From Paenibacillus polymyxa (GTDB taxonomy: Bacteria; Bacillota; Bacilli; Paenibacillales; Paenibacillaceae), in assembly GCF_001719045.1 (NCBI RefSeq), contig NZ_CP015423.1, forward strand, positions 4,463,501-4,527,500: DNA of 64,000 bases, given 5' to 3'. The translations under genes and the position numbers were made by a program. The notes below the pieces were generated by a model that made no database searches, had not been told where the DNA came from, and saw only the letters and a program-made list of their open reading frames with translations. Within the stretch, counting starts at the first letter, position 1, and the number at the start of each line of letters is the position of its first letter. Below are positions 1 to 64,000 of the stretch, in pieces.

Positions 1-1175
1 AGGAGATTCGGGTTGAGGAGCTTCAGGAACAATTAGAACAAGTACAAGCAGGCAGTACAGAGCTTGTTTCTCGTCTGGGAGAGGCTCAAGAACAAGCAAG
101 AGTACTGAAGCAACAACAGTCCGAGCTGGAGTCTGTGCTGGAAACACAGCGACAGGCTGCGATAGAGCGAGAGCAGGCAGATACGCTTGCGCGTGAAGAA
201 CTGCAAAGCCGATATGATCAATTAGAAGCTGAAGCCAAGGCTACGCAGCAGCAGACGGCTAAGCTGGAGGAAGAACAGCGGCGGATGCAGAAGCTGCTGG
301 AGCAAGCTCACGTATCTTCTCGCAAGCTGCAAAGTGAGCTGGCTACGCTAGCTGAAAGCGAGAAGTCATGGAAGAAGCTTGCAGAAGAACGCCAGTTGGC
401 AGTTGATGAGCTGGAGCTCTCCCTGCTGGAAGCACGTGAACAGAAGGAAGCGATACAGGAGCAATTACAGCACGCAGAGGCTGAGCTCGAAGCTATTAAT
501 GATAAATTTGCTTCACAACAGCAACGGCTAGTTCAACTTGAAGCGAGAATCAAGGAGCTTTCACCTGAGCTGATTCGCGTTCAGGATGAGCTTGAGAAAG
601 CCAAAGTCCGAGAGCAAGAGGGAGCTAAGGCGTATCAATCGCTTCAGGAGCAATATGGAAGCATGAAGAGCCGAGCTGGACAGCTGGAGCAGAATATTAA
701 GCAGCTTCAACAGGAAGATCACGAACGGCGGAGTAAACTGGAACGTGCTGAGGAAGAATCTTTAGAGTGGCAACTTAAATACGATCAGTTGAAGGCAGAA
801 GCGGAACGTCTGGAAGCTGAAGATGCTGCCCGTAAGGAAGAATTTGCATCTTGGGAACGGGAAATAGCGGTAACCGTTGAACAAAAGGAACAGCTTCAGG
901 AGGAGACTCGTTTGGCGGTTGAAGCTGCCAAAACAGCGAAAGCTGAACAGCAGTCCATAGAGCAGGAACGAATGGCCTTGCAGTCTGAATTGGACGAAGT
1001 GGGTCAAAAATATGAAATGGCGGCGCATCAGCTTCGTCTGTTACAAGTACAACAGGACGTAGATCGGGAAAATACGGAGAAGATTTCTACAGAATTACGT
1101 CAATTACAGGAAGAATACACTAAACTTCAAACGGAGTACAATGAATGGATTGAACTTATCGAACAGGATCAGTAG
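1..1175 (+). CDS. Long coiled-coil protein, 5' end outside window
   Basis: The frame that ends at 1175 is open from the first base of the window, so the real start lies upstream. The visible 390 or so residues are almost entirely Glu, Gln, Lys, Leu, Ala and Arg in heptad-like runs (LEQAQ, QLEAE, EELQ types), with almost no Gly, Pro or Cys. This is a near-continuous alpha-helical coiled coil with no signal peptide or membrane segment in the visible part. Such proteins resemble SMC or myosin tails in composition, so similarity searches will return many unrelated coiled coils. The next plus-strand gene is mutS2; in Bacillus the genes upstream of mutS2 are zapA, cvpA and polX, and this gene does not look like any of these. 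A clear terminator follows it. Function unknown. Confidence 0.75.
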   Translation, partial: EIRVEELQEQLEQVQAGSTELVSRLGEAQEQARVLKQQQSELESVLETQRQAAIEREQADTLAREELQSRYDQLEAEAKATQQQTAKLEEEQRRMQKLLEQAHVSSRKLQSELATLAESEKSWKKLAEERQLAVDELELSLLEAREQKEAIQEQLQHAEAELEAINDKFASQQQRLVQLEARIKELSPELIRVQDELEKAKVREQEGAKAYQSLQEQYGSMKSRAGQLEQNIKQLQQEDHERRSKLERAEEESLEWQLKYDQLKAEAERLEAEDAARKEEFASWEREIAVTVEQKEQLQEETRLAVEAAKTAKAEQQSIEQERMALQSELDEVGQKYEMAAHQLRLLQVQQDVDRENTEKISTELRQLQEEYTKLQTEYNEWIELIEQDQ

Positions 1176-1196
1176 ATACGGATTAAAAATGTAAGG

Positions 1197-1226
1197 CAAT
1201 CCCCGGCTGCTCATCGCCGGGGATTG
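1197..1226 (+). terminator. Rho-independent terminator after coiled-coil gene
   Basis: An 11-bp perfect inverted repeat (CAATCCCCGGC / GCCGGGGATTG) with an 8-nt loop lies 22 bp after the stop codon, followed by a T-rich run. Confidence 0.85.
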
Positions 1227-1323
1227 TTTGCTTTTGTATCCACTCAGAGGTTATATGACACAAAGCTGTCCTTTGGCAGACGAAATCTGCTTCGGGACAG
1301 CTTTGTCGGGAGTTCTATTGAAG

Positions 1324-1683
1324 TTATTTCCCGTCTTTGCGACCTGCTTCAAACGGTGTCGATACCGGAATAAACAGGTCGATAATCCCGATAACCAATG
1401 CAGCGAGCAATGCGCCCAGAACGGAAACACTGACATTGGTCACCACATATTGAGCGATCCAGATCACCAGAGCGCTCACAAGAAAACCTACGATACCGCG
1501 TCCAAATGGAGAAACGCGTCGGCCGAACACTGCCTCGATAATGTAACCAACCAAGGCGATGACAATGGCAAGAATCAGCGCGCTCCAAAAGCCGCCTACA
1601 CTAAATCCGGGAACGATCCAGCTTACGACCATCAGCACCAGAGCGGCAACGATGAAACGTACAATGTGCCCGAGAATGCTCAC
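1324..1683 (-). CDS. Phage-holin-family (YvlD-like) small membrane protein
   Basis: About 119 residues, made of four hydrophobic segments separated by short loops, with the FGRRVSPFGRG motif in the central loop. This architecture fits the four-TM phage holin family (superfamily IV, YvlD type), which is common in Firmicutes chromosomes and is usually not a lysis gene. The start is a GTG at 1683 because an AAAGGAGG site lies 7 nt upstream; the longer reading from 1725 would put that site inside the gene. It is monocistronic and convergent with the coiled-coil gene, and its promoter side faces mutS2. Its role in the cell is unknown; YvlD neighbours in Bacillus suggest an envelope-stress link, but nothing here shows it. 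Confidence 0.75.
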   Translation of the reverse strand: MSILGHIVRFIVAALVLMVVSWIVPGFSVGGFWSALILAIVIALVGYIIEAVFGRRVSPFGRGIVGFLVSALVIWIAQYVVTNVSVSVLGALLAALVIGIIDLFIPVSTPFEAGRKDGK

Positions 1684-1835
1684 GGAATAACCTCCTTTGT
1701 TTTTTGAATTTACAGGGTTAGACAAAGGTTAGTGTGTGGCATGAAGAGCTTTCTTATGTGTAAAAGAGAGTTGGCAAATAGCGTAAGTTTGCTGCTTTCG
1801 GTATAATATAGATATATGTGAAAGGAGTAGTGAAG

Positions 1836-4205
1836 TTGGACTCTAAAATTTTTAAAACCCTTGAATATCAAAAAATTCTAAATAAACTAAGTCACTATGC
1901 CCAAACGGCAACGGGACAACAGACAGCCCTTCGACTACAGCCCAGCGATGATTTGGAGCATATCAAGAAAATGCTGAAAGGTACGGATGAGGCCTATGCT
2001 GCTGATCGACTCAAAGGAGTGCCTTCATTTAACGGAGTAGTGGATATCACTCCGGCAGTGAAGCGTGCCCGTATTGGCGGAACGTTAAGCCCGCAGGAGT
2101 TGCTTGGCATTCGGACAACAGTTCAGGCCGCACGCCGTATACAGGTATACGTGGCAAGTTTGCATGAGGAAAATCCTGTCGAAACATTGCTGTATTGGAG
2201 CGAGCAGCTTTCGGAGCAGAGAGGTTTAGAAAACTCCATTAAAGGCTGTATTGATGAAAATGCAGAGGTGCTGGATTCTGCCAGCACAGAGCTTTCTCAA
2301 ATCCGTCGGGAGCTGCGCTCGGGAGAAGTGCGTATTCGTGAAAAGCTGGATTCCATGATTCGTTCCTCAACTGTATCCAAAATGCTTCAAGATCAGTTGA
2401 TAACGATTCGTGGAGATCGGTTTGTGATCCCAGTTAAGGCCGAATACCGTTCTTATTTTGGCGGAATTGTGCATGATCAATCCGGGTCTGGCGCAACATT
2501 GTTTATCGAGCCTGAATCCATTGTAGCCATGAACAATAAGCTGAGGGAAACAAGGCTGAGAGAAGAGCGTGAAATTGAAGTCATTTTACAGAAGCTGACC
2601 GCACTTGTCGCAGAACAAGCAGATATGTTGCTGTATGATGTGGACATATTGGGCAATCTTGATTTTATTTTTGCAAAAGCGCGTCTCGCCCGTGAAATGA
2701 AGGCAACCTTGCCTTTAATGAATGACCGCGGGTACTTGAAGCTGAAAAAGGGCAGACATCCCCTAATTCCGTTGGAGCAGGTTGTTCCCATTGATGTGGA
2801 GTTGGGCAATTCATACACCTCCATTATCGTTACCGGACCGAACACAGGGGGGAAAACCGTTACTCTGAAAACCATCGGTCTGCTTAGTTTGATGGCGATG
2901 TCTGGACTGTTTGTACCTGTTGAGGATGAAAGCCAGCTGTGTGTATTTGATGCAATCTATGCCGATATTGGTGACGAGCAGAGCATTGAGCAAAACTTGA
3001 GTACATTTTCCAGTCACATGACCAATATCATTAGCATCCTGAAAAATATGACGCCCAAAAGTCTTGTATTGCTTGACGAAGTGGGGGCAGGAACGGACCC
3101 CGCGGAAGGTTCGGCTCTAGCTGTATCCATTTTGGAGCATATACATGCCATGGGTTGCCGTATGGTTGCCACGACTCACTATAGTGAATTGAAGGCGTAT
3201 GCCTATGAACGTAAAGGAATTATTAATGCAAGCATGGAGTTTGATGTCGCTACATTAAGCCCGACTTACCGCCTTCTGGTCGGTGTTCCCGGACGAAGTA
3301 ATGCATTTGCCATTGCCGAGCGATTGGGATTGCCAGGGCGTATTTTAGACTATGCCCGTGGTGAGGTAACGGAAGAAGACCAGCGCGTCGAGCACATGAT
3401 CGCGTCACTGGAGCAGAACCGTTTAACAGCTGAGCAAGAACGGGAAAAAGCGGAGCAGCTGCGTAAGGAAATGGAAGCATTGCGTAGCCGTCATCAGACG
3501 GAGTTGGATAAGCTGGAGTCCCAACGGGACCGTATGCTGGAAAAAGCTGAGGACGAAGCAAGAGTTCTCGTGGATAAGGCTCGTAGTGAAGCAGAGAAAA
3601 TCATTACTGATTTGCGTAAATTGGCTCAGGAAGAAGGGGCCTCGGTTAAGGAGCATAAGCTGATTGCAGCTCGCAGAGAATTGGATGAGGCTGAACCGAA
3701 GCAACGCAAGAAAAGTACCGTCAAACGCCCAGCCGCTACACGTACTCGTTCTATCATGGCTGGCGATGAAGTATCCGTTCACAGTCTGAATAAAAAAGGC
3801 CACGTGGTTGAACTGTCCGGTACCAAGGAAGCTGTGGTTCAACTGGGAATCATGAAGATGAAGGTCAGTCTGGATGATCTGGAACTACTGCAACCTGCAC
3901 AAACAACGACTCCAAGAGTTCAAAAACCAGTGACTGGCGTTAAGCGGACACGGGATGATAACGTACGAAGTGAACTTGATCTTCGGGGGGCGAATGTGGA
4001 GGAAGCCTTGATGGAAGTGGACCGCTTCATGGATGAAGCGTTTCTGGCCAATCTGGGTCAGGTACACATTATACATGGCAAAGGTACAGGTGTCCTGAGA
4101 ACCGGTATTCAGGAGTACCTCCGCAAGCATAAACATGTGAAAAGCTACCGTATCGGTAATTACAATGAAGGCGGCACAGGCGTAACAGTTGCTGAATTGG
4201 AATAG
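1836..4205 (+). CDS. mutS2: Endonuclease MutS2 / ribosome-rescue ATPase
   Basis: 789 residues, close to the 785 of B. subtilis MutS2. The order is a MutS core/lever region, an ABC-type ATPase with Walker A GPNTGGKT near residue 334, Walker B LVLLDEVGAGTDP near 410 and the TTHYSELK switch, a charged coiled coil (about 520-620), a short KOW-like stretch, and a C-terminal Smr nuclease domain from about 713 (LDLRGANVEEAL, HGKGTG). Unlike MutS1 it lacks the mismatch-recognition N-terminal domain. Family members suppress homologous recombination or split and rescue collided ribosomes. The chosen start is a TTG at 1836 with AAAGGAG 8 nt upstream; the in-frame ATG at 1818 has no ribosome site. A TATAAT hexamer lies at 1802-1807. 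The DUF350 gene downstream matches the mutSB-yshE order in Bacillus. Confidence 0.96.
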   Translation: MDSKIFKTLEYQKILNKLSHYAQTATGQQTALRLQPSDDLEHIKKMLKGTDEAYAADRLKGVPSFNGVVDITPAVKRARIGGTLSPQELLGIRTTVQAARRIQVYVASLHEENPVETLLYWSEQLSEQRGLENSIKGCIDENAEVLDSASTELSQIRRELRSGEVRIREKLDSMIRSSTVSKMLQDQLITIRGDRFVIPVKAEYRSYFGGIVHDQSGSGATLFIEPESIVAMNNKLRETRLREEREIEVILQKLTALVAEQADMLLYDVDILGNLDFIFAKARLAREMKATLPLMNDRGYLKLKKGRHPLIPLEQVVPIDVELGNSYTSIIVTGPNTGGKTVTLKTIGLLSLMAMSGLFVPVEDESQLCVFDAIYADIGDEQSIEQNLSTFSSHMTNIISILKNMTPKSLVLLDEVGAGTDPAEGSALAVSILEHIHAMGCRMVATTHYSELKAYAYERKGIINASMEFDVATLSPTYRLLVGVPGRSNAFAIAERLGLPGRILDYARGEVTEEDQRVEHMIASLEQNRLTAEQEREKAEQLRKEMEALRSRHQTELDKLESQRDRMLEKAEDEARVLVDKARSEAEKIITDLRKLAQEEGASVKEHKLIAARRELDEAEPKQRKKSTVKRPAATRTRSIMAGDEVSVHSLNKKGHVVELSGTKEAVVQLGIMKMKVSLDDLELLQPAQTTTPRVQKPVTGVKRTRDDNVRSELDLRGANVEEALMEVDRFMDEAFLANLGQVHIIHGKGTGVLRTGIQEYLRKHKHVKSYRIGNYNEGGTGVTVAELE

Positions 4206-4257
4206 CTATGGGTTGCCGGCTTTGCCCGGGAACGCTTGGTAGAACGGGAGGGACGAA

Positions 4258-4677
4258 GTGAAGATGGCGATTGATGAATTGCTGTCACATCCGTTGGGGA
4301 TGATGCTGGGTTATTTCTCGGTGGCGGTGCTGGAGCTAATTGTATTTTTGTCGTGTTTTGAGCTGGTAACCCGCTATAAATGCTGGGAAGAGATCAAGCG
4401 CGGCAATGTTTCGGTAGCCATGGCTACGGGAGGGAAAATGTTCGGTATTTGCAACGTGCTCCGCTTTGCGATGGAAGCCAAATCTAGTGTTTATGATACG
4501 ATGATTTGGTCGTTCGTTGGCTTTTTACTGCTACTTGCGGCGTACTTTCTTTTTGAGTTTCTAACACCGGTATTTTCTATCGATCAACAGATTAAAGAGG
4601 ATAATCGTGCTGTCGGCTTGTTCTCCATGATTATTTCCATATCTTTATCTTATGTGATCGGTGCCAGTGTAACTTGA
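4258..4677 (+). CDS. yshE: DUF350 membrane protein (YshE-like)
   Basis: 139 residues with about four transmembrane helices. It carries two DUF350 signatures: VSVAMATGGKMFGI in the middle and EDNRAVGLFSM before the last helix. It starts at a GTG (4258) with GGGAGGG 5 nt upstream; an ATG two codons later (4264) is an alternative. It follows mutS2 by 52 bp, as yshE follows mutSB in B. subtilis, so the two are probably cotranscribed. The function of DUF350 proteins is not established, though some are linked to envelope or stress genes. The symbol rests on position and family, not on any functional evidence. Confidence 0.8.
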   Translation: MKMAIDELLSHPLGMMLGYFSVAVLELIVFLSCFELVTRYKCWEEIKRGNVSVAMATGGKMFGICNVLRFAMEAKSSVYDTMIWSFVGFLLLLAAYFLFEFLTPVFSIDQQIKEDNRAVGLFSMIISISLSYVIGASVT

Positions 4678-4731
4678 CACATCTTGTATACTAGAGCTTG
4701 GTATACGCTTGGAACGGAAGGATGATAAAGC

Positions 4732-5439
4732 TTGGAAATGACTATTTGTCCATGGTGTAACATGGAAATTATTTGGGATGAAGAATTAGGACCTGAGGAA
4801 GAGTGTCCTTATTGCCATAATGATCTGAAAGGGTACTCTGACATCACCGATGATGAAGATGAGTTTGTTTCTCCACCTGTGCATAGACATGCTGGTGAGC
4901 ATGGACATGAAGAGACGAAACATGATCATGTGGCTTCTGTCACCCCGGCGCCCCACTCTCATGGAAAAGAAGACCTGAAGGGTTATCGTACATTGAGTAT
5001 TCAGCTCGGTGATGATGAGGAGCAGGATATTTTATATGAGGCAGAGGATGAAATCGTAGTTGAAAAACCGGTTGATGCACCGTTGTTGCAGGATAATGAG
5101 CTTCATAAGCTGCCTGTGCTGCATACTTTGCAAAAATTCGAAGAAAGCGGTGCGGATCTGATGGCTTATGAACAAGGTGCTGAACAAATACTCGACAGAC
5201 AAGATGAGGTTCTTGAATGTTCCCAATGTGGAGAGTACATGCTGCATGCGGGTTCGCAAACCGTAACCAGAGAAGGCTTTGAACCGTCGATGTCTCCAGC
5301 GCTTGGTAAGCCTGTTCTGGATTTGCCGTTCGTCTTGAATGTTTATGTGTGTCCTAGCTGCTTCCATGTCCAGCAGACACTATCAGAGAATGACCGACTG
5401 CGGATGCTGGAGAAGCTCAGCGGTATTTCCAACAATTAA
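4732..5439 (+). CDS. Double zinc-ribbon, His-rich protein of unknown function
   Basis: 235 residues with no membrane segment. The N-terminus has a four-cysteine ribbon (CPWC at the start and CPYCH about 22 residues later). Next comes an acidic stretch, then a His-rich run around residues 50-82 (HRHAGEHGHEE, HDH, HSHGK) that could bind metal. A second ribbon sits at the C-terminus (CSQCGEY and CPSCFHV, about 45 residues apart). The start is a TTG at 4732, with GGAAGG 10 nt upstream; the ATG at 4738 is too far from it. Its spacing from the DUF350 gene and a TTGACA hexamer at 4674 suggest it may have its own promoter. I recognise no named family; zinc storage, nucleic-acid binding or a protein-interaction hub are all possible. 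Confidence 0.7.
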   Translation: MEMTICPWCNMEIIWDEELGPEEECPYCHNDLKGYSDITDDEDEFVSPPVHRHAGEHGHEETKHDHVASVTPAPHSHGKEDLKGYRTLSIQLGDDEEQDILYEAEDEIVVEKPVDAPLLQDNELHKLPVLHTLQKFEESGADLMAYEQGAEQILDRQDEVLECSQCGEYMLHAGSQTVTREGFEPSMSPALGKPVLDLPFVLNVYVCPSCFHVQQTLSENDRLRMLEKLSGISNN

Positions 5440-5555
5440 ATAGCAATCCCCCGGATAGGCCCAAGCTCAATACGGGCATCTTAAATCGAAGAAATCTTTG
5501 AACAAGCTGGCTTGAAATAAGCTGATTGGTGATTTTTCGGTTAGGGGGAACTGCA

Positions 5556-6809
5556 TTGAAATCAAACCTGAACGGACAATCCATTCTGCTATTAAGCTTG
5601 AATGGATTGTTTGTGTTTGCAGCAGCATTGTCAGGCACATTTCTTAACGTGTATTTGTGGAAAAGCAGGCAGGATTACGCGATGATCGGCTGGTTTAATG
5701 TCAGTCAACAAATTGCACTGGGAATTATGGTCTGGGTGGCTGGAAAGTGGGTCAAGGAACATAACAAAATGAATGCCCTGCGCGTGGGGACCGCATTATC
5801 CGGCCTATTTTATCTGATCGTGTTATATACGGGACCGCAGGCTGTGAACTACATATGGCCGCTCGGGATGCTGCTGGGTGCAGCATTAGGTTTATTCTGG
5901 CTGGCGTTTAATGTGATTTTTTTCGAAGTCACGGATCAGGCAAGTCGTGATCATTTTAACGGATGGGTGGGTCTGCTAGGCTCGTTTTCCGGTATAGTGG
6001 GACCTTGGCTGTCCGGTTGGATTATTGCCCGTATGGAGGATGACGCAGGTTACCGCGTGATATTCAGTATTTCCTTGGCTTTTTATGTCGTAGGAGTGGT
6101 GCTTAGTTTCTTTCTTCGCAAGCGTAAGCCGACAGGAAATTACAATTGGAAGGAGCCCAAGCAGCGATTGTCACAAAAAGGGAGTATGTGGCGTCCGTTG
6201 TCGTTATCGCTTGTTGCCCAGGGCATCCGTGAAGGGGTATTTGCCTTCCTGATTACGCTGCTCGTGTATGTAGCTACTCAACAGGAATGGAAGCTGGCGC
6301 AGTTTTCACTTATTACATCGGCGGTTTCATTTTTCAGCTTTTGGGCTGTCGGAAAATGGCTCAAGCCACACTATCGTTCGGCGGGTATGCTGTTGGGTGC
6401 CGTATTGTTGGTGATCGCGCTTTTACCGTTATTGTGGCGTATGGAGTATAGTACACTACTGATTATGGGGATCGGCACCGCTTTATTTATGCCCTTGTAT
6501 TTAATTCCCATGATTTCTGCCAGCTTTGATTTAATGGGTACGAGTAAAGGAGATGCCAATCAGAGAGTGGAACTGGTTGTACTACGCGAACTATGCTTAA
6601 TGGTAGGCCGATTGACCGGAACACTCATTTTCTTGGGTGTCCTAAGTATCAGCAAGGCTCCCACGGCGATGATCTGGTTGTTGATTGGATTGGCATTGAT
6701 GCCAGTGCTCGGATGGTTTTTTATGCGAAGTGTGCTGAAAATGGAACAAAAGACAAAGCAGAGCAAGTCTCATTCCCACGCACAACGCTGGCACAAGCAA
6801 ACCGAATAG
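5556..6809 (+). CDS. MFS transporter
   Basis: 417 residues with about twelve hydrophobic helices and a central cytoplasmic loop (RKRKPTGNYNWKEPKQRLSQK), the usual 6+6 layout of the major facilitator superfamily. The last helix is followed by a basic, soluble tail. A TTG at 5556 is chosen because AGGGGGAA lies 7 nt upstream; a TTG at 5526 would start before that site. The substrate cannot be read from the sequence. It is monocistronic, with a strong bidirectional terminator shared with the convergent oxidoreductase gene. Confidence 0.85.
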   Translation: MKSNLNGQSILLLSLNGLFVFAAALSGTFLNVYLWKSRQDYAMIGWFNVSQQIALGIMVWVAGKWVKEHNKMNALRVGTALSGLFYLIVLYTGPQAVNYIWPLGMLLGAALGLFWLAFNVIFFEVTDQASRDHFNGWVGLLGSFSGIVGPWLSGWIIARMEDDAGYRVIFSISLAFYVVGVVLSFFLRKRKPTGNYNWKEPKQRLSQKGSMWRPLSLSLVAQGIREGVFAFLITLLVYVATQQEWKLAQFSLITSAVSFFSFWAVGKWLKPHYRSAGMLLGAVLLVIALLPLLWRMEYSTLLIMGIGTALFMPLYLIPMISASFDLMGTSKGDANQRVELVVLRELCLMVGRLTGTLIFLGVLSISKAPTAMIWLLIGLALMPVLGWFFMRSVLKMEQKTKQSKSHSHAQRWHKQTE

Positions 6810-6830
6810 TTTATAGTTTAAAATACATTT

Positions 6831-6879
6831 AAAAAAAGACCTCCAGACCCACTTAAAGGGAAAGGAGGTTCTTTTTTTG
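6831..6879. terminator. Bidirectional terminator
   Basis: An A7-GACCTCC / GGAGGTTC-T7 inverted repeat between two convergent genes; it has a U-run on both strands. Confidence 0.85.
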
Positions 6880-6889
6880 TTTCCACACG

Positions 6890-8128
6890 TTAAACCATCG
6901 GTTCCGTTGTTTCGGGCGAGGGCTTGGTAGTACGGGTCAAAGAATAAAGCTCCATTTCAGGTCGGTGTGTGCCCGTCAGTTCATCAGCCAAAAGTTGTGC
7001 GGCCATCATACTCGTGACTGCTCCATTTCCCCCGTAACCCTCTAAAAAGTAGCAGTTGGGAAAACGCGGATGTGGACCAATATACGGCAAACCGTCTTGA
7101 GAGGAGCCGAATACAGCAGCCCATGCAAAGTCGATCTGAAATGATATACCCGGAAAAAATTCCTGTAACGTTTGTAGCAGCTTTTGCTGTTGGTGCAGCA
7201 GCCTGATTTCACGTTGATTGGCGTCCAGTACAGGTTCGTCTAAACCACCAATAATAATGCGTCCTTCCGGTGTGGAGCGCATATATAGATAAGGACGAGC
7301 GGTTTCCCAGATGAGACACTGTTCATGCCATAAGGGAGTATCTCCGATTGGATTGGTGGCGATAGCATATGAGCTTTCCAGAACGGCTCCGCGGTCTGTT
7401 TTAATCTCTTGTGTTTCATAACCTGTTGCAAAAATAACTTTTTTCGCTCGGATAATTCCACCGTTGGTATGACAAACAACTTCATTTTCGTTAAATTCAA
7501 AATGCTTGGCTTCCGTATGCTCATATAAGCGAACACCAAGACGGCTGGCAGATCGCAGCAGTCCTTGGGCGAACAAAAATGGATTAACCTCGGCATCTTC
7601 GCGTGTATATAAGGCTGCTGGTTTTCGGAAAGGAAATCGGGCAGCAATCTGTTGATCATCCCAGTATTCGACGGGAAATCCAAACCGGGTTAGCTGTTTG
7701 TACTCTTCCTGAAGTGTCTGCACATCCTCCGATGTACTTGCATAGTACAGGCTACTTCGGCGTGAAAAAGACGGATCAATTTCCAGCGTGGTAGACAGTT
7801 TTTCCAACTGATCCAGAGCATCTTTACACATACGGTAAAACAGTACACCGTTTATTTCACCAAACGTATTGATGAAGGAAGTTAAGGTCTTATCACTGCT
7901 ATATTGCAGCAGCCCGGTATTGGCCGAAGAACTTCCATGTACTAGCTTGCGTTTGTCAATAACCACGGCGTCTACCTGTCGTTCTCCCAACAGTCGGGAG
8001 CAGATGGATCCACCCATGCCGCCACCGATGATCAATACATCACAATTTAAATCCTCTGCCAAAGGCGGGAAATCCAACATTTTCTCCAAGGTACTGGGCC
8101 AATATGTATTCCCGCTTATCAATTCCAT
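6890..8128 (-). CDS. FAD-dependent amine/amino-acid oxidoreductase (DAO family)
   Basis: 412 residues. An N-terminal dinucleotide-binding motif (DVLIIGGGMGGSICSRLL, about residues 29-46) is followed by the DAO fold and a C-terminal FAD-contact motif (GLPYIGPHP and FLEGYGGNGAVTSMMAAQLLADEL). The pattern is closest to the gamma-glutamylputrescine oxidase/OrdL-YurR type, with an N-terminal extension carrying a YWPSTL segment. It probably oxidises a secondary or primary amine; the substrate is not known. The ATG at 8128 has GAGGAG 9 nt upstream. It is divergent from two spore-coat-type genes and stands alone, so a spore-related role is only a guess. Confidence 0.85.
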   Translation of the reverse strand: MELISGNTYWPSTLEKMLDFPPLAEDLNCDVLIIGGGMGGSICSRLLGERQVDAVVIDKRKLVHGSSSANTGLLQYSSDKTLTSFINTFGEINGVLFYRMCKDALDQLEKLSTTLEIDPSFSRRSSLYYASTSEDVQTLQEEYKQLTRFGFPVEYWDDQQIAARFPFRKPAALYTREDAEVNPFLFAQGLLRSASRLGVRLYEHTEAKHFEFNENEVVCHTNGGIIRAKKVIFATGYETQEIKTDRGAVLESSYAIATNPIGDTPLWHEQCLIWETARPYLYMRSTPEGRIIIGGLDEPVLDANQREIRLLHQQQKLLQTLQEFFPGISFQIDFAWAAVFGSSQDGLPYIGPHPRFPNCYFLEGYGGNGAVTSMMAAQLLADELTGTHRPEMELYSLTRTTKPSPETTEPMV

Positions 8129-8241
8129 ATAAATGCACTCCTCATAAGGTAATATGTAGTATTTCTTAGGTGTACATAGTATTTCGCCAAACGGACAAGA
8201 TAACCAGCGTGCAACAAAACATTCAAGGAGGCACAGAGATT

Positions 8242-8478
8242 ATGCAATCTACGAACATGCAACCCTTGTCAGGTAAAGAGCTGGAGTACATCGTGGACTC
8301 CATTTCCAATGAAGAACTACTACTCAAACAAAGTGCGGCGACAGCGGCTTCTATTCAGCACCCAGCCATCCAACAAGCCTGTTTGCAACTGGCAAGAACT
8401 CATGAGCACCACTTGAATCTGCTTTCTAATGCTCTTCAACAGCATCAGCAGCTTGCCCCAATGCAACCGCAGCAGTAA
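8242..8478 (+). CDS. Small spore-coat-associated protein (coat-F-like)
   Basis: 78 residues, helical and Gln/His-rich, with no membrane segment. The middle (YIVDSISNEELLLKQSAATA, then a second helix HPAIQQACLQLARTHEHHLN) looks like the helical hairpin of coat-F-type proteins found next to cotF genes. The ATG at 8242 follows AAGGAGG by 10 nt; the longer reading from 8170 has no ribosome site. The gene lies 31 bp before the CotF-like gene and is surely in the same operon. A CATAGTAT hexamer-like box at 8175-8182 fits the -10 of mother-cell sigma factors (CATANNNT), but no good -35 was found. Coat assignment is by context and composition. Confidence 0.65.
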   Translation: MQSTNMQPLSGKELEYIVDSISNEELLLKQSAATAASIQHPAIQQACLQLARTHEHHLNLLSNALQQHQQLAPMQPQQ

Positions 8479-8509
8479 TTTGGATTTACAATAAAGGAGG
8501 TTTGACAGA

Positions 8510-8896
8510 ATGTATTCACAAAACAATATGTCATTTATGCCCGAAGAAGATTTGCTCTATACCATTCTTGCTGATATGAAACGTACGGTGCGCGAGTACA
8601 CAACGGCGACGACAGAATCCAATTGCCCGTCTGTGCGTCAGATGTTCACCGACCTTACGAATGATACATTGCGTCTGCAAGGTGATTTGTATCATCTGAT
8701 GAGCCAAAACAATATGTATGCCACTCCGACTAAAGCACTGCGCATCGATTTGGACAAACAGATTCAAGAAGCTCGCAAGACCCAACAAGAATGCCAACAG
8801 TTCATTCAGCAAAAGTCGGCATCCGCGGGAGTATATGGCCAATCTATGCACCAGCAAGGCCAGTCTACTCATCAAAACAACCCTTATTATATGTAA
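8510..8896 (+). CDS. Spore coat protein, CotF family
   Basis: 128 residues. The central part (DLLYTILADMKRTVREYTTA, then DLTNDTLRLQGDLYHLMSQNNMY) matches the coat-F domain: two long helices ending in a Tyr-rich stretch. The C-terminal 30 residues are low-complexity, rich in Gln, Ser, Tyr and His, ending in NNPYYM, typical of coat proteins that become cross-linked. AAAGGAGG lies 9 nt before the ATG. It is the second gene of a two-gene operon. Such proteins are deposited on the spore by the mother cell; the exact layer is not known. Confidence 0.82.
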   Translation: MYSQNNMSFMPEEDLLYTILADMKRTVREYTTATTESNCPSVRQMFTDLTNDTLRLQGDLYHLMSQNNMYATPTKALRIDLDKQIQEARKTQQECQQFIQQKSASAGVYGQSMHQQGQSTHQNNPYYM

Positions 8897-9039
8897 ACGG
8901 GATTTTTCGTTTTTGAAGCAGATTCCCATAACAGCCGTCCATCTGCCGGGTTTACCGGAGTGGACGGTTTTTCTTTGCAGGTTTAAAGTGCGTATTGTAT
9001 GATGTATAGTAATCTCTTTCGATGGAGGCCTTATGTAGA

Positions 9040-9540
9040 ATGACAGAGCTGAATGAATTGAAATTAAAAGTGCTGGAATTGTTAAAAGAAGATGCGAGAA
9101 GAACACCGACTCTATTGGCTACTATGCTGGGGGTTGACGAGCAGGATGTTCGCACCTCAATTAAAGAGCTCGAAGACCAACATGTGATCGTCAAATACGC
9201 CGCTGTAGTCAATTGGGACAAAGTCGACGACGAAAAGGTTACCGCTTTGATCGAAGTACAGATTACACCCGAGCGTGGAAGAGGCTTTGAAGGGATTGCA
9301 GAACGGATTTATTTGTATCCGCAAGTTAAATCGGTCTATCTCATGTCCGGAGCATACGATTTGCTGGTAGAGGTTGAAGGCCGCAATCTCCGTGAGGTCG
9401 CTAATTTTGTGTCGGAAAAACTGTCGCCTATTGATTCGGTCTTGTCTACCAAGACTAATTTTACGCTTAAAAAATACAAGCAGGACGGAATTATCTTTGA
9501 GGACCATCAGGAAGATAATCGTCTGATGATTTCGCCGTAA
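9040..9540 (+). CDS. alaR: Lrp/AsnC-family regulator (AlaR-like)
   Basis: 166 residues. An N-terminal winged helix-turn-helix (residues about 1-55, ARRTPTLLATMLGVDEQDVR) is followed by an AsnC/RAM ligand-binding domain (about 60-145, KVTALIEVQITPERGRGF and VKSVYLMSGAYDLLVEVEG). It starts at the ATG at 9040, 11 nt after GGAGG; the ATG at 9022 would lie before that site. Only 9 bp separate it from the aminotransferase, so they form an operon. B. subtilis has the same two families together as alaR and alaT, where AlaR activates alaT for alanine synthesis; gene order differs here. The symbol is by analogy. Confidence 0.8.
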   Translation: MTELNELKLKVLELLKEDARRTPTLLATMLGVDEQDVRTSIKELEDQHVIVKYAAVVNWDKVDDEKVTALIEVQITPERGRGFEGIAERIYLYPQVKSVYLMSGAYDLLVEVEGRNLREVANFVSEKLSPIDSVLSTKTNFTLKKYKQDGIIFEDHQEDNRLMISP

Positions 9541-9549
9541 AGGAAGATC

Positions 9550-10764
9550 ATGATGAATCTCAAAACAGAAGCATTTACCGACAGTAACAAAGCCATGAGT
9601 TCCTATTTGTCCCCGTTGGTGCGCGAGATCCCATCTTCGGGTATTCGTAAGTTTTTTGACTTGGTGGGTGGCAACAAGGATATTATTACCCTTGGTGTAG
9701 GCGAACCGGATTTTACAACCCCTTGGCATATGAGGGAAGCCTGTGTCTATTCATTGGAGCGAGGTTTTACCAGCTACACGTCTAATGCGGGAACGCCAGA
9801 ACTGCGTGAAGCGATTAGTGATTATCTGAATGAGCAATTTGAAGTCCGTTATGATCCCAAAAATGAGATTATCGTAACCGTTGGGGGAAGCGAGGCGATT
9901 GATCTTGCTTTGCGTGCGTTAATTGTACCTGGCGACGAAATTCTCGTGCCCGAGCCATGCTACATTTCATATTCTCCAATCACTTCGATTGGAGGCGGGA
10001 TTCCAGTAGGTATTGAAACATTTGCTAAGGATGAATTCAAGCTGACGGCTGAAGCACTGGAGGCAAAAATTACACCTAAATCCAAGGTGTTGATTTTATG
10101 CTATCCGAGCAATCCAACTGGGGCTACGATGACTTATGAAGATTGGCTTCCGATTGCCGAAGTCGTGGAAAAACATGATTTGATCGTCATTTCTGATGAA
10201 ATTTATGCTGAATTGAATTATGGAGAAAAGCATGTCAGTTTTGCCGCTATGCCTGGTATGATGGATCGTACGATTCTCGTCAGTGGTTTTTCCAAAGCCT
10301 TCGCCATGACAGGCTGGCGTATTGGATATACATGCGGGCATCCAGATCTGATTGCCGCTATGCTCAAAATCCATCAGTACACCGTAATGTGTGCGCCTTC
10401 TATGGGTCAAGTTGCGGCACTGGAAGGCTTGCGGAATGGTTTGGGTGAGAAAGATCGTATGGTAGAAGCCTATAATCAGCGTCGCCGTCTGATGGTTGAA
10501 GGGTTCCGGGAAATCGGCCTGGAGTGCCATGAGCCAAGAGGGGCTTTTTACGTTTTCCCTAGTATTCAAAGCACGGGACTCAGCTCAGATGAATTTGCAC
10601 AGCGTCTTTTGGCAGAGGCTAAAGTTGCGGCTGTACCGGGTAATGTGTTCGGTTTGGGAGGCGAAGGCTATCTTCGTTGCTCATACGCGACTTCTGTTGC
10701 TCAGCTGACGGAGGCACTGGATCGGATTGGTCATTTTGTAGAAAAAGTAAGAAAAGAAGGTTAA
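9550..10764 (+). CDS. alaT: Aminotransferase class I (AlaT-like)
   Basis: 404 residues of fold-type I PLP enzyme. Family marks are GVGEPDFTTP near the N-terminus, YPSNPTGA, the Asp of VISDEIYAEL that holds the pyridine nitrogen, the SGFSKAFAMTGWR segment with the Schiff-base lysine, and a C-terminal LRCSYA carboxylate-binding arginine. It transfers an amino group between an amino acid and a 2-oxoacid; pairing with an AlaR-like regulator makes pyruvate/alanine the best guess. Aspartate or aromatic substrates cannot be excluded. It is the last gene of the operon. Confidence 0.85.
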   Translation: MMNLKTEAFTDSNKAMSSYLSPLVREIPSSGIRKFFDLVGGNKDIITLGVGEPDFTTPWHMREACVYSLERGFTSYTSNAGTPELREAISDYLNEQFEVRYDPKNEIIVTVGGSEAIDLALRALIVPGDEILVPEPCYISYSPITSIGGGIPVGIETFAKDEFKLTAEALEAKITPKSKVLILCYPSNPTGATMTYEDWLPIAEVVEKHDLIVISDEIYAELNYGEKHVSFAAMPGMMDRTILVSGFSKAFAMTGWRIGYTCGHPDLIAAMLKIHQYTVMCAPSMGQVAALEGLRNGLGEKDRMVEAYNQRRRLMVEGFREIGLECHEPRGAFYVFPSIQSTGLSSDEFAQRLLAEAKVAAVPGNVFGLGGEGYLRCSYATSVAQLTEALDRIGHFVEKVRKEG

Positions 10765-10819
10765 AATTATTTTTTTATGGGTAATTCATAAAAAATAGTC
10801 TTTTATTTCTAAATTTCTA

Positions 10820-10828
10820 TGCTATAAT
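10820..10828 (+). promoter_or_regulatory. Extended -10 sigma-A promoter of the Spo0E-like gene
   Basis: TGCTATAAT: a perfect TATAAT (10823-10828) with the TG of an extended -10 just before it. No convincing -35 hexamer is present, which is normal for this promoter type. The start of the gene is about 50 bp downstream. Confidence 0.6.
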
Positions 10829-10878
10829 TTGAAATCGGAAGCAGGAAGTTCAATTTTTCAATTGTAGGAGGAATGCTC

Positions 10879-11085
10879 ATGTCATATGTTGGATATAATT
10901 CATCTAATTCAATAGGATACGACATTTCCCTGGAAGATGAAATTTTGTTCCTGCGCAATGAGATGATGCGGACATTTCAGGAAGAGCAGTCCTTCACCTC
11001 TGATCTTGTTATCCAGATCAGTTGCAAGCTCGATTTGAAAATCAATGAATATATGAAGCTGTATGGTACGGAATGCAAGGTTTAA
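10879..11085 (+). CDS. Spo0E-like sporulation phosphatase
   Basis: 68 residues, two helices, matching the pattern of aspartyl-phosphate phosphatases: a first helix ILFLRNEMMRTFQEE, then VIQISCKLDLKINEYMKLY, which takes the place of the usual S-Q-E-L-D motif followed by INEY. These proteins remove phosphate from Spo0A~P and so delay sporulation. Here the motif reads SCKLD in place of SQELD, with Ser and LD kept. The start is the ATG at 10879, 7 nt after AGGAGG; the ATG at 10873 is only 1 nt away and cannot be used. It has its own promoter and terminator. Confidence 0.75.
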   Translation: MSYVGYNSSNSIGYDISLEDEILFLRNEMMRTFQEEQSFTSDLVIQISCKLDLKINEYMKLYGTECKV

Positions 11086-11108
11086 CCGTATGAAGTCAGC
11101 CAATGCAA

Positions 11109-11136
11109 GAAGAAGGCCGTCGGGCCTTCTTTTTTT
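11109..11136 (+). terminator. Terminator after Spo0E-like gene
   Basis: AGAAGGCC / GGCCTTCT stem with a short loop (GTCG type) followed by seven or more T. Confidence 0.9.
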
Positions 11137-11185
11137 GCGTTCACAACTTATGATATATTAATGGCATGGAAGAGGGGGCGTACAT

Positions 11186-11755
11186 ATGAGAGCAGGGCTA
11201 AAAAGGCTATCGCCATGGATCATCGGAATGCTTGCACTTGTATTATTGGCTGGATGTGGGGGACGGGACAAGGACAGCTTCTCCATTTTTATTATGGATA
11301 AAGGGGATGCTTCAGTCATCCGTGAAGAGCTGGCACAAAAGCTTAAGGATAAGCTAGGCGAACAGGCTCCGACTATTGAGATTTCAGTCAGTCCGCTGTA
11401 TAACCAGCAGAAGCTGGTTGTAGAATATGCGGCCGGGGAGCATGATCTGTTTCTTTTGCCGGAAGAGGACATGAAGCTGTATGGACAGAATGGCTCGAAT
11501 CTGCCGTTAGATGATGCTTTTGACAAGAAGACGTACGCTCGGGGCGTGTTCGAGGGCGGCGTATTTAAGAAGAAGGGGCAGGAGGAAGAAGGATCAGATG
11601 TAAGCAAGGAAACTCATTTGTTCGGAATTCCGGTGGAGCAGATGAAGATGTTTAAGGAGCTAAAATATAACTCCAAAACATTATTTGCTACCGTGCCGCC
11701 TCGTACAAGCAATAAGGAAGAAGCCATCAAGGTGCTGAAAGCACTTACGGAATGA
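11186..11755 (+). CDS. Lipoprotein of unknown function
   Basis: 189 residues. A positively charged start, a hydrophobic helix and a lipobox LLAGC (Cys24) make this a membrane-anchored lipoprotein. The rest is a small mixed domain (SFSIFIMDKGDASVIREEL, then KLGEQAPTIEISVSPLYNQQ, HDLFLLPEEDMKLYG), which resembles part of a periplasmic substrate-binding fold but is too short to be a full one. Just 18 bp separate it from the adenosyltransferase, so the two are likely cotranscribed. No named family recognised. Confidence 0.7.
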   Translation: MRAGLKRLSPWIIGMLALVLLAGCGGRDKDSFSIFIMDKGDASVIREELAQKLKDKLGEQAPTIEISVSPLYNQQKLVVEYAAGEHDLFLLPEEDMKLYGQNGSNLPLDDAFDKKTYARGVFEGGVFKKKGQEEEGSDVSKETHLFGIPVEQMKMFKELKYNSKTLFATVPPRTSNKEEAIKVLKALTE

Positions 11756-11773
11756 TAAAGGGGATGGAATGAA

Positions 11774-12337
11774 ATGGGCATATATACTAGAACAGGTGAT
11801 GAAGGACAAACTTCTGTGATCGGCGGTCGAGTGTCCAAAGATGATGATCGTGTGGAGGCATACGGTACAATTGACGAGCTGAACAGCTTTGTAGGACAAG
11901 CGATCAGCTTTGCCGAAGGGGAAGAGTTTACGGATATTCGGACTCAATTGGAAGAAATACAGCAGGAGCTGTTTGATTGTGGTTCGGATTTGGCGTTTGT
12001 TAAAATTAGTGAAAGCAAATATAAGGTGAAAGACGAGCTGGCAGAGCGTCTTGAAGGCTGGATTGATGCATGTCAGGAGGAAAATCCGAAGGTGGAGCGT
12101 TTTATTATACCGGGTGGTAGCACATTATCCTCAACGCTTCATGTTTGCCGTACAGTTTGCCGACGCGCGGAACGCCGTGCTGTTACACTAGGTAAACATA
12201 CGGACATTAATCCGGCGGTACGTCGGTATTTGAACCGCCTTTCTGATTATTTCTTTGCCGTCGCTCGCACGGCGAATGTCCGTCAAGGCGTGCCCGATGT
12301 CGAATATGTGCGCAGCAAAAAAGTGTTCCGCAAATAA
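11774..12337 (+). CDS. yvqK: PduO-type cob(I)alamin adenosyltransferase
   Basis: 187 residues, the usual length. The N-terminus carries YTRTGDEGQTS, the ATP-binding TGDxG motif; then follow YGTIDELNSFVG, a helical core, and the C-terminal RRAERRAVTL and YLNRLSDYFFAVAR signatures. It makes adenosylcobalamin by transferring the adenosyl group of ATP to cob(I)alamin, acting in the cytoplasm as a trimer. B. subtilis YvqK is the counterpart. Confidence 0.92.
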   Translation: MGIYTRTGDEGQTSVIGGRVSKDDDRVEAYGTIDELNSFVGQAISFAEGEEFTDIRTQLEEIQQELFDCGSDLAFVKISESKYKVKDELAERLEGWIDACQEENPKVERFIIPGGSTLSSTLHVCRTVCRRAERRAVTLGKHTDINPAVRRYLNRLSDYFFAVARTANVRQGVPDVEYVRSKKVFRK

Positions 12338-12355
12338 GGAGGCAACCGGGAATTT

Positions 12356-13318
12356 GTGATGAGCTTGTATTATGAACCTATCGTATATACGATCCCTCCT
12401 GAGGAGGAGGGCATGCTGTTGAAGACTATTTTACAAAAACGTATGAACATTTCTCGAAAGTTAATATCCAAACTCAAGCTGACCGAGCAAGGTATTATGC
12501 TGAACGGGACACGTGTGTACATCAGCGTAAAGGTAAAGTCCGGGGATCAAGTAGAAATTCGCATGGAGCGCGAGCGTTCTGATGATATTTTACCTGAACC
12601 CATTCCCTTTGAGATATTGTTTGAGGATGAACATCTGTTAGTGGTGAACAAGGCGGCGGGCATGATTGTCCATCCGACTCACGGTCATTACACAGGAACA
12701 CTGGCTAATGGGGTTGTGCATTATTGGCAGGCCAAGGGAGAACTGTTCCGGTTTCGTCCTGTTCATCGTCTTGATCAAGAGACGACGGGTGTGCTGGTAG
12801 TAGCCAAAAATCCGTATGTACACCAGCATATTTCTGAGCAAATGATTGCGGGAACGGTGGTTAAGCGCTATACAGCTCTGGTGCATGGACGGCCTGAGCT
12901 GCAGGAAGGAAAGGTAGACGGACCGATTGACCGCAACCCGGATGATCCGCATTTACGTATGGTGACCCCGGATGGTTATCCTGCCCTTACGCTGTATAAG
13001 CTGGAGGAAGTGTGGAACGGGGGAAGTCGCATCGGACTAAAGTTGGAATCCGGGCGTACGCACCAAATTCGAGTGCATATGACTTATATCGGTTGTCCGT
13101 TGATCGGAGATAAAATGTATCGGATTACACCCGATGACGCTGCGCAACGTGAGCGATATGATCAGCTTGATGCCAAGATGCCTCGACAGGCTCTGCATGC
13201 CTCAGAGCTATCCTTGGAGCATCCTGTTACCGGGGAGCGGCTGACGTTCTATGCTCCGCTACCTGACGATATGGCTGAAATGCAGGAGCTATTAAGAGCG
13301 CAATATCTTTCAGAATAA
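12356..13318 (+). CDS. RluA-family pseudouridine synthase
   Basis: 320 residues. An S4-like RNA-binding start (residues about 15-80) precedes the catalytic domain. The catalytic motif HRLDQETTGVLV (Asp of RLD) is clear, followed by RYTALVHGRP and GRTHQIRVHM near the C-terminus. It turns a uridine in rRNA or tRNA into pseudouridine; the target base cannot be assigned (YhcT/YlyB/RluD class). A GTG at 12356 and an ATG at 12359 are both possible; the ribosome site TAAGGAGG lies 13-16 nt upstream, rather far. Confidence 0.9.
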   Translation: MMSLYYEPIVYTIPPEEEGMLLKTILQKRMNISRKLISKLKLTEQGIMLNGTRVYISVKVKSGDQVEIRMERERSDDILPEPIPFEILFEDEHLLVVNKAAGMIVHPTHGHYTGTLANGVVHYWQAKGELFRFRPVHRLDQETTGVLVVAKNPYVHQHISEQMIAGTVVKRYTALVHGRPELQEGKVDGPIDRNPDDPHLRMVTPDGYPALTLYKLEEVWNGGSRIGLKLESGRTHQIRVHMTYIGCPLIGDKMYRITPDDAAQRERYDQLDAKMPRQALHASELSLEHPVTGERLTFYAPLPDDMAEMQELLRAQYLSE

Positions 13319-13360
13319 AATATAAATAAGCGATGAAAACATATGGAGGTTAATCTAGCG

Positions 13361-13726
13361 ATGAGCCAACTGAAAGTATATCAGTATTCTAAATGCAGTA
13401 CCTGTCGTAATGCAGTGAAATGGCTTCAAAACAAGGGACATGAGACGGAACTTATTCCTATTTTTGAACAACCGCCCGGCCCGGAGGAATTGGAGGACTT
13501 GATTCGCAAAAGCGGGCTGGAGCTGAAAAAGTTTTTCAATACAAGCGGTGAGGTGTACAAAGAGTTAAAGCTGAAAGATAAGCTTGGAGACATGAGCCGT
13601 GAAGAGCAAATTTCGCTTTTATCCTCGAATGGAAGATTAATCAAACGCCCGATTGTAACCGACGGTAACAAAGTAACGGTAGGATTCAAAGAGGAAACAT
13701 TTGAGGGCACATGGGGAGCTCAATAA
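13361..13726 (+). CDS. ArsC/Spx-family thioredoxin-fold protein
   Basis: 121 residues. The ArsC/Spx fold begins with VYQYSKCSTCRNAVKWL, a CxxC redox pair near residues 10-13, and continues with the FFNTSGEVYKEL and KRPIVTDG segments typical of YffB/ArsC-like proteins. The Spx-specific basic DNA/RNA-polymerase contacts are not evident, so arsenate-reductase-like or YusI-type is the better description. The ATG at 13361 has GGAGG 11 nt upstream; the ATG at 13343 has no site. It is probably a redox-active cytoplasmic enzyme with unknown substrate. Confidence 0.82.
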   Translation: MSQLKVYQYSKCSTCRNAVKWLQNKGHETELIPIFEQPPGPEELEDLIRKSGLELKKFFNTSGEVYKELKLKDKLGDMSREEQISLLSSNGRLIKRPIVTDGNKVTVGFKEETFEGTWGAQ

Positions 13727-13730
13727 CGCC

Positions 13731-13769
13731 CAATTTACCCCCACGATATGTTATACTGTGGGGGTTAAA
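13731..13769. terminator. Terminator, bidirectional
   Basis: TTTACCCCCAC / GTGGGGGTTAAAT inverted repeat, 22 bp or so of stem and loop, with A/T runs at both ends, between the ArsC-like gene and the exonuclease gene. Confidence 0.75.
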
Positions 13770-13798
13770 TATTATGATGAATGGGAGCAATACAATCT

Positions 13799-14695
13799 GT
13801 GACACAACGCAATGAACAATCCGTAATGCTGGTTGACGGCATGGCCCTGCTATTTCGCGCTTATTATGCAACCGCCGCAAACGGTTATATCCGTCGTACA
13901 AAAGCTGGAGTGCCAACGAACGCCATATATGGTTTTATTCGATATTTTTGGGATGCAGTCCAAACATTTAATCCTACACACGTCATTTGCTGCTGGGATA
14001 TGGGCGGAACGACATTTCGTGGGGAACATTTTGCTGCGTATAAGGGAAACCGAGCCGACGCACCAGATGATTTGATTCCCCAATTTACATTGATTCGGGA
14101 AGTGACGGACAGCCTCGGCATTCCCAACATTGGAGCGGAAGGTTTTGAAGCCGATGATTGTATCGGTACGCTTGCACGCCATTATTCGCAAAATGAGGAC
14201 ATGGATGTAATGATTCTCTCGGGAGATCATGATTTACTTCAATTAGTGGATGATCGGACACGGGTCATTATTATGAAAAAAGGGCACGGCAATTATATGG
14301 TATACACCCCGGAGACCCTGCTGACTGAAAAAGGGCTTAAACCACGCCAAGTGGTGGACCTTAAAGGCCTGATGGGGGATGCAAGCGATAATTATCCAGG
14401 AGTACGAGGTATTGGTGAGAAAACGGCACTCAAGCTGGTGCAGGAATATGACTCTATTGAAGGCATTCTGGAGAATTTGGATCAATTAACACCCTCGGTC
14501 CGTAAAAAAATTGAGAGTGATTTGGATATGCTGCATCTTTCACGCAAGCTTGCTGAAATTCACTGCGGTGTACCTGTAGCATGTGCTTTGGATAGCTGTC
14601 TGCTGACGCTGGATCACGTGCAAATTGTAGACAAGTTTGAGCAGCTTGAAATGAAAAGCTTGTGTACATTGATGGGTGTCGCAACCGGATCATAA
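13799..14695 (+). CDS. YpcP-type 5'-3' exonuclease (flap nuclease)
   Basis: About 298 residues, the size of stand-alone 5'-3' exonucleases related to the N-terminal domain of DNA polymerase I. Acid clusters are visible: LVDGMALLFRAYY at the start, GFEADDCIGTLA and LSGDHDLLQLV. A helix-hairpin-helix follows (DASDNYPGVRGIGEKTALKL). It removes RNA primers and flaps during DNA replication and repair. I chose the GTG at 13799, which has GGGAG 11 nt upstream; the ATG at 13781 has no ribosome site and would add six residues. The gene stands alone between two terminators. Confidence 0.88.
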   Translation: MTQRNEQSVMLVDGMALLFRAYYATAANGYIRRTKAGVPTNAIYGFIRYFWDAVQTFNPTHVICCWDMGGTTFRGEHFAAYKGNRADAPDDLIPQFTLIREVTDSLGIPNIGAEGFEADDCIGTLARHYSQNEDMDVMILSGDHDLLQLVDDRTRVIIMKKGHGNYMVYTPETLLTEKGLKPRQVVDLKGLMGDASDNYPGVRGIGEKTALKLVQEYDSIEGILENLDQLTPSVRKKIESDLDMLHLSRKLAEIHCGVPVACALDSCLLTLDHVQIVDKFEQLEMKSLCTLMGVATGS

Positions 14696-14740
14696 TGAAG
14701 CTGTTAGGCTTGATACGGACAATTTAAGTGAAGTAAGTTT

Positions 14741-14780
14741 ATAGGGATGCTGACGCTAGGTGCGTTAGTGTCCTTATTTT
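14741..14780 (+). terminator. Terminator after exonuclease gene
   Basis: Imperfect inverted repeat GGATGCTGACGC / GCGTTAGTGTCC with G-U pairs, followed by TTATTTTTAT. Confidence 0.65.
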
Positions 14781-14917
14781 TATACCGTTATGTCAAGGGA
14801 GTTGTATAGTCATGTGAAGGATTATATACAATTGCGATAAGGGGATTGACCTCGGGCACATTTCAGGTGAATATAGTGGATAGAGAACCGGATTATTGAA
14901 AGGGGACAACAGCAACT

Positions 14918-15796
14918 ATGACAGTATTGGGAGCAATTGAGGCAGGCGGTACCAAATTTGTATGTGGAATTGGCAACGAACATGGGGAGGTACTGGAACG
15001 AGCAAGCTTTCCAACAACCACCCCAGCAGAAACAATGGAGAATGTCATCGCATTTTTTGAAGGCAAGGGCATTGAAGCATTGGGTGTAGGCTCGTTCGGG
15101 CCGATTGATCCTATCGAAGGCAGTGATACATATGGGTATATTACAACAACGCCAAAGCCACATTGGGGAAATTACAATTTAATTGGCAAACTGAAACAGC
15201 ATTTTGACGTGCCTATGGGGTTTGACACGGATGTGAATGGAGCAGCACTTGGTGAGTCTATTTGGGGTGCCGCCAAGGGATTGGACAACTGTCTGTATAT
15301 TACGATAGGTACAGGCATCGGGGCAGGTGCTTTGGTTGGTGGAAAGCTGATACATGGATTATCCCACCCAGAAATGGGGCATATTCTGGTACGTCGTCAC
15401 CCAGAAGATACGTACGAGGGGACATGTCCTTATCACGGAGATTGTTTGGAGGGACTGGCAGCAGGTCCTGCGCTCGAAAAAAGATGGAAGGTTAAAGGAC
15501 ATGAGCTTTCTGTCGATCACGCAGCCTGGGAAATGGAAGCGCACTATCTGGCACAGGCTTTAATGAGCTATGTATTAATCCTGTCACCGCAAAAAATTAT
15601 TATGGGCGGGGGAGTGATGAAGCAGGACCAACTGTTCCCTCTCATTCGTACCAAGCTTCAAGAACTTTTGAACGGATACGTGCAGCATTCGAGTCTGACA
15701 ATAGATATTGAGCAATATATCGTATCTCCGGGATTGGGTGACAATGCTGGATTGTGCGGTGCTCTGGCATTGGCAAAGGAAAAGCTGAATCATTAG
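14918..15796 (+). CDS. ROK-family fructokinase/sugar kinase
   Basis: 292 residues, close to fructokinases of the ROK family such as GmuE. Visible are the phosphate-1 loop GAIEAGGTKF, the phosphate-2/adenosine loop YITIGTGIGAGALVGG, the catalytic DTDVNGAALGE, and the zinc-binding cysteines and histidine near the C-x4-H-x2-C-LEGLAAGPAL segment. It phosphorylates fructose or another ketohexose with ATP. No sugar transporter lies next to it, and it has its own terminator region; the substrate is inferred from family. A TTGACC at 14846 may mark the -35 of its promoter. Confidence 0.88.
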   Translation: MTVLGAIEAGGTKFVCGIGNEHGEVLERASFPTTTPAETMENVIAFFEGKGIEALGVGSFGPIDPIEGSDTYGYITTTPKPHWGNYNLIGKLKQHFDVPMGFDTDVNGAALGESIWGAAKGLDNCLYITIGTGIGAGALVGGKLIHGLSHPEMGHILVRRHPEDTYEGTCPYHGDCLEGLAAGPALEKRWKVKGHELSVDHAAWEMEAHYLAQALMSYVLILSPQKIIMGGGVMKQDQLFPLIRTKLQELLNGYVQHSSLTIDIEQYIVSPGLGDNAGLCGALALAKEKLNH

Positions 15797-15866
15797 AATT
15801 TATGGTTGACGGCACTCCAAGGTACGGTTATTATATAGGCAACAGCATAGTACGGCTCAAAAAGGG

Positions 15867-15909
15867 AAGCACCTTTCTTGCGAATACGCAGGATAGGTGC
15901 TTTTTTTTG
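15867..15909 (+). terminator. Terminator after ROK kinase gene
   Basis: AAGCACCT / AGGTGCTT stem with a loop of 20 or so nt and an inner imperfect pairing, followed by T8. Confidence 0.8.
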
Positions 15910-15962
15910 CGTTTTTGTGTTGTGCAGGACTGTCTTTCAACGATATGAGGGAGGAAGAAATC

Positions 15963-16970
15963 ATGGAGATTGTATTTTCAAATCGCTTGTCCAAACGGAA
16001 TGAACAGGGCTATGAGGACTTTGCTCAGGTATGGATTGGGCAACATGAAGGGGGATGGAGTGCAGGCTGGAGCACACACCATGTCCCGGATGAAAGTATA
16101 GACGACCTTTGGTATGAGGGCAGCTTGTGGCAGGAATTACTGCATGTATACCGTCATGAGCTGGCGCTCAAAATGGCTGAGGGCTACAGGCCCTTAATCC
16201 ATGGCGTATTTCATGAGCAAGAAGGATCATCAGGACGAGGACAAACGCTGCAAAAGCTGTATTGCTACAGTGATTTGTTTCCACGTGATGAAGTGTATGA
16301 GCAGTTGACGATGTGGAGACGGCAAAAAGCAGCAACGGAACGAAAAGCGCCTTATTTTATCGCTACGAATCGGCTGCTTCGACTCATTAGCGTCTATCTT
16401 CCCCATACCGAAGAAGAATTGTTGGAGCTGCCTGGTATGGGTCAGGGTAAGGTGTCGCAATATGGGACGGAGCTATTGGCTATTACGACACAAAATGACC
16501 GGACCACGCCATTTCCGTTGAACTGGGTAACAGAGACGCTGGAAGAAGAAGTTTTTTTGTCATGGCTATACAAGCAAAAAGAGAACCAATACAGGCAGGA
16601 GCTGAATAAGTTCAGCCTAACTAGAACGATTATCGAAGGCATTTCGGACGGTCTTTCACTGGAGCATATCGGGATGAAGACAGGTTTGCATCGTAGAGAA
16701 ATAATTGAAGCTGTGGAGCATTTGGACAGGGATGGTATTGATATGGAGAAGCTGATCCGCAAGGAATTGGTGAATGTATCTGAGGAGGAGCAGGCAGCCA
16801 TCTGGTCTGCTTATGAAGAGTTGGGGGATACGCTACTCAAGCCTGTCATGCTGAAAGTGTATGGGGAAGAAAAGGCGACAGAAACAGGATTGGATCAAAT
16901 TTATGAGCGTCTGCGTCTGATCCGTATACGGTTTCGCCATCAGCAGGTACCCGACCGACATGTTGGATAA
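15963..16970 (+). CDS. HRDC-domain protein
   Basis: 335 residues. An HRDC nucleic-acid-binding domain (about residues 115-175) is recognisable from RQKAATERKAPYFIATNRLL and LLELPGMGQGKVSQYG. It also has a C-terminal helical region with a putative helix-turn-helix (LEHIGMKTGLHRREIIEAVE), like the C-terminal part of RecQ helicases. There is no helicase motif, so it is a RecQ-tail-like stand-alone protein. The start is the ATG at 15963, 8 nt after GAGGGAGG; the longer reading runs through the upstream terminator. Probably DNA- or RNA-binding in the cytoplasm, function not known. Confidence 0.78.
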   Translation: MEIVFSNRLSKRNEQGYEDFAQVWIGQHEGGWSAGWSTHHVPDESIDDLWYEGSLWQELLHVYRHELALKMAEGYRPLIHGVFHEQEGSSGRGQTLQKLYCYSDLFPRDEVYEQLTMWRRQKAATERKAPYFIATNRLLRLISVYLPHTEEELLELPGMGQGKVSQYGTELLAITTQNDRTTPFPLNWVTETLEEEVFLSWLYKQKENQYRQELNKFSLTRTIIEGISDGLSLEHIGMKTGLHRREIIEAVEHLDRDGIDMEKLIRKELVNVSEEEQAAIWSAYEELGDTLLKPVMLKVYGEEKATETGLDQIYERLRLIRIRFRHQQVPDRHVG

Positions 16971-17026
16971 TATAGAACTGATTAGATAAAGCTAAAGTAT
17001 TAAAGTACATTCAGGGTCCAACATAC

Positions 17027-17073
17027 TAAAAAGCAGCAGCCAGTTCCTCATAGGACACGGCTGCTGCTTTTTA
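17027..17073. terminator. Bidirectional terminator between HRDC and corA
   Basis: AAAAAGCAGCAGCC / GGCTGCTGCTTTTT stem shared by two convergent genes. Confidence 0.88.
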
Positions 17074-17131
17074 TGATCAAGCTTGAAAATCGAAATAGGT
17101 ATCCAACTCCGTACTTTTTCCCCTTTTCTTT

Positions 17132-18067
17132 TTAAACCCAGTCTTTCTTGCGGAAAATACAGAACATACTGACACCTAGTGCCACCATAATACCAATGAC
17201 GACAAAATAGCCATAACGTGTATGAAGTTCAGGCATATTATCGAAGTTCATCCCATATATTCCGGTAATGACCGTCAATGGCATAAATACGGTCGTTATT
17301 GCCGTAAACACACGCATAATTTCATTGGCACGATTGGCGATACTGGATTGATAAGCTTCTCGAAGGTTACCCATCAAATCGCGGTAAGTTTCAAAAGTCT
17401 CCGAAATTTTCACAGCATTTTCATAAATGTCGCTGAAATATTTTTGCAATTGATCGTCGATGAGTCGCAAATCCCGTTTGTTCAGGGTATTGATGACTTC
17501 CTTTTGCGGACCCAGCACTTTTTTCAGCCACAGAATCTCACTGCGTAAGCCGATGATTTCGTTCAAATGCGACTTTTTCGTATGCATTAGAATATCTTCT
17601 TCCAGCTTTTCAATGCGGACCTCAATCCGGTCACCAACCAGAAAATAGTTGTCAACAATCAAGTCGACCAGCAGATACATAAAACGGTCAGGCTGGCTGA
17701 CTTCTTGCTCCCACAGCATAGGCTTGAGGGTACGAAGCTCATTGATTTTCTGCTTGGTCACCGTAATGATAAAATGGCGGCCGAGAAAGATGTTCAAAGC
17801 TCGCAAAAATATTTCTTCATCATCAAAACGAATGCTATTTACAACGATAAAATAATGGCTTTCATAAATTTCGATCTTCGGACGTTGTTCTTCTTCACTC
17901 AAACAGTCTTCTACTGCAAGATCATGCATGGAAAATAAAGGTTGGAGCACTGCCAAATCATCGACATCGGCATCAATCCAATAAAAACCTTCTGCCGGTG
18001 CAGTAAGCGCCATTTCAATTTCTTCGACAGGGGTAAAAACCCCGTTGTTGACCAAACGGATTTTCAT
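17132..18067 (-). CDS. corA: CorA-type Mg2+/Co2+ transporter
   Basis: 311 residues. A long soluble N-terminal domain with helical stalk (residues about 1-245) is followed by two transmembrane helices. The CorA selectivity motif GMN is present in GIYGMNFDNMPELH, and the C-terminus ends in the basic KKDWV. The family forms pentameric channels for Mg2+, Co2+ or Ni2+. The start is the ATG at 18067 with AAGGAG about 8 nt upstream; a GTG at 18076 falls on that site. It is convergent with the HRDC gene and monocistronic. Confidence 0.93.
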   Translation of the reverse strand: MKIRLVNNGVFTPVEEIEMALTAPAEGFYWIDADVDDLAVLQPLFSMHDLAVEDCLSEEEQRPKIEIYESHYFIVVNSIRFDDEEIFLRALNIFLGRHFIITVTKQKINELRTLKPMLWEQEVSQPDRFMYLLVDLIVDNYFLVGDRIEVRIEKLEEDILMHTKKSHLNEIIGLRSEILWLKKVLGPQKEVINTLNKRDLRLIDDQLQKYFSDIYENAVKISETFETYRDLMGNLREAYQSSIANRANEIMRVFTAITTVFMPLTVITGIYGMNFDNMPELHTRYGYFVVIGIMVALGVSMFCIFRKKDWV

Positions 18068-18550
18068 ATATGTCACTCCTTATGCTCCGTCGTAACGGAA
18101 ATACGTTTACCTTAAGCATAAGGAATGGATTCAGTTAGCCAGTTAGCCGGTGCGGGTAAGCGTGCATTCTCATCAAAAGCCGGAGGCTTTTGGAGCATGC
18201 AGAGCCTGGCGTCCCGTCTTTCGGCAAGCTGAAGTCATTCCTATGCTGTTGTTCAGGGATCGCCGCCTACTCGGACTCGGGTCGCCTTCCATTCCGGATT
18301 CACCTCTCAAATGTTCTTTTTTTAGATTGCCACAGTATCGCAGGAAACACTCAAAGTCTGCACTACTGCTCCATATTTTTGCCTAATAGCACTTGTATAG
18401 TATAACGCTCGGCCTACGGCCTTTCAAGCGCAAAATCATGGGCTAAATCAACAGTAGTGGCAAGAGCTTCAGCGAAAGGAGGGATATGATTTAACCTATG
18501 GAAAAGGTAGACAAAATGTGATTGCAGGGCACAAATTTAAAAGTCCCATC
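18068..18550. other. Gene-free stretch upstream of the S-box
   Basis: About 480 bp without a convincing coding region. It holds a small hairpin (AAAAGCCGGAGGCTTTT near 18175-18191), an inverted repeat of GCACTACTG / CAGTAGTGG some 90 bp apart (around 18360 and 18452), and a ribosome-like AAAGGAGG at 18476 followed by ATG-ATT-stop. Either a decayed sequence or an unrecognised untranslated element. I see no known RNA family. Confidence 0.4.
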
Positions 18551-18579
18551 TTGACGAAGCCCAGCCGATGCATTAAAGT
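18551..18579 (+). promoter_or_regulatory. Sigma-A promoter of the met operon
   Basis: TTGACG, 17-bp spacer, TAAAGT. The start point would be near 18586, about 35 bp ahead of the S-box. Confidence 0.6.
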
Positions 18580-18620
18580 GAACAACAAGAACTTTGTGAA
18601 CCCAAAATGAATATAGCGAA

Positions 18621-18749
18621 ATCTTATCAAGAGCAGGTGGAGGGACTAGCCCGATGATACCCGGCAACCGGCGATTTTAATCGCACGGTGCTAATTCTTG
18701 CAGGACGCGCGCTTTGTACAAAGAGCGTTGCCCTGACAGATGAGAGAGG
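18621..18749 (+). ncRNA. SAM riboswitch (S-box, SAM-I)
   Basis: The core segments are all present in order: CTTATCAAGAG, GGTGGAGGGACTAGCCC, GATGATACCCGGCAACC, GGTGCTAATTC, TGCCCTGACAGATGAGAG. This is the SAM-I aptamer. It is followed by a rho-independent terminator, so binding of SAM is expected to end transcription before metA. The controlled genes, metA-metI-metC, form the methionine route from homoserine. Confidence 0.96.
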
Positions 18750-18769
18750 CGCATATGGATACAAATATG

Positions 18770-18800
18770 ACCTTTCTCTAACCAGAGAAAGGTCTTTTTA
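18770..18800 (+). terminator. S-box expression-platform terminator
   Basis: ACCTTTCTCT / AGAGAAAGGT stem followed by CTTTTTATTA, between the aptamer and metA. Its 5' arm can compete with the aptamer's GAGAGAGG segment, as needed for switching. Confidence 0.85.
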
Positions 18801-18864
18801 TTATATGCCCGGCATCTCAGCAGGACGATTTTCGCAAAACTTACCGAACAAGGAGTGAGTTTAC

Positions 18865-19782
18865 ATGCCGATTAAAATTCCAGATACACTACCTGCCAAG
18901 GAAGTGCTGGAGGGCGAAAATATTTTCGTAATGGATGAAAGCTTGGCTTATCATCAGGATATTCGTCCGTTGCGCATCGCCATTTTGAATTTGATGCCTA
19001 CGAAGGAAACAACGGAAACCCAACTATTGCGCCTGGTCGGCAATACGCCGCTGCAAGTGGACGTCACGCTGGTGCACATGAAGTCTCATGTATCCAAAAA
19101 TACATCGCAAGAATATTTGAATATGTTCTATAAAACGTTTGACGAGATTAAGAACAGTCGTTTTGACGGCATGGTCATTACAGGAGCTCCGGTTGAACAG
19201 CTTGAGTTTGAGGATGTGAACTACTGGGAGGAGATCCGGCAAATTTTTGAATGGACGAAAACGAATGTAACTTCGACCATGCACATTTGTTGGGCCTCAC
19301 AGGCAGGTTTATACCATCATTTCAATGTCCCGAAATACGGGCTCGACTACAAATGCTTTGGCGTATTTCCACACACCGTGATTAAACCTAAAGTAAAATT
19401 GCTACGCGGCTTTGATGAACTGTTTTATGCCCCTCACTCCAGACATACGGAGGTTCGGCGGGAAGATATTGATCATATCGCCGAATTAGAAGTTTTATCC
19501 GAATCCGAGGAAGCTGGAGTGTACCTCGTAGCCACGCTTGACGGTAAACAAATTTTTGTAACTGGGCATTCTGAATATGACCCGCTTTCATTGAAATGGG
19601 AATACGACCGCGATGTGGCCAAAGGAATGGATATTGAAGTTCCCAAAAATTATTTTCCTAATGATGATCCTGAGCGCACACCGCCTTCAATCTGGCGGGC
19701 GCATGCCAATTTATTATTCTCGAATTGGCTGAACTATTATGTATACCAAGAGACACCTTACGATATCGGGCCCCAGATTTAA
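18865..19782 (+). CDS. metA: Homoserine O-acetyltransferase (MetA type)
   Basis: 305 residues, the usual MetA length, cytoplasmic. The first committed step of methionine synthesis is acylation of homoserine. Catalytic residues are in place: Cys142 (MHICWASQ), His235 and Glu237 (TGHSEYDP). Residue 111 is Glu ([15 protein letters not shown]); in family studies Glu at 111 goes with acetyl-CoA while Gly goes with succinyl-CoA, so this is predicted to be an acetyltransferase despite the common succinyltransferase label. It sits under the S-box and has a ribosome site AAGGAGTG 8 nt upstream. Confidence 0.94.
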
Positions 19783-19907
19783 AAAAGGGGGTTGTAGTTT
19801 ACCCTTGTACAGTACCACCTTGCAGTAGCGCAGCAGTATAGTCTTTGACATCCATTTTTGCAGGATTGGTTATAGCACCCACTATGGAAGTTAACAGGAG
19901 GATTCAT

Positions 19908-21092
19908 ATGAGTGAGAAACAGTGGAAAATCGAAAGTAGATTGGCACAAATCGGTTCAGTAGAGGAGCCAGTAACCGGGGCTGTTAATTACCCGATTTAC
20001 CAATCTACGGCGTTCCGCCATCCCCGTCTGGGTCAAAGCACAGGATTTGATTATATTCGGACGATCAATCCCACGCGAAAGGTACTGGAAGAGGCTTCTG
20101 CTGCACTTGAATCTGGTGATGCAGGCTTTGCATGCAGCTCAGGTATGGCGGCGCTGCAAACGGTATTTGCATTGTTTGGACAGGGAGATCATCTCATAGT
20201 ATCGCTGGATCTGTATGGCGGGACATATCGTTTGCTGGAACGTATTTTATCTAAATTTGGTGTAACAGCCAGTTATGTGGATACGAACGATCTTGAAGCA
20301 CTCGAACAGTCATGTCGACCGAATACCAAAGCTGTATTCATAGAAACACCTACAAATCCGTTAATGATGATTACTGATATTCGAGCGGTGGCTGAATGGG
20401 CATCACAACATCAGTTGCTTACCATTGTAGATAATACGCTGCTAACACCATACTTCCAGCGGCCATTGGAACTCGGCGCGGATATTGTGGTACATAGCGC
20501 AACCAAGTATTTGGGCGGACACAACGATGTGCTGGCAGGGTTAATCGTAACCAAAGGCAAAGAGCTATCAGCTGAAATTTCCTTTCTGCACAATTCCATA
20601 GGGGCCGTGCTTTCCCCGAGTGACTGCTACCAGTTGATGAAGGGGATGAAGACGTTAGCGCTGCGTATGGACCGACATGAGCATAATGCAACAGTGCTGT
20701 CTAACTATTTACTGACGCATCCGGCGGTGGCGGAAGTATTTTATCCGGCGCTCGAAGGCCATCCAGGTCGTGAAATTCAAAATAAACAATCCAGCGGAAA
20801 CACAGGGATTTTCTCCTTTAAAGTAAAGGATGCTCGCTATGTAGAGCCTTTGCTTCGTCACATTAAGCTCATTGCGTTTGCGGAAAGTCTCGGCGGTGTT
20901 GAGTCGCTAATGACCTATCCCGCGGTGCAGACACATGCGGACATACCAGCAGAAATTCGAGATGCAGTTGGGGTAGATGACAGGCTGTTGCGTTTCTCCG
21001 TAGGCATTGAGCATACAGACGACCTCATTGAAGATTTGCGTTCGGCGTTGGAAGCGGCACGTCAAGAAGTAGAAGGAGGAGAGCTGCAATGA
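19908..21092 (+). CDS. metI: Cystathionine gamma-synthase / O-acetylhomoserine lyase
   Basis: 394 residues of the Cys/Met-metabolism PLP family. The PLP lysine is in the HSATKYLGGHNDVLAG segment, and phosphate-binding residues are at the GMAALQTVF and YGGTYRLLE segments. It converts O-acetylhomoserine (or the thiol route) to cystathionine. The ATG at 19908 has AGGAGG 6 nt upstream; the reading from 19845 starts inside what looks like an internal promoter (TTGACA at 19845-19850 and TTATAG about 19 bp later). It overlaps metC by 4 bp (ATGA), so translation is coupled. B. subtilis MetI is the counterpart. Confidence 0.92.
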   Translation: MSEKQWKIESRLAQIGSVEEPVTGAVNYPIYQSTAFRHPRLGQSTGFDYIRTINPTRKVLEEASAALESGDAGFACSSGMAALQTVFALFGQGDHLIVSLDLYGGTYRLLERILSKFGVTASYVDTNDLEALEQSCRPNTKAVFIETPTNPLMMITDIRAVAEWASQHQLLTIVDNTLLTPYFQRPLELGADIVVHSATKYLGGHNDVLAGLIVTKGKELSAEISFLHNSIGAVLSPSDCYQLMKGMKTLALRMDRHEHNATVLSNYLLTHPAVAEVFYPALEGHPGREIQNKQSSGNTGIFSFKVKDARYVEPLLRHIKLIAFAESLGGVESLMTYPAVQTHADIPAEIRDAVGVDDRLLRFSVGIEHTDDLIEDLRSALEAARQEVEGGELQ

Positions 21093-22267
21093 TAGAGGAT
21101 GCGAGGAGGATCGGGCAGGATTTGAACAAAGAGCGGAAGTTCGCTACCAAGCTGCTGCATTTTGGTTCTGAAATTGACAGCGTTACAGGGGCCTCGAGCG
21201 TCCCGATCTATCAAGCTTCTACCTTTCACCATCATGATATTTTTAATCCTCCACAGCATGACTATAGCCGTTCAGGTAATCCGACACGACAAGCTTTGGA
21301 GGATTATATCGCTTTATTAGAAGGCGGGGCGTGCGGCTTTGCCTTTGCGTCAGGTATGGCGGCCATCTCCACTACCTTTATGCTCTTATCCGCTGGAGAC
21401 CATGTCATTGTTTCGGAGGACGTATACGGGGGAACATATCGACTGCTGACCTCCATTTTGAAACGGATGAATATTGAAACGACCTTCGTTGACATGACGG
21501 ACCTCAACCTTGTGAAAGAGGCGTTGCAGGAGAATACAAGGGCTGTATATATGGAAACCCCGTCCAATCCGACACTCAAAATTACCGATGTAGCAGGAAT
21601 AACCTCTTGGGCACAGGATCACGGACTTTTAACTTTATTGGATAATACTTTTATGACACCTTATTATCAACGTCCGATTGAGCAGGGAGTCGATATTGTA
21701 TTGCACAGTGCGACCAAGTTTCTGGGCGGACACAGCGATGTGCTGGCAGGACTTGCGGTAGCGCGTACCGAATCGCTCGGGAGACAAATCAAGCAGCTCC
21801 AAAATGGACTGGGTACCGTGCTGGCTCCGCAGGAGTCATGGTTGCTCATGCGCGGTATGAAGACACTGGAGGCTCGTATGGCTCACAGCGAAAAGAGTGC
21901 AGCCAAGCTCGCTAACTGGCTGAACGAGCGCAACGACATTGAGGCAGTATACTACCCGGGTCTGGAAAATCATCCAGGGCGTGAAGTTCATGAGCGTCAA
22001 TCCAGCGGTTATGGTGCAGTGATATCGTTTGATGTGGGTTCTGGTGAGCGTGCAAAAGAAGTACTCAGTCGCGTACGTATTCCAATTGTAGCGGTGAGTC
22101 TGGGAGCTGTGGAAAGCATCTTGTCGTATCCGGCGATGATGTCACATGCGGCTATGCCCTATAGTGTACGATTGGAGCGCGGGATTACGGACGGACTACT
22201 TCGTTTCTCCGTAGGTTTGGAGGATATTGACGACCTGATCAGTGATCTGGATGAGGCGCTGCGCTAG
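21089..22267 (+). CDS. metC: Cystathionine beta-lyase
   Basis: 392 residues, paralogous to the gene before it. The PLP lysine lies in HSATKFLGGHSDVLAGL; other marks are YSRSGNPTRQALE and LETPSNPTLKITD-like segments. In this paired arrangement the second gene is the lyase that splits cystathionine into homocysteine, pyruvate and ammonia. The gamma-synthase and the lyase have very similar sequences, so the assignment relies on order (as in metI-metC of B. subtilis). GGAGGAG is 6 nt before the ATG. Confidence 0.9.
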   Translation: MIEDARRIGQDLNKERKFATKLLHFGSEIDSVTGASSVPIYQASTFHHHDIFNPPQHDYSRSGNPTRQALEDYIALLEGGACGFAFASGMAAISTTFMLLSAGDHVIVSEDVYGGTYRLLTSILKRMNIETTFVDMTDLNLVKEALQENTRAVYMETPSNPTLKITDVAGITSWAQDHGLLTLLDNTFMTPYYQRPIEQGVDIVLHSATKFLGGHSDVLAGLAVARTESLGRQIKQLQNGLGTVLAPQESWLLMRGMKTLEARMAHSEKSAAKLANWLNERNDIEAVYYPGLENHPGREVHERQSSGYGAVISFDVGSGERAKEVLSRVRIPIVAVSLGAVESILSYPAMMSHAAMPYSVRLERGITDGLLRFSVGLEDIDDLISDLDEALR

Positions 22268-22329
22268 AGCGTTAGCACATCCGCAGCATCTTTGTCGTTT
22301 TCACGCCGGGAGCAAATATGTACAGCACT

Positions 22330-22370
22330 AAACAGCAAGTTTCCAGTATTTCAGGAGGCTTGCTGTTTTC
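22330..22370 (+). terminator. Terminator after metC
   Basis: AAACAGCAAG / CTTGCTGTTTT stem with a loop around 20 nt. The rest of the 430-bp gap before mqnC holds no recognisable gene or RNA element. Confidence 0.75.
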
Positions 22371-22699
22371 TATAAGAATGACATGAAGGACAGTGTGAAA
22401 AAAGGCACTTTCAGTCCTGTTTTGTTATTTCTTGGCTATACGCAATGTTGAGATAAGCTTGGCAGTTGCCTGTTTTCCTAGGTGAAAAGCAGAAAGAAGC
22501 GGGAATAAGTATGGTTCCTTACCTAAAGATATGTTAGTATTATCATTAGGTTTTACTATGCTAAATAGCACAGACAACATACAAGGCCAGTCATGAACAT
22601 ACATTACGGCAGGGTTCGAACGCAGATTTGTGAAAGCATTCTCGTTCATAAGTCCTGTCGTTCATTTCGTCGCCCTGTGACAGCGAAGGAGGATACACC

Positions 22700-23833
22700 A
22701 TGAGTGTAATCGACCATATTTTAGATAAAGCCCTACGCGGCGAACGCCTGAATTTAGAGGATACCGTTGCTTTGTTCGAATCAGACGAGGTAGAAAAAAT
22801 AGGTCATGCGGCGAATAAGGTCATGAATCGCATGCATCCCGATCCCATTAAAACCTTCGTCATCGGACGAAATATTAACTATACGAACGTATGTGACGTA
22901 TACTGTCGCTTCTGCGCTTTTTACCGTAGACCGGGTTCCGATGAAGGTTATGTTTTGCCGGATGAGGTGATCTTTCAGAAGATCAAGGAAACGCAGGAGG
23001 TAGGTGGCACCGAAATTCTAATGCAAGGCGGTGTGAATCCAAATCTGCCATTCAGTTATTATACGGATTTGCTGAAAGCTATTAAGGAGCGTTTTCCCGA
23101 TATTACGATGCACTCCTTCTCGCCAGCTGAAATTCACAAAATGAAGGAAAAATCCGGTCTATCCATGGAAGACACGATTCGAGCCATTCATGAAGCTGGA
23201 TTGGATTCGCTTCCGGGCGGAGGCGGAGAAATTTTGGATGACCGCACACGCCGCAAAATTAGCCGTCTCAAAGGCTCTTGGCGTGATTGGATGGATGTCA
23301 TGCAAACGGCTCACAAGGTTGGGATGAACACAACCGCTACGATGGTTATCGGCTTTGGCGAGTTGATGGAGGAGCGTGCGCTGCATTTGTTGCGGGTTCG
23401 TGATGCTCAGGACGAATGCATTGAAAACAAATATAATTCTGAAGGATTTTTGGCCTTTATTCCTTGGACCTTCCAGCCAGACAACACCAATCTGAAGAAG
23501 GAACGCCAGACGCCAGAAGAATATCTGAAGACCGTTGCGATCAGTCGTCTTGTATTGGATAACATCAAGCATATTCAATCCTCATGGGTAACTATGGGAC
23601 CGGAAATCGGTAAAAAATCGTTATACTACGGTTGCGATGATTTTGGTAGCACCATGATTGAAGAAAATGTAGTTTCCGCTGCAGGCGCAACATACAAGGT
23701 TAACATCGAATCCATTTTACAGTTGATCCGCGAGACGGGTCACATTCCAGCACAGCGCAATACCCGTTATGATATTATTCGTACTTTTGACAGTGCCAGC
23801 AGTATTGAACATGATTTTATCATGCAAAATTAA
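22700..23833 (+). CDS. mqnC: Cyclic dehypoxanthinyl futalosine synthase
   Basis: 377 residues, radical SAM. The iron-sulfur motif is CDVYCRFC (CxxxCxxC) at about residue 61, followed by LMQGGVNPNLP and HSFSPAEI. MqnC makes cyclic dehypoxanthinyl futalosine in the futalosine route to menaquinone, in the cytoplasm. Its presence implies this organism makes menaquinone by the futalosine route rather than the classical men route used by B. subtilis. The other mqn genes are not next to it. GAAGGAGG lies 9 nt before the ATG. Confidence 0.93.
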   Translation: MSVIDHILDKALRGERLNLEDTVALFESDEVEKIGHAANKVMNRMHPDPIKTFVIGRNINYTNVCDVYCRFCAFYRRPGSDEGYVLPDEVIFQKIKETQEVGGTEILMQGGVNPNLPFSYYTDLLKAIKERFPDITMHSFSPAEIHKMKEKSGLSMEDTIRAIHEAGLDSLPGGGGEILDDRTRRKISRLKGSWRDWMDVMQTAHKVGMNTTATMVIGFGELMEERALHLLRVRDAQDECIENKYNSEGFLAFIPWTFQPDNTNLKKERQTPEEYLKTVAISRLVLDNIKHIQSSWVTMGPEIGKKSLYYGCDDFGSTMIEENVVSAAGATYKVNIESILQLIRETGHIPAQRNTRYDIIRTFDSASSIEHDFIMQN

Positions 23834-23856
23834 TATCCGTTAATATATTGTTAATT

Positions 23857-23915
23857 ACAAAACGCTTATCCATCACTAATCTATGTATAAGGATTAGTGT
23901 AGATAAGCGTTTTTT
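23857..23915 (+). terminator. Terminator after mqnC
   Basis: Long stem AAAACGCTTATC...GATAAGCGTTTTTT, with a second inner pairing CACTAATC / GATTAGTG; strong hairpin with a T6 tail. Confidence 0.9.
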
Positions 23916-23929
23916 GATGTGTTACTTTG

Positions 23930-24805
23930 CTATGTTTTCCATCGTTTCATATACATGATCTCAGCCTGCGGGTCAGCCATTTGGATGACTGCCTTAAAGC
24001 GCTGCAAATCCAACAGATGAACGCTGTAAACGGTGACCATTTGTTCTTTTTTATCCTCAGATTCGCTTTTAATCTTACCCTCTATCTGGGCAGAGCCTCC
24101 AACAGGCGTGCTGTGTATACGCAGCCTGCGATATATGGCATCCTCGACGGTTTGCTGCTTCTTGCTGACAACACAAACCATACGCGTCAGACCGGTAAAC
24201 ATCAGCCGGGTCGTTTCATAGGCGGCGAGGCAGGATAAGGCTGAATAGAGAGCTGGCTCCCAGCCTAGCACAAAGCCGGCGGTAATGAGCAGCAGACCAT
24301 TACACAGCATAACAATCTGTATTAATGGAATCTTGCGGTGTGTTAGCAACAATGTGGATGGACGGCCATCGTCAGATTCGTTAAGTCCTAGTGAATCGAG
24401 CAGACCACCATGACGAGCTGCCAGCCCTGCGCCAAGGCCGATACAGATTCCGCCGCCCAAAGCGCATACAACCGGATGGCCACTCACTGCCGGAAAAGGC
24501 GAAAGAATAATGGCTGAGCCCGAAAAGGCGAACAAGCCGGGTAGTGCCCGAAGCAGCATGGGTTTGTGAGTAGACAGAGAATACAGCAACATGAGTGGCA
24601 AGTTCAAAACGAATAGCAGTAACCCAAAGTGCTCCTGTGTATAAAGCGACATGAGTCTGGAGATCCCCGTGACGCCTCCAGCGATCATATCATGCGGATG
24701 TAAAAACAATTCCAGACCGACGGATGCTGTAATTCCACCAATCACCGTATAAAAGACAGGGAACCTGCTCGCATCTCCTGAAGTGGGCTTTATAAGCCGC
24801 CTCAT
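23930..24805 (-). CDS. YitT-family membrane protein with C-terminal DUF2179
   Basis: 291 residues. Five or six transmembrane helices occupy residues 15-200 (HPHDMIAGGVTGISRL is the family mark near the N-terminus), and a soluble alpha/beta DUF2179 domain fills the last 90 residues (LTRMVCVVSKKQQTVEDAIYRR and RFKAVIQMADPQAEI). Function is unknown for the family. The start ATG overlaps the stop of an 11-codon reading frame that has the ribosome site (next entry), so this gene itself has no good site of its own. Confidence 0.85.
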   Translation of the reverse strand: MRRLIKPTSGDASRFPVFYTVIGGITASVGLELFLHPHDMIAGGVTGISRLMSLYTQEHFGLLLFVLNLPLMLLYSLSTHKPMLLRALPGLFAFSGSAIILSPFPAVSGHPVVCALGGGICIGLGAGLAARHGGLLDSLGLNESDDGRPSTLLLTHRKIPLIQIVMLCNGLLLITAGFVLGWEPALYSALSCLAAYETTRLMFTGLTRMVCVVSKKQQTVEDAIYRRLRIHSTPVGGSAQIEGKIKSESEDKKEQMVTVYSVHLLDLQRFKAVIQMADPQAEIMYMKRWKT

Positions 24806-24837
24806 AGAGTTTCGGCATGTTTTACAGCGTGCGGCAT
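24802..24837 (-). CDS. 11-codon leader peptide coupled to the YitT gene
   Basis: A strong AGGAGGGAAG site is followed by ATG and eleven codons (MPHAVKHAETL), with the stop TGA overlapping the YitT start as ATGA. No other ribosome site sits in front of the YitT start. This suggests the gene is translated by coupling to the short leader. It could also just mean a leaderless-like reinitiation; the peptide itself may have no role. Confidence 0.45.
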   Translation of the reverse strand: MPHAVKHAETL

Positions 24838-24877
24838 AGCCTTCCCTCCTATGGATTGTCGTATCCAGCTTTTGCAG

Positions 24878-26104
24878 TTATGCCGAGTTACTTTCTTCCT
24901 TTCGTAGGCGGGGGTCCTTGAACTTAAATATTTTGTTTAACATATTAAAGATAGGTTTTGACTGCTTTGTCAGAAGTGGTCCAAGAATCGCCAGTATGAG
25001 TACATAGATAGCTGCAAAGGGTTGAACAATATCAAGCAAACCGCCTTCCTTGCCCAAGTTGGCCATGATAATCGAAAATTCACCCCGCGCCACAATGGTC
25101 AGACCGATATTTGCTGACGCTTTGGGAGATAAGGAGGCCGTACGCCCAGCCAGCATTCCTGCCCAAATGTTACCAAACAACGTGAGGACGACTGCTGCCA
25201 GCGCAAGCCATATCGCGTTTCCTCCCAGGGACAGTGGATCGATGGATAGTCCAAAGCTGAAGAAAAACAGGGCACCAAAGAAATCGCGGAAAGGAACAAT
25301 TAAATGCTCGATTCGTTTGGCATGTTCCGTTTCGGCCAGTACCAGACCGACCAACAGGGCGCCGATAGCTTCCGCCACATGAATCGTTTCCGAAAAACCA
25401 GCCACTAGAAACAGAGAGCCAAAAACAACAAGTCCGAATACCTCATTGGAGCGAATACGGAGAATCCGATTTAACAGAGGGACGGCCTTACGGCCGATAA
25501 TAATGACTGCAAGCATAAAGCCAAGCGCGATTAGCGCTGATAGCAGCACACCCCCGAGCGAGGATGAATCACTAAGAACCAATCCGGAGAGGATGGAGAT
25601 GTATACGGCGAGGAAAACATCCTCGAACATAATAATGCCCAAAATCATTTCTGTTTCTGCATTGGCAGTCCGCTTGAGATCTACCAGCACCTTCGCAGCA
25701 ATAGCACTGGATGATATTGTTGTAATTCCGGCGATAACCAGTGTCTCTGCTACAGGAAAGCCGCTCAGGAAGCCAAGAGCCAGCCCCAGTGTAAAATTGA
25801 TGCCAATATAAATGGTGCCGCCCACGGCAATGGAACGGCCTGATTTAATTAACCGACCTACTGAGAACTCGAGACCCAAGTAGAAGAGAAGAAACAGCAC
25901 TCCGATTCTTCCCATAAAATCAATAAATGGGGCGCTTTCGATAAAGCGAAAATCAAAATGCCATAGCTCCATCGCATGCGGCCCAACTGCCATTCCGATC
26001 AGGATATAAAAAGGGATGACCGAGAAGCGCAGTTTGGAGGAAATAAGTCCAGCTGCAGCGATGAGAGCAATTGCCAATCCAACCTCAAATACCAGATGAT
26101 CCAT
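24878..26104 (-). CDS. khtU: K+/H+ antiporter KhtU-like (CPA2 family)
   Basis: 408 residues with 12 or so helices; the Na+/H+ exchanger (CPA2) signature is present, for example FLLFYLGLEFS and ARGEFSIIMANLG. It is the transport subunit; the regulatory subunit KhtT is encoded 4 bp upstream and is expected to gate it. The antiporter exports K+ in exchange for protons, counteracting alkaline or high-K+ stress. No khtS-like gene is seen next to the pair. The C-terminus ends in a charged tail. Confidence 0.9.
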   Translation of the reverse strand: MDHLVFEVGLAIALIAAAGLISSKLRFSVIPFYILIGMAVGPHAMELWHFDFRFIESAPFIDFMGRIGVLFLLFYLGLEFSVGRLIKSGRSIAVGGTIYIGINFTLGLALGFLSGFPVAETLVIAGITTISSSAIAAKVLVDLKRTANAETEMILGIIMFEDVFLAVYISILSGLVLSDSSSLGGVLLSALIALGFMLAVIIIGRKAVPLLNRILRIRSNEVFGLVVFGSLFLVAGFSETIHVAEAIGALLVGLVLAETEHAKRIEHLIVPFRDFFGALFFFSFGLSIDPLSLGGNAIWLALAAVVLTLFGNIWAGMLAGRTASLSPKASANIGLTIVARGEFSIIMANLGKEGGLLDIVQPFAAIYVLILAILGPLLTKQSKPIFNMLNKIFKFKDPRLRKEESNSA

Positions 26105-26108
26105 CCAA

Positions 26109-26603
26109 TCACCCGCTTCCGTTCATAAGGATTTGTTTAAAGCGTTTTTGCTGATCGCGTTCCCCAACAACGACTACAGTGGCATAATCGTTAATAATCA
26201 CTTCAGGACCAGGATTTACATATTTCATTCCTTTTTTCTCCACAATGGCAATAACAGTGGCTCCCGAATTTTGCCTTACATCCAGCTCACCGATGGATTT
26301 GCCGACACTTGCATAGTGGGATTCCACTCTATACCATTCGATAATAAAATCATCAAACGTCATTTCTACACTTTCAAGCTGTTTGGGCTTATATGTCATC
26401 CCCCCGATGATGGAGGCTACCAATCGCGCTTCCTGATCATTCAGGGTTGTCATAGAAATACTTTGTTCCAGATCCTCGTAATCAAAGTGATACAACTCGC
26501 GCCTGCCATCATCATGAATAATAATGACAATTCGGTCGCCACTCTCTGCATCTATTCGATACTTAATCCCGATTCCTGGCAAAATAGACTCTCGAATATC
26601 CAT
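26109..26603 (-). CDS. khtT: K+/H+ antiporter regulatory subunit KhtT-like
   Basis: 164 residues with two domains: an N-terminal alpha/beta region and a C-terminal RCK_C (TrkA-C) domain (DVRQNSGATVIAIVEKKGM and PGPEVIINDYATVVVVGERDQ). In B. subtilis the RCK_C domain binds c-di-AMP and activates KhtU; the binding has not been checked here. The gene lies directly upstream of khtU (4-bp gap), so they form an operon. Confidence 0.88.
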   Translation of the reverse strand: MDIRESILPGIGIKYRIDAESGDRIVIIIHDDGRRELYHFDYEDLEQSISMTTLNDQEARLVASIIGGMTYKPKQLESVEMTFDDFIIEWYRVESHYASVGKSIGELDVRQNSGATVIAIVEKKGMKYVNPGPEVIINDYATVVVVGERDQQKRFKQILMNGSG

Positions 26604-26809
26604 TTATAAAGCCTCCTGTACGATACGTTATTTAAATGAATGGTATGGGAAATAAATCACATACTCTGGGAGTGACATGGAAACTTTCTTTTTGTATTAA
26701 ATTTTATGAATTAACGTAAAAAACCTGATACATACACTTACGTATTACAGCTATTGGGAAATATTAACAAATAGACATGCGAATGTGGTGATCTGCATGC
26801 AAAGGGAGG

Positions 26810-27205
26810 TTAAGCCACATAACTAGAGGTGAATTTGATGGGGAACAAGTATAATTGCTTCTTTAGTTTGCAAATGACAGGAATAAAAGGCAGACGTAGT
26901 TTAGGGATGCTCAATAACAGCACAAGCGCTATCAAAATGACAAAGGGAAGTGATTTGGCCGCAGCGATCACCAGATGAAGTAAAGGGGAGGATTTGCGTA
27001 TAGCTGGTTTGGAATGATGTTCCAGACCGTGAGAATCTGTTTCTAACGAGGAAACATCAGCATGAGGCACGACAGAAGATCCCGCAGTAAACTGGAGGGA
27101 TTGAGTGGTGTCTTCCGCATGAAACGTCACAGGAAGGGACAAAATCTGAACGAGGCTCAATATGACGATCATGAATGTACGCAGCATGTTCAGCATCGTT
27201 AACAT
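26810..27205 (-). CDS. Small membrane/secreted protein, unknown
   Basis: 131 residues. An N-terminal signal-like helix (FMIVILSLVQILSLPVTF), a hydrophilic middle part of 55 residues rich in Ser, His and Thr, and a second hydrophobic segment near residue 90-108 followed by a basic tail. No family recognised. The start is the ATG at 27205 with GGGAGGAG 6 nt upstream; the reading from 27235 has no site. Confidence 0.55.
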   Translation of the reverse strand: MLTMLNMLRTFMIVILSLVQILSLPVTFHAEDTTQSLQFTAGSSVVPHADVSSLETDSHGLEHHSKPAIRKSSPLLHLVIAAAKSLPFVILIALVLLLSIPKLRLPFIPVICKLKKQLYLFPIKFTSSYVA

Positions 27206-27390
27206 CTTATCTCCTCCCTCTTGTGAAAAATTCATATTACTATAACCTTAACATACCCCACCCTAAATATTCAAACGTCTTTCGTTATTTCCTATATCAC
27301 AGTAATTGTTTATAACACGCCAAACCAGCTTTTTGAAACTTGATCATCCTCTTTTGGATATGTCTTTCTGTTTCCAGTCGTTCACTTCGT

Positions 27391-27417
27391 ATAACCCTTT
27401 AGAGGCCGCCATATACT
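27391..27417 (+). promoter_or_regulatory. Candidate sigma-E promoter of ytxC
   Basis: CATATACT at 27410-27417 fits the sigma-E -10 (CATACAMT, 7 of 8). ATA at 27391 sits 16 nt before it, where the -35 core ATA is expected; the rest of the -35 is poor. Confidence 0.4.
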
Positions 27418-27445
27418 GAAAGCAGTGATCGAAAGGAGTGAGCCA

Positions 27446-28327
27446 ATGGAACTGTTTACAGTGTGGACCAATACAGACGGAGATCAGGAAACCGACCGGT
27501 TTTATGAAGTGGTCAAAAGTAGAACAAAGGGACTACATATGTCACGGCGCGGATTTCGATTCACTTTCAGACAGCTGGACAACAAAGTGGCATGGACCTG
27601 CAAGGGCACAGAAAGCAATTCGGCGTTTGAAAGCTTTCTCCCCTGTGTATACAGCATCATGTCTTCGGCAATAGCGGATTATATTATCGAAGTCAAGGAG
27701 TGGGGATTGCTCAATCTCATTCTCACCAAAGCCTGTTCGCTGCTGGAGAAAGAGGATACAGAGCAAATTCGCAGTATGATTCGTTCACTGTTAAACGATG
27801 ATGGCCCGAGAGGCCGTTTGAAGCGTCATGGTAAGCTGACCACTCTTCTGGAGAAGGATTTTAAGGAGCTTCATGTGATCAATTTGGAAGGACTGATTCA
27901 ATTTAGGCTCCATGCGTATAAAAAAGAGCTTGAAGAAATCGTCGACTATGCCATGGAAGAATTCTGGGCAGATCGGCAATACGAAGAATTTATGGGGCTG
28001 CTTAAATATTTTGTTTTTTTTCAGGAAAGCAAAGTTCCGCTCGTACACGTACTTCACCAAGGCGGACATAATTTTACGATTCTGGATAGTGCCATGGTGC
28101 CCATTCCGACTCCTGATGCAGATGACATCATTGTCGAGATGCCAGGCATTGAACTAGAAATGGAGGTCGAAGATCGAATCGTAAGCACCCTTATTTCGAT
28201 TTCTCCTGCTTCCATTATATTGCACACAGACGATGAGCACACCCCCATAGTGCGGACTCTCCTGCATATTTTTGAAGATAAAGTGAAGCTGAGCAGACTT
28301 TATCCAGGTCAGGATGTTCAAAAATAA
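27446..28327 (+). CDS. ytxC: Sporulation protein YtxC family
   Basis: 293 residues, soluble and mostly helical. The pattern of the first half (SIMSSAIADYIIEVKEWGLLN) and the middle (VIDLEGLIQFRLHAYKKELEEIVDYAMEEF type) fits the YtxC family, known from sporulating Firmicutes. Biochemical role not known. The ATG at 27446 has AAAGGAG 7 nt upstream. A possible mother-cell sigma-E promoter precedes it, in line with a sporulation role. Confidence 0.75.
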   Translation: MELFTVWTNTDGDQETDRFYEVVKSRTKGLHMSRRGFRFTFRQLDNKVAWTCKGTESNSAFESFLPCVYSIMSSAIADYIIEVKEWGLLNLILTKACSLLEKEDTEQIRSMIRSLLNDDGPRGRLKRHGKLTTLLEKDFKELHVINLEGLIQFRLHAYKKELEEIVDYAMEEFWADRQYEEFMGLLKYFVFFQESKVPLVHVLHQGGHNFTILDSAMVPIPTPDADDIIVEMPGIELEMEVEDRIVSTLISISPASIILHTDDEHTPIVRTLLHIFEDKVKLSRLYPGQDVQK

Positions 28328-28388
28328 TAATCTTTTCGTATAAAGCAATGGATTTCTGGAAAGCCTTTGCCTCAAGGGGAGGTTTTTT

Positions 28389-28964
28389 ATGAGATCCATG
28401 TTGGTATGGAAACGGATTTTGGGAACCGTGTTAATTGCAACCTGTCTGGTATTGCCCGGCAATGAAGTTTACGGTCACAAAGAACCGGTCCAGCATAAAA
28501 AATGGCAGTCCACACCTGTTTTGGCTCCACGCGAAGAGCAGGTTATTACGACCATGACGGTCACGGCTACAGGATATACAGCAGGCTATGAATCGACTGG
28601 CAAACGGCCAAGTCATCCCGGCTACGGTATTACGTATTCCGGTGTAAAAGTGCGTCGTGACAAGAACACACTGTCTACGATTGCGGCTGATCCCAAAACG
28701 TTTCCTTTGGGAAGCATATTGTACATTCCAGGTTATGGATACGGGATTGTAGCAGATACAGGTTCTGCGATTAAGGGCAATAAAATTGATTTGTATTTTA
28801 AAACAACCCGGCAGGTGTATTCTGAATGGGGCAAGAAAGATGTGGATGTTCAAATTATAAAAAAAGGGAACGGAAAATGTACGGAAAAGATGGTAAAATC
28901 GCTCCAAAAAGCGATAGAAACGCATAAAACCATTCCGAGTGCGACACTGGATGCTTCCATATAA
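28389..28964 (+). CDS. Secreted 3D-domain protein (YuiC/YocH type)
   Basis: 191 residues. A signal peptide covers about residues 1-29, then a linker, then the 3D domain (residues about 55-150) with [54 protein letters not shown]. The three Asp residues (D of DTGS, KIDLYF and others) are the catalytic acid set of this family of peptidoglycan transglycosylases (MltA-like). It may act in cell-wall turnover in stationary phase or spores. The ribosome site is GGGGAGG, 8 nt upstream. Confidence 0.8.
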
Positions 28965-28969
28965 TCCTT

Positions 28970-28999
28970 GAATATTGTTTTTTCCAACATCACATACTA
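28970..28999 (+). promoter_or_regulatory. Sigma-G promoter of the gamma SASP gene
   Basis: GAATA at 28970-28974, an 18-bp spacer, and CATACTA at 28993-28999. Both match the forespore sigma-G consensus (GHATR and CATNHTA). The start point would be near 29006, with the gene start at 29049. Confidence 0.7.
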
Positions 29000-29048
29000 T
29001 GTTGCGGGATAAGCTTATCCCACAAAACATACTGGGAGGTTGAGAATT

Positions 29049-29357
29049 ATGCCAAATCAAGGCGGAAGTTCTTTCACGAACAAAGGCTTCAAGGCAAGCA
29101 CAGGAAATCAGTTCAAAGCGGAATTTGCACAAGACAATACGGTAGGTGTCGTTTCACAAAAGGTAAAGCAGTCTGAACAAAATAAAATTCAAGACAACTT
29201 CCAGACACCAAATGAGAAGTATGATGAAGAATTTGCAACAGATCAAGGCGGTACAGGTGCAGTAGCGCAAAAAGTTCAAAACTCCAGTCGCAACAAAATT
29301 CAAAACAATGCTCAAACACCGAACGAAAAGTTCGACGAAAACTTTAACACGAAATAA
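29049..29357 (+). CDS. sspE: Gamma-type small acid-soluble spore protein
   Basis: 102 residues, rich in Gln, Asn and Lys, with two related halves. Each has a KVQ(N/K)S-xxNKIQ-N-xQTPNEK(Y/F)DE(E/N)F segment, the mark of gamma-type SASP, an amino-acid store of the spore core. No Cys or Trp. The ATG at 29049 follows GGGAGG by 10 nt. It has a convincing sigma-G promoter, in line with forespore expression, and a terminator behind it. Confidence 0.9.
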   Translation: MPNQGGSSFTNKGFKASTGNQFKAEFAQDNTVGVVSQKVKQSEQNKIQDNFQTPNEKYDEEFATDQGGTGAVAQKVQNSSRNKIQNNAQTPNEKFDENFNTK

Positions 29358-29376
29358 AAAAGCATATACAATCGAT

Positions 29377-29414
29377 AATGCTCCGGATTATATCCGGGGC
29401 ATTTCGTTTTAAGT
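29377..29414 (+). terminator. Terminator after SASP gene
   Basis: AATGCTCCGGAT / ATCCGGGGCATT stem followed by TCGTTTT. Confidence 0.8.
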
Positions 29415-29552
29415 AAAAGTGATTAGGTACAATAGGTCTAAGGTTTTATCTCCTTTTTAATTTTTTTTAAGGTGGAATTAAGGTTTAAAGTGCAAAATAA
29501 AGTCAGTTAAACAACACCACCTTGAAGCATAGGGTTTGGGAGGAGATATACA

Positions 29553-31139
29553 ATGGACGAATTTAAAAATAATAACTCCGGACGCCGGAACGACAACGAT
29601 CAGGTTGATACCGATAACGCAACTCGCCAAAACGATTCGAACGGTTCCTCATATTATTATTCTTACGGCCCTTTTTCTTCAGTTCAATCGGACGGACAAC
29701 GTAAGGAAGGGCAGCCGGTGGAAAAGGATGTTGAGATTACGCCACCGCAGGCAGTGAGACCTCTTCCTCCCTCTTACCATCGGGCTATGCCTGAGCAACA
29801 GGATGGTTCGGGTCGGAATGGTGGCAACTGGCAATTCAAACCGAATAAGCCCAAGTCGCAGGTGAAAACAATATTCTTATCTTTTTTGGCCGGGATGCTG
29901 GTCATTACGGTATTGATGTATACAGCTGACCGAACAAATATGTTCACACCCGAGACGGCGTTGACTTCGGCGGCAGCTGAAAGCGGAGAAACGACTAATT
30001 CAGGAACAACCAGCTCGACTCCAAGCGCAGTTCCGGCTGTGATGCCTTCAGGTACCGCTGATGTTCAATCTGTTGTGGCCAAGGCTGGTCCGGCAGTCGT
30101 CAAAATCGAAACGCTTGCCAAACAAACCAGTGGCAGCAGTGGCAGACAAAGCAGCCCTTATTACAATGACCCGCTGTATCAATACTTTTTCGGTAATCAG
30201 TATGGTGACAGTGGCAGCAGCGGTAACAGTAATGAAAATGAAGGTAGCAACAGCGGGCAGCTGACTCCGCTTGGTATTGGTTCCGGTTTTATTTTTGATA
30301 AATCGGGTTACGTTCTAACCAACAACCATGTTGTTGAAGGCGCGAGTGTGGTTCAGGTTACAGTAGAGGGAACTAATAAGCCTTACGAAGCCAAAGTCTT
30401 GGGCAAAAATGCTGATCTTGATTTGGCGGTACTTAAAATTGAAGGCAAAAACAACTTTCCGACAGTAACTTTGGGTGACTCCGATAACGCTAAAGTCGGC
30501 GAATGGATGGTCGCAATCGGCAACCCTGAAGGCTTTGAACATTCGGTAACAGCCGGGGTGCTAAGTGCGAAAGAACGTACGATCACCATTAATAGTGAAT
30601 CGACTGGAAAACCGACGCAATACAAGCATCTCATTCAGACGGATGCGTCCATTAACCCTGGTAACTCTGGCGGACCGCTATTAAATCTGCAAGGGCAGGT
30701 TATCGGTATGAACGTAGCTGTTAGTGCAGACGCACAGGGAATCGGATTTGCGATTCCGTCCAATACGATTTTGGAAGTCGTCGATAAGCTGAAAAATAAC
30801 CAGCCTATTCCGAAAGAACCTGTACCTTTCATTGGTGCAAGTCTGTTAAATTTGAGTCCTGAAGTAGCCAAAGAACTGGGTACATCCCTGACCGAAGGCT
30901 CGGTTGTACGGGATATTATATACAAATCACCAGCTTATCAGGCCGATCTGCGTCCTTACGATGTGATTATCGGAGCGAATGGCACGCCTTATAGCACATC
31001 ACAAGAGTTGATCCAGTTCATTCAAAAACAAAAAGTGGGTACAGCACTGACACTTAACATCGAACGAGCGGGGCAGAAAAAAGATGTCCAGCTGAAAATT
31101 GGCAACAAAAATGACTTTAGCTCGACGCTTCAGCAATAA
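29553..31139 (+). CDS. htrA: HtrA-type membrane serine protease
   Basis: 528 residues. A 100-residue cytoplasmic, low-complexity tail precedes one membrane helix (about 105-123), then the trypsin-like domain with His in LTNNHVVEG (about 259), Asp in DLDLAVLK (about 289) and Ser in NPGNSGGPL (about 371), then a PDZ domain (about 430-515). It degrades or refolds misfolded proteins at the outer face of the membrane. The response-regulator/kinase pair that follows resembles the htrB-cssRS arrangement of B. subtilis, where CssRS reacts to secretion stress. Confidence 0.93.
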   Translation: MDEFKNNNSGRRNDNDQVDTDNATRQNDSNGSSYYYSYGPFSSVQSDGQRKEGQPVEKDVEITPPQAVRPLPPSYHRAMPEQQDGSGRNGGNWQFKPNKPKSQVKTIFLSFLAGMLVITVLMYTADRTNMFTPETALTSAAAESGETTNSGTTSSTPSAVPAVMPSGTADVQSVVAKAGPAVVKIETLAKQTSGSSGRQSSPYYNDPLYQYFFGNQYGDSGSSGNSNENEGSNSGQLTPLGIGSGFIFDKSGYVLTNNHVVEGASVVQVTVEGTNKPYEAKVLGKNADLDLAVLKIEGKNNFPTVTLGDSDNAKVGEWMVAIGNPEGFEHSVTAGVLSAKERTITINSESTGKPTQYKHLIQTDASINPGNSGGPLLNLQGQVIGMNVAVSADAQGIGFAIPSNTILEVVDKLKNNQPIPKEPVPFIGASLLNLSPEVAKELGTSLTEGSVVRDIIYKSPAYQADLRPYDVIIGANGTPYSTSQELIQFIQKQKVGTALTLNIERAGQKKDVQLKIGNKNDFSSTLQQ

Positions 31140-31288
31140 GATGAAAACTCTACAAAAATGAACAAGTGCACGTAAGAAACGGAAGGAAGATCCCTTCCGT
31201 TTCTTGCTGTATGAAGCAGCCAGATGCTACACGCGTCTACTCCTGCTACAATAGAAGGAAAAGAAGAGATAAAGGAGTTCGATCGTGT

Positions 31289-31978
31289 ATGCGTTCTACT
31301 ATTCTAATCATTGATGACGATGAAAAAATTGTTTCCATGCTGCGCAGAGGGCTGGCATTTGAAGGCTATGAAGTGCTGACAGCCGCCAATGGAGCAGAGG
31401 GATTAAATAAAATGTTGACAGCTGAGCCTGATGTGGTCGTGCTGGATGTAATGATGCCGCAGGTCGATGGTTTTGAGGTATGCCGTCGTATGCGGGAGGG
31501 TGGAAGTACGGTACCTGTCCTGATGCTTACAGCCAAGGATGAGGTTGAGAATCGGGTTAAGGGCTTGGATCTAGGGGCCGATGATTATCTCGTTAAGCCG
31601 TTCGCTCTAGAGGAGCTACTGGCACGAGTGCGAGCGCTTTTGCGGCGTAAAACCGAACAACAGGACAATAACGGAAATCGGCTTACCTTCGAGGATTTAC
31701 AACTGGATAACGAATCCCGTGAAGTGGTTCGTGGCGGCAAACGTTTGGAACTGACGGCCAAAGAATTTGAACTGCTCCATTTGTTCATGCAAAACCCGAA
31801 GCGTGTTCTGTCGCGTGATCTGATTATGGACAAAATTTGGGGCTATGACTATAGCGGAGAATCGAATGTGCTGGAAGTATACATTGCCATGCTACGACAA
31901 AAAACGGAGCAGGATGGCGGTAAACGACTCATTCGTACAATTCGTGGAGCTGGCTATATTTTAAGAGGTGATATGTAA
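31289..31978 (+). CDS. OmpR-family response regulator (CssR-like)
   Basis: 229 residues: receiver domain with DD at residues about 9-10 (ILIIDDDEKI), phospho-acceptor Asp in VVVLDVMMPQVDGF, Lys in YLVKPFALEE, then a winged-helix DNA-binding domain (ELTAKEFELLHLFMQ, RGAGYIL). The start is the ATG at 31289 with AAAGGAG 11 nt upstream; the 41 extra residues of the longest reading lie in a region without a ribosome site. The kinase gene begins 2 bp after its stop. Next to htrA, it likely controls envelope-stress genes. Confidence 0.9.
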   Translation: MRSTILIIDDDEKIVSMLRRGLAFEGYEVLTAANGAEGLNKMLTAEPDVVVLDVMMPQVDGFEVCRRMREGGSTVPVLMLTAKDEVENRVKGLDLGADDYLVKPFALEELLARVRALLRRKTEQQDNNGNRLTFEDLQLDNESREVVRGGKRLELTAKEFELLHLFMQNPKRVLSRDLIMDKIWGYDYSGESNVLEVYIAMLRQKTEQDGGKRLIRTIRGAGYILRGDM

Positions 31979-31979
31979 T

Positions 31980-33458
31980 ATGTCTATTCGGTGGCGGCTG
32001 ACGGCCTGGTATTCGAGCATCTTGGCTATAGTACTAGTCATTTTTGGTCTGGTTACTTACGGACTAGTATATTACTACACATATAATGAAGTGAAAAGTC
32101 AGCTTATGACTCAGGCGCCACAGATTAACAAGCAATTACGCCTTATTATAAAAGGGGGATTGTTTGAAGTCCCCAACCTGGATTTGGGATTAGAGCAGGG
32201 ACGTGGAATAGATGACTCACAGCTCTATGTACAAATTTACAATTATACGTCTGGTGTAACGAAAACGACCCAAAATATGAAAGACCTCAATATCACCTTC
32301 CCTGTTCCATCTACAGCGGCAGGAGCAGTTCAAAATGAGGGAATTCGACGTGTGAACGTCAATGGGGATTCCTTTATGATTATTCAACAGCCGATCAAAT
32401 CCGAGGAGCTGGGCTTGGTGGTCGGGCTGCTACAGGTAGGACAATTCACGGGCTCTCAGGACCGACTCATGAACAGGTTACAAAATGTGCTTGTATACGG
32501 CTCGTTGTTTGCATTACTCGCTGCTGCGACTTCAGGTCTCTTTCTGGCTCGCAAGTCTATGAAGCCGCTGGTCAAGGTCATTGAGGGGGCTAATCAGATT
32601 CAATCCAGTAATGATTTGAGTGTTCGGATTGAATATGACGGACCACATGATGAAATTGGCCAATTAATCGGGACGGTTAACAACATGCTGGGGCGCACAG
32701 AGGTGTTTTACAAGGAGCTGGAAGATGCGTACGGTGCACAGCGCCGTTTTGTGGCTGATGCTTCCCATGAGCTTCGTACGCCGCTAACGACGATCCGTGG
32801 CAACGTTGATTTTTTGCTCAAAATGTGGACTACCGAACCAGGAGAGCGACCGAATATGGATGAAGAGATGATTCGCGAGCTTTCTATGGAGGCATTAAAT
32901 GACATGGCGGATGAAGGCAAACGGATGAGCCGTTTAGTGAGTGATATGTTGTCACTCGCGAGAGCGGACACAGGGAAAACGTTCGATAAGACTCCCGTTG
33001 CGCTGGAACCACTTGTAAGTGAGGTTGCCCGTCGTGCTCAGTTTTTAGAGCGAACGGCCGAATGGAATGTGGGAGATTTTTCGTTGCTGAATGGTATTTA
33101 TATGGATGGCAGCAAGGATTATTTGCAGCAAATGCTATTCATTTTCATTGATAATGCATTCAAATACACACCTGAGGGCACAGTCCGATTTGATGCCATT
33201 GTTTATCAAGGACAGGTGGGCCTACGGATCAGTGATACGGGCATTGGAATGGACAAGAGTGAGGTTCCCTTTATTTTTGACCGCTTTTACCGGGCAGATG
33301 AGTCACGCGGGGTGACAGAGGGAATTGGGTTGGGGCTATCTATTGCCAAGTGGATTATTGATGAACATCACGGGTCTGTGGAAGTGGTTACGCGCCAAGG
33401 AGAAGGAACGACATTTGTCATCTGGCTCCCGGTTAGCTTTTCCGCGCCTTTGGAATAG
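31980..33458 (+). CDS. HAMP-domain sensor histidine kinase (CssS-like)
   Basis: 492 residues. Two transmembrane helices (residues about 9-30 and 175-195) frame a 140-residue extracellular sensor domain, followed by HAMP (about 196-250), the phospho-acceptor DASHELRTPLTTIRG, and the ATP-binding lid: N-box FIDNAFKYTPEG, DTGIGM, GIGLGLSIAKWI. The kinase and the response regulator are adjacent. The ATG at 31980 has AGAGGTG 9 nt upstream. The signal it senses is not known, but htrA next door points to protein-folding stress. Confidence 0.9.
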   Translation: MSIRWRLTAWYSSILAIVLVIFGLVTYGLVYYYTYNEVKSQLMTQAPQINKQLRLIIKGGLFEVPNLDLGLEQGRGIDDSQLYVQIYNYTSGVTKTTQNMKDLNITFPVPSTAAGAVQNEGIRRVNVNGDSFMIIQQPIKSEELGLVVGLLQVGQFTGSQDRLMNRLQNVLVYGSLFALLAAATSGLFLARKSMKPLVKVIEGANQIQSSNDLSVRIEYDGPHDEIGQLIGTVNNMLGRTEVFYKELEDAYGAQRRFVADASHELRTPLTTIRGNVDFLLKMWTTEPGERPNMDEEMIRELSMEALNDMADEGKRMSRLVSDMLSLARADTGKTFDKTPVALEPLVSEVARRAQFLERTAEWNVGDFSLLNGIYMDGSKDYLQQMLFIFIDNAFKYTPEGTVRFDAIVYQGQVGLRISDTGIGMDKSEVPFIFDRFYRADESRGVTEGIGLGLSIAKWIIDEHHGSVEVVTRQGEGTTFVIWLPVSFSAPLE

Positions 33459-33569
33459 GCTATAATAGGAAGGCAACTACATCATAGAATTGGCCGGTAA
33501 AGGCTAGGATGCCCACAGCTACCGAGTTATCGGAGCTGTATACTGTGTCGAAGAAAGCGGGGGCTCATT

Positions 33570-34526
33570 TTGGAAGTACTCAGAATTTCGCCCCGGGGTT
33601 ACTGCTACGGCGTAGTCGATGCCATGGTATTGGCTCGTCAGGCAGCCAGAAATCTGGACTTACCCCGGCCTATTTATATATTGGGCATGATTGTGCATAA
33701 CAGTCATGTCACCAATTCCTTTGAAGACGAAGGGATTATTACACTGGACGGCCCGAACCGTATGGAGATTTTAAGCCAGGTAGAGAGCGGCACTGTAATC
33801 TTCACTGCTCATGGCGTATCACCAGAGGTTCGGAAGCTGGCACGAGACAAGGGGCTGACTACGGTAGATGCGACTTGCCCTGACGTCACAAAGACGCATG
33901 ATCTGATTCGGGAGAAGTCTGCCGAAGGCTATCAGATTGTTTATATTGGCAAAAAGAATCATCCAGAGCCAGAAGGAGCTATCGGTATTGCTCCTGATCA
34001 TGTTCATCTGATTGAAAAAGAAGAAGAGATCGACAGTCTTACGTTGCCAGCTGGCAAAATTCTTATCACGAATCAGACGACCATGAGCCAATGGGACATC
34101 AAGCACATTATGAAGAAGCTGCTGGAGAAGTTCCCGGGTGCTGAGATACACAATGAAATCTGTTTGGCGACGCAGGTACGTCAGGAAGCGGTAGCTGAGC
34201 AGGCTGGACAGGCGGATCTGGTGATCGTTGTCGGTGATCCGCGCAGTAACAATTCAAACCGATTGGCTCAGGTTTCGGAGGAGATTGCTGGTACAACAGC
34301 TTATCGTATTTCTGATGTAACCGAGCTGAAGAGAGAGTGGCTTGAAGGTGTAGCCAAAGTGGCTGTGACTTCTGGGGCTTCGACCCCGACACTGATTACC
34401 AAAGAGGTTATTACGTATTTGGAGCAGTATGATGCGGCTAACCCGGATACGTGGGAGATTCAGCGAACCATAGATATGAAAAAACTACTGCCTCCTGTAC
34501 GAGAGAAGTCAAAAACAACGAAATAG
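33570..34526 (+). CDS. ispH: 4-hydroxy-3-methylbut-2-enyl diphosphate reductase
   Basis: 318 residues. The three cysteines that hold the iron-sulfur cluster are visible ([11 protein letters not shown] near the start, [12 protein letters not shown] in the middle and [11 protein letters not shown]), as are the conserved HNSHV and TAHGVSPE motifs. IspH makes IPP and DMAPP in the last step of the MEP isoprenoid route. The start is a TTG at 33570 with GGGGGCT upstream. A terminator follows. Confidence 0.94.
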
Positions 34527-34540
34527 TATATGATTGATTA

Positions 34541-34584
34541 CAGCCGTTATTCGGATACAACCATCCGGATAGCGGCTTTTTAAA
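34541..34584 (+). terminator. Terminator after ispH
   Basis: AGCCGTTATTCGGAT / ATCCGGATAGCGGCT imperfect stem followed by TTTTTAAAT. Confidence 0.8.
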
Positions 34585-34790
34585 TTGTTTTAATTTGTAG
34601 ATATTTTCCGGTTAGCTTCGCTAAGTTAGAATATTGAATAATTCGGGATAATTAAGCCTTGACGAGTATAGCTAAAACAGGTATAGTTGCTTTAACGAAT
34701 AAAAGCTTAAAAGCGAACAAGCGTCTAAGTGTCATAATATTAACCTGTATGTTGGTTTATAAAATATGTTTTATAGAGAGGAAGAAAAAA

Positions 34791-35828
34791 ATGATCGTTA
34801 TCGCTGGTGTTCAAACACCTGAAGAGCATATTCAAGCTATTGTTGAAGTTATTGAGAAAGAAGGATTGCAGGCTCATGTATCAAGGGGATCGGATCGCAC
34901 GATCATCGGACTGATCGGTAGCGTAGAGCCCAAACTGGCTGAACATCTGCGTCAAATGAAAGGCGTAGAAAATGTGGTTAAAATATCGAAGTCCTATAAA
35001 TTGGCCAGCCGTGATTTTCATCCGGAAAATACGGTTATCTCTATTAAAGGTGTAAATATCGGCGGGGGCGAGCTTGTCATTATGGGTGGACCATGTGCTG
35101 TTGAGTCTGCTGCACAGATAGATGAAATTGCCGGATTGGTCAAAGCTGCAGGCGCGCAAGTTCTCCGTGGGGGTGCTTTTAAGCCGCGTACAGGGCCATA
35201 CAGCTTCCAAGGAACGGGTGTAGAAGGTTTAATCATGATGGCTGAGGCGGGGCAAAAGCACGATCTCTTGACCATCACAGAGGTCATGACACCTGAATAC
35301 GTAGACATCTGCGCGGAATACGCCGATATTCTGCAAGTAGGTACACGTAATATGCAAAACTTTGATTTGCTGCGCAAGCTGGGTACTTGCGGCAAGCCAG
35401 TATTGCTCAAGCGCGGTTTCAGCTCGACTTATGATGAGTTCTTGAATGCTGCTGAGTACATCTTGGCAGGCGGCAATCCGAATGTTATGTTGTGTGAGCG
35501 CGGTATTCGTACATTCGAAACCTACACTAGAAATACGCTCGACTTGTCCGCGATCCCTGTTTTGCAACAGTTGAGCCATTTGCCGGTCATTTCTGATCCT
35601 AGCCATGGCACAGGTAGACGTGAACTGGTTGTTCCTATGACGAAGGCTTCGGTAGCTGCCGGAGCGGATGGTTTAATTATTGAGATGCATACAGACCCTG
35701 ACAACTCGATGACGGGTGACGGCGTACAATCCCTGTTCCCAGATCAATTTTCAGATTTGCTAAAAGATTTGGAAATATTGGCTCCTGCTGTGGGGAAAAC
35801 ATTTCACACGCCTACTACCATTGCTTAA
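34791..35828 (+). CDS. aroF: DAHP synthase with N-terminal regulatory domain
   Basis: 345 residues, type I-beta 3-deoxy-7-phosphoheptulonate synthase. The first 80 residues are an ACT/ferredoxin-like regulatory domain; the TIM barrel follows with GPCAVES, RGGAFKPRTGPYSFQG, LKRGFS and DPSHGTGRR. The enzyme starts the shikimate route; the N-terminal domain suggests feedback by an aromatic end product. The start is the ATG at 34791 with GAGAGGAAG 7 nt upstream. The stretch 34584-34790 before it contains no other gene or known RNA switch. Confidence 0.93.
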   Translation: MIVIAGVQTPEEHIQAIVEVIEKEGLQAHVSRGSDRTIIGLIGSVEPKLAEHLRQMKGVENVVKISKSYKLASRDFHPENTVISIKGVNIGGGELVIMGGPCAVESAAQIDEIAGLVKAAGAQVLRGGAFKPRTGPYSFQGTGVEGLIMMAEAGQKHDLLTITEVMTPEYVDICAEYADILQVGTRNMQNFDLLRKLGTCGKPVLLKRGFSSTYDEFLNAAEYILAGGNPNVMLCERGIRTFETYTRNTLDLSAIPVLQQLSHLPVISDPSHGTGRRELVVPMTKASVAAGADGLIIEMHTDPDNSMTGDGVQSLFPDQFSDLLKDLEILAPAVGKTFHTPTTIA

Positions 35829-35892
35829 AACCAATGTTTAACATTAATGCATAAAAGTTTTGCTGCAACGCAGTAATGAGATTTAAATTGCC

Positions 35893-35920
35893 TAAAAGCC
35901 CGATGTTTCGGGCTTTTTGT
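35893..35920 (+). terminator. Terminator after DAHP synthase
   Basis: AAAAGCCCGA / TCGGGCTTTTT stem with a short loop. Confidence 0.88.
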
Positions 35921-35987
35921 GCTATTCAAATGTTATCAAGGGCGTAAGCATATCTAACATTAGTTTAAAAAATACCTTACATAGCTA

Positions 35988-36017
35988 TTGACCCGTGTCA
36001 TGTTTGAGATTTATAAT
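35988..36017 (+). promoter_or_regulatory. Sigma-A promoter of the glutamine synthetase gene
   Basis: TTGACC, 18-bp spacer, TATAAT. A TGTCAT...ATGACGACA inverted pair surrounds the -10 region, but it is not the standard GlnR/TnrA box. Confidence 0.7.
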
Positions 36018-36099
36018 GACGACAGAAAAAAACATTCGATCATGAACATTTCAGGGTTGTATAAGACTTAATGTTCGGAAAAATTGGGAGGAAGAAGAC

Positions 36100-37524
36100 A
36101 TGTCCGTTGAAAACGTATTGAAAACAATTCAGGAAAATAATATTGAGTGGGTAGATTTTCGTTTTGTAGATTTGTCTGGTCGTGCTCACCATATTTCATT
36201 GCCAGCTTCCGAAGTAGATGAAGAGACATTTGTTAACGGTGTTGCTTTCGACGGTTCTTCCATTCCCGGCTATCGTGGCATCGAGGAATCCGACATGGTT
36301 ATGCTGCCCGATCCAGAAGCGGTTTTTATCGACCCTTTCACTCAGCATCCTACACTGAATATCCTGTGTGACATTGCTACGCCAGACGGCGAAAAATACG
36401 ACCGCGATCCTCGCGGCATCGCAAAAAAAGCTGAGGCATTTCTGCAATCGGCAGGAGTGGGCACAGCAGCATTTTTTGCACCTGAGTCCGAGTTTTTCAT
36501 CTTTGATGATGTACGCTACGAAAGCGGCATGAACAGCTCCTCCTTCTTCGTAGATTCCGAGGAAGCAGCTTGGAACACGAACCGTAAGGAAGAAGGCGGC
36601 AACCTAGGCTTTAAAGTGGGAGTGAAGGGCGGATATGTACCTGTAGCGCCAGTAGACACCCAACAAGATATCCGTAGTGAAATGTGCCGTTTGCTTGAAG
36701 AAGCAGGTCTGAGAATTGAGCGCCATCACCATGAGGTAGCTACGGCAGGCCAGGCGGAAATCAACTTCCGTTTTGATACACTCAAGAAAACAGCAGACAA
36801 CCTGCTCGTTTATAAATACATTGTACACAACACAGCTCGTCAATATGGTAAAGTGGCAACATTCATGCCGAAACCGATTTTTGGGGATAACGGAAGCGGT
36901 ATGCACGTTCACCAATCTATTTTCGATGGCGACACTCCTTTGTTCTACGAAAAAGGTGGTTATGCTAATCTGAGCGAAATGGCTCTTCATTACATTGGTG
37001 GTATTCTGTACCACGCACCTGCGTTGATCGCTTTGACCAACCCAAGCACCAACTCGTTCAAACGTCTCGTTCCTGGCTACGAAGCACCAGTTAACCTGGT
37101 ATTCTCCAAAGGTAACCGTTCTGCGGCTGTACGTATTCCAGTAGCAGCTGTTACTCCAAAAGGCTGTCGGATCGAGTTCCGTACACCGGACTCCACAGCT
37201 AACCCTTACCTTGCCTTCTCAGCAATGCTGATGGCGGGTCTGGATGGCATCAAGCGCAAACTGAACCCAATCGAATTGGGATATGGTCCACTTGACAGCA
37301 ACATCTACGAGCTGTCTGACGCTGAAAAAGGTAAAATCCGTAGCGTACCTGGTTCATTGGATGAGGCTCTGGATGCTCTGGAAGCTGACTACGAATTCTT
37401 GACTGAAGGCGGCGTATTTACGAAGGACTTTATTGATAACTATGTAGAGCTCAAACGTTCTGAAGCTAAATCGGTGAACATCCGTGTTCATCCACACGAA
37501 TACAGCCTGTATTTTGACTGCTAA
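36100..37524 (+). CDS. glnA: Glutamine synthetase, GSI-beta type
   Basis: 474 residues, longer than the roughly 444 of GlnA in B. subtilis and close to the GSI-beta class. The latch VAFDGSSIPGYRGI, the metal and glutamate site residues in FAPESEFFIFDD and NFRFDTLKKTAD, the NGSGMHVHQS and NRSAAVRIPV motifs, and the C-terminal HPHEYSLYF are all present. Tyr403 in SNIYELSDAEK sits where GSI-beta enzymes of E. coli type are adenylylated. No glnR is next to it. It makes glutamine from glutamate and ammonia. Family position makes it likely a second, distinct copy next to a typical glnRA elsewhere. Confidence 0.93.
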   Translation: MSVENVLKTIQENNIEWVDFRFVDLSGRAHHISLPASEVDEETFVNGVAFDGSSIPGYRGIEESDMVMLPDPEAVFIDPFTQHPTLNILCDIATPDGEKYDRDPRGIAKKAEAFLQSAGVGTAAFFAPESEFFIFDDVRYESGMNSSSFFVDSEEAAWNTNRKEEGGNLGFKVGVKGGYVPVAPVDTQQDIRSEMCRLLEEAGLRIERHHHEVATAGQAEINFRFDTLKKTADNLLVYKYIVHNTARQYGKVATFMPKPIFGDNGSGMHVHQSIFDGDTPLFYEKGGYANLSEMALHYIGGILYHAPALIALTNPSTNSFKRLVPGYEAPVNLVFSKGNRSAAVRIPVAAVTPKGCRIEFRTPDSTANPYLAFSAMLMAGLDGIKRKLNPIELGYGPLDSNIYELSDAEKGKIRSVPGSLDEALDALEADYEFLTEGGVFTKDFIDNYVELKRSEAKSVNIRVHPHEYSLYFDC

Positions 37525-37589
37525 TAAGTCGATAGCATAGCTGCTTTGAATAACAAGCATTAGCTTACGGGTAACAGTTGTTATTCAAA

Positions 37590-37621
37590 ATAGGTCTCCG
37601 GTCTTATGCCGGGGACCTTTT
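37590..37621 (+). terminator. Terminator after glutamine synthetase
   Basis: AGGTCTCCGG / CCGGGGACCT stem followed by TTTAATAT. Confidence 0.75.
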
Positions 37622-37720
37622 AATATTAAAGTGAAAATCACAGAATAAAGATGTTAAATATGTTGACATTCACAACTTTGTCACATCATAAATGAAATTG
37701 AAAACATTTTTATACAAGTC

Positions 37721-37749
37721 TTGAACGCATTTATGAATACTGCTATCAT
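37721..37749 (+). promoter_or_regulatory. Sigma-A promoter of serC
   Basis: TTGAAC, exactly 17 bp, TATCAT. The start is about 35 bp before the coding region. Confidence 0.65.
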
Positions 37750-37789
37750 AGCGATAATATCCACACCAGAGTAGAGAAGGGATGGGAAT

Positions 37790-38881
37790 TTGTTGAGTAA
37801 GAGAGCCTACAATTTTAATGCAGGACCAGCGGCATTGCCGCTCAAAGTACTAGAACGTGTACAAGCTGAATTCGTAGATTTCCAGGGAACAGGGATGTCG
37901 ATCATGGAAATGTCTCACCGTGGAGCTGTGTATGAATCTGTTCATAATGAGGCGCAGGAACGCCTGTTATCTTTGCTGGGCAATCCACAAGGCTACAAGG
38001 TGTTATTCCTACAAGGTGGCGCAAGTACGCAGTTTGCGATGCTGCCTTTAAATTTCTTGAGCGAAGGACAGACTGGGAGCTATGTAATGACAGGTAGCTG
38101 GTCGGACAAAGCATATAAAGAAGCCAAGCTACTGGGCAAGGCTCATGTTGCTGCATCCTCCGCTGATGAGAAGTACATGCGTCTTCCGAATGTGGATTCC
38201 TTGGACTTGCCTGAGAATACTGCTTATGTGCATATGACGTCCAACGAAACGATTGAAGGTACACAATTTAAGCAATTCCCGGATACGGGTTCCGTACCCT
38301 TGATTGTGGACATGTCCAGTGATATTTTTTGCAAGCCTTTTGATGTTACTCAATTTGGATTGATTTACGCTGGCGCACAAAAAAATCTGGGACCTTCTGG
38401 TGTGACGGTCGTGATTGCCCGTGAAGAGTTGCTGACTTCCTCACCGGACAATATTCCTACGATGCTGCGTTATAGCACATATGAAAAAAATAACTCTCTC
38501 TACAATACTCCCCCATCCTTTGCCATATACATGGTGAATGAAGTGCTGAAATGGATTCAGGAAGAAGGCGGTTTGGAAGGCATTGAGCGTGTGAACCAGC
38601 AGAAAGCTGCTTTGCTATACAACCGTATTGACAGTAGCGAAGGCTTCTATCGTGGTTGTGTGGACAGCGCTGATCGCTCTATCATGAATGTAACCTTCCG
38701 CCTCGCGAACGAGGATCTGGAAAAACAATTTATTAAGGAATCCGAACAGGCCGGGTTTATCGGACTGAAGGGGCATCGCAGTGTAGGAGGGCTTCGCGCC
38801 TCGATCTACAATGCTGTTCCACTGGAGAACTGTCAAGCATTAGCCGAGTTTATGGACGGATTCAAGCAACGTAACAGTTGA
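37790..38881 (+). CDS. serC: Phosphoserine aminotransferase
   Basis: 363 residues. SerC marks: YNFNAGPAALP at the start, MSIMEMSHRG, the PLP lysine in YAGAQKNLGPSGVTVVI, and GFIGLKGHRSVGGLRASIYNA at the end. It makes 3-phosphoserine from 3-phosphohydroxypyruvate and glutamate. TTG starts occur at 37790 and 37793; the AAGGGATGGG site lies about 5 nt upstream of the first. It has its own promoter and terminator. Confidence 0.94.
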   Translation: MLSKRAYNFNAGPAALPLKVLERVQAEFVDFQGTGMSIMEMSHRGAVYESVHNEAQERLLSLLGNPQGYKVLFLQGGASTQFAMLPLNFLSEGQTGSYVMTGSWSDKAYKEAKLLGKAHVAASSADEKYMRLPNVDSLDLPENTAYVHMTSNETIEGTQFKQFPDTGSVPLIVDMSSDIFCKPFDVTQFGLIYAGAQKNLGPSGVTVVIAREELLTSSPDNIPTMLRYSTYEKNNSLYNTPPSFAIYMVNEVLKWIQEEGGLEGIERVNQQKAALLYNRIDSSEGFYRGCVDSADRSIMNVTFRLANEDLEKQFIKESEQAGFIGLKGHRSVGGLRASIYNAVPLENCQALAEFMDGFKQRNS

Positions 38882-38936
38882 TTACACGGACATATATTTC
38901 GATACACGATATTTGAAATCGAAAATGTAAATGTAG

Positions 38937-38970
38937 AGCCTTCCCTGAATGTGTATAGGGGAAGGCTTTT
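38937..38970 (+). terminator. Terminator after serC
   Basis: AGAGCCTTCCC / GGGAAGGCTTTT stem with a 13-nt loop. Confidence 0.85.
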
Positions 38971-39117
38971 AGTGGTGTGGGTTGAAATTTTTGTCGTTTG
39001 ATGTTCATATCTGTCTGATTTTGTTAAAATAAAAGAATGTGTATGTTTTCAAGGTATACACTTTGGTTAAACTGTAGGTTATTTGTCTGATGAATTTAAT
39101 GATGAAGGGAACGAAAC

Positions 39118-39585
39118 GTGATGCCATTACATATTGTGCTTGTCGAGCCGGAAATCCCGGCTAACACAGGGAATATTGCTAGAACGTGTGCTGCAACCGG
39201 AACTCATCTACATCTGGTGAAGCCACTGGGCTTCCGTACCGACGATGCCACGTTAAAACGGGCCGGACTTGATTATTGGTATGCTGTCCACATTGAATAT
39301 CATGAGTCTTTTGCTGAAGTGCAGGAGAAATATCAGGAAGGTCGCTTTTTTTATGCGACGACCAAAGCGAATCAGCGATATAGTGATATTGCATTTCAGG
39401 ATGGAGACTTCTTGGTATTTGGTAAAGAAACGAAAGGTTTGCCGCCAGAGCTGCTAGCTGCTAATCCAAATACATGCATCAAGATGCCTATGTCAGATAA
39501 AGTAAGATCTCTAAACTTGTCGAATTCCGCTGCGATTATCGTATATGAAGCGTTGAGACAAATGGATTTTCCAGGTTTATCGTAA
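39118..39585 (+). CDS. trmL: tRNA (cytidine/uridine-34 2'-O)-methyltransferase
   Basis: 155 residues, SPOUT fold. The typical motifs are present: VLVEPEIPANTGNIARTC, FGKETKGLP and MPMSDKVRSLNLSNSAAIIVYE. TrmL (CspR in Bacillus) modifies the wobble base of Leu tRNAs. GTG at 39118 is directly followed by ATG at 39121; either may be the start, with GAAGGGA upstream. The 377-bp gap behind it is described under the abrB regulatory entry. Confidence 0.93.
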   Translation: MMPLHIVLVEPEIPANTGNIARTCAATGTHLHLVKPLGFRTDDATLKRAGLDYWYAVHIEYHESFAEVQEKYQEGRFFYATTKANQRYSDIAFQDGDFLVFGKETKGLPPELLAANPNTCIKMPMSDKVRSLNLSNSAAIIVYEALRQMDFPGLS

Positions 39586-39851
39586 AGAACATCGAGTGAA
39601 CAAGTATAAATGCGAATAAAGAACCAGGACCTTAGTTGGTAATAAAAGTTTCACCTATATTGCTCAAATCTACATGATAGTGGAACTTAAATAAAGGTTG
39701 TATGGTCAAAAAATTTGCGAAATTTCTCAGCGAGGGCTAATGATAATTGGCTTTCCGGTCGATAAAAATATTATAGACATTCTGTACCATACTTTGATAT
39801 GGTTCATGATTTTATGAAAAAATGTAATAAAATTTCCTGTGATCAGCAGGA

Positions 39852-39858
39852 TTCGACA
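39852..39858 (-). promoter_or_regulatory. Spo0A box (0A box) upstream of abrB
   Basis: TTCGACA at 39852-39858 is the reverse complement of the full 7-of-7 0A box TGTCGAA, with the wider context TTTTTGTCGAATCC on the minus strand. It lies 105 bp before abrB, just behind a possible promoter (TTCATG, 16 bp, TAATAA, near 39800-39830). In B. subtilis Spo0A~P represses abrB by binding such boxes downstream of the start point. The 377-bp gap 39586-39962 holds no gene. Confidence 0.6.
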
Positions 39859-39962
39859 AAAAGACAGCGAATACTACATAAAGAATAGTGTCTTTGTACC
39901 TAGTTTTTCGCATGGTAAGAAATTTGTAAGTTATTACTCAATAGGAGAGGTGTACGATTACG

Positions 39963-40211
39963 ATGAAACCTGCCGGTGTGGTACGTAAAGTTGATCAGCT
40001 GGGGAGAATAGTTTTGCCTAAGTCACTGCGTAAAAGATATCAAATGAATGAGGGAGATCCTGTCGAAATTTTGGTTCAGGGTGACCACATTATTTTGGAG
40101 CGTTATCGTCCAAAATGTGTATTCTGCGGGTCAGTAGAACAAGTGAACGATTTCAAAGACCGTTATATTTGTGCTCAATGCCTGACAGAAATGACACAGT
40201 ATTCCTCCTAA
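39963..40211 (+). CDS. abrB: AbrB/SpoVT-type transition-state regulator
   Basis: 82 residues. The N-terminal swapped-hairpin AbrB DNA-binding domain (GVVRKVDQLGRIVLPKSLRK, residues 4-23, to ILERYRP) is typical. The C-terminal part differs from B. subtilis AbrB: it has a CVFCGS...CAQCL pattern, a four-cysteine zinc knuckle. Such proteins hold back stationary-phase and sporulation genes during growth. A Spo0A box upstream fits the known repression of abrB. The ribosome site is GGAGAGGTG, about 10 nt before the ATG. Confidence 0.85.
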   Translation: MKPAGVVRKVDQLGRIVLPKSLRKRYQMNEGDPVEILVQGDHIILERYRPKCVFCGSVEQVNDFKDRYICAQCLTEMTQYSS

Positions 40212-40218
40212 ATGAGGC

Positions 40219-40255
40219 AAAAGCATCACGACATTCGTTCGTGATGCTTTTTTTC
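40219..40255 (+). terminator. Terminator after abrB
   Basis: AAAAGCATCACGA / TCGTGATGCTTTTTTT stem with a small loop. Confidence 0.92.
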
Positions 40256-40309
40256 GGATAGTGCCGTACGTCGGCAAGCATATTTAATTTGTTAGCAGAC
40301 TACACATAG

Positions 40310-41377
40310 CTATTTATAGAACAAAAAATGAGTAGGGACTGGACGCAAATTACCATCTGACGGTTTGTTTACGACTCGACCGTTAAGTATAAGCGACGAG
40401 GAACCGCCTCCGTCCAAATTATAGGCATCTTGAACACCTAGATTGTACATTTTTCCTTGCAGTTCTTCGAGCGTCGCGCCCGAACCCCCGCTTTCATTGT
40501 AGCCGTCTACGACAATAATGAGCAACTGATCATCTTTATAGTTGCCAATGACCGTACGTGGGGCCCGCTTGGGGGAGACTTTCCATTTGCCAGGAATAGG
40601 CATTTTTTGTCCTCTTTGCAGCAGGACGGGAACGAAGGTAGCACCAAAGGCAGGCTTTAAGCTGTCAAGAGCACCTTGACTGTAAAATTTGCCACCGATA
40701 AGCTTGCCATCGTTACTCAGTCCGACGAAGGACAAATCCTTAAAACTGGACTGAAAGCCAGTAAGGTAGTGGCCGTTCAAGACAGTAGTGCTTAATGGAT
40801 AGCGTTTGCCGTCTCCATCCGCAAAGCCGCCTGCATTGATGCCTGCAATAGCTCCGTGTCTCAAGACTGCACGCATGGTGGTTTCGGAGCCACCCAATTT
40901 GTCACTTCCCAAAGACATTTTCATAGCAGTAGGATCTTTAAGTTTGACCTTCATAGCGTAGCCATGATAAATTCCCGGGTTTACCTTAAATAATTCAATG
41001 GTAATCCGATTGCTATCTACCCGCTCATAGGGAACCCCCAGTTTGGCGGTGATGCGTCGATCATAGATAATCGCGGGCCGCTTGGACTGCGTAGAGGCAG
41101 TCACGACAAGCTGATTCATCGTTTGAGTCGTTTGCTTGTATAGCTCAGAAGTCCGGCGAATTGTAGACAAGGTGTATGTTGCCGTTTGCTTGGCTTCATC
41201 AAGCTGCTTGCCTATTGATTGCGTTTGTAAAGTGACTTCAGCTTTTTGCAGACTCAAAGAAGTAGACCCAGGAAAGCTCAATGAGGGATGCACTAACAAA
41301 ATATACCCCAACAAACCGATAAAAGGAGCAAGGGCCAACATAAAGAACCGGTTCACTTGTTTTGCGTCTACATTCAT
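40310..41377 (-). CDS. Phosphodiester glycosidase family (NAGPA) protein
   Basis: 355 residues. One N-terminal membrane helix (about 12-28), a short helical stretch, and a C-terminal NAGPA/DUF2233 domain (RAPRTVIGNYKDDQLLIIVV, NESGGSGATLEELQ, NLDGGGSSSLILNGRVVN). The family includes N-acetylglucosamine-1-phosphodiester alpha-N-acetylglucosaminidases, which remove sugars linked by a phosphodiester, often in exopolysaccharide genes. The active site faces outside. It is translationally coupled (4-bp overlap) with the small gene upstream. Confidence 0.85.
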   Translation of the reverse strand: MNVDAKQVNRFFMLALAPFIGLLGYILLVHPSLSFPGSTSLSLQKAEVTLQTQSIGKQLDEAKQTATYTLSTIRRTSELYKQTTQTMNQLVVTASTQSKRPAIIYDRRITAKLGVPYERVDSNRITIELFKVNPGIYHGYAMKVKLKDPTAMKMSLGSDKLGGSETTMRAVLRHGAIAGINAGGFADGDGKRYPLSTTVLNGHYLTGFQSSFKDLSFVGLSNDGKLIGGKFYSQGALDSLKPAFGATFVPVLLQRGQKMPIPGKWKVSPKRAPRTVIGNYKDDQLLIIVVDGYNESGGSGATLEELQGKMYNLGVQDAYNLDGGGSSSLILNGRVVNKPSDGNLRPVPTHFLFYK

Positions 41378-41781
41378 TTTAGCAAGTCCATTTTTTTCTG
41401 AAGTGTATTGAGTTGCTGCTTGACTTCGTTTAATTGGGTATACAGTTTGTTGCTGTTATCGGTCTTATTGTTTGCATTATCCTTCGTAAAGGTCAGTAGT
41501 TCATTGAAGGACTGGACTTTTCCCTGCAATCCGCTAACTTCCTTGGAAAGAGCAGTCAGTTGCTTTTCATAGTCAGATTTGAGTGCTTGAATCTGTTGGT
41601 CTGTATGGGTTTGCATCTCGTTTAGCATTTGCTGTTTCAAGTGATTGCTATACAGATAGGTTGCGAGAGCACCTAGTATAATAAGAATGAACCAAAATAG
41701 CAGAAAAGCCTTTACGGGTAACCCCTTTCTTGAATTGCTCCGCCGAGCTTCGGCAGGAGGACGTTCAGGTGAAGCTTGCAT
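41374..41781 (-). CDS. Membrane-anchored coiled-coil protein
   Basis: 135 residues. A proline-rich cytosolic start, one membrane helix (AFLLFWFILIILGALATYLY) and a long Gln/Lys/Leu coiled coil on the outer side (EMQTHTDQQIQALKSDYEKQ and further). It overlaps the start of the NAGPA gene by 4 bp (ATGA), so the two form an operon and may form one complex in the envelope. No named family. Confidence 0.65.
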   Translation of the reverse strand: MQASPERPPAEARRSNSRKGLPVKAFLLFWFILIILGALATYLYSNHLKQQMLNEMQTHTDQQIQALKSDYEKQLTALSKEVSGLQGKVQSFNELLTFTKDNANNKTDNSNKLYTQLNEVKQQLNTLQKKMDLLK

Positions 41782-42057
41782 ACGATTTTCAACTCCCGTG
41801 TAAAGTCAAATTTCCAGTCCTTTATTTGCAGTACCAATTCTATCATGGGCCTATTTATTTCGCAAAAGCGAAATAGTCGTATAAAAATATTGGAAAAAGA
41901 GATTGCATCGGAAGGAAGTCCTAGGATACAATTTCCTTAAACGTTTTTCGCTTCCTATACGTTCACATTCGCGCAATTTCTACATATGCAATCCCTAATT
42001 TTAGAATTATTTTCGCTACTAACTATGTATTTTTTTGTAAACTCAGGAGGTTTAGAT

Positions 42058-42714
42058 ATGAGAAAAGTATGGCAGGTGGTCATCATAGATATCCATCCTA
42101 CAAGTATGCTGGGAACAAAGCTTATTTTGGAAGACCAGCAGGATTTGCTTGTCAGAGGGATGTCTTCCTCCGGAACGGAAGGCTTGGAGCTGGCTTGCTC
42201 CATTCGACCGGAAATCATTTTAATGGACTACAGGTTGCCTGAGGGAACGGCGGAACCATTTTTGACACAAATGCGGGCCTTGTCTCCGGACAGCCATATT
42301 GTTATTATGACGGATGAGGATAATATTACGTTGTTTCAGCAGCTAATTTCGCTCGGAGCAAATGGAATGTTATCCAAACAGGCATCACCGAGCCAGTTAA
42401 TCCATCTGATCAATGGTTTGCGCGAAGGATTTGCTTCTTTACCAATGGATTGGATTCGGTATGGAAACTGGCCCTTTATGCCGTTAATGGCATCCGAGCC
42501 TTTTGACGAATTGACACAAACCGAAGTGTTTATTATGGAACGTATTGTACAAGGAATTACATATGACAAAATTGCTATCGAGATCGAAGTTAGCCGGCGC
42601 TCCATTGATAATTATCTACGTAAAATTTATGCGAAATTAGGCGTGTCCAGCCGGGCGCAGGCGATTGAACGTTATGCCTTATATGCGCGTCAGATGAAGC
42701 AGCTATATGCCTGA
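42058..42714 (+). CDS. NarL/LuxR-type response regulator (orphan)
   Basis: 218 residues. Receiver domain (1-120) with the phospho-acceptor Asp57 (LMDYRLPEG) and a Lys (MLSKQAS) near 107; the usual double-acid at the start of beta-1 is only half kept (VIIDIHPTS, where DD is expected). A LuxR-type helix-turn-helix follows (LTQTEVFIMERIVQ, SRRSIDNYLRKIYAKLGV). No sensor kinase is next to it. The start is the ATG at 42058 with TCAGGAGG 8 nt upstream; the longer reading from 41986 has no site. It is followed by an aminotransferase gene. Confidence 0.85.
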   Translation: MRKVWQVVIIDIHPTSMLGTKLILEDQQDLLVRGMSSSGTEGLELACSIRPEIILMDYRLPEGTAEPFLTQMRALSPDSHIVIMTDEDNITLFQQLISLGANGMLSKQASPSQLIHLINGLREGFASLPMDWIRYGNWPFMPLMASEPFDELTQTEVFIMERIVQGITYDKIAIEIEVSRRSIDNYLRKIYAKLGVSSRAQAIERYALYARQMKQLYA

Positions 42715-42764
42715 TGCGTCAGCCCGGAGATCATGACCTATTTTTCAGGAGAAGGAGGATGTTC

Positions 42765-44018
42765 ATGCAATATTCCTTTGCTTCACGAACGGCTGCGATG
42801 TTGGCTTCTCCAGTGCGTCATATCCGGGAAAATGCGAGAAGACACTCCTTTATATCTCTGGCTGAAGAACTACCTGCACAAGAGCTGTTTCCGGTGAAGC
42901 TGCTGGAAGAAGCGGCCCATGATGTGTTTGGCTCCGGCCCTGACGCCCTCCAGTATGGTGAACCGGAGGGCTATTTCCCTTTGCGAGCATGGCTTGCGGG
43001 AGAGTGGGAACAGCGTAAAGGAGTAAGAGTACCACCAGGTCAAATCCTCCTCACGACAGGCAGTCAGCAGGCCATTGACCTGATCATAAGGCTGATGGTG
43101 GATGAGCGTGATCCGGTATTGGTCGAAAACCCTACGTCTCCTGGATGTTTACAAGTGCTATCTATGCAGGGTGCTCAGATCGTTCCTGTAGAATCAGATG
43201 GGGAAGGTGTCATTCCTGATAAGCTTGAAGCTTTAATGATCCGTTATCGACCCAAGCTTTTTTTTGCCACGCCGACGTTTACGAATCCGACGGGCTCCTT
43301 ATGGAGTGCGGCTAGACGGCAGGAAATTTTGGACCTGTGCAGGCATCATGAGGTGCTAGTAGTTGAGGATGATTCTTATGGTGAATTGCATTTGAAGCAA
43401 AAAAATGAGTTCCATGACAAGAGTCCACATGGTCAGAGTCGAAAATTTGCAGAGACTTACCCCTCCCTATTTGCGCTGGATCATGCGGGTCAGGGCGGCC
43501 AAGTGCTCTATATCGGTTCGTTCAATAAAACAGTTGCTCCTGCGCTCAGAACGGGTTGGGCTGCTGGTCCTGCGCCGCTGATTGAAGGGATGTACGCCTT
43601 GAAGCAGCTGGCCGATATGCAATCCAGTACGATGAACCAACGGCTGCTGTTCCAATTGCTGACCAGCTCGCGTTTTCAATGGCACGAGCACTTAGCGATG
43701 CTGAACAAGGAATATTCGACTCGACTTCAATTAATCTTGGAGCTGCTCAAGCGCCCGTTTTGGAAAGACGTGACGTATCATATTCCGTCCGGTGGCATGT
43801 ATGTATGGGTGCAGTTGCCCGATGGGCTGGACAGCGCATTGCTGCTAAAGGCGGCGTTACCCAAAGGTGTAGCCTTTATGCCAGGTGCGCTATGTGCGGT
43901 TGGCAGTGAAGGCGCGTCCCATATTCGCCTTAATTTTAGCCATCCGGGCCGTGAGCAATTGCTTATGGGCATGAATCTGATCGGTGAGACGATTAGCGAA
44001 TTTACTGCGCGGAGCTAG
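42765..44018 (+). CDS. PLP-dependent aminotransferase (2-aminoadipate type)
   Basis: 417 residues, fold-type I. QYGEPEGYFPLRAWLA, TTGSQQAIDLI, the Asp of LVVEDDSYGEL and the SFNKTVAPALRTGW segment with the PLP lysine fit the class of LysN/MocR-tail aminotransferases. No N-terminal GntR helix-turn-helix is present, so it is an enzyme rather than a MocR regulator. The start is the ATG at 42765, 7 nt after AAGGAGG; the ATG at 42759 is 1 nt from the site. Its stop lies 19 bp from the converging DUF2161 gene, and it may be cotranscribed with the regulator before it. Substrate not known. Confidence 0.82.
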   Translation: MQYSFASRTAAMLASPVRHIRENARRHSFISLAEELPAQELFPVKLLEEAAHDVFGSGPDALQYGEPEGYFPLRAWLAGEWEQRKGVRVPPGQILLTTGSQQAIDLIIRLMVDERDPVLVENPTSPGCLQVLSMQGAQIVPVESDGEGVIPDKLEALMIRYRPKLFFATPTFTNPTGSLWSAARRQEILDLCRHHEVLVVEDDSYGELHLKQKNEFHDKSPHGQSRKFAETYPSLFALDHAGQGGQVLYIGSFNKTVAPALRTGWAAGPAPLIEGMYALKQLADMQSSTMNQRLLFQLLTSSRFQWHEHLAMLNKEYSTRLQLILELLKRPFWKDVTYHIPSGGMYVWVQLPDGLDSALLLKAALPKGVAFMPGALCAVGSEGASHIRLNFSHPGREQLLMGMNLIGETISEFTARS

Positions 44019-44037
44019 CGAAAACCATCGCCCCATG

Positions 44038-44871
44038 TCAGTCATCCTCCGCTTCCACAACAACGGTGGAGTAAGTGATTGGCGCTTCCGCAATCTGGAG
44101 CTGTCCACTGTCCTCGTCAAGCTCTGCATCTATTTCAGCGGCCGTTTTAATGCCATGCTCTTGCAGTACTGCCGCATACTCGTTCAGGGCAGCTTCGCCA
44201 AACGGAGTCAGTCGATAGCGGCCACGGGATACGCGCTCAAACCAGCCGTAGTAGTTGTGCTGAAGTACGGCAGCAGCTGTGCTGACGGCTGCTATGCGAG
44301 CGAGCTGCGCCGGGGCAGCTTCCCCTAAGCCCTGCAAGGCTGCGGCTACGCGCAGCGCTTTTTCCCGGTAGGCAGTGACCAGCTTGCGTCGGGTGCTGCC
44401 GCCGGTATTGTGGTCACCGCTGCGTGCGTGAAATTCCCGCAGCAGCTTTTCCTTGCGCGAGCCGTGGCGTACCGTTGCTGCATTGTGGACATTGTCGCTA
44501 TGCGCCGCAGGCTTACACAGTACCTCAACGAGCGGCGGCTTCGTTTTGAAATGGGTGACAGTGAGCAAGCCAAGTCCCAACTGGCGGCACAGTCCGACCA
44601 GCTCGTTCCAGCGTTGATTCACGGCCCCTTTTTTGGCACGATTTCGTTCTACAGCTACATATACATTGCTGCTTAGTTTCAAACGCTGCATGCCTTGCAG
44701 CACAAGCGCCAGGTTAAACGTCTTTTTGATCTCCACAATCAATGGTGTCTGTTGCCCTGGCTTGATACCCACCAAATCGCAGTTGCGCACCTCTCCTTTG
44801 ACTTCATATCCCAAGTTCTCAAAAAAGGCTTTCACCGGAGCGTACAGCTCCGTCTCATGCCGAACCGCCAT
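44038..44871 (-). CDS. DUF2161 PD-(D/E)XK nuclease-like protein
   Basis: 277 residues. The N-terminal 110 residues show the PD-(D/E)xK-like layout: ETELYAPVKAFFENLGYEVKGEV, NCDLVGI and LIVEIKKTF, so a D...E-x-K set is in place. A C-terminal winged-helix-like region follows (ALQGLGEAAPAQLARIAAVS, RYRLTPFGEAALNEY). Such proteins are annotated as putative phosphodiesterases. The region is richer in GC and Ala than its neighbours. It sits head-to-head with prkA, 280 bp from it. Confidence 0.72.
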   Translation of the reverse strand: MAVRHETELYAPVKAFFENLGYEVKGEVRNCDLVGIKPGQQTPLIVEIKKTFNLALVLQGMQRLKLSSNVYVAVERNRAKKGAVNQRWNELVGLCRQLGLGLLTVTHFKTKPPLVEVLCKPAAHSDNVHNAATVRHGSRKEKLLREFHARSGDHNTGGSTRRKLVTAYREKALRVAAALQGLGEAAPAQLARIAAVSTAAAVLQHNYYGWFERVSRGRYRLTPFGEAALNEYAAVLQEHGIKTAAEIDAELDEDSGQLQIAEAPITYSTVVVEAEDD

Positions 44872-45154
44872 GACTTCTTCCGCTCCTTTATCCCATTATT
44901 CCGAGCTTATATTGTACCATAATGCGTCAGGTCCGCGTTGTTGTTGTATATTTTAGCACAGTGTATCCCTTGGTTTTTTTGAAAAAGCAGAGAGACCTGT
45001 CACAAAAAATAGGTCAATTCTGAAATCAATCTGCATAGGTATGTATTACACTTTTTTTAAGGGGATTGCATCATATCCTGAAAGGCGTGACGAGTGTAGC
45101 CATAATCATCAGGAGTGGAGGATAGTCATTACGCAGTCATGGGAGGAACCGAGC

Positions 45155-46021
45155 ATGAATATTTTTGAACGCGTTGCGGAGTACCGGGCGGAAAACAACC
45201 GTCTGGCCTGGAGCGGCACTTTTAGAGAGTATATTGAGATACTCAAGAAAGACCCGACGCCGGCGATGACAGCTCATGCACGGGTTTACAAGATGATTGA
45301 ATCTTTTGGTGTAGAAGAGGTTGGGGGACATAAGCGATACAAATTTTTTGAGCAGGAGATCTTTGGACTGGATCGAGCGCTGGAAAAATTGGTGGAGGAA
45401 TATTTCCATTCCTCAGCCAGGCGGCTCGATGTTCGCAAGCGTATCCTTCTTTTGATGGGACCCGTTAGTGGGGGGAAATCGACACTGGTCACGTTGCTAA
45501 AACGTGGTCTGGAGAAATTTTCAAGAACGGATCAGGGAGCCGTATACGCGATTGAAGGCTGCCCCATGCACGAGGACCCGCTGCATCTGATTCCCCATGA
45601 GCTGCGTCCCGATTTTGAAAAGGAGCTGGGTGTACGGATTGAAGGTAATCTCTGCCCATCCTGCCAGATGAGATTGCGCACGGAATTTGATGGTGATATT
45701 GAAAAGGTCCGCGTGGAGCGGGTATTTATATCGGAAGAAAACCGGATTGGTATTGGTACGTTCAGCCCTTCTGATCCGAAGTCACAGGATATTGCTGATT
45801 TGACGGGCAGCATCGACTTTTCCACGATTACAGAGTATGGTTCGGAATCCGATCCGCGTGCGTATCGGTTTGACGGAGAATTGAACAAAGCGAATCGTGG
45901 ACTGATGGAGTTTCAGGAAATGCTGAAATGCGATGAGAAGTTTTTGTGGAATTTGCTTTCTCTGACCCAAGAGGGAAATTTTAAGGCTGGGCGGTTTGCG
46001 CTCATCAGTGCAGATGAATAG
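45155..46021 (+). CDS. prkA: PrkA serine kinase, 5' fragment cut by prophage
   Basis: 288 residues; complete PrkA has about 631. The AAA+ part is intact up to residue 288: Walker A GPVSGGKST (102-110), GCPMHEDPLHLIPHE, NLCPSCQMRL, GTFSPSDPKSQDIADLTGS, and EFQEMLKCDEKFLWNLLSLTQ. In intact PrkA the text continues ISADE-LIVAHTNE; here it stops right after ISADE because the prophage is inserted. The kinase C-terminal half must lie at the other end of the prophage. Start: ATG at 45155 with GGGAGG 8 nt upstream; the reading from 45041 has no site. PrkA is an AAA+ protein linked to sporulation in Bacillus. No clear promoter was found in 44872-45154. Confidence 0.92.
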   Translation: MNIFERVAEYRAENNRLAWSGTFREYIEILKKDPTPAMTAHARVYKMIESFGVEEVGGHKRYKFFEQEIFGLDRALEKLVEEYFHSSARRLDVRKRILLLMGPVSGGKSTLVTLLKRGLEKFSRTDQGAVYAIEGCPMHEDPLHLIPHELRPDFEKELGVRIEGNLCPSCQMRLRTEFDGDIEKVRVERVFISEENRIGIGTFSPSDPKSQDIADLTGSIDFSTITEYGSESDPRAYRFDGELNKANRGLMEFQEMLKCDEKFLWNLLSLTQEGNFKAGRFALISADE

Positions 46022-46030
46022 GTTATTTAC
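46005..46030. other. Left attachment junction (attL) in prkA
   Basis: prkA homology stops after GCAGATGAA (46010-46018), and the next codon is TAG. The integrase gene ends at 46023 on the other strand. The core of attB must fall within or just before these bases; its exact dinucleotide cannot be read without attR. Confidence 0.7.
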
Positions 46031-47672
46031 TCATAAGACTAAAGAAATCACGCGCAACCAAACCTGGCCTTAAAACTGGGTACAATACATATTTAGCCGG
46101 AATACGGCCCCGACCTCGTTCCGTTAATTCCACAATAACACGATCAAAGACACTTCTCAGTATTTTATTACGATCCGATTTATCTTCTGCTGCTTGGTAC
46201 GCCTCAAGAACAGATGTTAGATTATTTTTTACCACATCAATATCAATTTCATTCTTCTTCTCTGGAAGTTGTCTGTTTGCTTCTTCTTCTAAAATGGCCA
46301 GCTCCTGCAACTCCGAATCAATCTCCGCTTTTCTTTCGTCAAACATTTCATCCGTATACTTACCAGTTTCATATTTTTCGTATATGAATCTCATGCGATT
46401 TTTCAGTTCTTTACTCCGCTGCTCAATGTATGCAGATATGTCTTCTTGGCGGTTGTCCTTTTGTTCTACGGCAATAATTAAATTAAGCTGTTCCTGTAAG
46501 ATGTCCTTATCTAAATTTGAAAAGTGCCGCAAAACTTCTAATAAGTCTTCTTCCACAGACCTGTATTTTATAAATGTGCATCCAGCAGAAGTACACCATA
46601 AAAATTCTTTATGATATTTACTCACAGCTCCAGATTTTGTTTTATAGTTTTGAACGCTATATTGCCGAACCATTCTCCGGCCGCATTTACGACACACACA
46701 TAGGCCAGCAAGTTCACAAGGGGAAAAATCCATCTTGTTACGCGGTTTATGAGCAGAGTCAAGCAATTTCCCCTGAGCTTTTTCCCAAGTGATAGGGTCA
46801 ATGATTGCTGGGAATGCATCCGGCACAATAATATGTTCTTCTTCCGGGCGCTTAACAACTTTTCCATTCACTCTCTGAGTAGTGCGAAATCTCATAGTAC
46901 CTTTATAACGTTCGCTACTTATTAACTGTTGTAGTTGATGTGGATGCCACTCTTTTTTTCCTTTTGGTGTCCGTATCAATGTCTTTTTGCTGATATATGT
47001 AGCCAAAGCCCGGAAACTAACATCACGTCTTGTTCCGTCAGGTTGAGGCACACCATTTACATAATAATCAAATATCATACGTACAATACTAGCTTCATTT
47101 TCATTTATGGTGAGCTTTTTTGTGTCCTTGTTGTAATCGAACCCAAAAGGAGCAGGGCCAGCAACCCAGCGGCCTGCTATCGCATTATTCACCCGGCCCC
47201 CAAAAAGTCTTTCTCTTGTCGTCTCAAATTCTTCACGCGACATGAACAATTCAAAACGTATTTGCCGCAGATCGGAAGGGTTACGAGGATCATATAATTT
47301 GTAAGGGGTAAGAATAAAGATTCTGTTTTCAACTATCAAATCATAGATAACACCCATATCAGTATAAGAGCCACGGCCCATGCGCGAAATCTCTTTAACT
47401 GCAATAGCCTGATATTTTTTTATGCGAAGATCATCTATGACACCTTGAAAAACTGGTCGTGTTGATATTTTGTCGCCGGAACCAACTTCGGGACGCTGGT
47501 CATACGGAATCCCCAAGGGTTCAAGAACTCTATCCATTAATTCTTTTTGGGCTTTTAGAACGTCCTCGCCAGTTCTCCTCTCATGTTCTTCATCGGCACG
47601 AGATTTACGTAGATAGTTTATGATGCTTTCAATTCCTAGACTTAATAAAAAATCTGAGCTTACAGGAGCCAT
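46023..47672 (-). CDS. int: Large serine integrase
   Basis: 549 residues. The N-terminal resolvase domain (residues 1-165) has the catalytic serine as Ser24 in YLRKSRADEE, plus the arginines in RPEVGSGDKISTRP and VKEISRMGRGSY. Then comes the recombinase domain (about 190-290), a zinc ribbon (CVCRKCGRRM, CTSAGC around 340-385) and a coiled-coil C-terminal region. Such enzymes join attP to attB without host factors and need a small directionality factor to excise. The start is the ATG at 47672 (AAAGGAT 8 nt upstream), not the TTG at 47678. It is convergent with prkA, ending 1 bp past its stop. Confidence 0.95.
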   Translation of the reverse strand: MAPVSSDFLLSLGIESIINYLRKSRADEEHERRTGEDVLKAQKELMDRVLEPLGIPYDQRPEVGSGDKISTRPVFQGVIDDLRIKKYQAIAVKEISRMGRGSYTDMGVIYDLIVENRIFILTPYKLYDPRNPSDLRQIRFELFMSREEFETTRERLFGGRVNNAIAGRWVAGPAPFGFDYNKDTKKLTINENEASIVRMIFDYYVNGVPQPDGTRRDVSFRALATYISKKTLIRTPKGKKEWHPHQLQQLISSERYKGTMRFRTTQRVNGKVVKRPEEEHIIVPDAFPAIIDPITWEKAQGKLLDSAHKPRNKMDFSPCELAGLCVCRKCGRRMVRQYSVQNYKTKSGAVSKYHKEFLWCTSAGCTFIKYRSVEEDLLEVLRHFSNLDKDILQEQLNLIIAVEQKDNRQEDISAYIEQRSKELKNRMRFIYEKYETGKYTDEMFDERKAEIDSELQELAILEEEANRQLPEKKNEIDIDVVKNNLTSVLEAYQAAEDKSDRNKILRSVFDRVIVELTERGRGRIPAKYVLYPVLRPGLVARDFFSLMSK

Positions 47673-47881
47673 GTACAAACATCCTTTGGTTTTTATTTTG
47701 GTATGTGTAATGTATTATATCCCAACCAAATAAACAAAAGAACGAAAACTTTAGAATAATAATAGAAAAATGATAGAAGATAGTTATCACACTTTTGATT
47801 TTTGATCTGATATATTTATAACATTGAGACTTGGTGAATAGGAAACTTTTCCTTAGCTTCACCAATCCATAAGCAAGCATG

Positions 47882-47905
47882 AGGGGAACGAAAATTCGTT
47901 CTCCT
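47882..47905 (+). terminator. Hairpin with T-run before the small gene
   Basis: AGGGGAACGAA / TTCGTTCTCCT stem with tiny loop, followed by TTTTTG, 30 bp before a gene start. It may be a terminator/attenuator for the small gene, since nothing to its left is read in this direction. The AT-rich stretch 47688-47881 holds no gene. Confidence 0.55.
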
Positions 47906-47937
47906 TTTTGCTATGCCAAAACAAGGAGGAAAATAGT

Positions 47938-48195
47938 ATGTCTGTAAAACCACGTTTCGCATTTCTCAGCTCTGACGGTATCTTGCATTTGCATGATGAA
48001 GAACATGCAGCTCAACACGGCAAGCACGTACAAACATCCCTGACGGACGACGAAAGCGGATTTCCGGTGATTGAGAGCCAAGGCGTTGTTTACTATGCCT
48101 ACGAGGATAAAGCCTATATCAACGGCAACAAATCGGACGGTAAGCTTATTGCCACGCCGCCAGTGCTCAAGCAGCTTGCAGCAGAGCTATTGTGA
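47938..48195 (+). CDS. Small protein of unknown function next to integrase
   Basis: 85 residues, acidic, soluble, with no membrane segment and no known motif. Contains a repeated His stretch (ILHLHDEEHAAQHGKHV) and ends in PVLKQLAAELL. The ATG at 47938 is 8 nt after AAGGAGG, a very strong site. It is divergent from the integrase gene and convergent with hicB. Because large serine integrases need a small directionality factor and this is the only small gene beside the integrase, it is a candidate; nothing in the sequence proves it. Confidence 0.6.
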   Translation: MSVKPRFAFLSSDGILHLHDEEHAAQHGKHVQTSLTDDESGFPVIESQGVVYYAYEDKAYINGNKSDGKLIATPPVLKQLAAELL

Positions 48196-48216
48196 TAACT
48201 TCCCAGGATGGGATGC

Positions 48217-48245
48217 AGAAAAAGGCGCCCGCAATGGACGCCTTA
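48217..48245. terminator. Terminator between the small gene and hicB
   Basis: AAGGCG / CGCCTT stem with an A5 run on one side, giving a T-run for hicB transcription; shared by two convergent genes. Confidence 0.6.
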
Positions 48246-48268
48246 ATTCATTTTATTTCACTCTTTAG

Positions 48269-48676
48269 TTACTTTTGCTTAATACCCAAAGCATCTTTTA
48301 CAGAAGTCTGAAGTAATTGAGAAAAGTTTAAGCCTGCATCCTTCCCGGCATCACGTAGCCATTGAGGTGCAGTGCAATTGATGGTCACAGATTTATTCAT
48401 TGCTGCATCCCGGTAAGGAGGCAAGAAAACTTCAACGTATACAATCCGGTCACTGGCATCGTTTAACTCAATGCTGGCCGGATCAGACGGTGATGGAATT
48501 GCCATATTATTATCTTCAAGCTCTAGTATACGATCAACTAACATGTTTTTAGCATCAACAACAGCCGTTGGAATATCAGGGGCAAGAACGGCCGTTCCGG
48601 GAATATCCGGGAAGTACAGTCCTATACCATCATCTGCTTTTTCAATGACAGCAGGATAAACATAGGTGTTTTTCAA
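48269..48676 (-). CDS. hicB: HicB-type antitoxin
   Basis: 135 residues. The N-terminal HicB fold (VYPAVIEKADDGIGLYFPDIPGTAVLA) is followed by a C-terminal ribbon-helix-helix-like part (KSVTINCTAPQWLRDAGKDA, then NFSQLLQTSVKDALGI) expected to bind DNA. HicB neutralises HicA and represses the operon. It starts at a TTG (48676) with AAAGGAG 9 nt upstream. It lies 144 bp after hicA on the same strand, a gap carrying two palindromes that look like operators. Confidence 0.82.
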   Translation of the reverse strand: MKNTYVYPAVIEKADDGIGLYFPDIPGTAVLAPDIPTAVVDAKNMLVDRILELEDNNMAIPSPSDPASIELNDASDRIVYVEVFLPPYRDAAMNKSVTINCTAPQWLRDAGKDAGLNFSQLLQTSVKDALGIKQK

Positions 48677-48698
48677 TTTATCTCACTCCTTTTGTTTT

Positions 48699-48750
48699 TG
48701 AGACATATGTCTCAATTAAAGACTAAATTTTTTTGAACCATATGGTTCAA
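48699..48750 (-). promoter_or_regulatory. Pair of CATATG-centred operators in front of hicB
   Basis: Two perfect palindromes: TGAGACATATGTCTCA (48699-48714) and TTGAACCATATGGTTCAA (48733-48750), centres 35 bp apart. On the minus strand TTGAAC at 48750 and TTTAGT at 48727, 17 bp apart, form a possible promoter for hicB, so one palindrome covers its -35 and the other the start point. Likely HicB operators. Confidence 0.6.
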
Positions 48751-48804
48751 TAATTGGGGTGAAAAATTCACCTGCTTATGAGCCTTACTGGAGGTAAGCG
48801 TTTA

Positions 48805-48845
48805 GGGAGAAGCGCAGGGGTTAAAAGATAACCCCTGTTGTCTTC
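48805..48845 (-). other. Long stem-loop over the hicA stop codon
   Basis: A perfect 8-bp stem CAGGGGTT / AACCCCTG (48815-48837) with an outer GAGAAG / CTTCTC pairing covers the hicA stop codon. No T-run follows, so it is not a standard terminator; it could limit read-through to hicB or protect the mRNA. Confidence 0.45.
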
Positions 48846-49036
48846 TCGATGCTCTTGAGTGTACCAATCGGAATGGTGGCTCCTTCATTGTGGAAACTGA
48901 TATCCGCATAGCGTGTTGGATCATCTTTATGTTTCCACCGCTTATGACTACCGCCGCCAGTGTGTGAAGGTGAAGGCCTAAACCCTTCTCTTCTCAACCG
49001 TTTGACTAACTCTCTTACTGTTATTTGTTTCGGCAT
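48821..49036 (-). CDS. hicA: HicA-type mRNA interferase toxin
   Basis: 71 residues, the HicA/YcfA double-stranded RNA-binding-like fold: TVRELVKRLRREGFR, the catalytic His in GGSHKRWKH, and IPIGTLKSIEKTTGV. HicA cuts mRNA and stops growth until HicB binds it. The ATG has AAAGGAGG 7 nt upstream. It is the first gene of the operon, with a near-perfect promoter described below. In this prophage it may act in maintenance or in phage exclusion. Confidence 0.85.
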   Translation of the reverse strand: MPKQITVRELVKRLRREGFRPSPSHTGGGSHKRWKHKDDPTRYADISFHNEGATIPIGTLKSIEKTTGVIF

Positions 49037-49060
49037 CGCTTACCTCCTTTCTATACTCTT

Positions 49061-49089
49061 ATTATAACACGTGTTATCATGCGCGTCAA
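49061..49089 (-). promoter_or_regulatory. hicA promoter with palindromic operator
   Basis: On the minus strand TTGACG (49089-49084), exactly 17 bp, TATAAT (49066-49061). The perfect palindrome ATAACACGTGTTAT (49064-49077) overlaps the -10 and spacer. A repressor bound here would block hicAB. ATGCGC/ATGCGT repeats fill the other side, towards the HNH gene. Confidence 0.7.
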
Positions 49090-49136
49090 TACATTATGCG
49101 CATTATTATGCGTATTAATTTGAAGGAGATAGAAGC

Positions 49137-49466
49137 ATGACCAACCCATTCTATAAATCAAAACGTTGGAAGCGAAAGCGCGCTGCTATCCTGCGGCGTG
49201 ATAAATACATGTGCCAAGAAAGCAAAAGGTTTGGAAAATCTGAATCGGCTGTCACGGTACATCACATCTATCCGCTGGAGCATTATCCAGAGCTTGCGCT
49301 AAAGGATTGGAACTTAGTATCACTATCGGACAAGCAACATAACGCGATGCATGATAGGCAATCGCATGAGCTTACAGAGTTGGGCAAAGCATGGCAGGCA
49401 AGGGTAAGGGAACACTTCGATAGAGAGCAAGGAAATGAATTTTCTCTAAGCGAACTGAGCGAATAA
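49137..49466 (+). CDS. HNH endonuclease, packaging-associated
   Basis: 109 residues. The HNH motif (CQESK... TVHHIYPLEHYPELALKDWNLVSLSDKQHNAMHD) is complete. HNH proteins directly before the terminase genes help cut the cos site in HK97-like phages, so this is a packaging partner rather than a free homing nuclease. The start has GAAGGAG 10 nt upstream. Divergent from hicA. Confidence 0.9.
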   Translation: MTNPFYKSKRWKRKRAAILRRDKYMCQESKRFGKSESAVTVHHIYPLEHYPELALKDWNLVSLSDKQHNAMHDRQSHELTELGKAWQARVREHFDREQGNEFSLSELSE

Positions 49467-49629
49467 ATTTGAAATTATTTTTTGAAAAAATATTTTTTAG
49501 AAAGCCCCCCCTTTTTATTTTTAAAAAAATTTTATCTGGGGACCGGGCAGGGGAGCCTTTTCCAATAGAGCGGGGTCCCAAAAACTTTTTTCGGCCTAAA
49601 AATATACAGTAAATGGGAGGTGAAGGCAT
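49467..49629 (+). other. Possible cos region
   Basis: This 163-bp gap between HNH and terminase small subunit, where cos sites of related phages lie, contains a C7 run and GC-rich GGGGACCGGGCAGGGGAGCC (49538-49557), with GGGACC/GGTCCC in inverted order. The exact ends cannot be called from sequence. Confidence 0.35.
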
Positions 49630-49980
49630 GTGGCGAAGTCACCAACAAAGGAGACGATCAAGCGGGCAACTGTGGCGGATATGAAAGCACTTGGTATTCA
49701 TAAACCGCAGTACAATAGGATAATTGACATTTACGCGGAACTGGTTTTTCAGTACAACACGCTGACCAAAGAGTTCGAAGAAGGTGGTTACCAGTATGAG
49801 GTAAGTACCGATCAGGGAGGCGCAAAAAAAAGCCCAATTCTTGCATCTCTTGAAACGTTGCGTAAGGACATTTTGGCATACTCCGACCGCCTCTGTCTGA
49901 ATCCGAAGTCCCTTGAGACTGTGACGGTTGAAACGAAAGGGAAATCCGCTCTTGCGGCTGCATTAAGTGAGCTTTCATGA
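49630..49980 (+). CDS. terS: Phage terminase small subunit (P27 type)
   Basis: 116 residues. The helix-turn-helix-containing P27 fold is indicated by [20 protein letters not shown], then a long helix and [23 protein letters not shown]. It binds the packaging start site and recruits the large subunit. It starts at a GTG with GGGAGGTG 7 nt upstream and overlaps the large subunit by 4 bp. Confidence 0.85.
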
Positions 49981-51704
49981 ACAAATTTAAGAATTATGAT
50001 TTGGTTATGGAGTATGCCAACAGTATCATTGAGGGTAGAAAGATTGCGGGGAAAGAGATTGTCCAGGGCTGTGAACGATTCATGCGCGATCTGGAAAACC
50101 CGGAATACACATTTGACCCTAAAGACGCTGAATTTGTCATTGGGATCATAGAAAAAACGTTCGTTCATGATGTGGGGGAACGATTAGACGGCACTCCATT
50201 AAGTGGGGAGCCTTTTTTATTAGAACCGTGGCAAAAGTTTATCATTTACAATCTGCTGGGGTTCTATCATAGGGGCAGCATCCTGCGAAGGTACAAAGAA
50301 GCCTTTATTTTCATTCCTCGTAAAAACGGAAAGACGCGGTTTGTGGCTGCATTGTCTTGGGCACTGGCATTACTGAATCGACGTTCCGGTTCAAAGATTT
50401 ACATTGTCGGCGCTGCGCTTGAGCAGTCGTTACAAAGTTTCAATTTTATCAATTACAACCTAGACAAAATGGGCGAAAAAGAAAATTTCCGCGTTCTGGA
50501 CAATAACCAAGAGCATAGCATAAGCGGCGATTTAGGCGATGGTACTCTGTACATTAAGGCATTAGCCGCTAACCCGGATAAGCAGGATTCTTTAATTTGT
50601 AATATCGCCATTGCTGACGAGCTACACGCTTACACCAAGCCGAAGCAATATAACATCATCAAAGAAGCCATGAAGCCGTATTCCAACAAGTTAATGATCG
50701 GTATTACCACTGCTGGCGATAACATGACAACCTTCTGTTATCAGCGTTTGCAGCTTTGCAAAAAGATACTGGATCAGACGGTACAGGATGAGACATATTT
50801 TGTGTTTATTGCTAAGGCGGACGAAGACCCGGATACAGGTGAGGTTGATTACACTGACCCGGTGCAACATGAAAAAGCGAATCCGAATTATGGCATAACC
50901 ATTCGTCCAGACGACATCCTTAATGATGCTCTGCAAGCCCAAAATGATCCACAGCAACGTAAAGACTTCTTTTCCAAGTCATTGAACGTGTACACCGCCG
51001 CAATGCGGGCTTACTTCAATTTGGACGAATTTAAAGCGTCTGACCGTAAATATAAATGGACACTTGAGGAATTGGCGAAGCTTCCTATTGACTGGTATGG
51101 CGGGGCTGATTTGTCTAAGCTGCATGACCTGACAGCATCGGCACTGTATGGTAGCTATGGGGAAATAGATATTGTGGTTTCACATGCTTGGTTCCCTGTG
51201 GTAGCCGCAGCCAAGAAAGCGGAGGAAGACAACATTCCGCTATTCGGCTGGAAGGAAGATGGCTGGCTGGATATGTGCAATAGTCCTGTAGTCAATTACG
51301 CAGATATTGTGAACTGGTTTGTCAAAATGAAGAAGATGGGCTTCAAGATTAAACAGGTGGGTTTTGACCGGAAATTCAGTCGAGAGTTTTATTTGAACAT
51401 GAAGCGGTCTGGTTTTTCCATGATTGACGAGCCTCAATATTTCTGGCGTAAATCTCAGGGGTTCAGACGTATTGAACAAAAAACGAAGGAAGGAAAATTT
51501 TATTACCTTCATTCGCAGGCATATGAATATTGTGTGCAGAACGTTAGCGCCATAGAAAAGACGGATGACATGATTCAATACGAAAAGGTGAACCCTCAGC
51601 AGCGCATAGATATATTCGATGCGTCTGTTTTTGCATGTGTAAGGAAGCTTGAAAATATGGAGAAGTCCACAAGCGCGGCAAAATGGCTTAATGGAGGTGG
51701 GTGA
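49977..51704 (+). CDS. terL: Phage terminase large subunit
   Basis: 575 residues: ATPase domain with Walker A-like PRKNGKTRF near residue 113, Walker B-like [10 protein letters not shown] near 212, then a nuclease domain with acid residues ([13 protein letters not shown] near 375 and [13 protein letters not shown] near the end). It powers DNA entry into the head and cuts the concatemer. The length and spacing of the motifs fit the HK97/Terminase_1 class. The gene is translationally coupled to terS (ATGA overlap) and runs 1 bp into the portal start region. Confidence 0.94.
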
Positions 51705-51705
51705 T

Positions 51706-52908
51706 TTGGGGCTTAGAGATTGGATGCGTAAGAAACGTGACACACGGGCTGCACCGGAAAACAGTATTGGTTATTTCCTGACACAAGACGCGTACGACAC
51801 ATTGTGTGTACCTGGTTATACAAGGCTGTCCGATAATCCTGAAGTGAAGATGGCTGTTCATAAGATTGCTGACTTGATCAGCAGCATGACAATTCACCTG
51901 ATGCAGAACACGAGTGACGGGGATATTCGCGTTAAGAATGAGCTTTCTCGCAAGCTGGACGTTAATCCTTACAGCCTCATGACGCGTAAGGCATGGATAT
52001 ACAACATCGTTCAAAACCTATTGCTTTCGGGCGAGGGGAATAGTGTAGTATATCCCAAAATATCAAATGGTTTGATAGTCGATTTAATCCCACTCAAACC
52101 GTCCAGCGTCAGCTTTATGGAGACATTGGACGCATATCAAATTTTGTATAAAGGAAATACCTATCAGCATGATGAGGTACTTCACTTTATCATAAACCCC
52201 GATCCTGAACGGCCGTGGAAAGGGCAGGGGTACCGGACTGTACTCAAGGATATTATTCATAATCTCAAGCAGGCTACGGCGACCAAGAAGGGGTTTATGT
52301 CCGGTAAGTATATGCCCTCACTCATTATTAAGGTTGACGCGAATACGGCGGAACTGAGCAGCGAGGAGGGCCGTGAAAAGGTATTTGATATGTACTTGAA
52401 ACGGTCTGAGGCAGGGCAACCATGGATCATTCCAGCAGAAATGATTGACGTGGAGCAGGTCAAGCCCCTGAGCCTGAACGATTTGGCAATAAACGATTCG
52501 GTACAACTGGATAAACGGACAGTGGCGGGCATCTTCGGAGTGCCGGCTTTTTTTGTTGGCGTGGGTGACTTCCGGAAGGATGAATATAACAGCTTCATCA
52601 ATACGACGATTCTGCCGATGGCTACCGGACTTGTCCAAGAATTGACCCGCAAGCTGCTTTACAGCCCGGATTTATATTTCAAGTTTAATCCCCGTAGCCT
52701 TTACGCTTATGACCTCAAAGAGCTGGCAGATGTCGGAAGTAATCTTTTTGTTCGCAGCCTCATGCTGGGGAACGAGGTCCGGGACTGGATCGGTTTATCG
52801 CCGCTTGAAGGATTGAACGAACGCATCATTTTAGAAAATTATATCCCTGCTGGAATGATTGGTGATCAGAAAAAGTTAAACCAGGGGGGAGGTGAGGATG
52901 ATGGATAG
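51706..52908 (+). CDS. Phage portal protein (HK97 family)
   Basis: 400 residues. It has the marks of the Phage_portal family ([55 protein letters not shown]). It forms the dodecameric ring through which DNA passes. The start is a TTG at 51706, 6 nt after GGAGGTG; the ATG at 51691 would put that site inside. It overlaps the protease gene by 8 bp. Confidence 0.92.
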
Positions 52909-53473
52909 AAGCCAGAAGGTTGTACGCAGCCTGCACACGGAGTTAAAGACCCGATCTGAACAGGATGGACAGGACATGTTCATTGAAGGCTATTTTGCTG
53001 TGTTCAATCGTCAAACGGAGCTGTGGCCCGGAGCATTTGAAGAATTGGCCCCTGAAGCTTTTAATACCACGCTGGGGAACGATGTACGGGCGCTCATTAA
53101 CCATGACACAACGCTGGTACTTGGTAGGAATAAATCTGGCACACTGGAGCTTAAAGCCGATTCTCATGGCCTGTGGGGGCGTGTGAAGGTGAATCCGAAC
53201 GATAGTGACGCAGTGAACATGTACGAGCGCGTCAAGCGCGGAGACGTGGACCAGTGTTCCTTTGGCTTCAACATTTTGAAAGAGGACACGGATTGGCGAG
53301 ACGATGGAACTGTTAAATGGACCATTCGAGAAGTTGACCTTCACGAAGTTTCCGTTTGCACCTTCCCCGCTTATTCAGATACGGGAGTACAAGCGCGAAA
53401 ATCTGAGGTTGAGCAGCACCGGGAGCGACAGCTCCAGCAACGAAAACACCAATTGAAAGCGAGGCTGAAATAA
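52901..53473 (+). CDS. HK97-family prohead protease
   Basis: 190 residues. The catalytic His in [14 protein letters not shown] and Ser in DQCSFGFNI match the HK97 prohead protease (S78) family; [18 protein letters not shown] is also typical. It cleaves the scaffold part of the capsid protein. ATG at 52901 (or 52898) follows GGGGGAGG by about 8 nt. Confidence 0.92.
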
Positions 53474-53475
53474 TA

Positions 53476-54786
53476 ATGGCACTTAGACAAATTATGCTGG
53501 CAAAAAAGATTCAGCAGCGTAAGGCTGCTCTTGAAGAACTACTGGGGCAAGAACGCAGCTTGCAAACGAGATCCGATGAGTTGGAATCCGCAATTGAGGA
53601 AGCCGCCACCGACGAAGAAATTGCAGCTGTAGAAGAAAGTGTTACGGAGCTGGAGCAGGAGAAGACGGGGATTACTGAGCAGAAAGGCGTATTGGAAGGC
53701 GAGATTGCAGCACTTGAAGGCGAATTGGAACAACTCAACAGCCAAGCGCCTGATAATACCCCGAACCCTTTACCAACTCCAGCACCATCCGAAAGAAACC
53801 ATACACAAACAGGAGGCGAAACAAGAATGAGAGGCAACAAATACGAGACACGGGCGCAAACACTTGAAAGATTGAACCAACCGGAGGTACGTGATTTTTA
53901 TTCCGCACTGGCTACGGCTGTGAAAGAAAATCGCGCACTCACTGGAGCAGATGCAACGATTCCTACCGTTGTTATTGACATGATCCGCACGCGCATTGGT
54001 GATTTTAGCCGCCTTTACAAAGAGGTTGAAGTCGTTCCGTTGAATGGTGATGCACGTGTTATTTTGGACGGTGCGATTCCTGAAGCAATTTGGGTTGAAA
54101 TGTGTGACCCGGTTCAAGAGCTGGCAGATGCCTTCACACAAACCGAACTGGATGGCTTTAAAGTGGGCGGCTTTATTCCTCTGTGCAACGCCATTTTAGA
54201 GGACAGCATGATTGATTTGGCGAATTTTGTCGAACGTCGTTTAGCGATGGCTATCGGTAAAGCTTTGGACAAGGCTATTTTGATCGGTGCAGGCCCGACA
54301 GCAAAACAGCCGCTTGGTGTGGTTACAGCTTTGGCATCTGAGGCTGACCGAAACGTTGAGGTTGACGGTTCCATAGAAAGCATCGTTACCAAAATGGCTT
54401 TGATTGATGATGGAGAAGATGGCGCACCGATTGAGGAAGTTATTGCCGTTATGCGCCGTTCCACTTATTACAAGCACATTGTGCCGCAAACTCTTGTGAA
54501 AACGGCGGACGGTAGAGTGGTTGTCCAAACTGTCACCAATCCAATGTTGCCCGATGGCACACGTATTGTCTGGTCACAATATGCGCCTGCTGACACGATC
54601 ATCCTGGGTGACTTCAAAAAGTACCTTTTGGCGGAACGTGCAGGCGTCAAAATTGAAAGCTCGAAGGAAGTCCGTTTCATTCAGGATCAAACTGTTTTCA
54701 AGGGAACGGGGAGATACGATGGTAAACCAGTTTACACAGAGTATTTTGCTGTTATCAAAATTACAGTGGGGGGTGCTCAGGGATGA
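53476..54786 (+). CDS. Major capsid protein (HK97 fold)
   Basis: 436 residues. The first 115 residues are a Glu/Gln-rich coiled coil plus a Pro-rich linker (the scaffold delta domain, cleaved by the protease); the HK97 fold follows, with WVEMCDPVQELADAF, VERRLAMAIGKALDKAILIG, PLGVVTALA and YAPADTIILGDFKKYLL. It follows the protease by 2 bp. Overlaps the next gene by 4 bp. Confidence 0.93.
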   Translation: MALRQIMLAKKIQQRKAALEELLGQERSLQTRSDELESAIEEAATDEEIAAVEESVTELEQEKTGITEQKGVLEGEIAALEGELEQLNSQAPDNTPNPLPTPAPSERNHTQTGGETRMRGNKYETRAQTLERLNQPEVRDFYSALATAVKENRALTGADATIPTVVIDMIRTRIGDFSRLYKEVEVVPLNGDARVILDGAIPEAIWVEMCDPVQELADAFTQTELDGFKVGGFIPLCNAILEDSMIDLANFVERRLAMAIGKALDKAILIGAGPTAKQPLGVVTALASEADRNVEVDGSIESIVTKMALIDDGEDGAPIEEVIAVMRRSTYYKHIVPQTLVKTADGRVVVQTVTNPMLPDGTRIVWSQYAPADTIILGDFKKYLLAERAGVKIESSKEVRFIQDQTVFKGTGRYDGKPVYTEYFAVIKITVGGAQG

Positions 54787-55340
54787 GCAAGTTTACAGCG
54801 GTAGTAACTGAGGATGTGGCAGCAAACCGACTCCTATCTAAAACGGTAGGAGCTGAAGGTATCACGCTGGCGGCAACTACAGCAGGCGGTACTCCAGACT
54901 TCCGCTCCACAGGGAGACTGAAAAAGGACGAGGAAATCACCGTGACCATTAACAACAGTCCATCCTGGTTGGTGGAAGCTGGTGAGGATATCACGGCAGG
55001 TGCAACGGTGGCAGCCGGGGCGGGTGGCGTGGTTGTAGCGTCAGCAACTGGATTCGGATACATCGTTAAGGCGGTTAAGGCTGGCGAATTGGCTTCCGTG
55101 ATTCGGTCTACTACCGGAGGGGGCGCAGGGCAACCAGGGCCAAAGGGTGACAAAGGAGCAACAGGCCCAGCGGGACCAACCGGGCCAGCAGGACCAAAGG
55201 GCGATAAAGGCGATACTGGGGCAACGGGCGCAGCCGGGGCAAAAGGTGACAAGGGCGATAAAGGCGATCCGGGCGAGGTCACAAAGGCCCAGTATGACGC
55301 TCTAGCGGCCCGCGTAACGGCTCTAGAAGGCGCGGGTTAA
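54783..55340 (+). CDS. Capsid decoration/head-fibre protein with collagen-like stalk
   Basis: 185 residues. The N-terminal 110 residues form a beta-rich, Gly/Ala/Thr-rich domain like phage capsid cement/decoration proteins (DUF2190-like). Then come 17 Gly-X-Y triplets (residues 116-166, GPKGDKGATGPAGPTGP...), a collagen-like region, and a short C-terminal helix (KAQYDALAARVTALEGAG) that looks like a trimeric coiled-coil register. Collagen stretches need trimers, so decoration trimers may carry triple-helix fibres on the head. It follows the capsid gene with a 4-bp overlap. Confidence 0.82.
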   Translation: MSKFTAVVTEDVAANRLLSKTVGAEGITLAATTAGGTPDFRSTGRLKKDEEITVTINNSPSWLVEAGEDITAGATVAAGAGGVVVASATGFGYIVKAVKAGELASVIRSTTGGGAGQPGPKGDKGATGPAGPTGPAGPKGDKGDTGATGAAGAKGDKGDKGDPGEVTKAQYDALAARVTALEGAG

Positions 55341-55341
55341 T

Positions 55342-55617
55342 ATGGACTCCATCGCTATTGTCGAACTTGTAAAAGAACGGCTGGGCATTCGTACAACTGT
55401 GCGTGACACCTATCTGGAGGCTATTGCAAAATCAGTCATTACCGAATTGGAAGATGAAAAAGGGCTTGCGCTTGATGCAGAGAACTTCAATCATCTTCTT
55501 TTTTGTGCTGATTATGCTACATGGCGGTATCAGTCCCGGGATGAATCCGGGGCTATGCCGCGTCATCTCCAATTCAGATTACACAATCTAATTCTTCATA
55601 ACCGGAGGTTACCATGA
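55342..55617 (+). CDS. Head-tail connector (gp6-like)
   Basis: 91 residues, helical; VELVKERLGIRTTVRDTYLEAIAKSVITELE fits the HK97 gp6-like DNA-packaging/adaptor family, which sits under the portal. The gene overlaps the next by 4 bp and stands in the standard position. Confidence 0.78.
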   Translation: MDSIAIVELVKERLGIRTTVRDTYLEAIAKSVITELEDEKGLALDAENFNHLLFCADYATWRYQSRDESGAMPRHLQFRLHNLILHNRRLP

Positions 55618-55925
55618 GTTGGGATTATGAGCTTACGCTAATCAGGCCCGGTGAAATTATACAGGACGATATAGGCAATCAGATTCCCGGCGATCCAGTA
55701 GAGACGGTCGTATTGTGTAAACTCCAATCTGTGGGACGTACTGAGTTTTACAATGCAGCGGTTGCAGGGCTACGGCCTGAAATGGTGTTTGTTATTCATG
55801 GCTATGAGTACAACTATGAACAGTCTGTCCGTTTTGATGGCGTACTGTACAGGGTGATTCGTACCTATGCAACCGGATTTGAAGAATTGGAATTGACTTG
55901 TGAGAGGGTGGCGGCAGATGGCTAG
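55614..55925 (+). CDS. Head closure protein (SPP1 gp16-like)
   Basis: 103 residues, mainly beta. LTLIRPGEIIQDDIGNQIPG and KLQSVGRTEFYNAA fit phage head-closure/stopper proteins. It overlaps the next gene by 8 bp. Assigned by position as much as by motif. Confidence 0.75.
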   Translation: MSWDYELTLIRPGEIIQDDIGNQIPGDPVETVVLCKLQSVGRTEFYNAAVAGLRPEMVFVIHGYEYNYEQSVRFDGVLYRVIRTYATGFEELELTCERVAADG

Positions 55926-56304
55926 TGACATTGAGATTGATCAGCTTGTTTCCGAAATCACCCGCGCCGTACAGGAATACACCCATGATGTGGAAAAGGG
56001 AATTGACCAGCATTTGGACGAAGTAGCCGAAAAGGTACGACAGGAAGCGGAGACAAGCGCACCTAAGCATACCGGGAAGTACGCCAAGGGGTTCAAAGTA
56101 TCGGACCAAAGCAAAGGCACACTAAAACGGCTGGTGGTCTGGAATAAAAAGCATTCCCGCCGTGTGCATTTGCTGGAGTTTGGACACGCCAAGCGCGGAG
56201 GTGGACGGGTAAGGGCTTATCCTCACTTACGGCCTGCTTATGAACACCACGCGGCACATCTTGCGGATGATATCAAGCGCATCATTCGTAACGGAGGTAG
56301 GTAA
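55918..56304 (+). CDS. Tail-component protein (HK97 gp10-like)
   Basis: 128 residues. The family mark APKHTGKYAKGFKV, followed by LLEFGHAKRGGGRVRAYPHLRPAYE, is typical of HK97 gp10-like tail completion proteins. It starts at the ATG at 55918 with GAGAGGGTGG before it. Confidence 0.85.
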   Translation: MASDIEIDQLVSEITRAVQEYTHDVEKGIDQHLDEVAEKVRQEAETSAPKHTGKYAKGFKVSDQSKGTLKRLVVWNKKHSRRVHLLEFGHAKRGGGRVRAYPHLRPAYEHHAAHLADDIKRIIRNGGR

Positions 56305-56639
56305 TGGAACAATCGGATTTGGTTGTTGAACTTAAGTCATTGGGTATGCCAGTTGCTTATAGTCATTTCACAGGGACAGCGCAAAAACCAGCCCCGCCTC
56401 CACCGTTCATAACGTATCAGTTTGCGTACAATTCTGACATGATAGCAGATAATCAAAATTATGTAGATATTGGGAACTATCAGGTGGAGTTGTACACTGC
56501 TAAGAAGGATCTGGCAGCCGAAAAGAAAGTCCAAGACAAGTTAAAGGAATTGAACTTGCCCTATAGCAAGGTAGAAAGCTGGCTGGATGATGAAAAACTG
56601 TATCAGATTTTATATGAAATTCAACTTATAGGAGCGTGA
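56304..56639 (+). CDS. Tail terminator/completion protein
   Basis: 111 residues, alpha/beta. YSHFTGTAQKPAPPPPFITYQFAYNSDM and YQVELYTAKKDLAAEKKV resemble the tail-terminator/completion proteins (gp17-like) found before the tail tube gene. ATG overlaps the previous stop by 1 bp. Confidence 0.72.
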   Translation: MEQSDLVVELKSLGMPVAYSHFTGTAQKPAPPPPFITYQFAYNSDMIADNQNYVDIGNYQVELYTAKKDLAAEKKVQDKLKELNLPYSKVESWLDDEKLYQILYEIQLIGA

Positions 56640-56643
56640 CGAA

Positions 56644-57246
56644 ATGGATAAAAACAAAGTTACATTTGGTTTAAATAAGGTGCATATCGCGTTTTACGAT
56701 GAGGACAGTACAACGCAACCCGCTTGGGGTACACCTATCCCTATTCCAGGTGCGGTACGCTGGACACCGGAGGCGCAGGGGGAACAGTCGGAGTTTTACG
56801 CCGATAATACTAAGTATTACGTAGCGACTTCGAACAATGGCTATACAGGTGAATTGGAATTAGCACTGGTTCCCGATGATATTCTGGCCAGAATGCTTGG
56901 GTGGATCATTGACGAAAACGGAATGTTGGTGGAAGTGTCGGATGCAACGCCTAAAAAGTTTGCGCTGCTTGGACAGGTACAGGGCGATCAGAAGAACCGC
57001 CGCTTTGTTTATTACGATTGCCAAGCTGACCGACCGGCTAAGGAACGCCAAACGAAAGGTGAATCCGTCGAAGTTGCAACCGATGTATTGAACCTGACAG
57101 TTTCCCCGATTGAGCTTGGTGGGCGCACAGTTGTTAAAGGTGACCTGGAGCTAAATGAAACAAATGCTGCTGCTTATAGCGCGTTTTTTGATTCTGTGTA
57201 TACGCCTAAATTCACAAATGTAACTACAGGGGGAGCAGAAGCATGA
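56644..57246 (+). CDS. Major tail protein
   Basis: 200 residues; VTFGLNKVHIAFYDED at the start, GAVRWTPEAQGEQSEFYADNTKYY and LALVPDDILARMLGW fit the phi13-like major tail tube family. It makes the tail tube. A 4-bp overlap joins it to the chaperone gene. Confidence 0.88.
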   Translation: MDKNKVTFGLNKVHIAFYDEDSTTQPAWGTPIPIPGAVRWTPEAQGEQSEFYADNTKYYVATSNNGYTGELELALVPDDILARMLGWIIDENGMLVEVSDATPKKFALLGQVQGDQKNRRFVYYDCQADRPAKERQTKGESVEVATDVLNLTVSPIELGGRTVVKGDLELNETNAAAYSAFFDSVYTPKFTNVTTGGAEA

Positions 57247-57632
57247 GAGATTTAACCATTGGTAGTCAACAAATTCGAGTCAAGGCGGGTGCCTTGGCTC
57301 TTTTATTTTATAAGCAGGAATTTAAGTCGGATTTGCTGGGCGATATGTTGAAAATGGTGGGCGGTAATGTGGGGGGAGGACCAAACGTTGAAATTGATCC
57401 AAGCTCTATTGATTTTCTTGCCAACTTGCAAATGGTCTGGGCTATGGCTAAATCAGCCGAATACCCAAAACCATATGACGGGTTTTCGACATGGCTTGCC
57501 GCTTTAGATGATGATCTGGATTTTTCGGATACTACATTCTTTGTCGGGGCATTGGAGGAAGCCACGGAAGGCTTTTTTCGTCAGCAGTCCAAGTCCAGCG
57601 GGATCAAAGGCGGCGTCCCAGCCAACCAATAA
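57243..57632 (+). CDS. Tail assembly chaperone, G frame
   Basis: 129 residues. The layout (between tail tube and tape measure), the start MRDLTIGSQQIRVKAGALALLFYK and the helix-rich middle fit the G part of the G/GT chaperone pair that folds tape-measure protein into the tail. A second frame opens in the overlap and continues to 57813; see the frameshift entries. Confidence 0.85.
   Translation: MRDLTIGSQQIRVKAGALALLFYKQEFKSDLLGDMLKMVGGNVGGGPNVEIDPSSIDFLANLQMVWAMAKSAEYPKPYDGFSTWLAALDDDLDFSDTTFFVGALEEATEGFFRQQSKSSGIKGGVPANQ
57573..57579 (+). other. Candidate +1 frameshift site in the tail chaperone gene
   Basis: TTTTTTC (57573-57579) in the G frame reads TTT-TTT-CGT. A +1 slip of the tRNA-Phe from TTT to TTC leads directly into the T frame (GTC-AGC-AGT). 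-2 on the T6 run is an alternative; -1 leads to a stop after about 24 codons and no T-like product. The shift is inferred. Confidence 0.55.
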
Positions 57633-57813
57633 CACACATCTTGAAATGGACCTGTTAGCTATTGGTAAACGGATCGGCCTGAGCTTTGCAGAGATTAATG
57701 ACCTGAGATGTCAGGAACTTATAGATTTAGCCCGTAGCTTCACGGGGAGCGACAACAAAGAGGAATCCAAAGAGGCGACACAGGATGATATAGACGCGTT
57801 CTACGGCAGATAA
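57574..57813 (+). CDS. Tail assembly chaperone, T extension (frameshift product)
   Basis: About 80 residues in the frame shifted by +1 relative to G. It contains a small helical domain (MDLLAIGKRIGLSFAEIND, ELIDLARSFTGS) ending in TQDDIDAFYGR, which matches the usual end of phage T proteins. No ribosome site stands before the ATG at 57508 or the one at 57647, so the product is most likely made as a GT fusion by frameshifting. Confidence 0.7.
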   Translation, partial: FFVSSPSPAGSKAASQPTNNTHLEMDLLAIGKRIGLSFAEINDLRCQELIDLARSFTGSDNKEESKEATQDDIDAFYGR

Positions 57814-57830
57814 GAGGGGAGGTGTAGATT

Positions 57831-60800
57831 TTGGCTGAAACGATCAAGGGTATTAATGTCGTAATCGGAGCAGAGACAAAAGGGCTATCGGCTGCTTTAT
57901 CAGATGTGAATAAACGAAGCAAGGATTTACAAGGTGAGTTAAAACAGATTGATAAGCTGCTTAAATTTGACCCAGGTAACACGGAATTGCTTGCTCAAAA
58001 GCAGAAGATTTTGACAGATGCCATTTCCAATACTTCAGACAAGCTTCAAACCCTAAAAGCAGCGCAGCAGCAAGTAGCTGACCAATTCGCGCGTGGCGAT
58101 ATCACAGAAGGTCAGTACCGTGCTTTTCAAAGAGAGCTTGTCCAGACTGAACAGGAATTGAAAAGGCTGCAAAACAGCCTGAACAGTTTGAACGTGCCGA
58201 CAATTAACGTTGTCATTAATGGAGACACCAAGGATTTATACGCATCATTGGACGGTGTTAACAAGCGTAGTAAAGAGCTACAAACAGAACTGCGGCAAGT
58301 GGACCAGCTTTTGAAATTTGATCCTGGGAACACCGAACTTTTAGCCCAAAAACAAAAGCTTCTATCCGATGCCATTTCCAATACATCCGATAAGCTGAAC
58401 ACGCTTCGCAGCGCTCAACAGCAGGTCACAGAGCAGTTTCAGCGTGGGGATATATCGGAAGAACAGTATCGAGCTTTTCAACGTGAGCTGGTCCGTACAG
58501 AACAGGAACTACAACGTTTTGAAAACGGCTTACGTGAAGCCCGTGGTGAACTGGACGATTTAAGCGATGAAGCAGGCGATGCAGGAAACAAGATAGGGGA
58601 AGTCGGGGAAAAGTTCAAGGCGGCAGGCGATAAAATTAAAGGTGTCGGCGTAGGACTTACGGCGGGTGTTACTGCGCCGCTTGTGGCTATCGGTGCGGTA
58701 GCTGGGAAAACGGCGATGGATCTGGACGCAGCAGCAGGGAAAATGGAAGCTTCCCTGGGGATCACGGCAGAGGAAGCGGAAAAGCTGGCTGTCGCAGCTC
58801 AGGGTATCTGGAAGAACGGATTCGGGGAAAGCCTTGGTGAAGTTAATCAAGCTCTTATTACCACTAAAACAAATATCCGAGGTTTGGACGATTCAACACT
58901 GACCGACTTAACCCAAAAAGCAATGATTTTGAAAGAAACATTTGATGCAGAAGTGAATGAAACAACCCGTACCGCTTCCGTGCTGATGAAGAACTTCAAA
59001 ATTTCTGGATCGGATGCTATGGACCTTATCACTGTAGGTTTTCAGCGCGGGGGTAACTTCTCAGATGAATTGCTGGATACCTTACGGGAATATTCGCCAC
59101 AGTTCAAAGGCTTAGGCTACAGTGCCGAACAGTTCACCGCTATCCTGATTGCAGGCGCTGAAAAAGGCGCGTTTAATCTGGACAAAATTGGGGACAGCGC
59201 TAAAGAAGCGTTCCTGAGAGTAGGAGACGGAAGTAAAAGCTCACGTGATGCCCTAACCTCTTTAGGACTGGATTTTAAGAAGGTAGAGAATGACATAAAC
59301 GCTGGTGGGCAAGGTGCGCAGAGGGCTTTTGGTGCGGTTGTCACAGCCATTGCGGGCGTGAAGGACCCAGCCAAACAAGCACAAACAGCGGTAGCCCTCA
59401 TGGGTACACCGTTGGAGGACTTGGGGCCACAGTTCCGTGATTTTTTCGCTACGGTTAATACTGACCTAGGGAATTTTAAGGGATCAACGGATAAAGCAGG
59501 AGCTGCACTTAAAGATAACTTAGGTGACCGCTTCAATATCTTAATCCGTAACTTACAAAGTAGTCTGGCCCCACTGGGCGAAACACTGGTAAGCCTAGCC
59601 GAAAAAGCTCTGCCGCCGATCACACAGGCCGTGGATACCCTTGCGACTGCGTTTTCGTCTATGTCTCCATCTATGCAAATGGTTGTGCTTGCTATAGCGG
59701 GTATTTTAGCAGCCATTGGCCCGCTGGTTGTAATCTTCGGCACCATTATATCTTCTATAGGTACGATCATCACAGCCTTTAGCGCGGTATCTGGAGCCTT
59801 TGCCGCTTTTGGTCCGGTTGTTGCTGCACTGACCGGACCTATAGGCATTACAATAGCAGCCATAACCGCTTTAGTGGCGGGTCTGACCTATCTATACAAC
59901 AACAATGAAACGGTGCGTAATGGGCTTAATGCCGCTTGGGAGGCTATCAAGGCGGCGGCTATGGCTATCTTTGGAGCGATTAAAGATTTTTGGGACCAAT
60001 GGGGCGGTCAAATTACCGAACTGTTTCAAAGTATGTGGGATCTGGTCAAGTCTGTATTTGACACTGTTATTAACGCTATTGCTGATGTAGTCAAGTCTGT
60101 GTTTGATAGTATTAAAGCTTTTTGGGATAAGTGGGGCAAAGATATTACCACGTTCTTCAAAGCGTATCTGGAAGGCTTAAAGCTTCTCTATGGCACTATT
60201 TTTTCAGCGATCTTTGAAGCAATTAAATTTATATTCAATGAGATTAAAGCCTTTTGGGATAAATGGGGCAGCACCATCGTTGAAGCCTTTAAAGGAATTT
60301 TCACGATCCTGAATACCATCTTTGGTGCAACCTTCACGGCTATTTTTGTAGTGATAAAAACCATCTTTACACAAATTAAAGCTTTTTGGGATACATGGGG
60401 AGCCACGATTACAACGCTATTCAAAACCGTTTTCGCAGTGGTCAAAACGGTCTTTGAGGGTGCATGGAATACCATCAAAATCGTGGTGGAAACTGTCATC
60501 GGGGTTATCTCTGGCATTATCAAAACATGGCTGGCTGTTTTTAAAGGTGACTGGGCCGGAGCATGGGAAAATGCAAAGTCAGTTGTTACGACAATCTGGA
60601 ACGGCATCAAAGCTTTGTTCAAAAATGCATTCCAGACGATGGTTAAAATAGGTAAGGATATTATCCAGGGTTTAATCAACGGTATTGCAAATATGAAAGA
60701 TGCTGTTATGAAGAAGACCAAGGAAATATCTGAGGGCATGGCTGAGCAAATAAAAAGATTTTTCGGTATTCATTCACCATCCCGATTAACTACAGAATAC

Positions 60801-62282
60801 GGTGAATACATCTCGCAGGGTTTAGCGAACGGGATTGATAATAAATCCAAGGCGGCTGAAAAATCCGCTAAAAATACAGCGAAAAAGGTGAATGACGCTT
60901 TTAAAGAGTCGTTTGCCAGCGCACAGCATAAATATAAAGTCGGTACGCTGGATACGTCACAGTACATCGCTGCTCTGCAAGGTGTGCAGGGGCAATATGC
61001 TAAAACCTCAGCGCAATACCGCAAAGTAACAGAAGAAATATCCAAGGTAAACAAGACTTTAACTAAGGAACAGGAACAGGCGCTAAAACAGTCTTTTGAC
61101 AACTCTAAAGCGTGGATAGATAAGCAGACTCAAGCGAATCAGCTTTCGTTGACTCAGCAGCTTGTAGCCTGGGAAAAGGTACAGGCCCGGTATAAAGCTG
61201 GATCAGAGCAGCGGAAAGCAGCAGAGGAAGCAGCAGGAAAGGTGAGGCTGGAGATTTATAACCAGTTGAACCAAGCTGGTGATGACTTTTTAGCCAAGAC
61301 TAAGGCTATCAATGAAAATGTGGCGGCTGAAGAATTACGGCTTAACCAGGTATATGAGCAGGCCGTAGAGCAGCGGGCGAAATCTATTAATGATTTTGCT
61401 GGCTTATTTGATGCTGTCGTCATGAAGTCAGAGACAACCGGACAACAGCTCTTGGATAATCTGCGCGGGCAGGTGGACTACCTTGCGACATGGGCTTCCA
61501 GCATTGAAACGCTGGCGGCACGGGGAATTGATAAGGGGCTACTGGAGGAACTACGGCAGATGGGTCCGAAAGCAGCGCCTGAGCTTGCAGCGTTGAATGA
61601 ATTAACTGATGCGCAACTGGCTGAGTATTCCGAGTTGTGGCGTACCAAGTCGGCGGAAAGCCGAGCTATTGCGGTGCAAGAGTTGCAGGGTATGCGGCAA
61701 GACACTGACCTACAGATTCAACAGCTTCGCGCTAAGGCCAACACCGAAATGGACGGGCTGAAAAAGGATTTTGAAGCGAAGGTAAAAGCGATCCGGTCCG
61801 GTACCGTTGGTCAGTTTAATGCCATGAAAGCGGATCTGCCTACCATTGGCAAGCAGGCCATGCAAGGGTTGTTGAATGGTTTGTCTTCCATGCAAGGGGC
61901 TGTAACAGCTAAAGCGCGGGAGATTGCCAATTCTGTTCGTACTACCATGCAAAAAGCGTTAGACATTCATTCTCCTTCAAGGGAAATGGCGTGGATCGGT
62001 GAAATGGCTGGTCAGGGGCTTGTACAAGGTATGGCAGGCATGATGTCCAGTGTTAAGCAGCAGGCGCATGAAATGGCTGTAGCTGTTCAACCTTCCGTAT
62101 CTCCAGCAGCAGGCGACACCGCAGCAAACGGGACAATTACTATTAATATGGAAGGCTTGTTTGATGGGGCTACAATTAACATTCGTCGAGATGAAGATAT
62201 TAAATCATTGGCTCGGGAGTTAGCGTATGAATTTATGGCGATGACTCAGGGAGCCGCACGCGGGGCAGGTGGAACACGTTGA
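57831..62282 (+). CDS. Tape measure protein
   Basis: 1483 residues, starting at a TTG with GGGGAGGTG 8 nt upstream. Residues 8-241 are two copies of a 117-residue coiled-coil module (see repeat). A helix-rich central section with several hydrophobic segments (about 610-700) and a four-fold 44-residue repeat follow (residues 717-892), then two copies of a HSPSR motif region (FGIHSPSRL, LDIHSPSREM) and a long coiled coil. The length of this protein sets the length of the tail; 1483 residues suggests a tail of about 200 nm by the usual 1.5 angstrom per residue rule. Confidence 0.94.
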   Translation: MAETIKGINVVIGAETKGLSAALSDVNKRSKDLQGELKQIDKLLKFDPGNTELLAQKQKILTDAISNTSDKLQTLKAAQQQVADQFARGDITEGQYRAFQRELVQTEQELKRLQNSLNSLNVPTINVVINGDTKDLYASLDGVNKRSKELQTELRQVDQLLKFDPGNTELLAQKQKLLSDAISNTSDKLNTLRSAQQQVTEQFQRGDISEEQYRAFQRELVRTEQELQRFENGLREARGELDDLSDEAGDAGNKIGEVGEKFKAAGDKIKGVGVGLTAGVTAPLVAIGAVAGKTAMDLDAAAGKMEASLGITAEEAEKLAVAAQGIWKNGFGESLGEVNQALITTKTNIRGLDDSTLTDLTQKAMILKETFDAEVNETTRTASVLMKNFKISGSDAMDLITVGFQRGGNFSDELLDTLREYSPQFKGLGYSAEQFTAILIAGAEKGAFNLDKIGDSAKEAFLRVGDGSKSSRDALTSLGLDFKKVENDINAGGQGAQRAFGAVVTAIAGVKDPAKQAQTAVALMGTPLEDLGPQFRDFFATVNTDLGNFKGSTDKAGAALKDNLGDRFNILIRNLQSSLAPLGETLVSLAEKALPPITQAVDTLATAFSSMSPSMQMVVLAIAGILAAIGPLVVIFGTIISSIGTIITAFSAVSGAFAAFGPVVAALTGPIGITIAAITALVAGLTYLYNNNETVRNGLNAAWEAIKAAAMAIFGAIKDFWDQWGGQITELFQSMWDLVKSVFDTVINAIADVVKSVFDSIKAFWDKWGKDITTFFKAYLEGLKLLYGTIFSAIFEAIKFIFNEIKAFWDKWGSTIVEAFKGIFTILNTIFGATFTAIFVVIKTIFTQIKAFWDTWGATITTLFKTVFAVVKTVFEGAWNTIKIVVETVIGVISGIIKTWLAVFKGDWAGAWENAKSVVTTIWNGIKALFKNAFQTMVKIGKDIIQGLINGIANMKDAVMKKTKEISEGMAEQIKRFFGIHSPSRLTTEYGEYISQGLANGIDNKSKAAEKSAKNTAKKVNDAFKESFASAQHKYKVGTLDTSQYIAALQGVQGQYAKTSAQYRKVTEEISKVNKTLTKEQEQALKQSFDNSKAWIDKQTQANQLSLTQQLVAWEKVQARYKAGSEQRKAAEEAAGKVRLEIYNQLNQAGDDFLAKTKAINENVAAEELRLNQVYEQAVEQRAKSINDFAGLFDAVVMKSETTGQQLLDNLRGQVDYLATWASSIETLAARGIDKGLLEELRQMGPKAAPELAALNELTDAQLAEYSELWRTKSAESRAIAVQELQGMRQDTDLQIQQLRAKANTEMDGLKKDFEAKVKAIRSGTVGQFNAMKADLPTIGKQAMQGLLNGLSSMQGAVTAKAREIANSVRTTMQKALDIHSPSREMAWIGEMAGQGLVQGMAGMMSSVKQQAHEMAVAVQPSVSPAAGDTAANGTITINMEGLFDGATINIRRDEDIKSLARELAYEFMAMTQGAARGAGGTR
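57852..58553 (+). repeat. 351-bp tandem duplication in the tape measure N-terminus
   Basis: Copy 1 57852-58202 and copy 2 58203-58553 both begin with INVVI and share about 82 of the first 110 residues, including DPGNTELLAQKQK and GQYRAFQREL-type segments. A clear internal duplication; the first 30 residues and the end of each unit are more diverged. Confidence 0.85.
59979..60506 (+). repeat. Four 132-bp (44-residue) repeats in the tape measure gene
   Basis: Units begin at 59979, 60111, 60243 and 60375, each starting IK(A/D)FWDxWG. They differ in sequence but keep the exact 132-bp period. Confidence 0.85.
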
Positions 62283-62845
62283 TTGATGAAATGATATGGC
62301 TTGGTGGGAAGTCCAATGTAGAATTGGGCTTTATTGTGCTGAGCACGTCCAAACGTCCAGGGTTGCCAAATACGGTAGACCGGACGTTATCTATTCCGGG
62401 GCGTAACGGGTTGTGGAATTATGGAGCCGATCATGAGGCCAGGAACTTCAACTATGAATGTGCTTTTATCACAAAAGATTATATGGAGCTGCAACAGCGT
62501 GTCATGACCTTAGCTGCACATTTGGTGGACAGCTACGGCAAGCCGAGAGAGTTAGAGCTAAAGCAGCGTGAGCGTCCGGGACAGGCGTTTGTGGTTCAAT
62601 ACGCAGGTAGTTTTGACGTAGAACGAATTATGGGCGTAGGAAAATTTTCCTTGCCTTTGATTGCCTTTGATCCTTTTGCCTCTGGGCAGGAGCGTATCTA
62701 TGAAACCATAATCACAAAATCACCTGAGAATGTACAGATATACTCGGGCGGTAATATCCGTGCTTATCCATATATCGTACTTACTAACATTGGCACCACC
62801 ACTTTGCGTAGCTTCAGAATTGCTAATGAATATCAAGTAGAATAG
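62279..62845 (+). CDS. Distal tail protein (Dit-like), short
   Basis: 188 residues; ELGFIVLSTSKRPGLPNTVDRTLSIPGRNGLWNYG and FNYECAFITKDYMELQQRVMTLAAHL are typical of the N-terminal part of Dit/phage-tail family proteins (Pfam Sipho_tail). It lacks the usual second half of about 60 residues. It starts at a TTG overlapping the tape measure stop by 4 bp. Forms the hub at the tail tip. Confidence 0.75.
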   Translation: MIDEMIWLGGKSNVELGFIVLSTSKRPGLPNTVDRTLSIPGRNGLWNYGADHEARNFNYECAFITKDYMELQQRVMTLAAHLVDSYGKPRELELKQRERPGQAFVVQYAGSFDVERIMGVGKFSLPLIAFDPFASGQERIYETIITKSPENVQIYSGGNIRAYPYIVLTNIGTTTLRSFRIANEYQVE

Positions 62846-62857
62846 GAGGTCTTTATA

Positions 62858-63268
62858 TTGGCAGACATATTACTAAGTAAGTCGAACTGGTGGAAAACAG
62901 CCTGTATTAATGCGGCTTTGCGTGGAGTTAACTTTGCTTCTCCTCAAACGCTTTACATTGCCCTATACACCAGTAGTCCTACGGATGCAGATACAGGGCA
63001 AGAGGTAAGCGGCGGAGGCTATACGCGCCGTGCTGTGACGTTCTCTGAACCAGTTATAGCGGATCGTAGGGCTGTTACGTCCAGCGTGGGGGATGTCTCT
63101 TTCCCTATAGCTGGAGCAGATTGGGGCTTGGTAACTCATATCGGCATTCGCACAGCGGCAACCGGGGGCAATCTTGTCTATCACGGTGCAGTCAAAACAC
63201 CGCGCACGGTCCAGACGAATGACACACTTCGGTTTCTGGCCGGGCAAATAAAAGTAGACGAAGGGTAG
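62858..63268 (+). CDS. Tail fibre/tip protein, small
   Basis: 136 residues. TLYIALYTSSPTDADTGQEVSGGGYTRRAVTF and IGIRTAATGGNLVYHGAVKTPRTV are typical of phage tail fibre-associated small proteins with a beta-sandwich. The TTG at 62858 has AGGAGG before it. It comes right after the short Dit-like gene. Confidence 0.7.
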   Translation: MADILLSKSNWWKTACINAALRGVNFASPQTLYIALYTSSPTDADTGQEVSGGGYTRRAVTFSEPVIADRRAVTSSVGDVSFPIAGADWGLVTHIGIRTAATGGNLVYHGAVKTPRTVQTNDTLRFLAGQIKVDEG

Positions 63269-63277
63269 GTGTGAAGC

Positions 63278-64000
63278 GTGGAAAAAATGTATCCACCAGT
63301 GGCGAACTCTCCTAAAACTGAGCTTGCAGAACTGATCACAGACAGTCAAACCGAAATTACAGTCGCCAACGCCGCTGTGCTTTTACAGGGCGAGGGTATT
63401 GCTGTTTTAGGCAATGGGGATGTAGCAGAAACCATTACGTATACAAGCGTAGAGGAAAACATTCTGAAAGGCTGTGTACGTGGCTATGAGGGTGTTGCCC
63501 GTGCTTGGCCTGTCGGTACACGGATTGCACGCAATTTCACGGCAGCGGACTTCCGGGCAGTACAGGGCAATGTTACTGAGATTGACGAAAAGGTAACAGA
63601 CTTGTCCGCTACGGTAGCCGAGAAGACTCAGAATGCATCTTTAACTAAAAAGGGCGTTACCCAACTCTCCAAGGCCGTTAACGGTACACGGGATGATATA
63701 GCGGCTACAGAGAGTGCAGTAAGTTCTGCGTATGGCCTAGCAAATAGCGCATATCGCAATCGAGGCAATGCACCAGCAAACTGTAATGATGCCACCCTAT
63801 CGGGTAGCTACAATGTGGCTCTTTCCGCATGGACAGGTTTTTCGAACTATCCACCCGGAGCCTATACCTATGGCAAACTTGTGGTGAATTACGACAGCGG
63901 CGCTATTGTTCAAATGTACTTTTCACATGATAATCCAGGTCGTGTCTATACACGAATTGCTTTTGCTGGCCTTGATTGGAGAGATTGGACAGAAGTGTTC
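63278..64000 (+). CDS. Tail fibre protein, 3' end outside window
   Basis: A GTG at 63278 opens a frame that stays open to the last base of the window; at least 241 residues. It begins EKMYPPVANSPKTELAELIT, followed by beta-rich segments, then the fibre mark KKGVTQLSKAVNGTRDDIAA and SAYGLANSAYRN, then a trimeric beta domain. The rest of the fibre lies beyond 64000. A GGTGTGAAGC stretch is a weak ribosome site. Confidence 0.8.
   Translation, partial: MEKMYPPVANSPKTELAELITDSQTEITVANAAVLLQGEGIAVLGNGDVAETITYTSVEENILKGCVRGYEGVARAWPVGTRIARNFTAADFRAVQGNVTEIDEKVTDLSATVAEKTQNASLTKKGVTQLSKAVNGTRDDIAATESAVSSAYGLANSAYRNRGNAPANCNDATLSGSYNVALSAWTGFSNYPPGAYTYGKLVVNYDSGAIVQMYFSHDNPGRVYTRIAFAGLDWRDWTEVF

Follow-up and report, generated by a model that had tools for sequence, protein, structure and literature searches.

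The split prkA gene of Paenibacillus polymyxa and its prophage

The analysed window is a stretch of 64,000 nucleotides (genome positions 4463501-4527500) of the P. polymyxa genome, which is complete and consists of one contig of 5,756,938 bases. It contains a prkA gene interrupted by a prophage that continues beyond the right end of the window. The features of the locus are given below, in window coordinates unless genome positions are indicated.

45155..46018, + strand: 5′ half of prkA, codons 1-288, an open frame ending in ISADE and then TAG; it matches positions 2-275 of 358 of the AAA_PrkA family (E 2.2e-96)
46016..46017, + strand: GA crossover dinucleotide in attL, found at both junctions of every prkA element read
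46018..46050, + strand: phage right arm of the attachment site, which matches the arm on the other side of GA, as an imperfect inverted repeat, at 19 of 30 positions (mean of shuffles 11.9; p 0.002)
46018..64000: left 17,983 bp of the 34,393-bp prophage, delimited by reading both junctions and by phage families; the remainder extends to genome position 4543910
46023..47678, − strand: SprA-like large serine recombinase of 551 aa (Pfam Resolvase and Recombinase)
49630..62845, + strand: packaging, head and tail genes assigned with PHROGs (terminase small and large subunits, portal, head protease, major head protein, major tail protein, tape measure and Dit)
genome 4543606-4543818, + strand: SprB-like gene of 70 aa, about 90 bp before the right crossover, beyond the window
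genome 4543903-4544919, + strand: 3′ half of prkA, beyond the window
genome 4543909-4543910: GA partner in attR, outside the window

The TAG at 46019-46021 directly follows codon 288 of prkA, which ends at 46018, and the single base 46022 separates it from the stop codon of the recombinase on the opposite strand. The original prediction, that prkA is cut at codon 288 (ISADE) with its frame open to the junction and a serine integrase 1 bp from the truncated end, was therefore confirmed. It had also placed the missing half of prkA at the right end of the prophage, in the same orientation, and this half was found there when the whole genome was searched with the AAA_PrkA and PrkA C-terminal families. 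It matches AAA_PrkA from position 273 to 356 and the C-terminal family over its full 255 positions. Both halves lie on the + strand, their junctions have ATGAA in common, and the element measures 34,393 bp from one GA to the other. The presence of a second, intact prkA was rejected, in agreement with the prediction: the two PrkA family searches over all 5,756,938 bases returned only the two halves, with a single match to the C-terminal family and, for AAA_PrkA, one additional below-cut-off match inside a 796-aa frame.

Computed joining of the halves at GA gave a PrkA of 631 aa without internal stops, which bears out the expectation that precise excision would rebuild the frame. The same length was found in 36 of the 38 intact prkA genes of relatives examined. 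The split and its computed repair are firm. A precise, reversible interruption of prkA of the SPbeta type is well supported. The position of the insert, from which clean removal would rebuild the gene, and the presence of related elements at this position in other spore-formers suggest a removable genetic switch.

The body of the insert was characterized by a PHROGs scan of 20 proteins chosen from its longer frames. In addition to the packaging, head and tail genes, the scan named an HNH endonuclease, a minor head protein, a holin, an endolysin, a metalloprotease, an anti-repressor, a DnaD-like loader, a DnaB-like helicase and a transcriptional activator, and the matches of two small regulator-like frames were mostly unnamed. 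Judged by these genes, the insert looks like a complete siphovirus-like prophage.

Probable recombination unit at the prophage ends

The closest matches of the recombinase among 50,697 phage records were the SPbeta relatives (YokA/SprA), at 41-42% over 95-97%; the next one after this group, among the matches listed (best 15 of 204 records), stood at 29%. A PDB profile search found SprA (YokA) and SprA-SprB entries, with 9dxh and 9dxd at E about 1e-149. Residue S26, which we presume to be the catalytic serine, is invariant in 14 of 14 aligned recombinases. The third codon is an ATG at 47672, the end point given by the earlier reader of the window, and it is a possible start. By these matches the recombinase is of the SprA (SPbeta) kind, which strengthens its proposed likeness to the spsM-type element. 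In the recombinase tree, which is midpoint-rooted and has a long SprA branch, SprA falls among the other members, flanked on either side by prkA-linked ones, and prkA could possibly be the ancestral target of the family.

Serine recombinases use a 2-bp overlap, and comparison of relatives narrowed the common ATGAA to GA, which sits in the Glu codon of ISADE/LIVAHTNE. With the crossover at GA, the last base of codon 288 belongs to the phage side. In each of the 12 elements compared, the two phage arms are imperfect inverted repeats of each other, centred on GA: 15-22 of 30 positions match, against shuffled means of 10.9-12.7 (p at most 0.022). The element of P. agilis (G256) is reversed, with its recombinase beside the 3′ half of prkA, and so is that of G500. 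Read from the recombinase, the recombinase-side arm of G256 resembles the usual arm by eye and has the core TC, which fits the rule that the core dinucleotide alone sets the orientation. The DNA around the attachment site is not unusually conserved, its 50-nt window ranking 814 of 1846 in 36 intact prkA genes.

The 70-aa gene and the recombinase are common to phages whose bodies otherwise align little. Homologues of the 70-aa protein were found in 9 elements, including that of P. polymyxa, near the attachment site or just before the recombinase; this count comes from 30 records scanned, many of which lack the far end of the element. The local scores of the protein against SprB were reached by 4, 0, 1 and 4 of 1000 shuffles in four comparisons, and hhalign aligned the two at P 2.6e-4 with a weak probability of 42%. 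An AlphaFold model of weak to moderate quality (pLDDT 78, pTM 0.34) was compared by Foldseek with 350,542 PDB chains, and the best two were small chains of 9dxd, a serine integrase with its RDF, although these hits are weak (E 0.25 and 0.35; TM 0.33-0.42). The protein matched no Pfam or PHROGs family, the PDB profile search with it did not find SprB, and tblastn in phage records found nothing useful. The likeness to SprB in place, sequence and fold is weak to moderate on each line. From this moderate evidence we infer that the product of the 70-aa gene is probably the directionality factor.

The layout of SPbeta is the same as that of the prkA prophage: yokA is encoded at one end, on the minus strand, and sprB (yotN) at the opposite end, on the plus strand. 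In B. subtilis, SPbeta likewise lies inside a gene and can be joined out precisely through SprA/SprB (PMC4191935). It differs in its target, spsM instead of prkA, and in its size of 134.4 kb (134,416 bp, NC_001884) as compared with 34,393 bp. The prophage falls far short of the Spbetavirus genome size of about 134 kb, and the likeness is drawn for the recombination unit only.

Recurrence at one codon and elements lacking recognised phage genes

In the genus, prkA was split in 4 of 75 genomes, and the recombinase (E <= 1e-60) was present in the same 4, so the split is not a matter of chance. The remaining 71 of 75 genomes have prkA in one piece, and the prophage-free relatives thus carry the intact gene that had been expected of them. 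The window prophage, absent from these 71 genomes and complete-looking, could be a recent insertion, which speaks against a switch. The low occurrence (4/75) and the complete phage also suit the main rival explanation, ordinary lysogeny, in which prkA is a conserved landing site, excision takes place only on lytic induction and the broken prkA is largely dispensable. We regard it as rather unlikely, on grounds that come from the wider comparison.

In the family set, 12 of 394 genomes contain a recombinase of the SprA type (E <= 1e-90). It lies at a split prkA in 8 of these (G000, G019, G059, G062, G159, G256, G257 and G279); in the other 4 (G264, G286, G294 and G366) prkA is in one piece and the recombinase is elsewhere, which is against a switch. 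Candidates for a split were picked by best E among the matches listed, and 8 genomes were looked at again. Three candidates (G142, G197 and G218) were rejected since the pieces of prkA are adjacent without an insertion, and a fourth (G245) since it has a full prkA and a second partial match.

A set of named GTDB genomes included P. ottowii MS2379, P. terrae NRRL B-30644, P. terrae PIC167, P. agilis N4 and P. sp. 598K, which are already in the family count, and added six others: P. ginsengihumi, P. tyrfis, P. albiflavus, P. sp. J31TS4, Terribacillus aidingensis and Desulfofundulus thermosubterraneus. A piece of prkA stands beside the recombinase at 11 of the 24 loci of this set, the rest being phage-phage junctions, contig ends and unnamed targets. 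An even sample of the whole class gave the recombinase (E <= 1e-100) in 19 of 398 genomes, at 21 loci, 8 of which adjoin prkA (that of P. polymyxa itself and 7 more); at 6 of the 21 (G523, G547, G558, G761 and both loci of G625) no target was recognisable.

Altogether, 21 distinct genomes (8 + 6 + 7) have prkA cut at this codon with a SprA-type recombinase at the split; they belong to Bacilli and, in one case, to a Desulfotomaculum-type clostridium. The latter, Desulfofundulus, is the least certain of the 21, as its prkA halves are on different contigs and the recombinase is 107 bp from the 3′ half. In Desulfocucumis palustris, outside this count, a similar phage arm stands before the 3′ half of prkA. 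When the halves were joined at GA, 7 of 7 elements tried yielded an unbroken PrkA of 631 aa, and 12 of 14 further ones yielded 631 or 632 aa with a matching frame. The two failures were Desulfofundulus, whose 5′ half falls outside the text pattern, and Desulfocucumis, in which the 5′ half was not found and the 3′ half is short. Among the 21 split-prkA genomes, the join worked in 19 of 20, G257 being left out because of a further break in its prkA, a break that argues against a switch.

It could be supposed that unrelated contigs were joined inside prkA by assembly error, given that the halves are on different contigs in the drafts of G059, G062, P. ginsengihumi, P. albiflavus and Desulfofundulus. 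This was rejected as very improbable, because the P. polymyxa genome is one contig and because both halves and the recombinase are on one contig, at the same codon, in G159, G256, G279, G500, G534, G566, G630, G665 and G681.

The elements of the class sample differ greatly in size: about 34 kb (G499), 31 kb (G630), 18.4 kb (G534), 6.2 kb (G681), 4.6 kb (G665), 3.9 kb (G566) and 2.2 kb (G500). No phage gene was found in the four smallest, among the frames listed and the proteins scanned. The recombinase is the only sizeable gene of the 2.2-kb element; it is accompanied by an M29 peptidase and a Dabb protein in the 3.9-kb element, by two TauE proteins in the 4.6-kb element and by a GerA-type germinant-receptor operon in the 6.2-kb element. 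In all four the recombinase frame is open and the prkA halves can still be joined. Retention of the recombinase and of clean halves without a phage is the trace that selection for reconstitution would leave, the alternative being a recent insertion of the small elements. Release of a phage, as in ordinary lysogeny, leaves these elements unexplained. The lysogeny reading is helped by G665, which has a second intact prkA besides the split one. The second copy is against a switch and indicates that reconstitution of PrkA is not indispensable everywhere.

The small elements bear as well on the idea that excision at sporulation serves the phage or element by following the state of the host, the restored prkA being a by-product. 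Cargo of possible spore use, such as the GerA-type operon of G681, and the complete-looking phage would fit this idea, but alone it does not account for the retention of nothing except the recombinase in the 2.2-kb element, and we consider it quite improbable.

Relatives of the recombinase also adjoin other genes. These are the two halves of a gene that we take from its sequence to be gerE-like (G286 and G294; the G294 piece matches PF00196), a polysaccharide-synthesis gene with PF02719 that presumably resembles spsM (G465 and G551), the C-terminal part of spoIVB and a ClpP-like gene (G661), HtrA-like proteases (G483, and by sequence likeness G494 and G662), a GDP-mannose dehydratase-like gene (G264) and an MFS transporter (G366). 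The gerE-like, spsM-like and spoIVB neighbours count against ordinary lysogeny. The MFS transporter and the HtrA-like proteases, which we do not recognise as sporulation genes, count against a switch.

Possible excision and the place of prkA in sporulation

Signs of recombination were seen in relatives. In P. ottowii (G019), one contig carries the 38-kb element twice in tandem; the copies differ by a single mismatch over the length compared and meet at a phage-phage junction. The assembly is apparently a short-read one (NODE_ in the title). A phage-phage junction is also present in P. terrae PIC167 (G062). These junctions would mean that either excised circles or tandem lysogens are present, and they point to recombination in relatives, its timing apart.

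A sigma-E/sigma-K consensus scan before the 70-aa gene (9 elements) and before 4 recombinases gave nothing beyond shuffles (smallest p 0.17), and none was found upstream of the recombinase in the 2.2-kb G500 element. The scan is a weak one, as the SPbeta sprB control itself reached p about 0.10. The failure of this consensus scan to find a sporulation promoter is in line with ordinary lysogeny and speaks weakly against a switch. Upstream of Paenibacillus prkA, 22 of 45 regions were aligned; GGTCAA...GCATAGGTATGTAATACAC or close variants are common to the aligned regions, and this is not a clean sigma-E promoter.

The prkA gene of B. subtilis is reported to be sigma-E dependent, and its deletion lowers sporulation (PMC4415436). 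The same paper tells of an early B. subtilis study in which the deletion had no phenotype; PrkA may accordingly be partly dispensable, a point again in favour of ordinary lysogeny. In B. anthracis, severe sporulation defects of a prkA mutant are described (PMC13001217). Thus prkA is known as a sporulation gene in these two species and would by analogy be one here. The dN/dS values of the 3′ halves of four split prkA genes against the nearest intact relative were 0.000, 0.014, 0.013 and 0.016, as compared with 0.000-0.032 for intact genes; dS was saturated for three more distant split genes. These low values were not used as evidence, since the insertions cannot be dated.

What can be read directly in the DNA is the split, the attachment sites, the family of the recombinase, the precise join, the recurrence at the same codon and the small elements that keep the recombinase and lack recognised phage genes. 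Because an SPbeta-type unit, a recurrent target and remnants that keep the recombinase are combined, a sporulation-time switch is the best explanation, and we consider it probable that an SPbeta-type unit in prkA rejoins the gene both on lytic induction and in the sporulating mother cell. According to this explanation, a temperate siphovirus-like phage would integrate site-specifically in prkA by a unit made of the SprA-like recombinase next to attL and the small SprB-like directionality factor next to attR. As long as the phage is integrated, PrkA would stop after residue 288. Production of the directionality factor would let the recombinase recombine attL with attR across GA; the phage would then leave as a circle and prkA would be rebuilt without a scar. 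Besides lytic induction, this would occur during sporulation in the mother cell, the cell in which prkA would be used. Loss of the phage there would not be inherited, since the spore keeps the lysogenic chromosome. We infer both the excision in this P. polymyxa strain and its timing in the mother cell.

A prkA switch of this kind would have parallels in known systems. For SPbeta, a sporulation promoter before sprB was shown (PMC4191935), whereas none was found in the consensus scan of the prkA elements. The gin element in gerE of B. cereus ATCC10987 is, like the small prkA elements, a serine-recombinase element free of phage genes in a sporulation gene, and it differs in having three recombinase genes and in that its excision is shown (PMC5595907). 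The comparison with gin is by description, not by sequence, and some relatives of the prkA recombinase are also found in a gerE-like gene. The skin element in sigK (B. subtilis, C. difficile) and yin in yabG (C. botulinum) lie in a sporulation gene and have a serine recombinase with a small directionality factor (PMC6957869, PMC10747680). Their recombinases and targets are different, and their excision was measured, whereas the prkA elements are known from sequence alone. The comK prophage of Listeria (active lysogeny) is similar in that it reversibly switches the gene in which it sits (PMC4191935). However, comK is not a sporulation gene, and excision from prkA is proposed for a mother cell that dies. 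The prkA elements share with skin, SPbeta, gin and yin the location within a coding region with co-oriented halves, the restoration of the frame on removal and a site-specific recombinase of their own.

Such elements are named in sigK, spoVFB, spoVR, spsM, gerE and yabG (PMC4191935, PMC5595907, PMC6957869, PMC10747680, as far as these sources were covered). In full-text searches of open-access PMC papers, no title or abstract start among the matches listed concerned an element-interrupted prkA. Programmed excision at sporulation is known for a handful of genes, and the prkA elements would add a target. They are also a source of SprA-family recombinases whose attachment sites are defined, and the strain, having a complete genome, is suitable for testing the role of PrkA in Paenibacillus sporulation.

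For the family as a whole, we tentatively propose, at slightly less than even confidence, that prkA is a major and old landing site of the SprA-type recombinases, from Bacilli to Desulfotomaculum-type Clostridia. Phages may have landed there repeatedly, and some may have decayed to minimal elements, the recombinase alone or with a germinant-receptor operon, which would be kept since excision in the mother cell rebuilds PrkA. The gene would then hold a repeatedly domesticated developmental switch. One prkA codon in 21 genomes of two classes, with elements from a prophage to a recombinase-only remnant, offers natural replicates of how phages become developmental switches.

Conserved DNA upstream of prkA and of the recombinase gene

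The regions preceding prkA and the gene for the SprA-type large serine recombinase were inspected in the window, and two features were recorded:

45012-45051, upstream of prkA: strongly conserved stretch GGTCAA...GCATAGGTATGTA[AT]TACAC (22 aligned genes)
47697-47730, upstream of the recombinase gene: inverted repeat TTTGGTATGTG...CCCAACCAAA

Within the conserved stretch, the dyad GTATGTAATAC is present in some of the 22 genes. The inverted repeat overlaps a TATAAT-like box and, judged by eye, is similar to the arms of the phage attachment site (att). It is possible that the recombinase regulates its own gene through this repeat.

Size, copy number and orientation of elements in prkA

The elements found in prkA of other genomes differ in content and arrangement. 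Two small ones were as follows:

L162:1938-8104 (genome G681), 6.2 kb: germinant-receptor operon of the GerA type, alongside an SprA-type recombinase
L159:1905-4117 (genome G500), 2.2 kb, reverse orientation: recombinase as the sole sizeable gene

The GerA-type operon matches PF03323, PF25198/PF05504 and PF03845. In P. ottowii (G019, L015-L018), prkA contains a 38-kb prophage in two near-identical tandem copies, which are separated by a phage-phage att junction. This arrangement reflects either a double lysogen or an excised circle that was opened out during assembly. In P. agilis (G256, L075), the element lies backwards, so that both the recombinase and the homologue of the small SprB-like gene (candidate directionality factor) adjoin the 3' half of prkA; its core resembles TC when read from the recombinase side.

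Related recombinases in other contexts

Genome G661 carries two SprA-type recombinases (L142, L157), one adjoining a ClpP-like gene and the other the C-terminal part of spoIVB. A Paenibacillus-type recombinase (70%) was also observed, together with the small gene, in a contig titled Pseudoxanthomonas sp. J31 (L029). Probably this title is wrong or the contig is a contaminant.

Genomes with a further break or a second prkA

In genome G257 (L079-L081), prkA is split by a recombinase element and broken again near AAA_PrkA positions 114-128. The further break coincides with contig ends and represents either a second insertion or an assembly gap. Genome G665 (L161, L169) has, besides the split prkA, a second, intact copy elsewhere (G665:C1:1405028-1406071). 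This genome offers a natural test of whether prkA reconstitution matters.
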